The notes under the pieces were generated by a model, which searched no databases, was not told where the DNA came from, and saw nothing but the letters and a program-made list of their open reading frames with translations. Shown piece after piece: positions 1 through 64,000 of a stretch of 64,000 bases of DNA. Position 1 is the stretch's first letter. Each line of letters opens with the position of its first letter. A program made the position numbers and the translations under genes. Source of the DNA: Ceratodon purpureus (lineage: Eukaryota > Streptophyta > Bryopsida > Pseudoditrichales > Ditrichaceae); the NCBI GenBank assembly GCA_014871385.1, contig CM026426.1:90812893-90876892 (forward strand), written 5' to 3'.

Positions 1-9
1 ACATGGATG

Positions 10-684
10 TCAAACGGGAACTTCCTTTGCCACCTCCGATACAGACTGCAGACTTGGACCTATCACAGAACTATCACAAATCCATCTTTCGCCATTTTGT
101 TTCCATAGAGAAATCATGCGCAGCGTAGGGCACTGCGTGGAAGGGTTGTCAACAACGTTAAGAACCTGCAGCCCCGAATACGCTTCCTGGCGGTACGTGT
201 CCCGCCAGAAATCGACTCTCAGAAACGTGACTGGGTCGGGTGGGGAGGGCTGCGTAAAACACAACGTCACGCTGTTGCCGTCCGGGAAGAACCCCACCTG
301 ACTCAGTCGATGAAAGGTTGTGGACTCACTCGGAGGAATATGAGGTGTCATGATTCCTCCGGAAGGTGCTTCCTGAAAGCCTTGGCCAGGTACCCAGACA
401 AAAAGCATGATGCACCTCATCATCTTTGGAGCGTCAACGGAATGGAGAAATTGATCATCAAAGACCACACTGCAGGTAAACACTTTCAAAAGCCACGTCT
501 TAAAATTTTGAGACCAATCCTCAGCGCACTGGTAGAGTGAGAACTCAATCTTGGCCTGGGCGGAGGGTTTGCGAAATACAATATCCCCGATCTGCGGATC
601 CATCATGGAGCTGGTGTCTAACATAATTCGCGATTTCTCACCTAGGCTAAAATAGATTGGTTTCATCGCGAGGTCCATTGGCAT
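10..684 (-). CDS. Hypothetical protein, 224 aa
   Basis: A complete single-exon reading frame from ATG at 684 to TGA at 10-12. I recognise no family. The protein is of average composition, with no signal peptide, membrane segment or repeat, and the middle is Pro/Ser-rich. A TATA-like motif on the same strand (728-734) lies about 45 bp upstream of the ATG, which supports a real promoter with a short leader. It lies beyond the 3' end of the element A transposase and is transcribed in the same direction. A degenerate version of the element's palindrome occurs about 0.5 kb upstream (near 1169). It is probably a cargo gene of element A; the function is unknown. Confidence 0.5.
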   Translation of the reverse strand: MPMDLAMKPIYFSLGEKSRIMLDTSSMMDPQIGDIVFRKPSAQAKIEFSLYQCAEDWSQNFKTWLLKVFTCSVVFDDQFLHSVDAPKMMRCIMLFVWVPGQGFQEAPSGGIMTPHIPPSESTTFHRLSQVGFFPDGNSVTLCFTQPSPPDPVTFLRVDFWRDTYRQEAYSGLQVLNVVDNPSTQCPTLRMISLWKQNGERWICDSSVIGPSLQSVSEVAKEVPV

Positions 685-727
685 GAGGCTTCAGCTGAGA
701 ATGATTATGCGATCTCCACCAACCTCA

Positions 728-734
728 TATATAG
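728..734 (-). promoter_or_regulatory. TATA-like box upstream of the 224-aa gene
   Basis: CTATATA on the minus strand, about 45 bp before the ATG at 684. Spacing suits a start site near 700. Confidence 0.35.
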
Positions 735-1079
735 AGATCATCCCACAAGCAATCACAGAGCGCCGGAAACAGCAATGAAACATTGGTAATTGAATACAGC
801 TTTATTGATTGAGGTGTATCGTACTCTCACAAATTCGGCGGCAGTCTGGCAGGATTCAGGTGAGTTAACCGAGATTTTTTGAACTCTGGTTATGAAGAAA
901 GCGTGCATTTCGATGACCTCCAAAACATTATCTAATCATCATTTAGAATACAATACATATATCTCTCTTAATGGAGCAAACGGGATGATTATATAACGGG
1001 ATATATACCTGCCAAAAAATCCGGCAGTAGGATCTCTGCAATATTGTGTCATCCGGGAGATCAACATGAATTTTACCGG

Positions 1080-1390
1080 ACTTAAATTACTGAGATGTCG
1101 TAGGGTAGTTCTCTGATGTGGTGGAAGGGCGCCACCCGTGGTTTTGGTTCGGACCCAGAACGTAGTGCCGGATCCGTCAGATGATTTCGGGGACGGACTT
1201 GAGCCAAGGTACCCTGCCGCGGGAAGGGAACGAAATGGACGAAAAAATCCGTCAGCCGGGTTTGGGAAGGGGCCGTGATGAGGGGGACCCGGCCCAATAT
1301 CAGAATTCTACATTATGCCATGACGACAACGTTATTCGGGATGAGAATTGCGACGGCGTTTGGATGGATGCAACGGTTAGATAGCAGAGA
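1080..1390. repeat. GC-rich repeat with degenerate BamHI-type palindrome
   Basis: Contains TGCCGGATCCGTCAGATGAT around 1168-1187, a degenerate form of the 14-bp TGTCGGATCCGACA palindrome repeated in element A. It is followed by the same GATGATTT tail seen in the intron array at 7.6-8.6 kb. An AAGGTACCCT block (about 1206) is also shared with that array. Short ORFs here overlap on both strands and are not convincing genes. The rest of 735-1714 is AT-rich with nothing else recognised. Confidence 0.45.
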
Positions 1391-1714
1391 AGTGAGAGCA
1401 TGTGCATTCTATGTCTTCGGTGTGATTGGGTACCATTGATAATAAGAAATTTTACAATCGTTGGCGCATAATGTAGATCAATTTCTGGAAAAACTTAGAA
1501 TATTTATAGAAATAAATACAAATATACAAAAATGTCTGGATTGAACCGTATACTAAACGATGCTCATGCCAACACATGATCTGAATATCCGACATGAATA
1601 CGAGCAGTTTTGCCACCGCTTTAATCTGTGACATAATAGGAATAAAAATGTCACCGAGTTCGTACTGAGCGCCCTAGGATGAAGGTAGGGGAAAAAGACA
1701 CATCAGAAGCAAAC

Positions 1715-4700
1715 CTAGACATTGATAAGCGAAAGAAGGCCACTCTGAAAAATAGCCTTGACCTCGTTAAAGCTGAGGCTTGGAGCATGGATGTAGGAGT
1801 CCTGGTGAATATCAAGGTTGCATATAGCATTGAAGATGTAATAGAGATGCTTGCAAGGCACCCAGGGAGGTCGTTTTCCCAGCGACTTGATGGACATTTC
1901 CTTGAAGTTGGGGCAGGTGCAGGCGGGCTCCGGGCCAATTGTTATTTTGTAGACGTTAGACTCCGATACGGTCTCAGAGACAACGCTGATGATGCACCCG
2001 AAACCTGGGTTAGGTATGAGTGTGACGGAATGGATTCGAATGGTGAGTAGAGTAGATGAGGCCCAGTTGTTCTCGTGCTCTGTTCGTGGCACCCGGTTAC
2101 AGCGCCGAATCTTGAATCCTCCTCGCACCGTGGGATATATTCCTGGAGCTGGGGGTACACTCCACTGCGAGAGGTCAAACCGTGGCCGCTGTGGGAGAGA
2201 TGCACCGTCATGGAAAACTTGGTGAGCGGGTAATTCTTGGCGTTGAGGGAGTCTGAAACCGGCTGCCTCGAGGTCAAGTATCTCCCTCTTTGAAAGGCGA
2301 GAGCCACGCTTGACAGGCCAGATAAGCGGGGGAGGGGGCATGCTGGAGACCCAGTTCCGCTTAGTACCCATGACGCATCTCTGGATGTCGTCGTTACAGA
2401 AGCAAAACTGCATCCAGTTTTGCTGATCCTTCCTGACGTCGGTGAAGATGCCCCAGTAGCATGGCACAATTGTAGCCTTCTTTCCCCGTATGAGCCTCGC
2501 CGTGCACTTCTTATTCGTCCTCGCCTGTTGAGCAAAACACGCCTTCGCCGATCCCTTTGGAAGCCTGACAAGGTGCCACATACTCTCGTCCACATCCGTC
2601 TCCTCCAGAGCGGTTACATGATGACGACTCCTGTTCTCGTCCGGGCTTGAGACTGGCGATGGGGGTGCCGCTTGGACCCTCGATGGAGGTGAATCCTCTA
2701 GTTCAGGATCAGGCTCCTTGCGTGCTCGCGTATTCCTAGTGCTCAGACGAGGTTGAGAAAAATTTACCTTGTCCGGCCTATGGGAGTCATATTCGGATCC
2801 GATGGATTGATTCAGCTTCCGTTTCGTGGACCCAAAGAGCTCCTCGCCTTCGCGATGTGGCTCACGGGAGAGCACTTGTGGAGCGTCATGGAAGTGTTCA
2901 GTGGCATCGGCAAGGCGCTTGGGAATCCTTGATTTTTGAGCTCGCCGTAAACGGAGTTCGGCTTTGCAAGGTCCCTTACCCGGGGTCTCACCACGCAGGT
3001 AGGCGCTATAGTTAGTGCATTGCATGAAGCCCCTGACATAATCGTCCACCGTGGCAAAGTAGATGTTGTCGCCACGATTGCCCGACATCTGAAGCCATAT
3101 ATTGTGCACAGTCTCCGAGAGGTTGCAAGAGGGCATCTCGTCCTTCTCGGCGTCCGTAAGGTCCTGGAATCAAAGAAATTGCTGATTCAATCAATTCTTT
3201 GTCAAATAAGTGTATTAAGTGACTGGATAAAAAAAAAGATGTTGTACTCACCAATTGCATGAAGCCTCCCCACTGCCGATATCTAAAGTGCCAAAATACG
3301 AGCCAAAGTTCGAGGTCACGAAGACCGGAGGCAGTAGTAGCGCCTGAGGAGGTCCACCATGCTCGGATCGCGTGGAAACGAATGTCGGCTTCTTCCATGT
3401 TCTTTGCATCACGATACTGCTTGCAAAGCACGTAATGCTGCCTCTGCAAATCTGATCCGATGATGTGAGCCTCAGTGTGCTTCCTAAGTGAGGTTGCCCA
3501 ATGAAATTGGCACGTACGCTCACGGTCTGGCATTGGAATCGTCGCGTCGCCACTTCCATAGATCTTCCGCACACAGTTCCAGTTGGCCTGGGCGCTGTCC
3601 GCCATGAAGCCCTTGAAGTTGACTTTGTCATAGCCATGTTTTGCCATAATTCTGTTCAGGAATTGCCACATCACGGTCTGGGCCCGCACGTCTTCTGACT
3701 GCATATCACAAATGGCGATAGTCATGACCCGCCAATACTCAGAGTCATAGACATGACATGCCATGGTTGTCCAACCCTTTGTGCGCTTGACGTGATCAAA
3801 CATAATCCAGGAATCCTGGAGATCCCCGCCAGGTTGCATTCGCTTTACAAGGTCCACTCCCGACCCGGGACCTTTCTCGGACATCTTAAAGATAAAAACC
3901 TTGTCCCCTTGAGAACCCTGCTCGGGAAATTTATTGTCATGAATAAACTCCCACTTGCTGCAGCCCCGCAAGGCAGCGATGCCGTCGATAATGCCCAGGT
4001 TACCGATCCCCCTGAAGGTCGTCACGGCGTTCTTAAGCCCGGGCTTGCTGAGTGTATAATACTTCTTGAACACCTCATCCAACTCTTCGTCCGAAAGAAT
4101 GGTCCGCTTCTCCCCCGGTGCTGTTAGGAGGTACTCACTCAGAAAATCCTTACTAGCCTCTAGAGCTAGGGCCGATGTCTTGGCGTACGGATTGTTCGGC
4201 ATATGCAACTCGAGTAGGTCAAGAACCTTCTGCTTGGTCTCCCTGCACTCAACGTATCCAACAGGGTGGTTATGTGTACCGATATGGATACACGCACGTG
4301 ACATCGCAGGATTCCCGAGCACGTAGTACATCCTTGCAGGGCACGTGGCAATGCATTCCGGGGAATATCTGCAGATTTTGCATACAAGTGTGGACTTCGG
4401 AGGAGGATCACAACCAACGACAAACGGGGTAAGCGTGACACCGTCCCACTCAGACTCGTTCACCTCCATCTTGCGTTTGTCTCCTCGAAGCAAAAAGTCG
4501 CACTTCTCGTTCTGGCATTTCAGATGACCTGCACATACAGAATATCTGAAAGTCAGTCCTTGGTCGTTTGTAATGTTGGTCGTCATGGTCTTGCACCATG
4601 GATGTGCGTCGTACTTCTTATCCATCCCTGCCATCGACTTTGCGCTCGCTGCAGTGCCGCGATCAGGGATTGGTGGAAGCTCGAAGAGCACGTCCCTGTT

Positions 4701-5305
4701 AAACTCGGTCGGTAGAAATGGCACCCGATCCCTCTCAAGTGCTCTAAAGTCCAACCTCGACAATGCATTCCTCGCTCCGGGTCTGGAAAAAAGACGCATA
4801 AGGCCGGGGATGACACTGAAGCTACCCGATACTATTTTCTGCGAAGAACTAGGCTGAGCTTGGGACGGCGTAACGAAATCATCCTTATCTGACTCACTTA
4901 AGACATGAATGCGTTGAGCTACGGGTTGTTTCACAGGAGGATTTGGCTCGGTTCCAACATCGACAGTCGATGTCATGGATCGGCCCGGTGTTAATATCTC
5001 AGTGGATGCAGCCCAACGATCCGCAGTGAGTCCCCTCACGACATATCTTCTGGCCTCAAGAAGCCACTCCCTACCAGGCTACCATCCTTAGCTCTAATCG
5101 GCATCTGATATACAGTTTGAATCAATTCGCCGTCGTCGTTGACAATTTCTTCCTCAAGATGGACGGTCTCAAGAACAAGGTTGTATCTCACGCTCAACAA
5201 GCTAGCGGTAATCGACCCTACACCCTCCAAATTACATGGGACACAGAATGGAACATCGTGACCTTCAGCACGTATACGAGCCATCTCTACGGGTATGATG
5301 TGCAC
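1715..5305 (-). CDS. MULE-type transposase, element A copy
   Basis: Putative mobilising enzyme of element A. Exons run from 5305 down to 3252 and from 3163 to a TAG at 1715-1717. The intron 3164-3251 has GTGAGT/CAG borders and joins ...GFMQL to DLTDAEKDEMPSC. Order of parts: an N-terminal region; a Cys/His segment starting at CQNEKCDF and ending in HIGTHNHP, like the WRKY-GCM1 fingers known from MULE transposases; a DDE-like core with FDHVKRTKGWTTM, MADSAQANW and CQFHW; a variable linker; and a SWIM-type finger CTCPNF...CKHLYYIF near the C-terminus. It aligns throughout with the copy at 48,456-52,167. Near 5085 the N-terminal frame shifts relative to that copy: the 5305-start frame stops at 5036-5038, and homology resumes in the next frame. 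This copy may therefore be inactive or use a later start. It is divergent from the methyltransferase-like gene, about 200 bp apart. Confidence 0.8.
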
Positions 5306-5500
5306 AGAGTGGAAGAGCCGAAGTGAAGCAGGAAGGCTGTTGCATTGGGTGGTTTAAGAGTTTTGTAACCAAGTAGGTGATAGTTCACCATTGCAGCGTG
5401 GTTTATGATGTTATGCTTCGCATTTGGGTGTATTTGTTGTGCTCTGAAATGCGGCCTTCTATTGACTTGCATGTAACGTGCCTCTACCTTGCAGGGCGCG
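5306..5500. promoter_or_regulatory. Shared intergenic region of the divergent pair (A)
   Basis: A 195-bp gap between the transposase start (5305, minus) and the methyltransferase-like ATG (5501, plus), likely a bidirectional promoter. An acceptor-like CTTGCAG directly precedes the plus-strand ATG, so a 5' leader intron is possible. No clear TATA box is seen. Confidence 0.45.
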
Positions 5501-8500
5501 ATGAGCACTTCCCACGATATGGTGGACGCGGCCACAGAGGCAGTGAAGAGCGTGATAGACGATATTCCGAGAGGTCACTTCATGGACGAGGATATGGGTA
5601 GTTCGCAACCTCCCATCCGTAATGGCAGGGCCCCTCCAAAAGTAAACTTTATGGGCTCCTTGCTCGAAGGAGATGATGAAGTGGGCAAGGCGGGGTTCTC
5701 GAGCGAGCAGCAGGAGGAGGGCTCGCGTGAAGAGCAGGAGGACGGCTCGCGTGAGCAGCAAGAGGATGGCTCGCGTGAGCAGCAGGAGGATGGCTCGCGT
5801 GAGCAGCCGGAGGAGGACTGGTTTCACCAAGAACCTAGCAAGGACAAGGATAGCAAGGAGGATGACGATCAGACCGAGGATCAGACCCAAGTTGGTGATG
5901 GCGAAGCCGGCGCTGATACTTTATTGAGCCTTGGTGGGCAGGTACAAGAGATTGAACCTTCTCGAAAGCCTGTGAATGTTCGGCAAGCATTCCGTCAATT
6001 CAGGGAGGAGTTGAAACCGGACCCATATGCTGCATTACTCAAGATGCGCCGCAGACCTCACCAATATTCAATGATCAAGATTCCCTTATGCCGGTTAATC
6101 CCATGTGATTTCGTGCGTCCAGCAATGCAGAGTGATGTACAGAAGTTGCAAGCTGAGTTCTTCAACGGCATAAGACCCGGGTTTGGGGCATTTTATGTTG
6201 CAGATACATCGCACATGGGGGACGTCGCAAGTGTCACCGAGGAGATGAAGTCAGGATGGTGTAATGCTTGGAAGGTGTTGAACGCTGCGTTCGAGGATGA
6301 GATCAGGCAGCATAGGGAGACAAAAGATCTTACAGGAAAGATGTTTTATGTCTTTGATGGTAACCACCGCACAAGGGCATGGCGGGAGTTCATCGAAGTG
6401 GAATACCCAGATGATCTTGAATGGGCTAAAGCAAACGGAAGGCCGGACTGTATTCTGCTCGATGTGAAGGGAAGCCGTGAAGCTCTAGTGACAGCAATGC
6501 ATGCCATCAACAAGTGAGTCATAGACAGTGCAAGAGTATTCTCTTTACTCCGGATGTTGATGCTGGATTAAATGACATAGAAATTTAGAATCTTTGATTT
6601 TAAAAAAGTGTGTGTTGTATTCGACATAGGGCGAATGAGGATGCTTACGTCAAAGAAAGGCTGCCGCACACTCTACACAAGATACAGACGTACGGGCAAA
6701 TGTCTGTGGAGGAGCTGGAAAGGAGTGGAATTCTAACGCCGGATCTTCTGGCGCGAACGAAGAGTTCAACTAAGAAGTCCTGGCACTCGATGCCTCAAGA
6801 AGTATTTGTGACGTTTTTACACAGCGTAAGTGTTATAAGAAATCAGTGCTGTCAATTCGTAATTAGATGATTCAAGTCCCGAGATGTTAATGGCACGTGG
6901 ACTGAAACAGGCAACATTGGCCCAAGTCGCAGAGGAGGCTTCTCAAATTTGGATCAACGAGCACCCTGGTGATGATTCAGGGCACGAGATGAGGGCAGCT
7001 GTGGACAAGGCCGTGAAGGAAGCCAAGGATAGGCTGCAAACAAAGTTCAACAGAGAGCAGGCCGTTGCAAATCCAATCCATGGCAAGGGATTTCAAAACG
7101 AGGTAAATACTTTGGAGTTGATCAATTGGGTTATTCTTTGAATATAGGACGTTGAAATTCGAGGTGATGAGCGGAAATTGATCTCAAAAATGGTCTGTCG
7201 GATTTTTCTTTAAATCTTAGGACGTTCAGATTCCAAGGGGATGTGCCAATATTTCTCGCAAAAATGCTCTGTCGGATTCTTATGGTAAATTTCGGACGTT
7301 CATTTTCCGAGGGGATGTGCCCATTGAGCTCGCGAAAATGATCTGTCGGATTTTTGTAAGAAATTTCGGACGTTCAATTTCCAAGGGGATGTGCCCATTG
7401 AGCTCGCAGAAATGATCTGTCGGATTTTTATGAGAAATTTCGGACCTTCATACTCCGAGGGGATGTGCCCATTAAGTTCGTAGAAATGATCTGTCGGATT
7501 TTTATGAGAAATTTTGGATGTTCAATTTCCGAGGCGATGTGCCCATTGAGCTCGCAGAAATGATCTGTCGGATTTTTATGAGAAATTTCGGACGTTCAAA
7601 TTCCGAGGTGATGTGCCCATTGAGCTCGCGGAAATTTTCTAAAAAATCCGACAGATCGATTTGTAACACTCATGGTAGCAAGGTACCACAGAGATTTTAC
7701 ATACATTTTGATGATTTGGATCAATTATTTGCTCTATGATGTGTTTTTTAAATAATTTTAAGGAAAATGTGCCTCAAAATGCGAAAAATACCTAAGTACC
7801 CTGGAATGTTTGAGTCGAGAAATCATCTTTAGAATCCGACAGATGGTTTTTCTGTGTCCATTTACCTAGGTACTCTGGGAAACTAGTCACAAGAAATTAT
7901 CTCTGGAATCCGACAGATGATTTTCGTGTGTCAATCATCTCAAGGTACCTTGTCAAGTTGGTGATAGCAAACCAGTCTAGAAATCCGACAGATGATTTTA
8001 TTGTGTCCATTTACCTGGGTACTCTGGAATGTTTGTCCGAAGAAATAATCTCTAAAATGCGTCAGATGATTTTAGAGTGTCGATTACCGCAGGGTACTCT
8101 GTCAAGTTGGAGAATTCAGATTAGCTCTGAAATCCGACAGATGGTTTTGATTGTGTCAAATTACCTTGGTACTGTGGAAAGTAAGACAGTAGAAATAATC
8201 TCTAAAATTAGACAGTTGAATTCAATGTGGCCAATTCCTCAAGGTACGTCGGGAAATTAGATATCGTAAACAATCTAAAATCTATGACAGATGGTTTATT
8301 TGTGTCAATCTACCTAGATACCTTGGAAACTTAGCCACATGAAATAATCTCAGAAATTCGACAGACGATTTTGATGTGTTGATTTCCGCAAGGTACCTTG
8401 TCATGTTGGAGATCTAAAATCATCTCTAAAATCCGACAGTGAATAATTTTGTGTTCTCCTACCTAGGTATTGTGGACTATAAGACACAAGAAATATTCTC

Positions 8501-11310
8501 TGAAATCCGAGAGATGATTTCTATGTGTCGATTACCCCAAAGTACCTTGAGAACTTGGCATTGAGAAATCATCCGTCATATCCGATAGATGAAATCTATA
8601 CCGTAATCTTTACATGGTACTGTGTGCATTTGTATGACAGTTCTACTGTTGGATTCTTTAGCGGTTTTCTAACACACTTCTTTTGGAAGAAAATGATGAT
8701 TTTACATAGATAGTTAATGCACTTGTATGAGGAAATATGGTATATGATGCAATGATGTCTCTCGGATTCTAATCTTCACTAGTCTGATTACTGGGGATGC
8801 TGTTGATTTTCAGATCAAAAGACATTATGATCGGCACCAAACCAAGGTTGAGATGACCATCGATAAGCTCCAGGCAATTGCAACAGCTGAGGTGACGGCC
8901 AAAACGAAAGCGAAATGGCTGAGGTGGTGGAATGGGTCGGCGAGTTCAAGGAAAACATTGAAGTTTTCACCAGCACCTTGCTCAATTGAAGTGCTCAACC
9001 CCTGGATTACAAAAGCTGCATTTTGGGCAAACGTAAGTGTATTTCATTATCTCTAGAACTCTGAATTGTTACACTACTTCGAGGTTATAGCCGATGGCGT
9101 CCTTTTTAGTTATTTTTGTCTCACTCTTGAGTTGATGGTCTTGTATCAGTTAAAGACGAAGTAGAGAAAGAGTGCCTCAACTGGTTGGCAACCAGTTCCG
9201 ATTCAGAGGAAGACGTCAACTCAAAGCGCACTCCTATGCCCGAGTACATCGAGAAGTGGCGTGTGCTTCTATGGGAGAAGGCATACTTGTCGTTCTTCAC
9301 TGGAGCTAATGTGTATTCGAAGTCGCAACCATTCAATTCCCAACCAGGGACTGACATGGCTTGGAAGCAATGTCTGTATTGGTACTTTAAGCGGGAGCTC
9401 ATCCCAGCTGGTGTAGTAAAGAGTATACCACCTCCATGGTTCAGCTGGACGGAGACATTGAATTCGGAGTTCATCTTCACAACCAACCAGCGGAAGATGT
9501 TCAATTTGAACCATCTGATTGAGTGCTGCTGGTATATCGAGTGCCCAAAGTCATTTGTAACTGCTGAGGAGAAGGCTGTAAGGGAGATGTTTACCAAGAG
9601 GAGAGATGGGGATGACGACACCCATGATATTTCAGACGAAGCTCTTCCTGCTCAGGATGCTGAGCCAGAACAGGATACACAGGTCGTTTCGACATCCACT
9701 GGTGCCGGGGACGCGAACACGAAGAAACGGAAGAGGGGGGCAAAGTCGGCATCGAAGGAGTCCCACCAGGAACGAGTGAAGAAGAGGAGTAGAGGGAAGA
9801 AGTCCGAACCCGCGACAGTTGAGCCGAATGGTGCGGAGAACGGGACATTCTCTCCCAAGATTGGACATGCTGAGAAGCCAGACGTCAGCGCACCTCAAGC
9901 AAGATGCCCTGTTCATGAGTTGATTCTGAATGAATCAATAACTGAGTGGCAGAAGGCAAATCCTAGAATGAGGTTGAAAAGCATGCCAAAGGCATTCAAT
10001 GATATGGTCCAGTGGATTCGGAGCGTCACACCGCAACGGGTTCGAATGAAGGACGGGAAGAGTGTTCGGGGGGGTGGATTGGCAGATCTCATTATCATTG
10101 ATATTCCAGAGGGTCTACCGGTCCCAGGTATATCCGATGAGGACGAGATTCCAGATTGGAACAGCAGAAGCGACAATTACCTTGCAGCCGTCTTTGGCTT
10201 TGTTAAACTCGTTCTGCAAGACCAGGGGTGTGTGATCATTATCCATCCGGATGACAATGGCAAAATTGAGGACGAGATTCGTGATTTTCATCAAGTGGTT
10301 GAATTGAAGACTGAGAGGTCGTGGACAGGCATCAATAGATTGCTTTTTGGCAGCGCAAAAATAAGCGGCATGACAACATGCTTTTTTAAGGTGCAACTTC
10401 TCACATTATCCTCGAATAACAGCTTTGAATTCAGACCGACACCCGAGGATTACAAGAAAAAGAGCATCGACATCGTTGACCGTGATGTCATCCTCAACTG
10501 GGTAACGTTGGAGCAACAGACGATGCGCAAGGAGGTGCCATGGCGAGGAGCGAGGGAGAAAGACGTGCTGTTTATCGAGAGTTTAATCACAGCCACCACC
10601 GATCCCGGTGACGTCGTCGTCGACATCGGCGCCGGAACGGGTAAGTCTCATCGTTTTTGCACATGCATGGTAACTTTCCACAATTCCATTATTACGAAAT
10701 TTGAAACTATTATATTCTAACAAAGAGACACTCCATTGTATCAGGTGCGTCAATCAAAGCTTGCCGGCAGTCAGGACGGAACATAGTCGCGCTTGAGGAT
10801 GATCACGAGCTGTATACAGAAGTCCTTAAGAAGATGGCCCTGCCGCCACTGCCTCTACCAAAGGCGGATACATCTCATGTACCAATGAAGTCAATGATCG
10901 AGAAAGACGTGGTGGCCACTCCTAAGCCGGTGAATAAATTCACCGCCATGATGACTGAGGATAGCGACGACGAGTAAGTGAGTATATCAATGAACATTTT
11001 CCAAATGAGACATTCTGAATAGATATGGTGTTTTGTGCAATATGGATCTGTTTTTTGATACGGTTGTGGTTGCAGACCGCTAAGTCCACGTTCTAGGGGG
11101 GTAATTAACGAGTGCATCAAGAAGATAGCTCTATCACCTGATATGCTACGGCTTCCAGAGTATGCCGAGCTAGGGGCTCAATTTCAAGCTAATGTGGAGT
11201 CTCCAACATTGAAGAAATTTACACGTAGAAAATACGATGGTCGAGTCCTAAGCTTTGTGGATGTTGAAGCTGAAGTTGAATCTTATAGCCTTCTTGTTGA
11301 TCCGGAGTGA
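5501..11310 (+). CDS. ParB-like plus DNA-methyltransferase-like protein, element A copy
   Basis: Multi-exon gene. Predicted exons: 5501-6513, 6630-6825, about 6870-7102, 8814-9032, 9150-10640, 10745-10973, 11075-11310 (TGA). The first exon encodes an acidic tail of four E-D-G-S-R-E-Q repeats (about 5703-5815), then a region ending in FYVFDGNHRTRAW, which resembles the conserved DGxxR motif of ParB/sulfiredoxin-fold domains. The C-terminal half has DLIIIDIPEG (about 10,083), placed like motif IV (DPPY-type) of N6/N4 DNA methyltransferases. It is followed by DIGAGTGASI across the 10640/10745 junction, like the FxGxGT motif I; this order matches the permuted beta class. A Lys/Arg-rich stretch near 9720-9800 may be a nuclear signal. 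The motif IV match is weak, so activity is not assured. The exon 2/3 and 4/5 joins are out of phase at canonical sites, so this copy may be decayed. It aligns with 41,001-47,922. Confidence 0.7.
7140..8760. repeat. Intronic array of TCGGAT half-sites in both orientations
   Basis: Fills most of the third intron (7103-8813) of the methyltransferase-like gene. From about 7190 to 7630 there are about six units of roughly 75 bp, each carrying TCTGTCGGATTTTT and GGACGTTCAATTTCC. From about 7640 to 8560 the core flips to AATCCGACAGATGATTTT in units of roughly 70 bp, with CCTAGGTACTCTGG or CAAGGTACCTTG between copies. Outside the core the two halves differ, so this is not one simple inverted repeat. 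Short ORFs inside are by-products. Confidence 0.75.
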
Positions 11311-12042
11311 TCGCAGTATTACATGTTCATGAATTTTAATTTTCCAGAACTTCTCTGTGTATACAGTTTTTAATTCAACAATACGGCCTATATACGTGGT
11401 TTGCATAGTAGTTACTTATTTGAATGAACTCTTCTTCATTACACCGTTTTCATTCTTTCTAAATTCATGGATTAAATGAAATTGCCGACTCAATCTTATT
11501 CGCTATAATGCTTAAATTTTGCTGTTCAGTATCTTCTATTATTCTGATAATCTGTTTCTACTATCTTCCATATTAAGTTAACTCTCTCTTGCATTTTCAA
11601 TCAATTGTATGATTATTCAAGAATTCATTAACTTATTTCATGTTTATGCCTGAATTTCACAATTTTATTTTTGAAAATACTTTCATTAAATGTTTTATAA
11701 TCTTTTACTAATTTATTTTTCAATTTATATTCTATCAATAAAATGTGCACAGTTCTTATACATTCAATATCAATCCCGGAGAAGGATTCCAAATGTCCAT
11801 CATCTATATTGACAGGGAGTCTTTTTGAACTTGAAGACCAAAACCTATATCCGCGCGTCACCTACCACCGACCCCGGTGGTTTTCATGGAGCTCACAAAC
11901 CTTGTGTCAAATCCGACAGTTGGTTTCGGCTTGCGTTCTATGCCACCGGGGGTGTCATACCCGGGATGCTGAAACCCGGTAATTGCGACCCGCAGCTTCC
12001 AAATACCAACCCCGGCGGCATTCTGCAAAGCCTAAACATGGC
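11311..12042. other. AT-rich spacer passing into a GC-rich repeat
   Basis: 11,311-11,820 is AT-rich 3' flank with no gene seen. From about 11,850 it becomes a CCGG-rich repeat with CCCGGTGG, CCCCGGCGGCA and a half-site AAATCCGACAG (about 11,920). It resembles 15,960-16,125, suggesting a dispersed promoter-associated repeat. Confidence 0.4.
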
Positions 12043-12056
12043 TGTCGGATCCGACA
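12043..12056. promoter_or_regulatory. Perfect 14-bp palindrome TGTCGGATCCGACA, copy 1
   Basis: Perfect inverted repeat about 145 bp upstream of a TATA-like CTATAAATACC (about 12,187) that precedes the CTD-like gene. Identical copies lie at 16,070, 16,828 and 20,791. Confidence 0.6.
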
Positions 12057-12186
12057 ATGGAAATCTAGCCTCGTCGAAATCCGCCGGCCTCTACGACCTT
12101 GTGCATACCCCATACTTTGGCGCCTAGTCATCCCTTCTTATTATCTTCTGACCTAGCCGCCGCGGCCCTCGTACCCTGAAGTTTTA

Positions 12187-12198
12187 CTATAAATACCT
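12187..12198 (+). promoter_or_regulatory. TATA-like box of the CTD-like gene
   Basis: CTATAAATACC followed about 50 bp later by a GGTGAGTTT donor-like site. This suggests a short first exon and a leader intron that holds the 96-bp minisatellite. Confidence 0.45.
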
Positions 12199-12301
12199 TC
12201 CATTTTTCATAGTTTGTCACCTTCTGCTTAATCCTTTTTGGTGAGTTTCATCCTCTATTTTTTTTGTTGTTCACTTTTATTGCCTTTCTGCTATTTTCGT
12301 C

Positions 12302-13061
12302 TCTCTCATTTGCATCGCATATGTGAATTTGCTAGTGTCTGTGCTTCCTTACTGTGGCTATGGAGGTGGGGGGCCGAGGCTCGAGAGGGCCGATGAAGCC
12401 TCTGCCGGCCTTGCATTTGTGTATGTGCTTGTGTTTGTGCTTCGTTACTGTGGCTATGGAGGTGGGGGGCCGAGGCTCGAGAGGGCCGATGAAGCCTCTC
12501 CCGGCCTCGCATATGTGAATTTGCTAGTGTCTGTGCTTTCTTACAGTGGCTATGGAGGTGGGGGGCCGAGGCTCGAGAGGGCCAATGAAGCCTCTCCCGG
12601 CCTCGCATATGTGAATTTGCTAGTGTCTGTGCTTTCTTACAGTGGCTATGGAGGTGGGGGGCCGAGGCTCGAGAGGGCCAATGAAGCCTCTCCCGGCGTT
12701 GCATATGTGAATTTGCTAGAGTTTGTGCTTCCTTACTGTGGCTATGGAGGTGGGGGTCCGAGGCTCGAGAGGGCCGATGAAGCCTCTGCCGGCCTTGCAT
12801 TTGTGTATGTGCTTGTGTTTGTGCTTCGTTACTGTGGCTATGGAGGTGGGGGGCCGAGGCTCGAGAGGGCCGATGAAGCCTCTCCCGGCCTCGCATATGT
12901 GAATTTGCTAGTGTCTGTGCTTCCTACTGTGGCTATGGAGGTGGGGGGCCGAGGCTCGAGAGGGCCGATGAAGCCTCTGCCGGCCTTGCATTTGTGTATG
13001 TGCTTGTGTGTGTGCTTCCTTACTGTGGCTATGGAGGTGGGGGGCCGAGGCGGTTTCTTCG
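12302..13061. repeat. Minisatellite of eight 96-bp units
   Basis: The block GGAGGTGGGGGGCCGAGGC recurs at about 12,362, 12,458, 12,554, 12,650, 12,746, 12,842, 12,937 and 13,033, a period of 96 bp (one unit is 95). Units are nearly identical. Because 96 is a multiple of three, both strands show long open frames (Gly-rich on plus, His/Arg/Ser-rich on minus). I read these as repeat by-products. The array lies between a donor-like GGTGAGT (about 12,240) and an acceptor-like TTTCTTCGCAG ending at about 13,062, so it is probably intronic. Confidence 0.8.
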
Positions 13062-13134
13062 CAGGTTGAAGAATGCTATAAAATCTAATACGCAATTCAT
13101 TGGTTTTTTAATTAGGAGTTCTCTAAAGCAAATA

Positions 13135-13779
13135 ATGGGGAGCAGTGATCAAGTACCGACACCAGCTGAGACCGAGGTACTAGATTAATAGTACACTAAA
13201 CCTAAGATATCTCTGATTCACATACATGACTCCTGCCTCGTAATGTTTTGCTCACCTCTCATCTGGAAGAGAAATCTAACCTTCTAATTATTTCTGCTAT
13301 TCTAGGTGTATACCGATGCATCTGAGAGGTCTATCTCCAACCCCATTCCAGTGATCAATGTTTCCGATCTCTCGGATTCATATGATCATCAATTTTGTAC
13401 CTGTGCTGGAGGAAGCCCTGTGAGTCTTGGTGGTGGGCCGTTCGAAGTCCATTCTCCACAGTACTTGCCTACCTCTCCAGTTTACATGCCTACATCTCCA
13501 GTGTATGAGCCTACCTCTCCAGTTTACATGCCTACATCCCCAGTGTATGAGCCTACCTCTCCAAGCGCCTTGCCCACTTCTCCTGCACCGGATTCACCGC
13601 CAATGTCTCCTCCCTCTCCTTCATCGCCTATTAGAGTGAGGAGGCCAGCCCATGTGGTCTTTGCCCTTCCGGCAATACCGCCTTGCCCTGTTCCAAAAAC
13701 CAGGCGATATTGGAGGAGGCGCCGCAACTGGAATTGTAGACAGGCTCGAGAGTATTATAGTCGTGGATCACGTAGATAG
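13135..13779 (+). CDS. Small protein with RNA polymerase II CTD-like heptads
   Basis: Two coding exons, 13,135-13,176 and 13,306-13,779 (TAG), joined in phase across a GTACTA/TCTAG intron, give 171 aa starting [14 protein letters not shown]. Residues about 65-105 form heptads of the form Y-x-P-T-S-P-V ([21 protein letters not shown], repeated) ending in ALPTSPA. This is the RNA polymerase II C-terminal-domain pattern YSPTSPS with positions 2 and 7 changed. A Pro/Ser region follows, then an Arg-rich basic tail. No catalytic domain is seen. It is preceded by a TATA box and the 14-bp palindrome. A role as a decoy for CTD-binding factors would be inference; it could also be an unrelated low-complexity protein. 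Confidence 0.6.
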
Positions 13780-13789
13780 TACCTGTGTT

Positions 13790-15080
13790 TCTAAAATAGA
13801 TTGGATGATTATCCAGCTAAGGAATAAATAATTTGAGTAACATAAAGCAACCACATATATATCTTATAGAATAGTATACAGTACATGGAGATATAGTACA
13901 TGAAACAATTAGAATACAGTACATATAAAAACCTTGTCAAAGTTAGTATCTACCTTGCTTGATATACATTCTCATATGAACACACTATTAGTAATAGATT
14001 GAATATATGAATATGCTTGTTATTTCATCGGATTATCATTCACTAGAAATAGATTAAATTAACTAACCTACAGAATTTATGAAAATTGGTATATAAAATA
14101 AACAGCCTAGACCTTCAATAGTCCAAGGACCATTATCTATTCAACATTTAATTGTGACCCAAAGTTTAAATGTCACCCATCATTAATACTTATCCTCGAA
14201 TTTATGTGTAATCCTATTTTTTGATTGTTTCTTTACTAGTTGTTGTATTCAGTTCTGATTGTCATTTAGAGGTGGTGTCTAAATCAATAGACATTTCTAT
14301 ATGAAATTAGAAATGTAATCAACTAAAATATGGTATACTAATAGCATGATCTTATAATGCTGGGTTGTTATGTAACAGATGAAAGTCATTAAAACATATT
14401 TAGATCATAGCAATGGAAACAATAGTTGAAACTTTATCTCTAAACAAAGGTGATCTTCATATTATTTGCTATATTTCCATTTAACATTCATCCAAACACG
14501 ATAGTGTCAATATCAATTTTCTCGAGTTCTGACTTATTTAATATTCTAATCCTGTAATCTCAGCTTTTCAGCTATTCTGTACTTGAGCTTAAAGACTATG
14601 ACTAATGGTTTGTAAATATGTATATTCTAATTAATCTTATAGATATGAATCCCCTTATTGATCCTGGAGGATTGAAAAAGTCTTCCAAGGTGTGCACATG
14701 GTGATGGCTTATAGCATACTCAACCCTGATACCCCTATGCCTAATATATTTATCACCGCTTTCTTTTTTCTAAAATATTTATTGACGGTTTTTTAAAATT
14801 CAATAATTCATTTTTTGATTATTTAATTTATCATTTATTAACGTTCTATCAACATAGAGTTCACGAATTCCTTTCCCTTTTTAAGGTTTAAACTAATTAT
14901 GGAATCTTTTACCTTGTAGTGTATATTGTAAAAGTATCAATTCGGATATTTGCATATTATTGTTCTTTAAATCAACTAGTTTATTCTATAAATAGTTAGT
15001 CACTTGTATGACCCCCATCATATGTCTCCTTTTACACTTCCCCGTTCATAAGTCAACTAGTCTAAGACTTCAGAAGCACC
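13790..15080. repeat. AT-rich dispersed repeat downstream of the CTD-like gene
   Basis: No gene. About 13,935-14,420 contains TATGAACACACTATTAGTAATAG, AAATGTGACCC-type blocks and AGATCATAGCAATGGAAACA. The same blocks occur in the same order at about 19,125-19,590 and in part at 15,840-15,960. 14,500-15,080 is AT-rich with nothing recognised. Confidence 0.6.
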
Positions 15081-15087
15081 TTCCGTA

Positions 15088-15215
15088 AAGGGTGAGCCCC
15101 CCGCAGGGGGGGCTCACGCGATGGGAGCATCCCGAGCCGTAGGGCAAGGGCGAAGCCTGGCCCGAGGCGTAGGGTGCTCCCATCGCGTGAGCCCCCCCTG
15201 CGGGGGGCTCACCCT
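15088..15215. repeat. GC-rich foldback element, arms about 45 bp
   Basis: AAGGGTGAGCCCCCCGCAGG... at 15,088-15,133 is matched by its reverse complement at 15,171-15,215, ending CTCACCCTT, with one indel. The loop is about 37 bp. Each arm also holds an internal palindrome (GAGCCCCCC/GGGGGGGCTC). The surroundings are AT-rich, so this looks like an inserted foldback MITE; no coding capacity. Confidence 0.8.
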
Positions 15216-15289
15216 TCATAACCCCCGTTGGGGAATACTAAAGTTTGGGCAGGTTAGAAAATCTCACAATTAAGTTACATCAGTCAAGC

Positions 15290-15500
15290 ATGAGTTGTGG
15301 GCTAGATGCAGACTTGGCCTGATAGGCTCATCATGCTGCAGTTGCGGGGTGCCGGGTTCAAATCCCCGCGGAAACACGCCCCAGCCTGAAAGGATTATAA
15401 AACTTTGAATCGTGCTCGGTCTTCGAGCCCCGCGGGTTTTTCCCCGAAAAAAACCAAAGGGGGTTCTGAGCAGCACCCCGCCCCGACCCCGGCGGTTCTT
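15290..15500 (+). repeat. tRNA-derived SINE-like sequence
   Basis: Contains GCCGGGTTCAAATCCCCGCG (about 15,350), which includes a good internal RNA polymerase III B box (GGTTCAAATCC) in a T-arm-like stem. An imperfect A-box-like TGGCCTGATAGG lies upstream (about 15,314). I could not fold a full cloverleaf, so a SINE or decayed tRNA fits better than a working tRNA gene. Confidence 0.35.
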
Positions 15501-16069
15501 CCAAATCTCAGAATCCATCTGACGGATTTTTATGATGTTTTGGGCTCATTAGAGCAACCACCGGGGTTCCCATAGAGGTCTGTTCTGCGTCTTAAATTTC
15601 GTACGTTCATAATTTTTGCGATTTCATAATTCCTTATTGTATATATCTCGTTCATTTGACCTATTTCTTGTTTGTTGAGTTTAGTATTAGCTTTTAATCT
15701 TTTGCAAGCATGTGTTGAACATCTCACTTCCTCTTTTTAACACCATCAAACATTGATTGGATGATTATCCAGCTAGAGATTATTTAATATGAGTGACATA
15801 AAGCAGTCACATGGATATCATATATAAGGAACAAATAGAATACAAATAGAATACAGTACATAGAAATACCTTGTCAAAGCTAGCATCTACCTTGCTTGAT
15901 ATGCATTATGATATGAACACACTATTAGAAATAGATTGTATATATGCGTATGCATGTTCGGAAGCTGAATACCTGGCAGCTGATACCCGACCTGCTGGGA
16001 CCTTCGCCAGTGAGACCCGCAGCTTCTCAATATCAATCCCGGCGCAATCATGCAATGCTCAAACTTGGC

Positions 16070-16083
16070 TGTCGGATCCGACA
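16070..16083. promoter_or_regulatory. TGTCGGATCCGACA palindrome, copy 2
   Basis: Perfect copy inside a repeat (about 15,960-16,125) similar to the one around 12,043, including the CGCAGCTTC and AAATCCGCCGGCC flanks. No gene start follows closely, so this may be a decayed cassette promoter. Confidence 0.55.
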
Positions 16084-16243
16084 ATCGAATTCTGAGTTCT
16101 CCTAAATCCGCCGGCCCTGGTCCCGATTATTAACTAGTCATTATGTATAAGTCAAAACTAACTAAGCTACTTAACGTTTTCAATTTATTATATTAGGTTT
16201 AACAACATAGTTATCGATTCCTCCAATGGGCTGAGGACCATTT

Positions 16244-16345
16244 GCTATTCCACATTTATATGTGACCCCACATTTATATGTGACCCCACATTTAAATGTT
16301 ACCCCACATTTAAATGTTACCCCACATTTATATGTATCCTCAAAT
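16244..16345. repeat. 20-bp tandem repeat CACATTTATATGTGACCC
   Basis: About five head-to-tail copies of CACATTTATATGTGACCCCA with TTAAATGTTACC variants, in an AT-rich stretch (about 16,130-16,640) without a gene. Confidence 0.65.
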
Positions 16346-16827
16346 TTATATTAAACCGCAATATTCTTTGGTTCAGACATTATTACGTCATGTGTTCAGT
16401 TGTTATCGTCTTTTACAAGTGGTGTCCAATTAAATAGATTTTTTAACCCAATCCCTGCAACCCTCATGCTATCCCTAGAATCCCATCAATTATGACCCTG
16501 TCCCCCTCGATCATACGCTCATATGCGGTATAAGCATTGTCTCTGTTGATTTATTATATGTATATTTGAGTTTGCCCAAATTATAAACTAAAATAAATTG
16601 TTCGTAAACACTTTACTGTTGCTGATGTTTACATTAAATCACAACAAATCAAGCTTCGCAAGCAGTAACCAAATGAATGCTTAAGCAGTACATCTACGGC
16701 TCACTCTTACATGCCGATAAACCAGTTAGTCAAGTGGATATAACTGTGCAACGATATAAGATTAACCGAGGACCAGAATGGCGCGCGCAATGGAGGTCGG
16801 TGGATAAACCCTCTACCAGAAATTGGT

Positions 16828-16841
16828 TGTCGGATCCGACA
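16828..16841. promoter_or_regulatory. TGTCGGATCCGACA palindrome, copy 3
   Basis: Perfect copy about 235 bp upstream of a TATA-like CTATATATATC (about 17,070) preceding the 150-aa acidic gene. CCGCCGG blocks follow, as at copy 1. Confidence 0.55.
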
Positions 16842-17069
16842 GCGCATTTTCTACCTGATAAAAAACCGCCGGGGTGAAGGGAAGTAACTTAGCTGGCCTA
16901 GATGCTACACAAGCAACGAGGTAGATCCGCGACCCTGGCTCTGTGGAATGCCGCCGGCCCTAATCTCGTGGGTAGTTCAGCACTAGCCGCCGTTGTACGC
17001 AAAACCCTGTTCTCCAGTAGCCGCCGCCTTTTTGGGACCGCAACCATACCCTGACACCACCACGCCTAC

Positions 17070-17082
17070 TATATATATCATT
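17070..17082 (+). promoter_or_regulatory. TATA-like box of the 150-aa gene
   Basis: CTACTATATATATC in a GC-rich to T-rich transition. The following 0.8 kb has donor/acceptor-like sites and probably holds leader exons and introns. Confidence 0.35.
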
Positions 17083-17908
17083 GTCTGCAGTGTTGTTCCA
17101 CGCTTTGCACTTTTGGTTGGCAGGTATGAGTTGCTCATTTGGTTGGCAGCTTGCTCGGTTGGTTGGCTCCCTTTTCTTTGTATCTCACTTCCAGCTATCG
17201 TGATTGTTTTTGTTGAGCGACCTATGGGAAGGCCACTCTCCGTTCTCTTTAGCGTAGAATCTCGTTATGTGCTGAGCACTTGGTATTTGTATGCAACTTC
17301 TGGTTGATGGTTATTAGCCGCAGATGGAGATCTTTCATATCTGTAAAGTTTGAATTCCAGTTGATCATTCTTGCATGAACTTTGCTTCAACTCTTCTTGC
17401 GACACTCACTGGTTGAGGAGAGCATGTTGCGCAATGTTGGAACTTATGCATTCATACTGTAACCGTGTCCGCAATTACAGTGCTTGCAGCTCTTATACTG
17501 TCGCCTTGCTCTTGCTGTTGCTCTTGATATTTGAGAATTGTTTGCATTTTCTTCTACTTGTTCTGGGTGCTAGGTACTTGGTGTTATCGCAATGGCTGCA
17601 TCGGGTGTTCTGTCATTGGCATTATTGCGTGCTAACGACCTTGTGATTGGGGTGATGCTTGTGCAGGATCGGATCTCATTCACTGAAGCAGCCTAAGTTG
17701 AAGTTGTAGAAACCGAGCATCTTACCAAGGTATGTGGTCCAGCTAGCATCGGTTTTCTCTGCGAGTCACTGATGTTTATATTCTTGTGTGGTAGCGGGAA
17801 TTTGGATGTGGCAGCGAGAACCCGTAGGATAGAATGTGTATGCAAGACTGTACACAAAATGTCGTGACAATTTCGGAAATAATGAATTCATCTTGTTTCT
17901 GTCTGCAG

Positions 17909-18361
17909 ATGGCGGACCGTTCCTCTTGCGCTGCAGTGGTCTGCAAAACATGCCCACTCCCCGGTACTTGCACATGTCCTACATTGTCTAGCCCACCAGT
18001 ACTGAAGGTCCCGGTCCCAATCCCGACCAGTTTGACTCCTGAAGAGCACCCTGACCAGCATGGCAAATCTCTTAGTCCAACCAATGACCGTATGCACGTG
18101 ATGTGTGTAGAAGGTCACGGGCGCTCTATTTGCTTTGAAGTGAAGAGTTTTGAGGATGGTCTCCCCGAGTGGGTCCAGAAGTGGATGGATGATGTTGCCG
18201 CTCGCGGGGATGGACGTGATTACTACCCGGGGGATGCTGGCTATCTTTGTGAGGACTCCGATTTTCTCGAGTACGCTGGAGAAGAAGTTTACGACGCAGT
18301 AGATAGTCCTGGAATCCCTCTTGCGATTTTGTGCGGCGATGATGAAGACCATGATAAGTAG
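17909..18361 (+). CDS. Hypothetical acidic protein, 150 aa
   Basis: ATG at 17,909 directly follows an acceptor-like TTTCTGTCTGCAG; stop TAG at 18,359-18,361. The first 25 residues are Cys-rich (CAAVVCKTCPLPGTCTC), followed by a Pro-rich linker and an acidic C-terminal half ending GDDEDHDK. No known family is recognised. The architecture (palindrome, TATA box, leader intron, Pro-rich head, acidic tail) resembles the gene at 21,103, so the two may be diverged relatives, though I see no strong alignment. It is a cargo gene of element A with unknown function. Confidence 0.5.
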   Translation: MADRSSCAAVVCKTCPLPGTCTCPTLSSPPVLKVPVPIPTSLTPEEHPDQHGKSLSPTNDRMHVMCVEGHGRSICFEVKSFEDGLPEWVQKWMDDVAARGDGRDYYPGDAGYLCEDSDFLEYAGEEVYDAVDSPGIPLAILCGDDEDHDK

Positions 18362-20007
18362 ATGCTTGCTTCTGTAGTTATATGTGTACTATGCGGCACA
18401 CTATATCCTCGGCTCTAACAGATGATGTCACTGTAAAACACTTACCTCCCATCAATCACTTTTGAATGAATACAATCATGAGATTTTTGTAAATAAAGAT
18501 ATCGGCTTTTATGTAATCTTTGCATACTGTTTAAACAAGTGACTTCTTTGGCAAGAAGTCCCGATTCCAGGATAAGGGAGCTCGTAGAACCTTGGGACTT
18601 CTTCGGAGTGTGGTGATTTGGGGATTTTGGATTGCGAGAAATGACATGGTATTTTTAGAGACAGTCCTGGTCCGCAGATAGAATCAAGACCCTATGAGAC
18701 TCTATGACTCAGAACGGCAGTCTCGACTGGAGGAGAACTTTGAGCAGCCTAGAAAGAGCTAAAACCGCAAGGATGATCCAGAGCATACTTCATGCTTTCG
18801 ATGCTGCCTGGTTCTGTAGCAATCTTTGATATGTCTGGAACTTCGCAGCCTAGCCCACGGACTCTGTGTTTATTATGTGGTACCGACCTCCCTTGTTCCT
18901 TGATCCGGTTCTGTTACTAACTTTTCCTTGTGGGCTTGTAATCTACATTCATTGCAATTAACTCCTTATATCCAAAAAGAGCAAATAAAAAGGGATGCCA
19001 ATGCTGTTCTCTACTGCGTACATTCTCCTTATGAACCATAACAAAATATTTGGTTTAATGCACACTTGGTTACAGCTGAACTCAATAGCAATGAAATCAA
19101 AAATGGACAATTAATTTAGACAATTGATATACATTATGATATGAACACACTATTAGTAATAGATTGTATGTATGAGTATGCTTGTTATTTCATCGAATGA
19201 ATTTACTGTAAAACAATTTAAATAACTAAGCTACAGATTTGTTGAATATTGGTATATAAAATTAACAACCTAGACCCATTATGTATTCAACATATAAATG
19301 TGACCCAAAATTTTATTCTGACCCAACATTAATATTTATACACGAATTTATATGTAACCCTCTGATTTACTTCTTTCTTTATTACGTGGTGGATTCAGTT
19401 CTGATAGTCATTTAGAAGTGGTATCTAATTAAATAGACATTTCTATATAAAATTGAGAATAAAATCAAATAAAATATAGTTTACCCACAGCATAATTTAA
19501 TAATGCTGCGTTGTTTGGTAAAAGAAGAAACTCATCAAAGCATATATAGATCATAGCAATGGAAACATTAAAGTTCAAACTATATCTCTAAACAAAGCTG
19601 ATGTTTATATTCCACTTAAGAGCGCCTGGCCGCATTAGTAGAATTTAAGCATTAATCCGATTTCCCCATTCTAGTTCTACCAGCCTAAATTAAATAGAAT
19701 GTTACATTGAAAAATGCCAATTTCAAACTTTAAGTTGATGAGGGATGTCACCTTGATTTAATCAACTCGACTTTGGCGTAAATCCCTAAAATGCAACAAT
19801 CCATTTGTCCACCACTGAATACGCAATTCATATAAAATTCTTGGCATATAACAAACTAAGTGATAACTGAAACTACTCCCTCAACTGCAACATTAAGTAG
19901 ACATTTTTAATTAGCAACCACGTTGACCATGACAATATCTACCGTAGAGCCTGAGAGTTGCTACGGCAAAAACATTGAATGAAAGGATTACACGAACCTT
20001 GTTTTCA
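18362..20007. repeat. Gene-free AT-rich spacer with dispersed repeat
   Basis: 19,125-19,590 repeats the blocks at 13,935-14,420 in the same order and orientation. 18,540-18,620 has a small inverted GACTTCTT/AAGAAGTC. No convincing ORF. Confidence 0.5.
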
Positions 20008-20628
20008 TTATCGCTTTCCAAGCACCGCATTGAGATGCACCTTCCTACGCAAAGGCCACGAGAGAAGACCGCAACGCAGTGCTCGTGGTGCCCAATACTT
20101 TGGAAACACTTTCCTCTCGTTGGATGAAGACCCTGGTCCAGAGATGGAGGACTGGCCAATGCTGTAGCCCGGAGGAGGGCCCATCACCTCCATGGTGTAA
20201 CTATTTCGCAGGTGGTCACGCAAAAGTACCTTCTGCTGCAATGAAAGATCCCGGAGCTCCATTTCTACAAGTTTCTCGTCAATCTCAAATGGGATAACCC
20301 GGTCTGTCATAAACAAGGTGAGGGCCTCAGTCCAGTATGCATGAACCATACCTGTACCCCACTCGTCTTTCCACTTCCTTGCATCTCGCGACTCCTTGAA
20401 AGCCACCACATACGCCGACCATGCTGGCATGGAATCAATCAACAGCACCCATCGATCACCTCTTTGTCGCAGGTTCTCAAGCAGCGTCATGTAGTCATAG
20501 CACCAGTCCGAGTTCTCAATGTATTCTCGATGCAACTCGGGCATGAGGTCTGGAAAGAGCTCAGCCATCGCTGACTTAGGCGTGACCCAACTCTGGCTGA
20601 ACAAGTCGGTAATCACTGCGAAGTCCAT
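20008..20628 (-). CDS. Hypothetical protein, 206 aa
   Basis: Single-exon frame from ATG at 20,628 to TAA at 20,008-20,010. The N-terminal 150 residues look like a folded globular domain rich in aromatic residues (WCYDYMTLLENL, WVLLIDSMPAWSAYVV). The last 50 are Ser/Gly then basic. No family is recognised. It is divergent from the gene at 21,103, and the 14-bp palindrome at 20,791 lies between them, suggesting a shared regulatory site. Probably a cargo gene of element A. Confidence 0.5.
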   Translation of the reverse strand: MDFAVITDLFSQSWVTPKSAMAELFPDLMPELHREYIENSDWCYDYMTLLENLRQRGDRWVLLIDSMPAWSAYVVAFKESRDARKWKDEWGTGMVHAYWTEALTLFMTDRVIPFEIDEKLVEMELRDLSLQQKVLLRDHLRNSYTMEVMGPPPGYSIGQSSISGPGSSSNERKVFPKYWAPRALRCGLLSWPLRRKVHLNAVLGKR

Positions 20629-20790
20629 ACTACAATTCTCAAACTAAGGAGGCTAAAAACGAAGCACAAACAAAAGTGATAACAGAAGAGAGACATACTT
20701 AAGATCACATCCTCTGAATCCAAACAGGTTAACCCTAAACTTGCACATTAATGCGCAGTACCTCAATAACATTGTAGTCCAGTTTTTGAC

Positions 20791-20804
20791 TGTCGGATCC
20801 GACA
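20791..20804. promoter_or_regulatory. TGTCGGATCCGACA palindrome, copy 4
   Basis: Perfect copy between the divergent genes starting at 20,628 (minus) and 21,103 (plus). Confidence 0.55.
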
Positions 20805-21102
20805 TCATGTTTTGGGAGACTAAGATGTTGAAGGGTATGGCATTCAGTATATCCGTACGTGCGAGTTTATTGCAATGTGCCATGGCCGCCAAAAACGTTT
20901 TAATTAACCTCCAATTATGAGCTAATATTTATGAATGGTTTCCTCCACCAACGGCTGAGCCTCTTATTTGTTGCTAAGAGCAACCTCATACAAACGCATT
21001 GCTCCTTGTCTCTCACACCCCCCCTTGATTATTTTCTGACCTACATTGCACATCAAAGCTTCACTCCATCTTCTCTCTCATTCTCTTGCGATCACCGTGG
21101 TC

Positions 21103-21705
21103 ATGGATCAATCTCCCCCCTCTCAACAGCCCGTTCAATCCTCGTCCACTAGCCATACCTCGTTACGAGAGGAGATCAAGTCTTCGATGCCTCCAACTTC
21201 AGAAATGCTCCGGGTTCGATTCATTGCCTCTTCTGTTGATTTGATTATCTTTGAATTTACTTTACTCCCTTCGGTTTAAGTTAGGTGTTTGCATTTTCTT
21301 CAAGATTCTGTACCTCACTTACCCTTCTTCTTCCACTGCATGCAGGACGAGTTACCATGGCATAATTGGGAGCTGAGGGAGTTCGTTTCGAGAGTGACCG
21401 ACAAGTACAAAGATCGTCGGCCTGGTAAGGAGGTGGACATGTTCTCCGACGTCCAACAGCTTCGTCAAGTGATCCGATCAAATCGAGGCCAGATAGACTG
21501 GACCGAGGACGACGTTCGCACACTCAGGCGTGTTGAGAGTGCTTCCGGGATATCATGTCTAGAACCCGAGCTGTTTCATTACTACATTCCAAGACTCAGA
21601 TCAACATGGACTTCTACGGACAACGTTGTTGATTTTGGCAATGGAGCTCCCGGACCATCGGCTTTCTTAGAGGAAGATTTTGATTGGGTAGAGGATAATG
21701 AGTAG
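21103..21705 (+). CDS. Hypothetical acidic protein, 156 aa, two exons
   Basis: Predicted exons 21,103-21,213 and 21,346-21,705 (TAG), joined in phase. The acceptor CTGCATGCAG is good; the donor GGTTCGA is weak. The N-terminus is Ser/Pro/Gln-rich (MDQSPPSQQPVQSSST). The second exon starts DELPWHNWELREFVSRVTDKY and ends in an acidic tail DFDWVEDNE. No family is recognised. It is the last gene before the right terminus of element A. Confidence 0.5.
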
Positions 21706-21887
21706 CCTAAGCCTTCCAATTCCGAGAACAGTGACAGCCCCCCCCGGTGATTCTAAGGATCATTTTTAATATTTACAATTTTTTTTCAAAAAATTAATTT
21801 CGCGGATTCTGGAATCTTGGTGTCTGAATTTCATTCATCCACTTCATCCGCTCATGGGTTTATAGGAACCCCGGCGGTAATTTTTTC

Positions 21888-21990
21888 CACGGTCATAGGG
21901 TCCCCGGTGCGTTTTTTGTCTGCTCACTTTTGACCCCCGGTGCGTTTTTTGGCTGCTCACCGCTCACTGCTCACTGCTCGCCGCTGCCAC
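21888..21990. repeat. Right terminal repeat of element A
   Basis: CCACGGTCATAGGGT at 21,888-21,902, then GGTGCGTTTTTTGGCTGCTCAC and a run of CGCTCACTGCTCACTGCTCGCCGC to about 21,986. Both blocks recur at the ends of element B (35,771-35,874 inverted; 53,919-54,113), which marks this as a terminus rather than a random GC-rich tract. The exact last base is uncertain. Confidence 0.6.
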
Positions 21991-22072
21991 ACCAGAATGC
22001 CCGCCACATCGACTTCCAGATATGACCTATGATCAACAGGAAACGCTATACATGTGCACGTCACATACCTCA

Positions 22073-23453
22073 GAGGCATCAATGTTGGTCTGCCCGGGAG
22101 TCTGCTTCGCGCGCGCTCTTGTCTTTCTCCGGAGTCTCATCTCCTTCATACGCTGAGCCTCTTCCTCGGTAGTCTCCGATGTCCATTGTGCTATAAGCGC
22201 TGGATAACGCTTCGCCGGACACTGCGGGTGTCGAGTCCTGTAGGTAAAATAGAAACTCTTCCATTCAGATTTTGTCCAAGACATCGCGTCCTTTAAATAG
22301 TTCTTAACGTATCCTTGCATGAGAGGAGGGTCGAAAACGAATATGGTTAACATGTCCTGTTCTATCGTGCGAAACACTTCTTCTGGGTGGCTTGCGAATT
22401 CCCTGCAGGTCACGTCCAACACTGTACATGCGCTATCCCGTATTGCACGGTTCAGCACCGTTCGCAGCCGTGTGACGTTACCATACATGTCGGTCGCAAT
22501 TCTGGTTTTCTCTCCTCGTGCTGCATTGTTCCTTTGACTGCGCATGTACTCTACGCGCTGTCTTCGCATCAAGTTCCTGCGCTCATTGCTGTTAGATGCC
22601 TCGGCTCGGTTGGTCGTTGGTGCCACCATGGAACTCGTCACGCTCAGCGGGCTACTAGTTACGGGGAGAGCACAGAAGGGTGAAGTTGCGACACTGCCTA
22701 GGTTTAGCCTTCTCCCCCGTAGAGTGCCAGTGGAGTTCGACACAGGTACAGTGTGACCACTGACACCGCTGACGTTGCTGCCCGAGCGAGTTGGACGTTG
22801 CAGGGGGATCTCTCGGACTGTCCCTCGAATGTTACCGGAGTCAAGACTTACGGGAGGCGACGTACCTTGCGCAACGCTGTAGAACCTACGGAGTTCCTCC
22901 ATGAAGGCTGGCGAGAATGCACCTGGCGGTAATTGAGCGTCCACTGCACCGCCTCCTACGGGACTGTTTGGGGGACCGCTTCGTCGACCATTCCCGTCTA
23001 GGTCCATGCTCCCGGACGTAGACCGCATTTGGCTTTCCATGGCTAAGGCCTGCGCTACAAACTGAGGTACCTACAAGGCAATAGAAGTCAGCGAGAATCG
23101 GTAAGAAACTACTCCTCTACTTTGTACTCGGGTCATGTATCTAAGACTGACTTCGGAAACTGATCAGAAAACAGATATTGAGATGCCGGCCTGTTCCAAA
23201 CCTCAGCTACCTTGCGGGCGGATTCTTTGACATGCCACACTTAATCACAACGACATGACACTTACTTGAGCGCCACTCTCCAATGCTGCCGTGCGATACT
23301 CCAGCGGGTGAGCGCGGCTGAGATAGAGTACGTTCGGCCTCCTACGTACCGCCGTTTGCTTCCGTGACAAAGAAAGATAGGAATGTGGTTCCCGTCCCAG
23401 ACTATCCTATTGGACGGTGGATCGCTACCTACACCCACAACTTGAGTAGCCAT
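22073..23453 (-). CDS. Transposase-associated (plant Ptta/En-Spm-like) protein, interrupted
   Basis: The main exon encodes residues from MESQMRSTSGSMDLDG (ATG 23,040) to a donor GCCTCTGAG/GTATGT at about 22,072. A putative first exon starts MATQVVGVGSDPP at 23,453; the phase of the join is not settled. The head is Ser/Pro/Gly-rich. The middle is Arg-rich and coiled-coil-prone (NERRNLMRRQRVEYMRSQ). The C-terminal part has FDPPLMQGYVKNYLKDAMSW and WTSETTEEEAQRMKEMR, the pattern of proteins often annotated in plants as Ptta/En/Spm transposase-associated. The next exon should lie below 22,072, but element A's terminus sits there (about 21,990), so the gene was probably cut in its intron by that insertion. 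Confidence 0.5.
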
Positions 23454-24220
23454 TGCTAAAGTAACACCAGACTAGAGTTCGTTAAAAAGGTATTCCAGGT
23501 AATCGCAAGTGGGACTCCACTTGTTATCTAGAGACTTCCGTCAATACACGTACAAACAACGAAGACGGATGACATGGTGGACGGAGAATATTATGCATGT
23601 CATGCACCGAACCGATGTACGAAAAATAAAGGTGCTGACTGTGAGTTTAAACCTCCGCTTCCACCGTGTCCGTCTCTCTGTCTTCCACGCTCTGTTGGCT
23701 CTTGAGGTAGGGTTTTGTCGTTGCTGCGGAAGGCGTAGGGTTCCGAACTAAGACGATAGGGATGGACACCGTTTGGCCTTGCTATGTACATTAATTTTCT
23801 TTAGCACATCACCGAATTGTACTGTTACGACGATATACTACATGCTCCATTACACTCACAGAATCAACAAGGCGGATGTTTGATCATTGAGAAGCATGGA
23901 TTGCGTAACCTAAATTGCCTCATTAGTCATCTAGTTTGATGTAGCATGGGCATGGGATGTAGGCGTATCTAGAATCACACGGCAGTGGATCATAACAGCG
24001 TCAACAAGAAGAACGACAGGTGAAGTGGAAAATCCAATTGTATTACTTATATCAAGGCACAAATTCATCTGTAAGTTGAGCTGCGTTACAACTACTACTT
24101 GTAGCAGATGCGCTACTGAACTTTGTGACCGAAAGGGCCATGCTGACTTGGTGACAATCATGGTCGACGCTACCTCGACTAGTCTTCGATGCGCCTTCTC
24201 TTGAGCCTACACCATTCCTC
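23454..24220. repeat. Spacer duplicated at 24.83-25.16 kb
   Basis: About 23,430-23,640 aligns loosely with 24,835-25,050 (CCACTTGTTATC, AGACTTCC, GAATC/ACCGATGTATGAAAA). This is the 5' end and upstream region of the 22-kb gene. Nothing else is seen to 24,220. Confidence 0.4.
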
Positions 24221-24871
24221 CTACCTGTTTGCTTCGAGAAGCCACTCCTTCTCACACTCCCTATGGTGATAGGGGAGGTCCATGCAGGCTCTGAAGATTG
24301 AAGCCAGGTCATCTTCCTCGCCAAAAGAGTCTTCGTCCACTGTACCGAGGCACATGAACTCGTCCCAAGTTAGCTCCAGGTAACGCATGGTGGTATCTGA
24401 TCTAACCCTCTTGAGGTGTTCTTCGTACTGCCACTGCTTGGTCGCTCTCTTCTCGTCCTTAGCAGCCAATTCGTAAAGCTGGTCCAGTCCATTTTCGCCT
24501 TCACCGTCGCTACACTGTTCTTCGCAGGGCCTGACAGGGGTCGTGGTTGCGCTTTGGAGACACTGCGTCGGGCTTGGAGACTCCATGCAGCCCGGTATCG
24601 GACAGGGTGTCACGACGGAAGGAGACAATGCATCGAAAGAGTGACTCACACAGTGCACAACTACATCCTCCTCGGGTGTAAGAGTCGTGGACGGGAGAAG
24701 CGTACTATAGGTAACCATATTGAACACCAACACGATAGCGTGGATGAGGGAGAGAATGTTCACTGTCGCGGTTTGATGTTCAGGCGAAGCTAATGAGGAA
24801 GAATAGTCACGGTCATAGGCTATACATGTTGAACGGTGGATTGCATCCTATGACCACGACTCGGGCAACCA
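24221..24871 (-). pseudogene. Degenerate duplicate of the transposase-associated gene 5' part, with an acidic ORF
   Basis: On the minus strand an ATG at about 24,871 begins MVARVVVIGCNPP, similar to MATQVVGVGSDPP of the gene at 23,453, but runs into stops within about 20 codons. Downstream an open frame (24,221-24,763, TAG) encodes about 150-180 aa with an acidic, coiled-coil-prone C-terminal half (DEKRATKQWQYEEHLKRV; EEDDLASIFRACMDL). I read it as a duplicated and partly decayed gene. A live gene with a different start cannot be excluded. Confidence 0.35.
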
Positions 24872-25169
24872 TCCCTGAAGTAACGCCGGATTGGAGTACG
24901 CTAAAACAGGTGAACCACGTAATCGCAACATGCTCTCCACTTGTTATCCACAGACTTCCACCACTACGCGTACAGCTGTCAGAGTGGGATGAAAAGATGG
25001 ATGAAAACAGGTATACAGATCATGCATAGAATCGATGTATGAAAATCCATGTGTTGGCTCCTCTTGTAGGGTTTCCTTCTTGTTGCTGAGGACGTAGGGT
25101 TTATGACATCATTTTTCCTGGATTTGCTGCTCAGAAGCTGTGTAGGCCGCATTTGCCTGCACACTGCCT

Positions 25170-26640
25170 TCCTTCAGCTATCTATAGTTATGATCCCATT
25201 AATCTGTAACTCTTAACGCATGAACGACCATTCTTTGGAAGGGGATCATGTGTTCTCGCAGATTCTCATGTTTCGATCAGGCTTTCATTCCATCGTGAAG
25301 TAAAGCACCACATCAATTTCATTACTGTATTTAGACTTACTTGAACCCTTTTCCGATGCAAACGGAAATTCATCTCTATGTATACTCTCTGGTGACACGA
25401 CAGTGAGACTCAGCCAACGGACATTTTTCTATCCTCCAAGAGCAAGGAAGCTCTCATTGCTCTTCATTTGTGTCTGGAGTCGATGCTGGCTACGGCTTTG
25501 TGGGTTTCATGTCAATCTTGACGACCTTTCGAGTTCCTGGTCTACATCACCATTGGAGGAGGACGCTCTTCGATGGGGATACACAATCTAGAGGTGGGTA
25601 TATCTATTTCTCTGTACATCTTTGCTCCACAGTTTATTTCGATAAAATTAGGGTTTTCTTGTTGTAGATGGCCATTCCCATTCCTCGAACACCAGAGTTT
25701 TTTTTGGTTACACCATTTCAGACTGTGTCCTGCTGTAATTGATAAGTCAGAACTCTGTCCCTGTAACTAGGACTGCACTGGGCTAATGCCGTGATCCAAT
25801 ATGCCCCGCCGATTACCTCGTGGCCGTCTACCCATCAGACACCCGGGGAGGGTCGCAAATCGTGATGTGAAATTGTTGCGAAGGGAATTGACAGTTGCAA
25901 GTCGGGAATGACGTGCTCGAATCTACTGTCCATGCCGAGTTTGTAATAGAGCACTGAGAACAATATACAACACCGGAACAGTCTCTAAACACATACGCTT
26001 ACACGGCTTCCACCCTTGGCAAAGAGGGACTACACCGGTGAGTTCACGCCTAATCATGACCTTTCTGCCCTTTCGCATTCTCTGACTTTATGGGTGTAAG
26101 TATGCTAGACCCTAGTACTTTTTGAGTCGCAGTACAATATATGGCAAAGTACCTTAGCTTTGTACTTTGAAAAAGCATGAAGCCTCAATGTTTTTGCAGG
26201 TTTTGATCTCAGAAAGGAATAGGTAAGATGTCGAAGATCATATTACCATTGTTGAAAGGGTTGTAAAACTTAATTGCTCATGTTAATTTTGTACTTATGA
26301 CGGGTTCACTTCATATGTCCCAACTACAAAAAAAAAAGGAAAAGTACAGAAATATTTATTTGAAATTGCATGGATTTTGTCCATTCTCTCAGAAGAGATA
26401 GGCAATGGAATGTTCTTTTCAAAACCGTTAGAACATTTGAAGCGAGATTACACATTTGGGGTGGGTCTGCATAATTAGTACTGTATAGTTGGCGGGGGGA
26501 AAGTGTATGTAAAATTAAGATTTTTGTGGATCCGAACGCGGATTTTGGGTGCCCAATGCTTGTTCTAAGATGGCTAATCAAAGAATACATGAAAAACCAG
26601 TTTCCCCGTCATTTCATTTCATACATGCGACTGCGTTCTA
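25170..26640. other. Spacer without recognised features
   Basis: Mixed-composition sequence. Only short overlapping ORFs on both strands; no motif, repeat or convincing gene. Confidence 0.5.
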
Positions 26641-27238
26641 TCTGTACAAAAGGTACTTAGAGTATATAATGTACAGAACTCCGGTAGATCTTGACCGTTC
26701 GTGGTGAGCATCGCTCATCTCCACCATCAATTTCTTGCCCCTAGATCCTACATTTCAGGACGCCAAGCGCCGTCAACGACTGCCTTGTGTTCTCCCTACA
26801 ACTTTCAGTATAGCTATTCCAGCGTGGAGACCTAGTCAGGTGTGCGTCTTTCTTCTGCTTTGCCTTTCTTCTGCATTTCAACCGCATGCACAGCAGTGGA
26901 TGCGCACCAGTGCCTTCCCTCAATCACTCAACATACCCTTGTCTTAGCACCTTCATCTTCTACTAGGTTCTAGGTTCATACAATTGTAGGGGTTTTGTTT
27001 AGAGAGAATGAAAGAGCTGAAGGGGTGGAATTTGTATCAGACTATTAGAAGAAGAGGAGGCTCGAGTACATCTTTTTCAGGTTTGGAAAAACCTACCACA
27101 CATTTGGCATTAGCATTTTTATATTTAATCACCATGTTTTGATTTCTAGATACTTATATTGTTGTTCAACTTGTTCAGGTGGGAAGTCGATGTAACAGTG
27201 GAGTTGAAGAACTTTGACAGGACTTGAGATTCAAGGAG

Positions 27239-27538
27239 ATGGACGAACTGTTCGGCCCTGGTGATATACAGAAGGCCGTGCTGAGAACAACATCTGTTGA
27301 AGAGGACGAGGTGGAACTATGGTGGGACAAGCGGGAGTTGGAGGAGCATTTTCAATTCCTTGCAGACGTGTTCGGATTCAAGAAGCCCTTCGAGAATCAT
27401 GTTGCTATGGTGAACGCCAGCGTCTTAACCACTCTGCTCCTCATCCGCATCGGCTTGGATCATGAACGGGAGCTCGCGCAAGATGTAGACATCTGGAACC
27501 GCGTCTTTGCAATGTTTATGAATTTTTATATGAGTTAA
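27239..27538 (+). CDS. Hypothetical protein or last exon, about 100 aa
   Basis: Open frame from ATG 27,239 (MDELFGPGDIQKAVL) to TAA at 27,536-27,538. It is compact, acidic and helix-rich (WWDKRELEEHFQFLADVFGF; GLDHERELAQDVDIWNRVF). An acceptor-like TTGTTCAG at about 27,179 precedes it and a TATATAATG lies at about 26,663, so it may be the terminal exon of a gene starting near 26.7 kb. No family is recognised. Confidence 0.4.
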   Translation: MDELFGPGDIQKAVLRTTSVEEDEVELWWDKRELEEHFQFLADVFGFKKPFENHVAMVNASVLTTLLLIRIGLDHERELAQDVDIWNRVFAMFMNFYMS

Positions 27539-28079
27539 GGGTTATGTTGATTTCTTGTTGTCGGCCGCAGTGATTACATGCAAGATGTATCATGTGTCTA
27601 AAATCTCCCCTTGTAAATGAGGTTCTAATTAGTTGTAGGAGACCTGGTTGGTACCTGTCGCAACTGCACAGAAGCTGTCAGGGGTCTTTTTTCATTTTTA
27701 ACAGGTGTAAACTCTGATCAAGTTGAAGGACCTCGCATTTCTCTAAGTCACTGCAACTACACTGCTTATTGTTCTGCAAATGCACATTGTTACAAAGATA
27801 TATTCCTCTACATCTTATTGGACGTTTAGAAATTCACATCCTGTAACAGTAATTTTAAGGCAGCCTTCATGTTTATCCACGTTAGCTGGCGTGAAATACA
27901 CAAGATTCATTTATAATGCGCAGAGCTTAAAAACTAATAAATATTCTCCACAGGATCAATATTTATCCGCAATATCAACGTCGACTGGTCAATTCAAAGG
28001 AAATGACAACCAATCCAAATATTTACACTCGAGGCTCTTATCAAACAACACGATATGCAGTTAATTTTATTATGTGCAG

Positions 28080-28160
28080 TGTGTACACGCCGTGAGTACA
28101 TGCAGTATGTACATGCAATGAGTACACTAAGTTTCCACGTACAGTGAGTACATTCTCTGG
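28080..28160. repeat. GTAC-rich tract left of the LTR element
   Basis: Six GTAC tetramers in about 80 bp. The same enrichment marks the spacers and introns of cluster C at 57.1-57.7, 59.6-60.0 and 62.7-63.4 kb, suggesting these were contiguous before the LTR element inserted. Confidence 0.5.
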
Positions 28161-28401
28161 TAACGGATAATCAAGATCCTATTTTCTAGGGGCGCCGAGT
28201 CTAAGATGCAGCCGCCACTAGCAACCCTTTGGCCTCCACGTCGGCGCCGCTCTGGATTCTCTCTTCTTCTCTGCCTAGTCGTTGTGCTCTGCTGTATTCT
28301 GTGTCTACTCGGTGTCGCTTGGAATTCAACTACAGTTTGTGCATGGCTCTTGTTTTGTTTCCTTGCTAGAATATGCAATTTACAGAACTGTTCGCTAAAC
28401 A

Positions 28402-28684
28402 ATGTCTAAGTCGAGGCAGCAGTCCCTCTTTGTCCAGAGACTGATTACTTCGTACTTCCCTGCAAAAGGCTTCCCTCTGGAATTGCTCTCCGCTAGTACC
28501 CAGATAGACTCCCTTCTCTACACAGTGGATAGCGAGACTAGCGACTCCTGTTACGTTTCTGAAACCCCTGTCTCTAAACAAGGGAACCCTGACTATTATC
28601 TAGGCAAATGCAACACCATGTCTGAAGAGTCCCCGAGGCGTGCACTATTTGCAACCGTAGTTAGTGTAGATTCCTATAGTAGCT
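28402..28684 (+). pseudogene. 5' part of an ORF split by the LTR element
   Basis: ATG at 28,402 begins MSKSRQQSLFVQRLITSYFP and runs in frame to the TAGCT duplicated at the insertion site (28,680-28,684). If the 27.4-kb insertion and one TAGCT are ignored, the same frame continues at 56,097 and stops at TGA 56,180-56,182 (122 codons total). That continuity supports both the target duplication and a pre-existing ORF. The function is unknown, Ser/Thr-rich. Confidence 0.45.
28680..28684. repeat. Target site duplication TAGCT, left
   Basis: Identical to 56,092-56,096; directly flanks the LTR that starts TGTGAAAG at 28,685. Confidence 0.85.
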
Positions 28685-29491
28685 TGTGAAAGGAGTATTT
28701 TTACTCACTCCTTCAAAAATAAATACTATCCTAAAACTCTATGAAATCCTGTGAAAATTACTGTACTGTCCCCCTGAAACTGCCCCAAACCCTGCCCTAG
28801 ATCTGAAACTGTCCACCTAGATCTATGAAAATTCTGGAGGTATATCCTCAGATCTGATACATATTCCTACTCTCCTTGGTCTGATCTACAATACTTACTC
28901 ATTAAACACCAGATCTACTATACCCACCAGGTGAATTAACCAATCTGGTCCTTCAACCACTCATTACTGCAAATCTAAGCATGTACACACAAATGTAATC
29001 AATTCCTGTCCTTTACTCACTGTAAATCAATACATCATACTGCTCCCTACTGCTAGCAATCCCTGGACCCTCCAGGATCCTCAAAATTGTCCTAGCAGCA
29101 ACTCTCCTACAATCCTACAACACATCCTACACTAAAATCTGAGAGCTCCAAAGAAAACTCCAAAGGGGAGAGAGAGAGCTTCGCAGCCCCCTCCCTCACA
29201 ACCCCACCCAAAATCCTAGCCGTCACCTCAAAAAACCCTAGCCGCCACCCTAAACCCTAACAGTTTTCATCCGACCACCAGACTTCATCCAACCACAAGA
29301 TTTCATCCATCTGACAGTTTTCATCCATCTGGCAGTTTTCATCCAAAATTGTCAGTTCATCCAAAACAGAGTTACTGCAGGAAGGAACAGTAACTTAACA
29401 GTTTACTGTCCCCCCCCAGTAACTGCAGTTTTACTGCTCCCCTACAGTTTTACTGCTCCTCTATTCTACTACCTTAAATCCCCAGTTAACA
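28685..29491 (-). repeat. 3' LTR
   Basis: 807 bp, from TGTGAAAGGAGTATTTTTAC to CCCAGTTAACA, nearly identical to 55,277-56,091. Confidence 0.9.
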
Positions 29492-29492
29492 T

Positions 29493-29506
29493 TATCCCCC
29501 TTTTAG
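29493..29506 (-). other. Polypurine tract
   Basis: On the minus strand GCTAAAAGGGGGATA abuts the inner edge of the 3' LTR, the expected plus-strand primer site. Similar AAAAGGGGGATAGT copies lie at about 31,787 and 54,928. Confidence 0.7.
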
Positions 29507-29561
29507 CCTGCATCTGCCCTCAGATGCTCGGTTTTAAGTTTTATGGGGTTAACCAAAAAAA

Positions 29562-30713
29562 CTAAGGTATCAAAAAATCAAAAAGGAAAGTCCTACTGGT
29601 CCTACCAGTACCCTGGCCTAGAATGAATGTCTGGCCACTAACTGGTGCCGCCCCTCCTGTTGCTGATGCTGGTCTTCCTGGTGCTGCCTCTAGTCTTGGT
29701 GGTGCTGGTACTCGTGGTACAGTAGGGACAATACCTACTCGTCCATCCCATGGGTGGGAACTAATACCAAAAGTGGTTCCGAGGCCACTGTTCAAAGCTC
29801 CCCCAACCTCCACAGACTGCCCTCCATCAGGCATCTCCTCGTCCGCCCCCTCATCTTGTTCATCCACAGACCAGTAAACAAAAGATGGGTAAGCCTCAGC
29901 AAACCTCATCAAATACCTGGAGTACCTGGCCTGGTCCTCCGTGTAGGCCTTGATCTGGTCCAGCACCTGCTTCATGGAGGTATACAGCAAATGCCTAGTC
30001 AACCCCCTAGAAGCCTGAGAAGAGTTGGCCTCAACCACCTCCACCCTCAGCCTGAGCTGCTGGTTCTCTACGACCAGCCTGTCGAAATCCCTGATCCTGG
30101 CACTAGTCTTGGCCTCCAACTCCATCCTCCTGGTCCTCAGTACATCTGCCTGGACCCCTTGATCCACCCAAGCCTGTCTCTCCCTCTCCTAGTCCTGCTG
30201 GAGTGCCACCAACTGCTGGACTTGCTGCAGTTGGGCAGTCAACTCCCGAATCTTCTCCTCCTGACTAAGCCTGAAGCTGATAAGGTCTTGGTAGCTTGGG
30301 CCAGACCGATCCTCCTGCTCCTGCAAATTCTGCACACGGGATGCTTGTGCCAATGCCACTTGCAACTGCTGAACCAATAGGCCCACCTCCTTGGTGATAC
30401 TCACCTGGTCCATTGGTGCCTGTTGTCCTGCCCCTCCTGATCTGGTTGAGATCCTGGTGTCTACCTGGCTTGTGGGTAAATCCACACTTGGCTCCTCCTG
30501 TTGGTCTATAGGATCTTGCTCCTCTGGCTGGTCCGTTATAACCTGGTCTTGGCGTTGCTCCTTGGACTGCTCCTGGGGCTGGTCCTGATGCTGATCTTGG
30601 TGCTGATCTTGGTGCTGCTCTTGGTGCTGCTCTTCTAATACTGGCTGCTGCCTGGTGAATGCCAACACTAAAACCATCTCTGGGCTACTGGAGAGCTGTA
30701 TTGGACTACTCAC
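29562..30713 (-). CDS. C-terminal coiled-coil part of the retroelement polyprotein
   Basis: The same minus-strand frame as the protease upstream, after a TAG at 30,714-30,716. It contains a second TAG at 30,189-30,191 and ends at a TAG (29,562-29,564) followed by TAA ten codons on. It is Gln-rich at first (repeats of H-Q-D-Q), then a long heptad-like coiled coil (about 30,200-29,960: ELTAQLQQVQQLVALQQ; FDRLVVENQQLRLRVEVVEA), then an acidic and a Pro/Ala/Gly-rich tail. No enzyme domain is visible where reverse transcriptase would be expected. Whether it is made by stop readthrough, splicing or not at all is unknown. Confidence 0.5.
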
Positions 30714-32918
30714 CTACCCACCCATCGTCTTGACCTGGTGTCCTCCTCTAGATCCCTGTGGCATCCTAGCCTGGTCTTTGGATCTTTGTTGTTCTTGTTC
30801 TACCTCCTGCTGGTCCCATTTCTCTTGGTCAGTTCCTTCATTTTTTTCTTTTTTATTTTTCTTACCTCCTCCATCTCTGGTCCACCTTCGCTGGTCCCTG
30901 TTTCCCTGGTCCAACCTATCCACTCTCTTTTCCTGGTCATTTGGACTGATGTCATGCTGGTCCATCTCTAGACTCCCGTTCTTTTGGTCCTCTATCTTGG
31001 CTGCTGCCTCATCTTCTTGGTCTCCAACCACTTTCTTCTGTTCTTCAAGCTCTTGCTCCTGGTCTTCTTGGTAACCGCCCCTGCTATAAACTTGGCTGCC
31101 TCCTCCTCTTGGCTGGCAATGCTCCTGCCTCTCTCTGCTTTGGCAGCCGCTCCTACTCAAACCCTGCTTGCCTCCTCCTCTTGCCTGATAGTGCTCCTTC
31201 TGCTGTCCCATCTCCTCTTCCTGTTTTAGAGGGCTGATTCCGACTACCCCACACAATACTGCTAGCTGCTTCCTTTCTTTCTCTCCTGCCCCTTTTCTGA
31301 TTACTTTCTCTGTTTTTTCTCTTTTTTCTATTAATTTTTCCTCTAGTTCGCCCTCATCTCCTTTTTCTAAATTCTGGCCCTCTTCCCACCTGTTCTCCTG
31401 CTCCTGATCTTTGACATGTCTCTCCTCATTTTTGCTGTACTGGTCCTCTCTGTTCCTGCTCCGCTTGTCTTGGTCTGCTTCCTGATCCTTGAAAAAATTG
31501 TTGTCTTGGTCCTTGAGGCCTGCACTGTCTTGGTCTGCCTCCAGGTCCTCTCTTCTCTTGCTCTGCTGGTTTTGGTCTTCTCCCTGGTCCTCTCTTGTCC
31601 TGTTCAGCTGGTCTTGATCTTCTCCCTGGTCCTCTCTTGTCCTGTTCAGCTGGTCTTGGTCTTCTCGCTGGTCCTCTCTCGTCCTGTTCAGTTGGTCTTG
31701 GTCCTGTGAACCTGCAGTCTGCTTCTCTCTGGTGCCAGCTCTGTTCTGGTCATCTAAACTGGTCCCTTCCTGGCATGTGTGACCACTATCCCCCTTTTGC
31801 TGTTCGACCAGTCCCTTGGTCGAGTACTCTGGTATGATTGTCAGAAATTGGTCCAGATAGGTTGTTTCTGCTCCTGCCACCGGCTCTTGGTCTCCATCTT
31901 GTTGGGTCAGTGCTACTGTCTCAACGACCAGTACATCTTGCTTAGAGGCCAGCCAACGTTCCTCCTCTTCATCTATGAGTCCTTCAGTAAGGTTGTAGCA
32001 GACCAAAACCTCAGGTAAATCTAGTGCAGACTCCTTCTTCTGGCTCACTGATACTGTCTTGACTGTCCCGTTGCCTCGAATTGTGACCAGATTTCTACCC
32101 CAGTCATGATTGACTTTTGCATCGATCAACCAAGGACGACCTAACAGCATGCTATACTCCTCATTCACTTCCTTATTCTTGATGACAGTCAGTGTAATCA
32201 GATAAGGAATGCTATGGATGTGTACCTTCACATTTCTGATTATCCCTACTGGTTCCACCACAGTCTGGTCTGCCATCCTCAATCTGTAGGGAGCAGGTTG
32301 TGGGTCCTTCAGTCCTAAACGCTTCTGCTCCTCTTCAGTAATGAGATTGACACCAGATCCACCGTCCAGCAATACCTTGTCTAAAGTTCCGTTGCCAATC
32401 TGCACAGTTAACATAGGCAATTCTGTGTCAACATCTACTGCCAAGCTGCTAGATATCAAACCTGGTTGACCTCCTTTTCTGGTCATCTGCTCCACCCCAG
32501 CCGTTTCTCCTTGACCAGAATCCTTACTGGCCCTTAACTCCGGAAACACATGAGCCTTGACAATCTCAGTCATCTTTGGAGCCATCTGTAGTAGCTGACC
32601 CAAAGGCACAGTGATTGGACTGGCCAATATCCTCCTGCCCACCAATTTTGCATAATCCTGCTCTTGGTCCCCCCTTGTACTGGTTTCTGCAAGTACTCCT
32701 CGTCCCTCTTGATCAGTCTTAAAGCTGTAATTGAGGACATCAGAATCTGGGAATCCTGCCCACTCACTGTCTTGTATCTCTGCTTCAGCCATCTCCCGAG
32801 CTTCATGTGAGTGAGCAGTCTTGGTCTGCTCTGCTGCTCTGGCCTCCTGCTCCTCCTTGAGCTGAATCTCTTTCAAGGCTTCTAGCATAGAATCCCTAAG
32901 CCGTTCATCTTCCTCGGT
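30714..32918 (-). CDS. Retropepsin-like protease with Asp-Gln-rich tail
   Basis: Frame continuous with the zinc-knuckle region above, after a TAG at 32,919-32,921. At about 32,450-32,060 it has an aspartic-protease fold pattern: LTVQIGNGTLDKVLLDGGSG followed by LITEEEQKRLGL and, about 90 residues on, SMLLGRPWL, the usual retropepsin ILGRPWL motif. The active-site triplet reads DGG rather than DTG or DSG, so activity is uncertain. From about 31,750 to 30,950 it becomes a highly charged tail rich in D-Q, with repeats such as DQLNRTREDQGED. It ends at TAG 30,714-30,716, beyond which the frame stays open. The family is a Ty3/gypsy-type Gag-protease. Confidence 0.65.
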   Translation of the reverse strand, partial: TEEDERLRDSMLEALKEIQLKEEQEARAAEQTKTAHSHEAREMAEAEIQDSEWAGFPDSDVLNYSFKTDQEGRGVLAETSTRGDQEQDYAKLVGRRILASPITVPLGQLLQMAPKMTEIVKAHVFPELRASKDSGQGETAGVEQMTRKGGQPGLISSSLAVDVDTELPMLTVQIGNGTLDKVLLDGGSGVNLITEEEQKRLGLKDPQPAPYRLRMADQTVVEPVGIIRNVKVHIHSIPYLITLTVIKNKEVNEEYSMLLGRPWLIDAKVNHDWGRNLVTIRGNGTVKTVSVSQKKESALDLPEVLVCYNLTEGLIDEEEERWLASKQDVLVVETVALTQQDGDQEPVAGAETTYLDQFLTIIPEYSTKGLVEQQKGDSGHTCQEGTSLDDQNRAGTREKQTAGSQDQDQLNRTREDQREDQDQLNRTREDQGEDQDQLNRTREDQGEDQNQQSKRREDLEADQDSAGLKDQDNNFFKDQEADQDKRSRNREDQYSKNEERHVKDQEQENRWEEGQNLEKGDEGELEEKLIEKREKTEKVIRKGAGEKERKQLAVLCGVVGISPLKQEEEMGQQKEHYQARGGGKQGLSRSGCQSRERQEHCQPRGGGSQVYSRGGYQEDQEQELEEQKKVVGDQEDEAAAKIEDQKNGSLEMDQHDISPNDQEKRVDRLDQGNRDQRRWTRDGGGKKNKKEKNEGTDQEKWDQQEVEQEQQRSKDQARMPQGSRGGHQVKTMGG

Positions 32919-33497
32919 CTAGACCTTCCTTGGTTCTGGTTCCTTGGACTGGTCTTCAATAGAAGGTAATCCTGCCTTCTTCCTTTGGGCCCTGGTCATA
33001 CTGGCCACGTCCACTGGGTCGTGTGGCTCATCCAGCCATTCAATTTCCACATTCGTCACATGGTGGTCCTGCTTCTTCGTTGCCTGGTCCCCTTGTGCTC
33101 GAAACTGGTCCCACTGGGCCTTCAGAGGGCAGTTCCAACTCCTGTGCCCTGTTCCCCCACATAAATAACAACATTCAGGCTTGTCACCGTAACTTCCCTG
33201 CTGGCCATTACCTGCTCTGGTGTTAGATGACCTCTGGTACCCCTGGTTGTAGTTACTGTTGTATGTGGCTGTTGGCTTTGGGGCAGACACTTCATTCACC
33301 CCTACTGGTTCCTCTCCTTCTTTCTTCATACATGGTCCCCTCTGATTTGCTGGGTTGTACCAGCAGTCACGATCGTCATGGCCCATCTTCTTGCATGTGC
33401 CACAGATTCGCCTAGGGGCATCCTGACCTGGTTCCTTCCTGGTCACAGTTGCTGGCTTACTGGTCGGCTCCACCTTCTTAACTTCAATCTTGGTTGG
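32919..33497 (-). CDS. Gag zinc-knuckle (nucleocapsid) region
   Basis: In the same frame as the capsid region, following TAG 33,498-33,500. It has two Cys/His knuckles: CGTCKKMGHDDRDC and CYLCGGTGHRSWNC (CCHC, C-x2-C-x4-H-x4-C). They bind retroelement RNA in Gag proteins. Basic and Pro-rich linkers surround them. It ends EPEPRKV at a TAG (32,919-32,921), after which the frame continues into the protease. Confidence 0.75.
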   Translation of the reverse strand, partial: PTKIEVKKVEPTSKPATVTRKEPGQDAPRRICGTCKKMGHDDRDCWYNPANQRGPCMKKEGEEPVGVNEVSAPKPTATYNSNYNQGYQRSSNTRAGNGQQGSYGDKPECCYLCGGTGHRSWNCPLKAQWDQFRAQGDQATKKQDHHVTNVEIEWLDEPHDPVDVASMTRAQRKKAGLPSIEDQSKEPEPRKV

Positions 33498-35756
33498 CTA
33501 ACCATTGGAATCGGTGCAGTTTTCTTCACACCTCAGAGCAGCATCCACCAACTCTGTCAGGGTCTTTACTGGTGCAATACTGGTCGTAATCTTGATGTAC
33601 TCCAGTAAACCTGCCCTGAAATTAGTAATCCAAAATCCTTCTCCAGGATCTGACTGTAGACACTTGATCAGGGTCATAAACCTGTCATAGTAATCCTGCA
33701 CCTTCTCCCTATCTGCCTGCTTGAAGGACTTCAACTCCCTGTAAACTGCTTCATCGGTTGTCTGGTCCCTGTACCTCCTCCTGAAGGCTGCTTTGACCTC
33801 CTCCAATGAACAGTAAAGATGACTCTCCAGGAAATTCTCATACCAGGCCCCAACCTTATCCAGTAAGGTGGTTCCCATCAGGTTGATGATAACCTGCTCA
33901 TCAATTTCCCCATTGTGCCACAAGGTGCGCTCAAACTGACGAATATGAGCATCAGGATTTGTACCTTCCTTGTACTTGGAGTATGGCAGTGGCTTCCTAT
34001 GTGCCATACTGACTGGTCCTGATACTGGCAGTCCGACTGGTCCTCCAGCTGGTGGATAGACTGGTGGTACGCCTGATCTGCCTACTGGTGGGTAGACTGG
34101 TAACACCCCTGGTCTTCCATCTGGTGGATACACTGGTGGAATGCTTGGTCTTCCGACTGGTGGATACAATGGTGGTACAGGCTGCTCTAAATAACTGTTG
34201 GCCGCAGGGGCCACTAGTACTCCAATTCCCACTGATGGTCTGGTCCCAGTTGATGCTCCTCCAACTGCTTCCGCTGGTCTTCGAAACCCTGTACCTATAC
34301 TGGGGGCTCCTGTTCCTATGTCTGTTCCTCCCCCTGGCCAGTACACCAATTGGGGTGCCTCTGGCTGGTATAGATCACCAGTCAGGTGATCTACATAAGA
34401 CGTTGATGCTCTTCTTCCTGGCAATGGTCCTGCTGGTCGGGTCTGGGGTTGGAAGTGGCTCTCTGCCGGTCCCTGGAATACAGCAGTTGCTTGAACTGGT
34501 ACTCCCATTACCTCTGCTGCTCTTGAAGGACCAGCTCTTCCACCCTGTATCTCAGACTGTTCAAATCCTCGCCATAGGTTCCCCTTCTGCTGAGCCTGTA
34601 GCTTCTGGCTTTCTTCTCTTAAAACCTCCTGCCACCTATACAAGGTTGCCTGGCGGTTTGCTTCTTGTTTCTCCTCCTCCTTCTTCTTCTGGTCCTCCAG
34701 CCTCTGGGCCTCCTGCCACAGGCGCATAGCCTCCTGGCGTAACAGGTCCTGCTGCATGGCCTCTTGCTTCTCTGCTGCCTGCTTGATCTCTTCCCTCCTT
34801 TGAGCCTCCTACCAGGTTCTAAGGGCTTCCTGCCTCTGTCTCTCCTGGTCCTGCTCTTCTATCCTCTTGGACTCCTGCCATAACCTCATGGCTTCCTTCA
34901 TTTGAATTTCCTCCCTGTTTTTCTGCTCCCAAGCCTGCATGGTTTCCTTGAACCTGGTGGCGTGTCCTAATTCCTCCATCTGGCGCCTGTACACCTCTTC
35001 CATGGTCTGTTGGTTCCTTCTGTCCCTCTCAGCCTGCCTCCTAGCTTGCTGTTGGGCCTTGAACTGCTCCAGCTCCTTCCTGTCTTCTTCTTCTTCATCC
35101 AGCTCAGGTCCCTGAAACTGAACTGTCTGCTTCCTTGTGGTCTGATGTCCCTGTCTGCTGGTCCTGGTCGGATCTGAAGTGGGTACTGCTTCTCCTGTAA
35201 TCCTGTCTTCACTCCTGACCTGGTCCAGCTTCTTCTTCAGTGACTCCAGCGTCTCCACCAAGTCCCCTGGTGTCTGTATTCCTGGTCTTGGTGTATTAGG
35301 TCGGCTGGTGCTTCTCCTCTCCTCCTCTTGAAACTGGTCGTATGCTACTGCTGTCTCCAGTTGAGGATTCCAACTGTGATGGCTGTCTCCACCTCCTGAT
35401 CTTGGAAACTCCCTTCTGCTGGTCCTTGGTGATGGCATTGAGCCATCATACTTCCTGATCTCATCATCCTCCTGCCAGTTCTTGAAACTGGGACCAGGTT
35501 CGCCCTTAGCTGATCCTGTCCTCCTGCTTATTCCAAGCAGTGTCTCCTGGCTTGAATTTTCGCCCACCAGATCCATGTCAATCAAGTCCCTGGTCTTTCC
35601 TTTGGCAATGCTCTCCTCCGAGCTGGGCTGCCCACCCATGTTCCTTCCTGGTTCAACTGCTGCTCTCTGCTGCTCCCTGAGCTCGTATCTGGCCAGCCTC
35701 TCTGCTGCCTGTCTTCTAGCCAACTCTTCCTTGTCCCACCCTTGGTAGCCGCCTGG
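33498..35756 (-). CDS. Retrotransposon Gag, coiled-coil and capsid regions
   Basis: Open frame from the insertion edge of element B (GGYQGWDKEELARRQ, about 35,756) to TAG 33,498-33,500, with one TAG inside (34,809-34,811) in ALRTW-stop-EAQRRE. The first 300 residues are Gln/Glu/Arg coiled coil with repeated W-Q-E motifs, so that TAG most likely replaced a CAG Gln codon. The middle is Pro/Gly/Val-rich. About 33,990-33,510 is a typical Retrotrans_gag capsid domain: LPYSKYKEGTNPDAHIRQFE, WYENFLESH, FRRRYRDQ. The N-terminus lies across element B at 54,114-54,347. Gag packages element RNA into virus-like particles. Confidence 0.7.
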
Positions 35757-35761
35757 GGAAA

Positions 35762-35770
35762 GTTAGCATG
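35762..35770. repeat. Possible degenerate target duplication of element B, left
   Basis: GTTAGCATG compared with GCTACCATA at 54,114-54,122 (6 of 9 match). Nine bases is a usual MULE duplication length, but three mismatches leave this tentative. Confidence 0.3.
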
Positions 35771-35815
35771 CGTGCGGCGAGCGGTGAGCGGAGAGCGGCG
35801 AGCGCAGATTTGAGA
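35771..35815 (+). repeat. Left terminal inverted repeat of element B
   Basis: GC-rich run of GCGAGCGG-type units, inverted relative to 54,064-54,113; see element B. Confidence 0.65.
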
Positions 35816-35995
35816 GCAGAAATTTGATATTTGAACACCCATTTAATTAAATAAAACACCCTATGACCGTGGGAAATTTTAAAAGATGGGGTTATATTTT
35901 TAGAATATTTTTAGTAAGAGTGTGTAACTCCGTGGAATTCTTAACCTCATTTAATTTTTTTTTCTAGGTTTAGGGTGACATTGTATAATTAGGGC

Positions 35996-36025
35996 TGACG
36001 TCATGATGACGTCATGATGACGTCA
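35996..36025. promoter_or_regulatory. Three tandem TGACGTCA sites
   Basis: Perfect 8-bp palindromes at 35,996-36,003, 36,007-36,014 and 36,018-36,025, one every 11 bp. TGACGTCA is the classic bZIP (CREB/TGA-type) site. It lies near the left end of element B, about 490 bp before the F-box-like gene. Confidence 0.6.
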
Positions 36026-36512
36026 TGCCCTCTGTTTAGGGTTCTACAGCTTTTAACAAGCCTAAATCTTCTTCTATTACATATACCTTTCCGATTGAAA
36101 ATAGGGAATCTATTATTCTGATACTGTCTCTGATACGATAGAAATGGTAAACAAAGAGGCAGTCGATTTTTTAAGATAAAACATAAATTTGAATAATAGT
36201 CGTGCTTCATCTGCATTTGAATAAGAGTGCAGAGATGATTGTAATTCACTCGTGAATGTAAAGAAGGGCTTTGAAATGTTCTTAAGATTACTTGAAAACT
36301 GTGTGGAATAATTGTATTGCTAAGTCAAAAATTTATCCTCTCTAAAGTTTCTTGTCATTACTGATAATTCCATCGACTACAGATAAGATTTATTCTACCT
36401 TTTTATTACACTCGCAATTCCATATAAACCATACAGGTTTAGGGACTGCTTGATTATAGTCATCAACCAAAATAGTCTGGACTCTTTCAATCCATAGGGA
36501 AGGTTTGAGAGG

Positions 36513-37025
36513 ATGAGCAATTCCTTTGAAGTTGTTGCTTGTGAAACAATTCTTCAGAATCTGCTTCGGCGGATGGCAGATGGACCAGACCTTTGGGAAT
36601 CAGTCTGTGTTGGTACAACTCAAGGTTGGAGTCCTCCAGTAGTGATCACGTTCGAGGACGTGCAGAGTGCTCGTGGAGTGTCGAAGCTATGGAGACGTGA
36701 GATCGACAACAGCCCAGAGTACGCTTGCCTCAGACTTGCAAGATGGGATTACGATACAAACTCGGAGGGACACTGGACGCCGAAGAGAGACTATGAAGCG
36801 TTTCGCTTCAACGTGAACTGGAATATTTTTAAGAGCTCCTGGATATTAGCACATCCAATTGGCAATGACAGATTAGAGAAAGCGTCATTTGCTGAACTTA
36901 GTTGCATTGAGTTAGATCAATTAAGGTCATTTCTCATTGACAATAGAAATAAAGCAATGTGGGTGGAGCCGGGAGAGAAAGTCGTTCCTCGTGATGGTAT
37001 TTGGGTCTCTCCTAATCATAGATGA
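36513..37025 (+). CDS. F-box-like protein, 170 aa
   Basis: Single-exon frame, ATG 36,513 to TGA. The N-terminal 70 residues (ILQNLLRRMADGP ... VQSARGVSKLWRREIDNSPE) resemble an F-box, with the typical V-S-x-x-W-R-R helix. The rest is unrecognised and ends in a Trp-containing motif. F-box proteins recruit substrates to SCF ubiquitin ligases; if correct, this cargo protein would target a host or element protein for degradation. The match is by eye and weak at the N-terminal Leu-Pro position, so the family call is tentative. Confidence 0.4.
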   Translation: MSNSFEVVACETILQNLLRRMADGPDLWESVCVGTTQGWSPPVVITFEDVQSARGVSKLWRREIDNSPEYACLRLARWDYDTNSEGHWTPKRDYEAFRFNVNWNIFKSSWILAHPIGNDRLEKASFAELSCIELDQLRSFLIDNRNKAMWVEPGEKVVPRDGIWVSPNHR

Positions 37026-37495
37026 GAATGATGTGCTTAAGAATTCGTAAATGCAATACTGGTGTATATGAGTAGTGATCTCTGAATATATTGAGCCTTT
37101 GAATTATATGTGCATTCGGGCTAATTACATGATTGCAATTCTTATCTATCGAAATCTTTTAATGGATATATCATACTTCAAATCCAATACTAGAAAACCA
37201 TTAACAGCTCAGTTTGGTCACAATTCAGTGTCTTCAAGATTTGAAAGATCGCTTGCATTTTCATGTATCCAGATTCCATACTGGATAACTATGAAAGAAA
37301 TAACTGCTATGTAAAAACCTTTTTCGTTAGTCAAAAGGTTTAACAGTTACTGAAAAGTTATCATATGTGATTGAAGTGGACGCTCATTGCAGAACATCTT
37401 TTGTCAACATTTGAAGAAAATAACTTCGAGCCTTTCATTTTTGAATCTCATAATCTATATTAGAAATCAATTAACTTTCATTTTTATTTTAAAGC

Positions 37496-38527
37496 ATGGA
37501 AAATCATAGACTTAAACACGTTTCTGCACTAATGTATATCTTAGTTTTGACAATTTTCCGACAAATACAGTCATTTGATGAGGAAATTATACAGAATGTA
37601 TTGTCACCAGTTGAAATTACAAATAATATGCACAAGAGGGTATGGCTAGATTGCTTCGAAAAGCAATATGATCGTGGTGTGCCAATAAAGCATAACGTCG
37701 TGTTTGATCAAATCAAAGCTCATGCATCTATAGAAGTTGGCCGCGGTCTTCTCGATTTTGAAGATAATTTGTTTTGTGATTTTGAATACGAAATCCGCGA
37801 ATGGAATTGTGCCATAAAATATGTGATAAATTACATGTGCATCTGGGAGCATCCACATGCTCGTCTTATGCGGCACGAAGATGCAAATTTCAACGATGAC
37901 AATTGTCCAGTCTGTGAACAAGGTCCCAGCCCTGATACATATTTGTGTCGATGGAATATTGAACGAGATGGTCTGTATGTTTCTTAGTTCCATCCTTTTA
38001 GCGGTAGACATCAGTACAAGCTTTTTAAGCAATGGAAGGAGGACGAGGACCACCACGAATTTCTGAAAGAGTATAGAGTGTCAATTTTCAATGATCTCGA
38101 TGATGAATTACTGCTTACATTTGGAGTTATGAATGCCCCAATGAATACTGTGAAAATTCCAGGACGGCTTCGAGCACACATTTCCGAACGATTTTTTTAC
38201 ATATCCGTAAATCCACAAACCAACGAGCGTTTACTCAGTTCGCCTTGGATATGCAAGTTTAAAGACCTGGGGAGTATGGCATATCGTAGAGATGTTAAAA
38301 TATGGAAACCTCCACTAGTGAACCACGTTTCAATGCCTATCGACTGTATAGATTGCGCATGGAAAGCAGATAATGAAGGGATATGGCTGGACCGAGTTGG
38401 ATGCGGACAAAGGGCATCAATTTGGGAAAAACCATTCGACTGGGTTCCAATACGAAAGCGGACAAGAGAACCTGACGATGACGATCAACCACCAAAGCGT
38501 CCAAAACTAGAGCACTTGGACCTTTAA
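37496..38527 (+). CDS. Hypothetical two-exon protein
   Basis: Exon 1 from ATG 37,496 (MENHRLKHVSALMYILVL) to about 37,979; exon 2 from 38,015 (YKLFKQWKEDEDHHEF) to TAA 38,525-38,527. The canonical-looking donor GTATGT leaves the frame shifted. The GT four bases further on (GTAT/GTTTCT) restores it. The protein has paired CxxC (NCPVCEQG), several Trp-rich stretches (WICKFKDLG, CAWKADNEGIWLDRVG) and a C-terminal basic nuclear-signal-like RKRTREPDDDDQPPKRPK. No family is recognised; cargo of element B. The W-x-x-x-x-G-I-W pattern faintly recalls the C-terminus of the preceding gene (DGIWVS). Confidence 0.45.
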
Positions 38528-39137
38528 ACTTTTGTGAAGAAAGAGGCATTTCTAATATTTTAATTGAACTTATAAAAAACTGTGATTCATTCTTTATCCT
38601 TTTATATCATCTTCTAATATAATTCTACTCGAACACTATTAGAACTAGTGTTCAGGCAGAAGCTATCAAATTTTTTGCTGAGCAACAAAGGAAACTTTAA
38701 GTTGATAACAACACGTTGGCTTCTCTGCAATGTATATTACTGCAATTTTTTTGTAAGTATTTCATAGATTCGACGATATGATTTACCATGTCTGAGCGAT
38801 GATAATAAATACAGTGTAAACGATTTTTAGATGAAAGGATGCAGACAAGTGCTGTTTCAGTTAACGCTTTGAGGTTCACGGCTTAGGAGTGTTCACTTAC
38901 TCATGATGGTGATTGTGACGTCTTAAGGGGCTTCAATGCGTTTTCTTAAGTGGGACACACAGACCATGTGATGTCATAAATATCAAGTAACGGTTCTGTT
39001 CAGAACCATAACATACAAAGGGTTTACCAAACTTGGTCAGTGAGCAATGTTGGGAGTTGCCGTGTGTTTTAAGGATAACAGTAGCAGAGAGTAAGAAAGA
39101 GCGTAAGATTTGCTGTTTCTCTTGCCGTGTGTTAAGT

Positions 39138-40610
39138 ATGACAGGGAAGAGAAGGAGAGGAGGTCGCTCGCATAGACCTAGAAATGCTGGTCCTTCTATG
39201 GTTATCAGTGATGCGCTTGATAGTGGTAGTGGGGAAGACAATGTAACAAACCAGGGTGATGTAGGACAGAGTGAGACACTCTACTCTGCAGAGGAGTTTG
39301 ATCAGCCGTTTGACTTAGACGGACTAGAGGACACTTTGCGACAAAGGATGGTGCTGGCCGCCCCCATGCTAATGGGTCGATTTGCTGAATATGGTCGTGA
39401 GTTCTTCACAGTTGTCGTGGGGCTGTGCGATCAGGGTCCACTCATACGAGACGTCTCCAAAGTCTACGCTTTCATCAAGGACGAGGAAGTAACAGCGGTT
39501 TGGAAGGAGGGAGCATCGAAAGGACGATACGAATTGGGGAGGTGCGAAAATCTGGAGCAGCTGAAGGTGTTTAGGCATCACTTTTTCAAGGTGTATGGTA
39601 ACAAACCTGATAACAACAAATTTCCTTTGAGATTCTTGAAGGCGTGTTTTGCAACCTTCGTTTATAGTAAGCCAGTGAATTGGTGTGTGGAGGCACTTGA
39701 TCGACACAAGGCTCGGCTGAAGAACGCAAAGCGCAATCCTTCGAAGTTGGGACCAATCGCAACCCGCTGCCAGGTTGAAGGCCTCTGCAAGATAATCGAA
39801 GAATTGTCAGTACAAAAAGAGGGTGCAAAAGGAGGGGATTCGGGTCTTGTGTCACTTTTAGCAGCGCAGGCAGAAGAGCAGGCCCGCAGAGAGGATGTTA
39901 GACGAGCTTCTCTGGAACTGAACGTTTCTAATGAGAAACTCGCCGAAGCTGTAAAGAAGATGGAAGATATGGATGCGGATGCAGAGGAAGATGCGCTTTG
40001 TGCTAAACTTAGTGCTTTGCAGAAAGAGAAACGGAGGACTCTTCTACAGGGAGGTGGAGCGCAAGGGTATAAGGACTTGACTAAAGAAATGGAGGTCATA
40101 TCTTTGCAGTTGCAAAGCATTAGGGATGCTGACGCCGAGCTCCAGAGCGAAATTGTCAAACTTAATGCTGAGGTCCAGTTGAACTCAAACGCTCACGATG
40201 CAGCTTTGGCAGCTTTGAAGTTGGCCGAGGAAAGTGTTGAGAAGGCGAGAGGGAGCATGCTAACATTAAAGACACCTCGAGTTTTCTCATACCCAGAGGC
40301 TTCTTCCATTCCACCTTTGGGATTTGCAAGTAAGGATACATGTGCGTACTGCGAACTTGGTTTTATATGGAAAGCTGCAGTACTGTCCTCTTGCGGATGT
40401 TTTTTGCATCCTCCTTGTGCAGCCGAGTTAATTGCAGGAGGGAATTACAGATGTAGGGTGTGTAAGGATGAGCATCTAGCCATGTCTCCCATACATCTTA
40501 CCGGTGAATGGGTTGCTCAATTCGGCGGAGAGCTTGACCGGCAGCAACTGAATGACTGCAGTGGTTTCTCTGATGTACTTAGGGGAGTTCGCGGGAAAGA
40601 GAAGCAGTAG
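39138..40610 (+). CDS. Coiled-coil protein with C-terminal RING-like finger
   Basis: Start chosen at ATG 39,138 (MTGKRRRGGRSHRPRNAGPS, a basic head) rather than the earlier in-frame start at 39,033, whose leader has no conserved character. Stop TAG at 40,608-40,610; about 490 aa. The middle (about residues 230-380) is a long coiled coil (SNEKLAEAVKKMEDMDADAE; LQSEIVKLNAEVQLN). The C-terminus has a RING-like set of Cys/His: CAYC-x13-CGC-x2-H-x2-C then CRVC. RING fingers usually mark E3 ubiquitin ligases. A related coiled-coil/RING protein is encoded at 63,512-64,000 in cluster C, so this cargo type recurs. Confidence 0.55.
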   Translation: MTGKRRRGGRSHRPRNAGPSMVISDALDSGSGEDNVTNQGDVGQSETLYSAEEFDQPFDLDGLEDTLRQRMVLAAPMLMGRFAEYGREFFTVVVGLCDQGPLIRDVSKVYAFIKDEEVTAVWKEGASKGRYELGRCENLEQLKVFRHHFFKVYGNKPDNNKFPLRFLKACFATFVYSKPVNWCVEALDRHKARLKNAKRNPSKLGPIATRCQVEGLCKIIEELSVQKEGAKGGDSGLVSLLAAQAEEQARREDVRRASLELNVSNEKLAEAVKKMEDMDADAEEDALCAKLSALQKEKRRTLLQGGGAQGYKDLTKEMEVISLQLQSIRDADAELQSEIVKLNAEVQLNSNAHDAALAALKLAEESVEKARGSMLTLKTPRVFSYPEASSIPPLGFASKDTCAYCELGFIWKAAVLSSCGCFLHPPCAAELIAGGNYRCRVCKDEHLAMSPIHLTGEWVAQFGGELDRQQLNDCSGFSDVLRGVRGKEKQ

Positions 40611-41000
40611 GGACATGTCATGAGAAGTTTAAATTCATTGTTTTGACAAACAATGGGACTAGTAGAGGATTTTACGTAGCCTCATATCATAATACCTTAT
40701 TATTAAAGGTGTTTTTATAAGGTCAATCGGATGATAAGTTCAGAAGGGTAGGAAATACCAATGTTTCGATAATGACATTTATTTAGTCATTCAATCATAT
40801 GTAGTATGTGTAAGCCGCGGGAATATAAACAACTGAATTGAATTGAATCATTCATTACAAGTCTGAAATGAGTTGAGAGTGCGTGTAGTTCAATGAGATG
40901 TCATGAATGATATAGCAAAGGTAATGGCCGCAGAAATGTAATAAAAAGTTAGAGGTAATAGAAGCTGCTTCAAAGAATACGATTCCAATGTCAGAGATGT
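40611..41000. other. Convergent 3' spacer
   Basis: 390 bp between the convergent RING gene and methyltransferase-like gene. AT-rich; nothing else recognised. Confidence 0.5.
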
Positions 41001-44000
41001 TCAAGGAATAAACTCGTCCTCACTTTCAACTGCACTGTGATCTATAAAACGACATCTTGTAGGATCGTATTTTGAACGAGGACTAGGAGATGCACTAGAA
41101 CTATGCGATGAGTATTCAGCTAAGGCTTGAGCTTGGTCCTCGATGTAATATGGAAGTTGCATGTCTGATGAGGTAGGGGACCGATAATATCTCCAATCCT
41201 TTGTAATGGTCAGTCGTCGACTGCATAATAAATCAACTTGTTAAAAACTTAATTACCAGTTTTTGCATCAACTTACCATAAAAGTATCAAGACATACAAA
41301 GACATGCAGATAAAGAAATACAACTTACTCACATAGACTAATAGTTCCTTGTTCAGGTGGAAGATTATCGTCGTCGTCTGAAAGTTCTTGAGTCTGAGGC
41401 ACATCCTTCCCCACTGTTGTCGATGATGACGCCATGAGCGGCTGAAGCACCTGTTTGAAGATTTCCTTGTCGCCTTCCAAGGCCAAGATGGCCCGATTAT
41501 ATGCCTGGGCTGCCAATATCGAAGCACCTGCGTACAGTCATCTCATAACGTCAGTAGTGGAGATGAAAAAAAATAATCTATTTACAATAAAATAACACAA
41601 AGAATACTCCTCTGACCTGTACCAACTGTTAGATCAACAACGAGACCATCCACTGGACTCAGGCCCCCTATGAAAAGCTTCATAAGCGACACTGCCTTTT
41701 CTTTTGGACCCCTCCAGTATATGTTTCCCTGTCGCTTGAGTGTCGTGTCCTCTGTAAGAATATTTGGAATGACATCGTCTCTGGCCAGGTTTATCTTCTT
41801 GAACTCTGGCGGAGTTGCAATGATAAAATCCCTCGGTTTGCGGTCCGTTGCCGTAGCATACGAACGCACGAGTAGAAGGGCCTTGGACTTCAGAGTCTGC
41901 ACAAGAGCAATGAGATATAATTATCAGTTCTGAACAAGGGGTTTGAAGGCCTCGTAGGTTCCGCCGGTCCTCGGCTTGCCAATGATCGACATGCAATTAG
42001 AAGTTGAGAGGTTCTCCAAGGGGCATCGCCGGTACCGGCTATGCCCTTCATGCACCTTCTTTGTTATTGCAGTTGCTATTCGCAAGCACGAAGAAATTGC
42101 ATGAAAGGCATCGCCGGTACCGGCGATGCCTTTGCTGCCTCGGCCTGGCCATAGCGCTGGTTGCCGAGGGGCTGCAGAGCAACCATTGCCATGTCCAGGA
42201 AGGGGCAGTAAAGGCATCGCCGGTACCGGCGGTGCCTTTCAAGCACCATATCTCCAAGGGACATGCAGCCATGCTGCATTGGAGAATTACGGGCTAGAAA
42301 AGCACCTCCGTAACCGGCGACGCCTCTGCGCCGCCTCGAGGCTTGGTGAACGGAGTTGGGCGAGCCTAGCTTCACCACAAGCACATACCGTAGACTAAAG
42401 CAAACAATACGATCAATGACTAATGCAAAGTATGGTACCATCTTAGAGGCGTCCGATGGGTGGGTCATATGTAGCGAATTGTAGACGAGCCACTCGGTCT
42501 TCACTTGCAGATTGTTGTTGTTCAAAAAAGCACAGACTTCCTTTCTGATCTTGCTGCAGTCAGGGTAGAAGAGAAGTAGGGCACCGTCATCATGTAGGTA
42601 CTGACCGCAGAAGCCAATCACACACTTCAAGAAGTCTGGAACCTTACTGTTCCAATTGGGGACTCCTCTAGGGCGGGGTGAAACAGCCGGAACAACTAAA
42701 CCGTCGGGGTAATCAGCGATGACCAGGTCCACAGCTAGCTTCTCCTTCAGCTTTCCAGCGAAGTAAAACTTCCCACTCGATCTAACCTGAAATTACAAGA
42801 ATATCATTAAGAAGATAAATAATAACAGAAAACATATTTGAAATACAGAGATGATTCAAATGATGTCTCACCCTCTTGAGGAAAGACACCATGGCTTCGA
42901 ATGAGGGAGGAAACTGGCCGGTCTTGTCTCTGACTTGAACCATGGAATGAAACGATTCGTCAAGAATCAGGACTTGAGAATTTGGCACTGCTGCGGTGAC
43001 AGCCTGGCTTGCTGACATTGCTTTAACTGATGGAGGTGTCAACTCCTCAGAGTCATCCTTTGAAGATGGGCCGAGCAGCAATTTCTTCCTTGGTCTGTCG
43101 GGGGTGCCTGCACTCGGATGTGACTCTGCTGGTCCGGTCTCGACCTTCTTGTTGGCTGCAGCTGTAGTGGCTGGAATGTCCTCCTCCTCTTCGGCTTGGT
43201 CCTTTACCTCATCCTCGGCCTTCCTCTTACGATTCCTTCTTGCTTTCGCTCCGCCCTTTCCCCTTGAAGATCCAACTACCGGAGGAGTAGGAGAAGCCTG
43301 AGAAGCAGCAACTGGAGGTGCCTTTGGTATCTTGGCAAGTTCGGGCTGAATGGAGTCCCTCAGTGCGATGTCAAAAGCCGGACATTTCTTCGGAGGGCAA
43401 TCCAAGTACCAGCCACATCTTTCGTAATGTTGTGGTTCCCATGCCTTCAGAATCGCAGCTGTATACATGCATTCGGCGCTGTCAACATCTAAGTAATTCG
43501 GGAAGAAGGGGGGTACCTTCGAGATCGCCTTTCTAGGCAGAAGAATGTACTTGAAGTACCGATACAAGATTCTTCGAACCGCGGGTTGAAAATTCGGCTG
43601 CTGGTCTGACTTCTTGTTCTTATGGACAAGGTCTCCATTCAACTCTCTGAAAAAAGCAGTATCCCAGAGCTGACATCTCATTGCCTCAACGTAGTCAAAG
43701 ATGTTGTCGATTGGGTCACCATTATCCGGTGCGTAGTCGACCTGAACCCCGAGATCCGTAATCACTCCCTTGAAAAGCTCCTCGGCCTCAATCGCCAACT
43801 GCAACACATAGACCATCTCTATTATGTCAACAAACCATGTTAAATACAATGCCGGTACCGGCGGTGCTTGTGAGCACAGAAGTCAGTCAAATTAGGCTGC
43901 TCCAAACGATCCGCGGGTACCGGCGATGCCCTCTGAGTACCCAAAAATCAACAAGCAGTTTCCTAAGAAGACCAGCTCGTCGACTGCAATGGAGCCCTGA

Positions 44001-47000
44001 AAGCAACGCCGGTACCGGCGGTGCTTTCAGACCACCCGCCAGTCAACGAGTTAGTCTTCGAACGTACCACCTTGTTGACTGCCCAGGTACTCTGAGAGCA
44101 ACGCCGGTACCGGCGGTGCATTTGAAGCAACTTCCAAGTCACAAAGAAGGCCTTCTTGAAGCCTTCTCTGAGACTGTGGAGGTGCTTCAAAAGCACCGCC
44201 GGTACCGGCGGTGCTCTCAGAGCAACCCTGCAGTCGACAAGCAGGTTGCTTCGACAACCTGCTCGTAACTGCCCGTGTGCTCTGAGAGCACCGCCGGTAC
44301 CGGCGGTGCCTCCTGAGCACCTCCACAGTCTCAGAGAGAGCTAACAGGACAACCTTCTCTGAGATCGTGGACGTGCTTCGGAGGCACCGCCGATACCGGC
44401 GGTGCTTTTAGAGCACCTAGGCAGTCAACGAGGAGGTTAAAAAACAGCCTGCTCGTTGGCTGCTCGAATGCTCTGATAGCATCGCCGGTACCGGCGGTGC
44501 TTTTGAAGCACCTCCACAGTCTCAGAGAAGGCTGTCCTGTTAGCTCTCTCTGAGACTGTGGAGGTGCTCAGGAGGCACCGCCGGTACCGGCGGTGCTCTC
44601 AGAGCACACGGGCAGTTACGAGCAGGTTGTCGAAGCAACCTGCTTGTCGACTGCAGGGTTGCTCTGAGAGCACCGCCGGTACCGGCGGTGCTTTTGAAGC
44701 ACCTTGCTAGCAGTCACGCAAATGGAAAAAACAGACAAAACATAAGAAAAGGGCGTACCAATATTTACGCCGGTACCTAGGGATGCTAAAGAGCCAGAAA
44801 CAGTAATTTGAGAGATACTCACTTGAGCCCACCAGGTAGCCTTATGTAGCCAAGGCAGGAAAACCGCATCCGAGAATCCAATTTTCGGAAACTTGTGGGC
44901 AACCCTCATTGCCTCCGAGGAGTTCCATCGCTGGAGCCACTTGACCATCATGCTTGCTGGCATGGCAGAGGTCGCCAACATCCAGAGCTTCTCCTGCTGC
45001 ATCTCCGGCTTATCATCTGCCTTCTCATAATGGAGTTTGATTTCTTCAAGAAATTTGGAGGAGTGCTTCGGGTCAGCGATTGGCAACATTTTCCTCAATT
45101 CCCCGGCTAGTTTATCCTCCACCCTCTGGACCGCCTTTGTGACCCATTCATCGGCTGAGCGTTCGGTCCATTGGCTCGGGTTGGGATTAGCCAACTGATA
45201 ACGCTGTTGGGCAGCGTGAGCTGCCTCCCCGATCTCGTGCTGCAGGCAAGATTATAACAAAAAATAAAATCAAGTTTTAAGTCATAATAAGAGCGTGGAT
45301 TTAAACTAGGTAAGAAAACAGGGTGAATCTTCGCACCTGATGCAAGACCGCATTCAGGGCTTCTACAGACAGCGTATACCAGGTCCGATTCTTTCCAGAC
45401 TGCTTTTTCTTTGCAGCATCGATGACAGACCGAGAAACAAGCCCTTCGAAATACTCCACAGGCTGAGGAGCGATGTTCTGTAACCGATAAAGCCTGTGCA
45501 CAAGGTTGGTAGAGACATGCGATTTCTGATTTCTCCTGCATGTTCAAATCAAACAAAGTCATAAAATTGTGTACTAAATTGCGACAAATTGTGTACTATT
45601 ACTTGAAGAAAAAATCAGATCGCTCCTTACCAGTTCACTTCGTGAAGGGCTGTGAGCACCGATGGAATTTCACCCTTTGGGTCGAGGACAACGCTCTCAA
45701 CTCGGTAATGCCAATGAATGTCACCAGCATGAAATTGCTCAATAATCGGCAACCAAGCCTGCAACCTGTGGTTTCCATCCCATACCATAAACATCTTCTT
45801 TGAAAAGACCTTGAGATCATCGTCTGCAAGCAGGGTCGCTTCGAAATCTTCATTCACCTCTCTCCATTCTTTCGACCAAGATTCTTCAATAGCAGGTGTG
45901 ACCTCCGATGTGTGTCCGTGGTTATCCTCCAGTGCCACGTAAAAATACCCGTTTCCCTCCATGTAACCATCTCTTACGAAATGAACCTGCAGAGTCGATA
46001 CATCATTCTTCAAGTACGGCCTTACCACCGGCAACGAAATCATACGGCACAGAGGAATGAAGAGGCGGCCTTTGTTCTTTGGTTGCCATCGCAATCTCTC
46101 CAACCTCGACGCGGTATTGACTGTCTGGCTCGCAACTAACTCATGCAGAACCTGGTTCACCTCGCGCTCGGTCAATGGTACTGCACAAGGTAAGAATTAG
46201 TGTTAGTGCCAAACACTCTTAAAATGACCATGTGCACCATCGTAAACCCAACCTAACATCGATCTAAACATCTGAAAAAAAACAGTTAGGCATCAGCCCG
46301 AGACTAGGGAGACTGACGCAGTTGACTGCCCAAAAGCGACGCCGGTACCGGCGTCAGGATCTTAGGGCCCTTCCGGCAAGGAGAATGTGCCCAGAATGGT
46401 GCCGCCGGTACCGGCATCGCATTCGGGTCTCAAACTGATCCCTGCCCTAATCCCCGCCGGTACCGGCGACACCCTTGAGGACACACCGAGAGGTGAAGCC
46501 GATATCGGCACCGCCATAGAAGGCGAAACCAATTTGGGCACGAAAGCCGATGCCGGTACCGGCGTCGCATTTTAGGGTTCAGAAGCGAGGGAACCCTGAA
46601 AGGCGACGCCGGTACCGGCATCGTTATTCGGGCTCAAATGGTGCAGCCTACCAAGGCGATGTGAGCAAAAACTATAACGAAGAGGGTGACAGAAAAACGA
46701 ACCTTCGGGTGTTGTATCCTCCTTCTCACCCTCCTCGGCTTCATCGTCTTCGCCGTCTCCATCCCCTTTGAGTTCCTCCATCTCAACCTCGTCGTCGTCC
46801 TGAGGGTTGCGGTAGATAGCTCCACCACTTCCCGACTGAGGCTCCTTGGAACCGCGGCTCGCATCATCTACTTCTTCCATACCCTGCGATGTTGGAGTCC
46901 TCTGTCCAGACTGGGTCTCCATCTCCTGCATCGTCAATAGAAATGATTAGGACTTAATCGAATAACTTAAAAGAACTCTACATAAAACCTAAATGACCCG

Positions 47001-47922
47001 CAGAGAGTACTCCTTGACTGTAGGTCACCTTACTGTCCGCAGAGAGGAAAGAGCGATACACGAGGAGAGAAGAAGGACAAGGAGACCGCGAATGGAGAAG
47101 AAGTCGAAGAACACCGCGAGGGCAGAAGGAGTAGAAGAAAACCGCGAGGGGAAAAGAAGAAGAAGAACATCGCAAGGGCAGAAGGAGTAGAAGAAAACCG
47201 CGAGGGGAGAAGAAGTAGAAGAAAACCGCGAGGGGAGACGAAGAACTTGAAAACCGCGAGGGGAGACGAAGAACTTGAAGACCGCGAAGGGAGAAAAACA
47301 GGGAGACGGCAAGAAGAGAAGAAGAACGAGTTAGGTTTACTAAGAGATAGGCGATGGCTGGGCTAGAGCTTTGGATAGAGTAGCCTTGTCGTGGCGGCTT
47401 TGGTACTGATTATAATCAAACCATTGCGCAACACAAGCAATCATACAAACGTAAAACGTCAAATCAACTGATAGGACATCTCTGCCAAGAACTCATTGAC
47501 TTATCATTTTAGGCTTCGCTCGAATCACCAACTTCATGAGTCTTTGGGCGATTGCTAAGAGTTTCGTAAAATTGTTCAAATAAATACTGGAATCGAAAGA
47601 GATTATACTGCAATCTCGTAACAAAGAAATTAAAATTTCAATAACATACCTTTGGCGAGTCCTTCTGGGTTTCTTGAACAGCAGTTGTCTTCTTCGCGTG
47701 TTTTCCAGCACCCCTCTTGTACTGCTTGGTAATATCCTCTGGTACAACAACTAAAGGTGTCTCTGCAGCAGACGAGTAATCTAAAACCTTTGCCAGTCCT
47801 GCAATTTCTAAAGTCTCGGTTCTCTTCTTCTTCTCTCTCGCCATCTGACTAGCCATTAACGCTCTTTTCGTACTAAAGTGACTACCTCTTCTTCGTTTCT
47901 TGGCCTTCACTGGGGCCTGCAT
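41001..47922 (-). CDS. ParB-like plus DNA-methyltransferase-like protein, element B copy
   Basis: Predicted exons, 5' to 3': about 47,922-47,648 (basic, MQAPVKAKKRRRGS); about 46,931-46,702 (acidic, Glu-rich); about 46,181-45,640; 45,535-45,337; 45,239-44,823; 43,798-42,872; 42,786-about 42,385; 41,896-41,617; 41,527-41,329; 41,220-41,001 (TGA). The ParB-like exon holds MFMVWDGNHRLQAW, matching FYVFDGNHRTRAW of copy A. The methyltransferase-like part has DLVIADYPDG (about 42,720), in the position of the DPPY motif IV, then DLTVGTG split from GASILAAQAYN across the 41,617/41,527 intron, like motif I. Phases agree at nearly all joins and the exon borders match copy A. Near 42,388 the frame needs the second GT of GTATGTGC. 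A Lys-rich segment (KARRNRKRKAE) is a possible nuclear signal. It is head-to-head with the transposase at 48,456. Catalysis is unproven. Confidence 0.7.
42020..42320. repeat. GCCGGTACCGGC repeats in an intron, cluster 1
   Basis: Three good copies (about 42,026, 42,114, 42,214) and a degenerate one (about 42,306), about 90-100 bp apart, in the intron 41,897-42,388. Confidence 0.75.
43845..44775. repeat. GCCGGTACCGGC array with a 520-bp palindrome, cluster 2
   Basis: Fills the intron 43,799-44,822. Copies lie near 43,851, 43,913, 44,005, 44,103, 44,199, 44,293, 44,387, 44,483, 44,579, 44,673 and a degenerate one near 44,768; from 44,005 on the spacing is a steady 94-98 bp. Each is extended (GCACCGCCGGTACCGGCGGTGC). 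44,181 to about 44,440 is the inverted repeat of about 44,444 to 44,703. Confidence 0.85.
46335..46625. repeat. GCCGGTACCGGC repeats in an intron, cluster 3
   Basis: Copies near 46,341, 46,406, 46,456, 46,553 and 46,608 plus a CGATATCGG variant at about 46,500, spaced about 50-100 bp, in the intron upstream of the ParB-like exon. Confidence 0.75.
47085..47310. repeat. Purine-rich minisatellite (GAAAACCGCGAGGGGAG)
   Basis: Repeated GAAAACCGCGAGGGGAGAAG with AAGTAGAA or ACGAAGAACTT spacers, about 27-36-bp units, in an intron of the methyltransferase-like gene. Open frames here are by-products. Confidence 0.7.
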
Positions 47923-48455
47923 ATCAAGAACCTCTATACGAAAGCATCCTACTATCCTAACACAACAAGGGCTCACATGTCTTGATACAATCGCTTACTT
48001 CTTCATAAGACGAGGAAGATGTCTATGCCACTGCACTATAGTAGTAGTAGGGCCCATACCAATTCAATGCAGTATTGATCGTGTAGATCGTGGGCAGAGG
48101 TAGCATAAGTCTAATTCTATTTGTAAAACAATAAAACAAAAGACAGTACTAGAACTAGATTTTAGTAATCTCCTTGACGGCCCGTTTCTTAAAATAAAAC
48201 AGTCTTTATTAAATAGAATGTCCTCAATGAATTATAACGACTCATTAAAGATTAGTTAGCATCTGGCAGCTTCATATCTGTTTACAGCTAAAATTGGTCT
48301 TGCTTTACATCTATGAATGTGAAATTAGCGTCGTTTAGATGTAACGAATGGTTAGAGACTCCTAGATAAATAGAGCTACAACAATGAACTATTCCTCCCA
48401 AGTTATACATCTCCCTCTAGTGGCCTTCTTGTAACATCAAGACGTTCTGCAAAGA
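47923..48455. promoter_or_regulatory. Shared intergenic region of the divergent pair (B)
   Basis: 533 bp between the methyltransferase-like start (47,922, minus) and transposase ATG (48,456, plus). AT-rich. Likely bidirectional promoter; no clear core motif. Confidence 0.4.
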
Positions 48456-51400
48456 ATGGCACATCTCCCTGCAGACAGAGTGTTAGGCATGGCCGTCCTC
48501 AGAGCTCATGGGGTTGGAATTCCACTCACAGTACGTGTAGATGAGGATGGCTTGGCCCTTGTGACGGCACAACGCCTCAGCCTCAGATTTCACTTCAGAG
48601 AGGAGACTATCTGTATAGAGGAAGAGATTTATGATGATGAGACAAATGAGATTACACATACGCTAGATCAGGTTTCTGAGAAAGATGATGATGATAACAG
48701 GTTCTGGAACCTTTATCCTGGTAGATACAGAGTTTATGGTCTTACAGAGTCCCAGATGCAGGCGTCTACTGAGATTCTAACTCCACGTAGATCATCTACT
48801 GTTCAGACTCCTCTGCCTCGTGATGTGAAGGTCAAGTTAGAGCCTGGCTTGGACACTCCTGATGTAACACCAGTCATCTCCCTCTCCTCAGATGAGGAGA
48901 GTAGTCCACTGAAAGCATCACCTGCTTTGCCTAGAGAGACTGTAGTTTGTAGCACGCCACATACACTACCAGACAAATGTGCCAGTACCTCCGAGACATC
49001 AAAGGAGGAGACTGTCAATGTCCTGCCACTCATTAGGATACTTGCAGAGAGATCTGGGAGGAAAAATATACTGAAGAGAATAGATTTCTCCTTAGTTAGA
49101 CAAGAGAAGGTGGAGTACTTACCTGCAGTCTTCAACAACAATGTCATCTTCGAGCTCCCCCCAGTTGGTGACGGGGCTAAGAAGACGCAAGCGAAGGCTA
49201 TGAAGGGGATGGACAAGCGTTACGACGGCCACATCTGGACGAAGACAATCACTACCAACATCACAAATGAGTTCGGCCTGTCGTTCCGCTACTCCAGCTG
49301 CGTTGGTTGGCTGCGCTGCGTCAACAAAGAATGTGAATTTCTCAACCGTCGACCTCGAATCGTTGAGGTAAACGAGACTGAGTTTGAGGGTAGTACCCTC
49401 CAAGCTTTTACAGTGAATCAGCCACCCCCAGCGGATGCAACACTTGTCTGCAAGGTATGTAAAGAACCTCTTGCATGCATCGCTACATGCGGAGCCAAGA
49501 TTTATTATGTTCTAGGTAAATCCAACCAGACTAGGGCATGTATCCATCAGGGAACACATAATCATCCAGTGAAGGTTGGAGACTATAGAGACACTAAGGA
49601 GGAGATCAATAGCTTGATTGAAGAACAGGTGGAGAATACTCCCCGGGCTACGAAGAGCGCCGTTGTCTTGGAGGCCAGCAAGGTCCTGATTGGCAACTAC
49701 CTCCTACAACCTGAGGACGCTCCACCGAAGAAGCTCAGCATGGAGGAGCTCATTCCTGTACTTGACCGGTGCAAGGACATGGCTTCCCCAAATATCCGCA
49801 ACAAGGTGATGACGTTCAAGCGAATTGGAAGGTACGGAGTGATGGACGCCATCACCAAACTCCGTGGGATCAGTTTGTGGGCCTTCGTCCAGGAGAACAA
49901 GTTCCCGGGCCAAGGAGCTGACAGAGAGAAGGTCTTCGTCTTCAAGATGTCAGAAGTTGGGCCGGGTTGTGGTGTCGACTTAGTCACCAGAATGCAACCT
50001 GGTGGGGATCTTGACAATGCTTGGATTATGTTCGACCACGTAAAGCGGGTACGGATTGGTCCACGATGGCTTGCCATGTATATGACGCCATCTACTACCG
50101 CGTGATGACGATTGCAAGTTGCGACATGCAATCCGAGGACACCGAGGCTCAGCTGGTCTTCTGGAAGAACCTAAACAGCGTTATGGAGAGGAATGGCGTT
50201 GCAGCGCCAAACTTCAAAGGATTCATGGCGGACAATGCACAAGCAAATTGGAATGCGGTGCGTATTCTCTACGGAAACGGCAACAAAGAAGACAAAATGG
50301 AGGATCGGGAAAGGTCATGCTTGTTCCACTGGACCCAGAACATGGTCCAGTACACTGACAAGTACTTCCCCGAAGAGCTCCGGGAACAGCACAAGAAGAT
50401 GTGCAACCAGTATAGGACAACAACGACTTTGACAGAGGCGGACACTCTTTATCACGCGTTGCAAGCTTGGTGGATATCTACTGGGGTCCTGGGAGAGAAG
50501 GCCCTAACCAATCTGGGGACTTGGCTCGCATTCTGGCACCACCGCTATCGTCAATGGGGTGGATTCATGTCTGCGGTATGATGCTACTTAACCCTGTTGC
50601 TGTACTTGTTTTCTGTTGAGGTAAATCTAATCGACATCACTTCTATAATTGATCCTAACTATTGTAACTGCTCAAACTGCAGAAATTTACTGAAGAAGAA
50701 CTCACAGAGATGCCGACCTGTAACCTCGCCGAAACAGTTCACAATAAGTGGTTACAAGCATCAGGCAACAACGGCAACGACCTCTATGTTGCGACTGTGG
50801 ACGATTACGTTCGGGGCTTTCTGCAGGTTGTAAACTACTACCAGTTCCTGAAAGGAGATGTAGGCGGAACTGGACCTTCGAAGAAGGAACTCAAGCTTCG
50901 AATGGCAGAACGCTTGGCGAAGAAAACAGGAAATCCTAAAGTCCTTAAAGATCCCATGCTGAATATGCCTGGTGCAAATGAGTTCTGCACCCGTGAGCCT
51001 GTCCTGGCCGGAGCTGACGAGTTTGGATCACAGAAGCGTAAGGCGGACGTTCCCATCGGAGCTGACGAGGAGTCACACCGACCAGACAAGGTTAACTTCT
51101 CACGTCCTAGAGGTGTTGGATGCAACGTTCGAGCTCGCACTGTCCAGCTGCCCATCATCGTCGAGGACGATTCTGAAGAAGAAGAGGCCCAAGAATCTCC
51201 CGCCCAAGAGGCTTACTCGCCCCCAACGTCTCCTGTGAACGAGGTCGGCGTTCGCCATGTCAACGCTGTTGAAGAAACCAAGGTTGATGTGAAGGAGTGG
51301 CACATTGCAAGACTTCACAAAGCTTCTGCAAAGTGCTGCTGGGCCCAAAGAGCTGGTACAAAAAAGAAGTGCACTGAGAGAATTGTCAGGGGCCCAAACT

Positions 51401-52167
51401 TCACTGTTGCACCGACCTACACCGGAGTTTGGACAAACTATCGCAGGAATACGGTTGAGAGGACAGAGTTTTTCTTCTGCTCCGATGATATTGAGCGCTG
51501 CGTGAAAGGCACAAGGCGCAAGTGGGTTGCACACTACTCCAAGGACCAGGAAGTGCCGCCGATTCCAGAGGTGTGGCCCGTAAAACTAGGTACTAACCTG
51601 AAGCTCTCTGAGATCCTCGCCCTTGAAGCCGCAGGGTTCCAACTCCCGCCGAAGAAGCCAGTCTCTCCAAGACGTCTCTTCTCGTCTGCTCCGCCTCCTG
51701 CAAACCTTGCCTCGTTGCCGATTCCGGCAGAGGCTGACCGCTACCCTGGTAAGCGAGATGGGAAGATGGTCAAACGCACAGCAACTCGACCTAACCCGGC
51801 GCAGCGACTCTCCATCGGCTCCTCTCAGTCCCTCAAGGCTCGCCTCCGCTCCATCACCATGATACCTCATCCAGGCCATGGTTGCATCATCGGGCTAGAT
51901 TCGGGCGTTGCTCCAAACATCACACAGTACAACATCACCATCACCTCTTACCCGAGTTGCACTTGTCCAGCATTCAGGAAGACAATGACTAAGTTTCGAG
52001 GTAAGATACAGTTTTCATACTGTAAACATATTTATTACATCCTTTTAAAGGTCTGCAACCGTAATCCGGAGGCCGAGCTTTTCATCCATGCGCCTACCTT
52101 TAGTTTCAACGAAGTCAAGCTAGTCCTAGAGAGCGGAATCTTGACACACCCCTTGGCCAGAAAATAG
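48456..52167 (+). CDS. MULE-type transposase, element B copy
   Basis: Putative mobilising enzyme of element B. Exons 48,456-50,575 and 50,683-52,167 (TAG), with a GTATGA/CTGCAG intron at the same position as in the A copy (GFMSA joined to KFTEEELTEMPTC). Domains: N-terminal domain shared with A; acidic Ser-rich linker; WRKY-GCM1-like Cys/His finger (CVNKECEF ... CIHQGTHNHP); DDE-like core (FDHVKR, MADNAQANW, CLFHW); linker; SWIM finger CTCPAF ... CKHIYYIL near the end. A one-base frameshift lies near 50,050: the first frame stops at 50,105 while homology to A resumes one frame over at VYDAIYYRVMTIASCD. As read, the copy is therefore broken in the core, unless the base is an assembly error. 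Head-to-head with the methyltransferase-like gene. Confidence 0.8.
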
Positions 52168-52426
52168 GAGGCACTATACTATTATGGTCTCAAGTATGCA
52201 TAGTGGACAGTGGTTCATGCGGATACTTAGCCCGAGGTGATTGAATTTTTCCTTGTACTGAGTCAGCAATACAAATCTCGTATTGCCTATTTCAATATAA
52301 AGGTTTTGTCGTTCACATTTATTACATTGTGTTACAATAGCATTCATTTCAACAAGTGGCATTTGTTATATATATCAACGCACAATTGGACTGTACTCAC
52401 TCCATGAATACCTTTAAATATAGATT

Positions 52427-52879
52427 TTATTCCTTGAACTTAATGCGTTTAGGTATCCCCTTCGCATTTTCAGCACAATCACGAACTACCTCCTGCACTA
52501 CATGACAAGCTACATTGACATTCATTGTTCGTTCCCCAATTGCCACTTGTCGTAGGCGGGGACGTTTCAACAATGGAATAGCTTCACTCTTTCCACGTAA
52601 TGCCTCCCTAGAATAAGTCCCCGGTGGAATCTTCCCGACCTTGGAGTATGCATGAGGTGCCAAAGAGACAATCGGTTCCTCCTGGGGAACTACGAGAACG
52701 CGTGGCTCTTCTACAGCCACTATGTCTCCTATCACATCTATTTTTGCTTCCACGCCATCATTTTCAGAATGCCCTTCATTGCACCCATTCAACTCCTATT
52801 CCCCCTCAACCTCCTTATACGGATGAAATGGGCCAAGGACATCACCAAGTGAGATAGTGATTTCCCCGGCAACTTCCAT
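52427..52879 (-). CDS. Hypothetical protein with one in-frame TAG
   Basis: From ATG 52,879 (MEVAGEITISLGDVLGPFHP) the frame is open to 52,427 except for a single TAG in EVEGE-stop-ELNGCNEG. Downstream are acidic, then basic stretches (SEAIPLLKRPRLRQ; KGIPKRIKFKE). No family is recognised. It is convergent with the transposase and the last ORF before the right end of element B. It could be two short ORFs or a gene with a nonsense change. Confidence 0.35.
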
Positions 52880-52999
52880 ATCACAACACGCTCTTCTAGG
52901 AACTTGATTCAAGAAGAGCACGAACAAAGAGGATGAGAGCTTCTACTGCCACTACTTAAATATTGAGGAGGTAGAAGCTCGGCGCCCTTGAATAGTGGG

Positions 53000-53241
53000 A
53001 TCTATACGAAGGTTTAAATATTATAACACTCCATGGCATGAGTAGGTTTGTCATCAGTGTTTTGATTAATTTGTAGACAAAATACCCTAAACCATCAATT
53101 GAGAGTGAAGTCGAAGCACTTTCAAAAGATAAAAGATAAAAAAATGAAAAGGTAAAGACTTAGAAGATAGTAAATTAGAGGACAAATGAAAAAAAAAAAA
53201 AATGATTAAAAAAATTCGAAATCAAAAAAGATAAAAATGAT

Positions 53242-53319
<78 letters not shown>

Positions 53320-53920
53320 AATTGAAGAAAAAAAGAAAACAGTGTAAAATAAACTAAAATTAATGATAAAACAAAATAAAAACAATGAAAAGATAAAAGG
53401 TATGAAAGTTGAAAATAATTAAAAAACGATTAAAGATAAAAAGAATAAATGATAAGATAGAGTTAAAAGATAAAATGTTAAAAAAAATAAAAAAATAATA
53501 AATATAAGATAATAAATGCAACTTCTAGATTATGCATTAATACGAACCGTAACTAGTATTTAAAAATAAAACCGATAAGGGAATAACACAAATGAAAAAT
53601 CAATAAAGTAAATATATACATTAGAGAAAATTGAACACCAAAAAATGGAAGATTAAGTGCCGATTAGCATCAACACTGTAACACATTTACTAGAGATTAT
53701 AAAACGACAGTTAGTATTGGAATTTAAAAGATGGATAGAATTGATGAATGTCGGAAGAGTAGTTGATTCAAATAATTAAACAAAGAATTGAAGTAGAAAT
53801 GTAGTAATGTGAAGAAAATGACCTAGGATTCGAAATTCAGTTATTCGATCATTTTAACATTAAAGAAAGGGACAGAAGACCTGGATTGAAAATTATCAGA
53901 AATAGTGAATTCCAGTCCAC
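53000..53920. repeat. AT-rich tract with an (AT)n microsatellite
   Basis: About 34 AT dinucleotides at 53,244-53,311, with A-rich GATAAAA-type low-complexity sequence around them. No gene. Confidence 0.8.
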
Positions 53921-54113
53921 GGTTATAGGGTCATAATTATTACCAAAAATAGTAATATTCTCAAAATATTCTAATAATATTCTGAGAATATTCGAATTTG
54001 CTAATAATAGTTTTTATTTTTAGTAATAATATTACTGTTTTTAGACTTAGACCTCTATTTTCTGCTCGTCGCTCACCAAATCTCCGCTCGCCGCTCTCCG
54101 CTCGCCGCCCGCC
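53919..54113 (-). repeat. Right terminal region of element B
   Basis: CCACGGTTATAGGGT at 53,919, AT-rich ATATTCT repeats, then CTCCGCTCGCCGCTCTCCGC and CTCGCCGCCCGCC at the end: the inverted partner of 35,771-35,874. Confidence 0.65.
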
Positions 54114-54347
54114 GCTACCATAGAAGCTATCCCCATAGCCGCCTTCCATGTTAGGGCAGTCACTGCTTCTCCTTCTTGGTCCCTTCTGCTGGTGATCTTC
54201 TGGTCTGTCTGCTTCTCCAGTAAGTCGAGTCTGCCCCTCCAGGTGAACTCTTGAGTAGGTACTGTGGATCTCTGTCCCAGTCCTCCTCTGATCCCGGTGT
54301 GCTAGTCCTTCGTACTCCTGGTCCCTGTCAGTACATCCCTCTGCCAC
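54114..54347 (-). pseudogene. N-terminal Gag fragment cut off by element B
   Basis: On the minus strand ATG 54,347 begins MAEGCTDRDQEYEGLAHRDQ and runs through about 75 residues rich in Arg, Gln and Asp to DSFYGS, where element B begins. The Asp-Gln-rich style and CTGGTC-rich DNA match the retroelement. The rest of gag resumes at 35,756. Under the simple 9-bp duplication model the two halves are one base out of frame, so the exact junction is unsettled. Confidence 0.45.
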
Positions 54348-55276
54348 CCCAGTCTGGTCCTTTGTGGATCTGTCAGTAGCTACTGCTCCTACTTAGGTTG
54401 GTCCTAACTGCCTTTAGGTTGAAAAATTCGTCCTAAGTCTAGATTTCTACCAGATTTCAAAGCAGTTCAGTCTTACAGTTTGTTTCTAAAGGACTGTCTT
54501 GGTTTTCCAGTCCTGCTCCTTTAGTTTTTAGAGAAACTGGTCCAATTTTTCACACTTCTAGTCCAGTTTGACTGTTTTTTTTAACTAGATCTAGTGATTT
54601 TTAGGGCTAGTTTCCTTTCCAGACTCCTATCACTAGTCTCTAACTTCCTTTCCTCATAAACTCCTGGTTCTCATTTTTTATTGCCACATTTTTACCTTAA
54701 CTTTTTACTGCTCTGTTTTTTTACCTCAATTTTTTACTGCTTCGTTTTTACCTCTCATTTTTACTGCGTCATTTTTACTGACTTCACATTTACCTTGAAA
54801 GTAGATCTACGACTGTTTTACTGACTGTTCATTTTTTCACTACTGGTCGAAAATTCTTCCTACTGTTCATTGCAGTGCAACCTCAAATCAGTGGTACACA
54901 GCAACTTACCTGGATCTGGCTAACTATCCCCCTTTTGCTGTAGAGCTGTCCTCAGCTCCTGAGATGCGCCTCCCCTCCAGCTTGCTATTGACTGCTTCCA
55001 CCGGTTCTTGACTGCACAAGTCCTGCCCTCACTGTTGATTTGCTCCCCATCATTACTCAAACTGCTATTGTTGCAGATCTGGTCACTGTAACTTCCACTG
55101 TCACGGATCTGGTTACTGTGACAGTCACTGTCACAAATCTGACACTGCCACTGTCAGATCTACCCCTGCCCTTCTAGATCGCCACTGTACCTACCACTCC
55201 TGGAACTGTACAGATCAGATACTGTCCTGGCGTGTGCAGCTAGAGCCACATGGTTTGAACTATTGCATGGTTGCCA
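54348..55276 (-). other. Retroelement 5' leader, with primer binding site at its LTR edge
   Basis: Non-coding leader between the 5' LTR and gag, carrying many CTGGTC hexamers and a PPT-like block (54,928). Just inside the LTR the minus strand reads TTGGCAACCATGCAATAG. TGGCAACC could pair with a tRNA 3' end ...GGTTGCCA; the tRNA is not identified. Confidence 0.45.
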
Positions 55277-56091
55277 ATGTGAAAGGAGTATTTTTACTCA
55301 CTCCTTCAAAAATAAATACTATCCTAAAACTCTATGAAATCCTGTGAAAATTACTGTACTGTCCCCCTGAAACTGCCCCAAACCCTGCCCTAGATCTGAA
55401 ACTGTCCACCTAGATCTATGAAAATTCTGGAGGTATATCCTCAGATCTGATACATATTCCTACTCTCCTTGGTCTGATCTACAATACTTACTCATTAAAC
55501 ACCAGATCTACTATACCCACCAGGTGAATTAACCAATCTGGTCCTTCAACCACTCATTACTGCAAATCTAAGCATGTACACACAAATGTAATCAATTCCT
55601 GTCCTTTACTCACTGTAAATCAATACATCATACTGCTCCCTACTGCTAGCAATCCCTGGACCCTCCAGGATCCTCAAAATTGTCCTAGCAGCAACTCTCC
55701 TACAATCCTACAACACATCCTACACACTAAAATCTGAGAGCTCCAAAGAAAACTCCAAAGGGGAGAGAGAGAGAGAGAGCTTCGCAGCCCCCTCCCTCAC
55801 AACCCCACCCAAAACCCTAGCCGTCACTTCAAAAACCCTAGCCGCCATCCTAAACCCTAACAGTTTTCATCCGACCACCAGACTTCATCCAACCACCAGA
55901 TTTCATCCATCTGACAGTTTTCATCCATCTGGCAGTTTTCATCCAAAATTGTCAGTTCATCCAAAACAGAGTTACTGCAGGAAGGAACAGTAACTTAACA
56001 GTTTACTGTCCCCCCCCAGTAACTGCAGTTTTACTGCTCCCCTACAGTTTTACTGCTCCTCTATTCTACTACCTTAAATCCCCAGTTAACA
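55277..56091 (-). repeat. 5' LTR
   Basis: 815 bp, near-identical direct copy of 28,685-29,491; the differences are a CA insertion, a longer GA run and a few substitutions. Confidence 0.9.
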
Positions 56092-56096
56092 TAGCT
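56092..56096. repeat. Target site duplication TAGCT, right
   Basis: Matches 28,680-28,684. Confidence 0.85.
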
Positions 56097-56182
56097 ACGA
56101 GTACCTGCCTTCTCTATCTGATGTACAATTTTCCATAGGTTCCCCCACTAGTAGCTGCGAGTCTATTGCATTTAGGCGGTGA
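56097..56182 (+). pseudogene. 3' part of the ORF split by the LTR element
   Basis: Continues in frame from 28,684 to a TGA at 56,180-56,182. See the entry at 28,402. Confidence 0.4.
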
Positions 56183-56315
56183 CAGGCGACTACAGTTTAG
56201 TAAGTTCTTTTACATTTTCATGTAGACACATTTAAATTGTACTACGCTCATTGCTATAATTTGCACCCTCTATGTACTCATCATTTTTATGTGTTCATAT
56301 TTCAGGGTGTCAGTT

Positions 56316-59300
56316 ATGGGGAATACTGCAAAGAGGCAACGAGTGCGAGGGGGTGTTAGTCGACCTGGTCCTGCAGCCAGGGCTGCTGCAGACAGGTTGG
56401 AGGAAGAGCAGAGAGCCGTATCTAGAGAGACGGCAAGAGCACGTAAGGCTCTACAAAGAGCACGTGAGAGAGAGAGAGAGGAGGAAACACGAGGTCTTGC
56501 TTCAAACCCTTTACATGATGACACACCTGATCAGATGTCAGTGAGGGAGTTGAATCGGATCTCTTTGCGAATAGTGAAGTATATTGTTGGAGAGTTGAGG
56601 AGTTGTCCTGGTCCTTCTAGTAGAAGAGATGCTGTCGAGAGGGTCATGAGGCATAATGCTTTTTGGCCTCTATTACCGCTATATTATCCTAGGCCTCAAG
56701 AGGCGAAGGTCACATACAGTTTCATAGAGAATTTCAAGAACGAGTTGCAGTTGGTGAAGGTGGCAAACTCGAACGAGCGATTAGCAAGAAAGAGTGTTTT
56801 ATTAGATGCGGCAGTAAGCTTGGGAGTCGATGGAGTGTCAGCACTGTCACGTGTATTGGATACTTCTACGTCTAGCATCAATATAGCCAGGAATAGAAGA
56901 GTGTATGGATTGAGTCCTGAAGAGATAGTGCCTCGGCTTCGCCTCAATCGACAGAAGAGAGGAGGCTTGTCAGATTACGTCAAATCCCAGATTGAGATAT
57001 GGTGGAATGGACAGACCAAGGTTTCGCCAAACAAAAAGGACGTTGTTAAACACAGGGTAGGCAGAAATCTGTGGGTGGAGCCTCATCCTACGCACTACCT
57101 CTGCGAGACACAGGTAAGACCTTCCACTGAACATACATGTTGTACATTCATTTTGTTCCTTCTCTGCGTTTTCAATCATAGTGTACAAGGTCGTCAATAT
57201 CATACCAATATATAGAGCACTATGTACTTGATTTCTTACTAACGTAGGGCCGAATGTATTAATGTGGTCAACAAGTACTGCTAATATACAAAGTGGTATA
57301 ACTTGGTTAAGCAGTTGTGTATATTAAATACTCTGCTTCTTGTTGTTGTTCTTTACATGTACTTATGTAGTTGACGATGTACGTAGGTGATATTTGTGAT
57401 AAGTCCTCTGTACTGGCGATGTACAGCTAAGCTTAAATGTATGAACGCCAATATACTTTGTGTATATGTCGTACTCATCGAGTGTAGGAGTCGTCTATAC
57501 TCCGTACATTTGGTTAGTGTGTTCGAAGTACCGTTGTATTTCTTGTACTGGATGTAAACACAAACCCAAGGATAATGTACTTAATATAATCCGTTGTATA
57601 ACTTGTACTTGATTTCATAACATATTGTACCTAGGTTTATTACTTTTAGTACAACAAGTATAACACTTTTGGAAAATGTCTCCATGGTTGACAGACAACA
57701 TTCTTTTTGCGTTTTATGGAGGCTCATCCAGAGTGCAACGTGCGCCAGAGAGCCTTCGAGAGGTTGAAACCATGGTGGGTTCGGAAATTGAAGGAACGAA
57801 ACACATGCTGCTGTATATACCATGTAGAAATGGACTTCATGAAGGTTGGATTGAGCCATCTCAGAGATCAGCTAAGGGGGTTGCATTCAAGGATCACGTG
57901 CAACTGTGGATGTCAAGTATGTAAGGGTGAGGCTGAAGGGGCTTGCTATGCACACGAGGCAATTTATAAGCGCATTACAATGATGTGGGAATCCTGTGTG
58001 TGCCCGAAAGGAGAACTGGATGTGTGGCACAAGCTTGATTGTCTCATGGGAGAGTGTCCAAATTGTGGCTTCCATTTATTTCCCCTTTGCCCTTTCGAGT
58101 TGTCTAGTACTGACTCCTTTCTTGTGAAGTGGAAGTGTTTCGAATACTATGAGGTTGGCGTTGATAAGAGGACTGGAAGGCCCAAGAAGCGGCTCAGAGA
58201 GGCTTTTAGGGATACTCCTGTGAAAGAGTTTTTGTCGTACATGGAGAAAACAGTGTCCACGTTCATCACCCACAACTTCCGAGCGAGGTGGCAGGATGAG
58301 CAATGTCAATTAATGATGAAGAACGTCCCGGAGGGAGTACTTGTGTCTCATATCGATTTTGCAGAAAATTATAGCTTTGCTATTCAGAATGAAGTGCAAA
58401 GTTTGTACTATTTCAACACGTCCGTAACCATCCTTGTCCATATTACAATGTGGAAAGAAGGGGATACCGTAATGAAGCAGACGCACTTTTACATATCGGA
58501 TGACAAAGATCACGACTCTGCTTATGTCCAACATTGCTTGCTTTTGCATTGGGACTGGTTAGAGGACTCAGGATTTATTCCGGAGGAATACTGGGTGTAT
58601 AGTGATGGCTGTAGCGCTCAGTTCAAATGTGCAACAGCTATGTACTTCGTGGCTAGATATCCCATGCTCACTAAGGGATGCAAGATGCGGTGGAACTATT
58701 TTGAGACTGCTCATGGGAAGGGAGAGTGGGATGGGGCCGGGGCGGTCGTGAAGAGGGCGTTGAGTGCCGAGCAAATCCAGAATCCTCTGAGGCCATTGGC
58801 GAATGCTGCACAAGTTGTTGACTTTCTACAAGAAAAGTATACTGAGCGGGTTCAGAGTTCCTACAGGCGGACAAAGATCAGCACGGCTCCACCCCTCTCT
58901 TGTGTATTTTGGCACATTGGAGAGAAGGAGGTCGTTCATAGTGACAGGAGCATCCGCTGCAACACTCTGCCAAGATCTAAATCACTCTATTCCATCATGG
59001 GCTTCTCTGAATCTGACCCTACTCTTCTCAGGACACGTGCTTTATCTTGTTTTTGTATATCATGCGTTGATGGCGATTAGGCTAATTGCTTGAACTCATC
59101 TCATGTGCAGGGCTGGAATGTTGCTAGGTTGGTTCCGGAGAGCGCTTCTTCAGTGGCGGCACAGATGGAGGAAATGGACGGTGAAGGTAATTGGGTGCAT
59201 GATGGCGTGTCGTTGGTCTTAGGAGACCTGGTTGAGGTTGGCGATAATTTCATGATACCTGCAGAAGAGGAGAATGAAGACGGCGTGGATTTCTACATCT

Positions 59301-59611
59301 TGCAGTGCACCAGTTCTAAGTTTGAGATACAGGAGCCCCTCGAATGTCCATGGGGGGGCGTCTTTGCCGCCGGGGATGAAGTTATTAGGGCAAAATACTT
59401 CAAGAAGCACGGACGTGGGGATAAAACGTATTTATTTTGCAATGAAGCTGTGGAGGCGCATGTCGATGCACATCTAGTCAGAGCGTGCAAATTCCCCATG
59501 ATACTGGCTTCCCATAGGGCCAAGGGCTCTCCAGTATACAAGATGTCCAGCGAGACCATGAGAGTATGTGAAGATGCTTTGCGCGATTGGTGGGCATTCC
59601 ATGAGGAGTAG
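56316..59611 (+). CDS. DDE-transposase-like protein with C-terminal BAH-like domain
   Basis: Exons 56,316-57,113, 57,695-59,065 and 59,111-59,611 (TAG), all phase 0; 889 aa. The last donor (TGC/GTTGAT) is weak but is the only in-phase choice. The head is basic and coiled-coil-prone (RLEEEQRAVSRETARARKAL). The middle carries the signatures of a widespread uncharacterised DDE-like family: IDFAENYSF, FYISDDKDHDSAYVQHCL, YSDGCSAQFKCATAMYF and ETAHGKGEWDGAGAVVKRAL, after Cys pairs (CNCGCQVC, CVCPKG, CPNCGFHLFPLCPF). The C-terminal exon (LGDLVEVGDNFMIPA ... VIRAKYFKKHGRG) looks like a BAH-type chromatin-reading module. It is probably the transposase of cluster C, or a domesticated relative. Confidence 0.7.
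57114..57694. repeat. GTAC-rich intron
   Basis: First intron of the DDE-like gene. I count 16 GTAC tetramers in about 560 bp (about two expected by chance), in varied contexts (TGTACTT, CGTACAT, AGTACTG), so this is not a tandem repeat. Confidence 0.65.
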
Positions 59612-60012
59612 TTAACTAGAACTTTGAGTATCTTTGGATACTACAAGTACTCTTAATGTCAAGAACTTAGTGCTTTTTAGTACTCTGTGTATTTTAATGT
59701 AAATTGGAATGTATAATATGTACTAATTTTGGGTACTCTTTGTAGTATTTGAATGGCTCTTTGTGGTATTTCGAGTACTCTTCGTAAGAGTTTGGATACT
59801 ATTCGTATTTACTTTCTAATTTACTATGACCATTTATTCTTTAACTGGATCGATCCTTCATTGTAATTCAGAACTTAAGTTCTTTGTTGGACAAAAATGC
59901 GGCATTCAAAGGATCTTTGCAGTCAATTGCTGTAAGTACTTCAATGTAGCACTTAGTGTTTACAATTAATTAAACGCAAGATTCATGTCACTTAGTATTT
60001 AGAAAAGCTTTT
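59612..60012. other. Convergent spacer rich in GTAC
   Basis: Gene-free. Several AGTACTCT-type motifs; otherwise AT-rich. Confidence 0.45.
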
Positions 60013-61331
60013 TTATTGTGATCTACGAGATACGACAAAGGTACTACGCCAGTCCCTATAGTAGCTACTCCCATACTTGCATGCAAAGGAAGACAAATCA
60101 GGGTCTTCGTAGGTAAAGTCGCAGCCGTAGTCCCAAGTTAACTCTTCATGAATCAAAATGTCTCGATTTGTGAAGAATGCAACGTGGTAAATGCTCTTGT
60201 CCCATTCGTCAATCTGCACTGGAACTTCAATCAAGTTGGCATCTTCACACCTAAAAGAAACACACATTTTCATTAGACATAAATAAACGACTTCGAACCA
60301 TTACAGTAATGCATATCAGCCGGCTGGATTACAAACCTGTGGTTTACAAATCTTGCCACGTTACCAAAAATTTGGGAATCCAAGCAGAGCGCAGAGTTGT
60401 CATCAAGTTTGGCTTCGGTGGCCCAATCAGCATCCAATTGCATTGCAAAAGATGGTCCAGGTGAGGCTACAAGATTTCTAAGAATCATCTCAGCATTTGT
60501 GAGAATCTCCCCAGCCAACTCGAAGAGAAACACACCTTTTGGAAGGGGTCTACTTGCCCTCACCCCCCATCCAGTATGGCCCATATGGAAAATCTCTACT
60601 GGATACTTCATCCCCTGTTGAACAACACGATTACCACATTCATTGTGGCAGCCACACCTGACACTACATTCTCTAATGAATCTGCGTGATCCACGATTAC
60701 CGCACAAGGCACTAAGCCTCCTCTCCACATAAATCACTGAGCCACCATGCAAATAGAGTTTTTTTTTCCTCTTACAACCAAGGGAATTGTTGCCACCGTG
60801 CTGAAGGTACCGGTCCTTGAGGATGCCACCCTCCTTGTAGGCTATCTCTCCACCTGACTCCTTTCCACATTCACAAGGCTGCAAAGATTTTAAACAATCC
60901 CGAGGCCCACAATTACAACATTTCCCAAGCTTCGGAGAGAAAAGGCTCAAATTCAGAGCGGCCTTCTCATGAACCCTGCTGTTGGACATGTACCGGAATG
61001 GCGACATATAAGCATAGGGATTACAGACTGGAATAGGTATAGCCTCCATCCCCCTCGACAAATCTCCAGGATCAAACAAGGGCATAGTCTGATACTGGTC
61101 CCAGCCCCCAAAAAAAAGCCCCAAAACAGTCAAGGGCCAAGAATTAAACATTGAGAAGAATTCTGATTTTCCACCATAGCTGAAAACATGTTGTAGATAC
61201 ATACACCCACATGCACAAATGAACTCAAAGCCGCACCAGAAATACACAAATAAACAATAACAAAAAACTTGGGAGCAAATACCCCCGGCTCCTTTTTCAG
61301 CAGCCTCGTTGCAAGGTTGGAGATACATCAT
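60013..61331 (-). CDS. SUVR-type SET-domain histone lysine methyltransferase
   Basis: Exons 61,331-60,337 and 60,250-60,013 (TAA), joined AG/G in phase; about 410 aa. The Cys-rich pre-SET region (CCNCGPRDCLKSLQPCECGK ... RRFIRECSVRCGCHNECGNR) and SET core (GWGVRASRPLPKGVFLFELA; LDADWATEAKLDD; CLDSQIFGNVARFVNHR-CEDANL; VAFFTNRDILIHEELTWDYG) closely follow plant SUVR proteins, which methylate histone H3 (usually K9) using S-adenosylmethionine. The post-SET motif is degenerate: ACKYGSSYYRD where family members have CxCxS...C, so zinc binding and activity may be reduced. The hydrophobic stretch at about 61,270-61,180 may be an unspliced intron (GTATTTG to TTTTCAG). It is a neighbour of a transposase and presumed chromatin-acting cargo. 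Confidence 0.8.
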
Positions 61332-61369
61332 AGTGGCTACATTCCGTAGCCACGTATAAAATCTACTTC

Positions 61370-62524
61370 TTAACGGCGCTTCTTCCTCTTCTTTGCCTGT
61401 GCAGGCGCCAGTGCTTGCTTCTCTTGTGACCGTGTCATGACTCTACCTAATCCAACCGGAGACTTTACCGGGGCTTGGGGACTCTCACTGTCATCCTTAG
61501 CGTCCTCACCACCCTCTACAATACCCTGCCTCGCTGCAAAATCTGTGAGCGCAGTAAGAGTTGTATGCTTCGCACTGTATAGGTTCTCCATCGAAGTCGG
61601 AAACTGTTCTTCATCCTTTTCTTGTTCCATCCTCTTTTTCCGCTTCTTCTATCCACTTGTATGGCCATCCTTCCCCGTTACCCTCTCATCATTCCCCACC
61701 TGTGCGTCTTCTTCACCCTGTAGCTCGCCTTCCTCCTGCGTAGGCGCCATCTCTCCTCCAACTCTATCAACCTCCAGGCCTACCTCCTCCGTATTTGGCA
61801 CCTCCTTGGACTTCTTCTTCTCGGCCCTCATCTTTTTCTTCGCAGGTGATTTCTCCGACTCCTTCAATGCAATCTTCTCCGGTGTTTTGAAGATCTCATC
61901 CTCCAGTGCTTCTAGAAACTGCTCTCCTGCTCCAACAGCTGTCTTCACATCATTCTTCCTTGTATTGCGCCCCACCAAGCACTCGGAACCAGGAACTTCC
62001 ACTGCTGCTGTCTTCTTCAACTGCTCTTCACTCACAACATTGGTCTTCAGAGGTTCATGCATCTTCATCGTTGGAGCTACAATCTCTTCGATCGAAGCCA
62101 CAGTATGTTCACCTCCAGCAATCTTCACCCTCAGCGGTTCCTGTGGGCTTATAAACTGTGGGTCATACGACTTTAGAGTAGGCATCCTAGCAGCATCCTC
62201 TTCTTCCTCATCTTCATCTTCTGAATCTTCACGCTCCTTGGAATCCACAGACTTCTCACCGTCAGAGTCTTCTTCCTCCCCACTTGAGTCCGTCGTTCCA
62301 GAAGATGATGGCAACTTCAACTGCTTTAACCGCTCATCACCTTCGGACGACTCATCTTCACTATCGAGTTCATGCTCATTACCCTTACGTCTCACTGCAG
62401 CAGTCTCCAAACATTCATAGACAACCTCATCCACCTTTTGTAGTTTTTTTACCTTGCTTTTAACTTTCCGAACCCCTCCTTTGCAGGTCACTTCCTTCAT
62501 AGTGCGTTGCAAAGGGTTTAGCAA
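61370..62524 (-). CDS. Acidic/basic nuclear-type protein with one in-frame TAG
   Basis: From ATG 62,524 (MLNPLQRTMKEVTCKGGVRK) the frame runs to TAA 61,370-61,372, interrupted only by TAG at 61,649-61,651 (KDGHTSG-stop-KKRKKRMEQ). The composition is low-complexity: a long Asp/Glu/Ser tract (KEREDSEDEDEEEEDAARMP), Lys-rich segments (KSPAKKKMRAEKKKSKEV) and a C-terminal KKRKKRR. No folded domain is recognised. The reading on both sides of the TAG has the same composition, so the two parts are one coding unit historically. It may be the same transcription unit as the SET gene just downstream on the same strand. Confidence 0.5.
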
Positions 62525-63511
62525 CGCAGCAGGAGAGATTCCCGGGCCACCGACGAGAGAGCTGGTGGCTTGACTTGCTTCACCCTAAGTGAAATTAGGT
62601 GGTGAAATCCTTGAAGTAGGGTGAGCGATTTTCGGATACGACAAGCCTGAAATCCCACGAAATATATCATTGTTACTTATAATTCTGAACCACATCTTAA
62701 AAAACGGGTACTTCTATTACACGACAGTGTACAACTAGGGGGTGCAGACATTAGTACTGATAATACTAACAAGTCATACTGCATGCACCCATGAACAATA
62801 CCATACGTACATAAGCAAAAATAAATCTTACCTCATAGTATACAATGCGTACAAAAGCAGAGTGTTTGTAACCCGAGTATAAGATGCACGTGGAGTACAT
62901 GAAGAAAAGTACCTAAGCATTAGTCAACATATATAACAAGTAATCTAATGTATCATACCAATGTACTTCAAATACAGAAACCAGATATATCAAGTATTCT
63001 AAAGTCCTCTTATATACTTCCATACATTCAGCACAGTTAATTCTAAGTACACTTAATGTACAAAAGGACTTCTAATATCACATTGTATACGACGACTTCT
63101 TCTAAGGTAGGGAGTCAATGTACACTCAAATACATACCCTTTAACCTAGTCAGTATATGATGAACTATAAGTGTACTATAAGTATATTGCATTGAAATTG
63201 CAGTTTCCATTCAGCTCATGCATTAGTACTCTAAACACTGTGAATACGTAACAGTAGCAGTGGACAACACAAATCACGTTGACGAATGTACTTCTTAGTA
63301 CTCTAGAGTGGCACGTACTTTAAATGCTGTGCCAACCACTGTTTACAAACTAATCACACTACAAAAATGTATAGTTAGCACACCCTTAAACTACCAAACA
63401 AAGACCTAGCATACTTACCGTATATTCTGATTCACTCATAAGAGGCTGAACCATACTCCTAGGTACTAACGAATTAGCAAGAATATATAGATTCTATGCT
63501 TGAAAACTTAC
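62525..63511. other. Spacer or intron rich in GTAC
   Basis: No gene. I count about 16 GTAC tetramers between 62,700 and 63,440. It may be an intron linking the RING exon at 63,512 to exons downstream, since the acidic protein lies on the same strand. Confidence 0.45.
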
Positions 63512-64000
63512 CCGCATTCGGACAAGTTGCTCTTGCTTCCTCCATTCTCAGTTGCAAGGTTTTCCTTTGCTCCTCGGCACATCCAAGCATCTCGGCCCTC
63601 TGAAGCAGCTCGGCACTAGGCTCTCCCCACCCAAAACTCTTATGCCAATCCGGATGTGATAAATTTTGGCACCCCTTAGCAGTACATGTACCTCCATGCA
63701 CAAAAACAATCGATGCACAATAGGGATGATACAAGTGCCTACAAGATGATACAATAATGTCACTGTTAGGAAACAGAAATTGACACAGTGAACAAGTAGA
63801 AATCTCCAGAAGTCCACTTCGATCTGAAACCTGTGCACCCTTCTCCTCTGAGTAAGCCATGGGCCGTGGCCAAAATGACCCTAAAACCTTTCCCTTCTGC
63901 AACTCGAACAACTCCGCCTTCAGCGCTTTGTACTGTAAACGATGAGCCTCGATTCCATGTGCCATGTTGGCCACCTCTGCCACTGCCGATTCTAGATCTT
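63512..64000 (-). CDS. Partial coiled-coil/RING-type protein exon
   Basis: The open frame enters from the window edge (DLESAVAEVANMAHGIEAHR) and ends at a donor GCGG/GTAAG at 63,511. A short coiled-coil-prone region precedes a RING-like finger: CSLC-x11-SSCRHLYHPYCA ... CTAKGCQNLSHPDWHKSFGW. It resembles the coiled-coil/RING protein of element B (39,138-40,610) in domain order and in the sequence after the finger. The 5' end and further exons are missing; a possible E3 ubiquitin ligase. Confidence 0.55.

Follow-up and report, generated by a model that had tools for sequence, protein, structure and literature searches.

The window, by which we mean the whole stretch of 64,000 nucleotides of Ceratodon purpureus DNA analysed here, contains two divergent gene pairs. 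In the first pair, a two-exon transposase gene, MULE1 (1715..5284, minus strand, with the intron modelled at 3,164-3,251), lies head to head with PB1 (5501..11310, plus strand, seven exons as modelled), which encodes a ParB-like and N6/N4-methyltransferase-like protein. The second pair consists of PB2, likewise ParB-like and methyltransferase-like (41001..47922, minus strand, ten exons as modelled, the two N-terminal ones at 47,922-46,703), and the two-exon transposase gene MULE2 (about 48491..52167, plus strand). One frame break was observed in each transposase gene, near 5,050 in MULE1 and near 50,048 in MULE2, and open-frame relatives exist. PB1 and PB2 are both open as modelled.

The initial annotation stated that the pair at 1,715-11,310 recurs at 41,001-52,167, and indeed both pairs were found and both are divergent. 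By blastp, the two transposases share 45% identity (E=0) and the two PB proteins 29% (E=4.7e-110); both resemblances are far beyond chance. The further statement that the exon borders match is correct in part. The transposase intron has an identical position in both copies, and five of the six PB1 introns agree with PB2 introns in place and phase, a count that leans towards agreement because the splice sites were picked by hand. On the other hand, the third PB1 intron has no counterpart in PB2, and PB2 contains extra introns.

The transposase and its partner protein

Among the 38 proteins homologous to the transposase, the Pfam domain PF10551 was found in none and Transposase_mut in one (E=0.034). 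MULE2 has a weak SWIM match (E=0.11) near its C-terminus. The transposase is too diverged for Pfam. Its alignments contain the pattern D, D, C-x2-H together with NLxETVHN, which may be of the MURA/MULE DDE type, and a zinc-finger-like cysteine/histidine region ahead of the catalytic core. No relatives of the transposase or of PB were observed in viral contigs. A search of GTDB genomes produced a single contig with a transposase relative, in a cyanobacterial genome bin. This contig, which includes only a short upstream sequence, has an intron at the same position as the window copies (compared by eye), and thus eukaryotic contamination is suggested.

The ParB-like domain of PB1 (5978..6511, plus strand) contains the motif FDGNHRTRAW. 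A ParB/sulfiredoxin-type fold is indicated by the top 15 VIA-align rows, all of which are ParB, Noc, KorB, PadC or sulfiredoxin. Foldseek produced no match with E below 0.001. Since none of the 79 members matched Pfam ParBc with an E of 0.1 or lower, we call PB ParB-like; two of the 79 match Pfam DndB, with the best E of 0.0059.

Most of the methyltransferase-like domain is encoded by the PB1 exon at 9167..10640 (plus strand), with DIPE at the motif IV position and motif I, DIGAGTG, at the exon end. This exon matches Pfam N6_N4_Mtase with E=0.006 and a score of 17, which is below the cut-off of 26.7 bits. The PB profile matches PDB entry 5hek (E=1.1e-5) only around the SAM-binding motif I. The catalytic motif of N6/N4 DNA methyltransferases is (D/N/S)PP(Y/F/W), the DPPY type. 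By sequence alignment only, the motif IV position is occupied by DIPE in PB1, DVPE in the S3 lineage described below and DYPD in PB2, and because of this departure we speak of a methyltransferase-like domain and not of a methyltransferase. The structure model of this part, made from four sequences, is poor (mean pLDDT 47). Between copy 1 and another genomic copy, C3, omega is 0.12 for the ParB exon and 0.12 for the methyltransferase exon. The methyltransferase-like domain is kept by selection, its motif IV being atypical.

Large MULE-type elements and the recurrence of the gene pair

Both gene pairs are cores of far larger elements. Copy 1 is a MULE-type element that occupies positions 1..22003 of the window and extends 1,556 bases beyond its left edge, for a total length of 23,559 bp. 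The left terminus is exact in locus L044 and common to two other genomic copies. The right terminal repeat is inverted, its inner 90 bp being 97.8% identical, and ends at 22,003, where it is followed by the perfect 10-bp target-site duplication CCACATCGAC (22004..22013). Copy 2, also MULE-type, spans 35755..54135 (18,381 bp). Its GC-rich termini are inverted, with arms of 59 bp that are 81% complementary, and it is flanked by the perfect 9-bp duplication TAGCCGCCT at 35746..35754 and 54136..54144. Both duplications fall within the range of 8-11 bp given for MULEs (PMC6446971), and both elements have terminal inverted repeats as expected in this superfamily. A trial search for target-site duplications at the C3 and C5 copies gave one 10-mer and none, respectively, and was discarded, as the right end had been wrongly assumed. 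As to size, a review of giant transposons states that no Pack-MULE of one study was longer than 7 kb (PMC6431247). Both elements in the window are MULE-type DNA transposons of large size, and their core is a conserved pair of genes, one for the transposase and, divergently transcribed, one for PB.

An LTR retrotransposon harbours copy 2 as an insertion. The LTR pieces at 28,685-29,492 and 55,278-56,092, 26.6 kb apart, show 99-100% identity where they were compared, and the host retrotransposon contains a gag-like ORF (33498-34808, minus strand) and a protease-like match within 30714-32918. Near the elements there is an ORF (60273-61442, minus strand) with Pre-SET (1e-11) and SET (1.4e-7) domains.

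The right arm of copy 1 contains an ORF (13306-13779) that has heptad-like SPVYxPT repeats and weakly matches the CTD repeat of RNA polymerase II (E=0.0017). In copy 2 there is a region of cargo, gene X (37333..38558, plus strand). Gene X encodes about 360 amino acids with a weak Self-incomp_S1 match (E=0.0089), and a counterpart is at 573-1652 of locus L068, on the minus strand. The region is 86% identical at the DNA level to the S3-lineage copy, and the latter shares 85% identity with the C3 and C5 right arms. Such likeness despite the more diverged transposases suggests exchange of cargo between elements.

We analysed co-occurrence of the two genes in the genome, 362 Mb in 151 contigs, the window being on a contig of 110.5 Mb. 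Including the window's own copy in each case, there are at least 65 matches to the MULE1 exon and at least 78 to the MULE2 exon. The first family comprises 29 other loci (L003-L031) and 35 lower-ranked ones, of which 23 were examined for the partner; in the copy-2 family this was done for 12 of the 77 other matches. Twenty-seven of the 28 loci L004-L031 can be aligned to L003 over about 5 kb with 97.8-99.3% identity, and the remaining one, L025, is 99.1% identical to it over 3.8 kb. An open N-terminal PB exon was found in 27 of these 29 first-family copies, divergent in all 27; in the other two, L025 and L028, there is no open frame of this exon. The C3 copy, when read further, contains the whole counterpart of PB1, with a ParB exon that is 96% identical (tblastn). 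Compared with C3, about 1.55 kb, including the N-terminal PB exon, is missing between the genes of copy 1.

In the lower-ranked loci of the first family, the ParB exon is at the expected place and divergent in 17 of 23 cases (11/16 and 6/7). It is absent from this place in the remaining six: one of these (L051) retains a PB-intron array at about 90% identity, three (L050, L057, L058) contain arrays that are reversed and only about 67% identical, and in two (L055, L061) neither the ParB exon nor an array of the PB-intron type was recognised. The reading frame of the 17 ParB exons is often broken. Open stretches of at least 300 amino acids were observed in five copies and of 274 amino acids in the four copies of the S3 lineage, the rest being shorter or interrupted at the conserved motif. 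The S3 lineage has 69% transposase identity, and in the one copy measured PB is 58% identical to PB1 in the ParB exon and 50% in the methyltransferase exon. In the copy-2 family, the N-terminal PB2 exon was present in three of three copies and the ParB exon in eight of nine, that is, 11 of 12 have the partner; the remaining copy has none in the 1.3 kb fetched. These counts, 27/29, 17/23 and 11/12, together with the 69% lineage, support the earlier suggestion that the transposase and PB form a conserved two-gene module inside mobile elements, rather than a coincidence of two copies. Copies lacking the partner, named in advance as the observation that would speak against such a module, do occur, but as exceptions (2/29, 6/23 and 1/12).

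In a search with full-length PB, none of the 7,994 candidates that were scored matched with an E of 0.001 or lower. The ParB exon alone matched 181 of 2,943 candidates, and we therefore attribute the failure of the full-length query to intron-less gene calling. An attempt to derive co-occurrence from equal-sized contigs of transposase and ParB matches was abandoned, as it produced one coincidence (4,187 bases), which by a rough estimate is the chance level. One ParB-exon homologue resides on a Ceratodon purpureus contig of 112 Mb with a UG locus tag. The U and V chromosomes of this species exceed 100 Mb each in a genome of 360 Mb (PMC8000587). Since the UG-tagged contig appears to be U, the contig of the window is probably the V chromosome. 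Copies of the elements are found both on autosome-sized contigs and on a probable sex chromosome.

Lineage-specific palindromes

In the introns of PB genes there are arrays of perfect palindromes whose sequence depends on the lineage: TGTCGGATCCGACA, GCCGGTACCGGC or CCGTTAACGG. The palindrome cores are GATC, GTAC and TTAA, and each has adenines on both strands. The part of the copy-1 element inside the window contains four exact TGTCGGATCCGACA palindromes and 22 half-site matches on both strands, compared to 0.8 expected. One PB1 intron (7103..8813, plus strand), with tandem repeats of periods 74 and 75/149 bp, accounts for 12 of the 18 positions within 1-22,003 at which the half-site (TGTCGGAT/ATCCGACA) is exact. 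The TGTCGGAT half-site was observed neither in the copy-2 element nor in the window outside both elements. All 16 exact GCCGGTACCGGC palindromes of the window lie inside three PB2 introns on the minus strand: three at 41897..42438, eight at 43799..44822, where there are tandem repeats with a 95/191-bp period, and five at 46181..46702; none occurred in 100 Markov simulations. Counts within arrays are not independent, as tandem arrays multiply one ancestral site.

The palindrome TGTCGGATCCGACA is retained in relatives. The C3 copy contains one exact palindrome and 27 half-site matches. In an S3 copy the homologous PB intron contains TGTCGGATCCGACA six times in exact form, although blastn (E up to 1e-3) detects no similarity between this intron and those of copy 1 or C3. 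The array periods of about 74.5, 149, 95 and 191 bp (7103-8813; 43799-44822) lie close to multiples of the helical repeat of DNA, so that the sites could face the same side. The palindrome TGTCGGATCCGACA (exact copies within 12043-20804) starts with TGT and ends with ACA, as does bacterial parS; this is a resemblance only.

A composite 74-bp site, CGGYGG-N24-TGTCGGATCCGACA-N24-CCRCCG, was found in the right arm of copy 1, outside the PB gene. The sites are at 11875..11948 (two mismatches in the centre), 12013..12086 (exact centre), 16040..16113 (exact centre, one outer mismatch) and 16798..16871 (exact centre), and their spacers are not conserved. A further exact palindrome at 20791..20804 lacks the outer arms. 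When gap lengths were scanned in the window and three genomic stretches, by criteria fixed after five sites had been seen, 11 sites, one of them weak and three at orthologous positions, had a gap of 24; no site had a gap of 14-23 or 25-32, and the gaps 33 and 34 occurred once each.

We rejected the possibility that the palindromes are chance satellites, as the palindrome is conserved while the repeat units and spacers are not. The same observation bears on a broader explanation, by which PB is captured, hitchhiking cargo and the palindromes are ordinary satellites with no function. The right arms do carry variable cargo, as exemplified by gene X, whose DNA is 85-86% identical between elements with more diverged transposases. 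However, PB is kept in the same place and orientation across three lineages and is under purifying selection between copy 1 and C3. Such an origin of both features seems very improbable and is already hard to hold.

The presence of adenines on both strands of all three cores is what would be expected if PB were a working N6-adenine (or N4-cytosine) methyltransferase acting on its own palindromes, marking the element ends or repelling host factors, an extension of the marking of element DNA or ends that was suggested in the initial annotation. The homology around motif I and the purifying selection on the methyltransferase-like domain are in line with this proposal. However, DIPE, DVPE and DYPD at motif IV are not of the DPPY type, and the Pfam score is below the cut-off. 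The changed motif IV takes weight from the proposal, and we consider it rather unlikely. The palindrome arrays themselves point to sequence-specific recognition of the elements rather than to marking by methylation.

In the copy-2 family the palindrome switches between copies. Seven of the nine fetched stretches contain CCGTTAACGG (7-10 per 1.3 kb) in the same place as GCCGGTACCGGC of the window, one contains GCCGGTACCGGC, and one neither. Copies with a transposase exon 94-97% identical to that of copy 2 have a different palindrome and a PB only 68-71% identical to PB2. The ParB exons of the window and of eight of the nine copies fall into four subtypes: A (C4, C11, C2), B (C1, C13), C (C8, C5) and D (the window and C6). 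The ParB exons of A, B and D are mutually 65-71% identical (65-67% between A and B), whereas their first transposase exon is 94-98% identical to that of the window; for subtype C the latter value is 83-84%. The symmetrised 22-nt consensus GTACTGCCGTTAACGGCAGTAC is common to A (41 sites) and B (18 sites); the consensus is AGCAGTGCCGTTAACGGCACTGCT in C (17 sites) and CGCCGGTACCGGCG in D (21 sites). Single sites vary, 7 of the 18 in B being symmetric only one base beyond the core. Within a single transposase family, therefore, the partner differs between copies, and so do the sites. In the copy-2 family PB differs far more than the transposase exon, so that joint inheritance of the two at strictly equal rates does not hold. 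PB may have been exchanged between elements of this family, which would correspond to the independent acquisition considered in the initial annotation; congruence of the transposase and PB was judged by identities among a few lineages. Since A and B share the site, whereas C and D have different palindromes at 75-77% identity of the ParB exons, specificity may lie outside the ParB exon or in another protein.

Another explanation assigns the sites to the transposase. Subterminal repeats serve as transposase binding sites in other DNA transposons, and the palindromes could be such sites, with PB as an accessory protein pairing or protecting the ends. The location of the composite sites, which are in the right arm and not in the PB gene, would fit this explanation, as would the zinc-finger-like region before the catalytic core, and the common site of A and B, whose ParB exons differ by a third. 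On the other hand, different palindromes occur in copies of the copy-2 family with first transposase exons that are 94-98% identical, and the majority of the sites are located in introns of PB, a long way from the element ends. We regard this explanation as unlikely.

Proposed self-recognition by PB and comparison with known systems

As the arrangement resembles VANDAL/VANC in logic, the explanation that we hold most likely is that PB is a ParB-type self-recognition factor, specific to its lineage and functionally similar to VANC; in our judgement the chances that this is so are about evenly balanced. PB, perhaps together with the transposase, would bind the palindromes of its lineage as ParB binds parS. 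It could possibly spread as an NTP-dependent clamp and would thereby act only on its own element lineage, countering host silencing or licensing transposition. The methyltransferase-like domain may bind SAM or DNA, or protect sites, without normal adenine methylase activity. Speaking against self-recognition are the copies without PB, the broken frames of several older ParB exons, and the armless palindrome at 20,791, as well as the incomplete agreement between palindrome type and ParB-exon identity and the lack of ParBc and Foldseek matches.

A wider scenario is more tentative, and we would put it somewhat below even. The elements may use ParB-parS-like self-recognition in a eukaryote, in which each lineage would have its own palindromic code, amplified in the introns of the reader gene. 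The reader would diversify or be exchanged between near-identical transposons as the palindrome switches. Dozens of elements could in this way keep separate identities, and the partner might spread from the arrays and shield the element from silencing or mark it against silencing.

Compared with bacterial ParB-parS, Noc and KorB, PB is different in being a gene of a eukaryotic transposon, fused to a methyltransferase-like domain, and in the lack of ParBc in 79 members. It is similar to DpnA (5hek) in the motif I region and in that the motif IV position precedes motif I; however, its motif IV is not of the DPPY type, and only 63 profile positions are matched. Genes for epigenetic enzymes inside transposable elements have been described, namely TET/JBP genes in DNA transposons of fungi, SET genes in MuDR elements of Phytophthora and DNMT genes in retrotransposons (PMC12730594; PMC5890265). 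The moss elements are similar in this respect. However, no ParB-methyltransferase protein is among these cases, and PMC12730594 does not contain the word ParB. The initial annotation knew of no described MULE family with such a partner; in agreement with this, no ParB/methyltransferase-like partner of a transposon was found in searches of the open-licence literature.

The closest parallel is provided by the VANDAL/VANC system (Hiun/VANDAL21) of Arabidopsis. There, too, a MULE-type element carries an extra gene, and short noncoding motifs vary between related elements (PMC5735166). The targets of VANC are often tandem repeats that vary considerably between related transposable elements (PMC5735166), and VANC removes DNA methylation specifically from its target elements (PMC5735166; PMC13317346). 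In the moss elements, likewise, a lineage-specific short motif is repeated in noncoding element DNA. The partner, however, is ParB/methyltransferase-like, and an anti-silencing role for it would be by analogy. The motifs are perfectly palindromic and for the most part located within introns of the partner gene itself. Finally, the moss elements have terminal inverted repeats, whereas in VANDALs these are described as absent or short and degenerate (PMC6446971).

VANC is the known case, in the literature that we found, of a sequence-specific factor encoded by a DNA transposon and acting on the transposon's own copies. The moss elements, found in an early-diverging land plant, appear to be designed differently: a ParB-like domain of prokaryotic type is fused to a methyltransferase-like domain, and the palindromic codes are directly legible in the sequence. 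Since a single genome contains many recent copies side by side, with different codes, the coevolution of reader and sites in a selfish element is directly testable. If binding is confirmed, PB could offer new sequence-specific DNA-binding modules.
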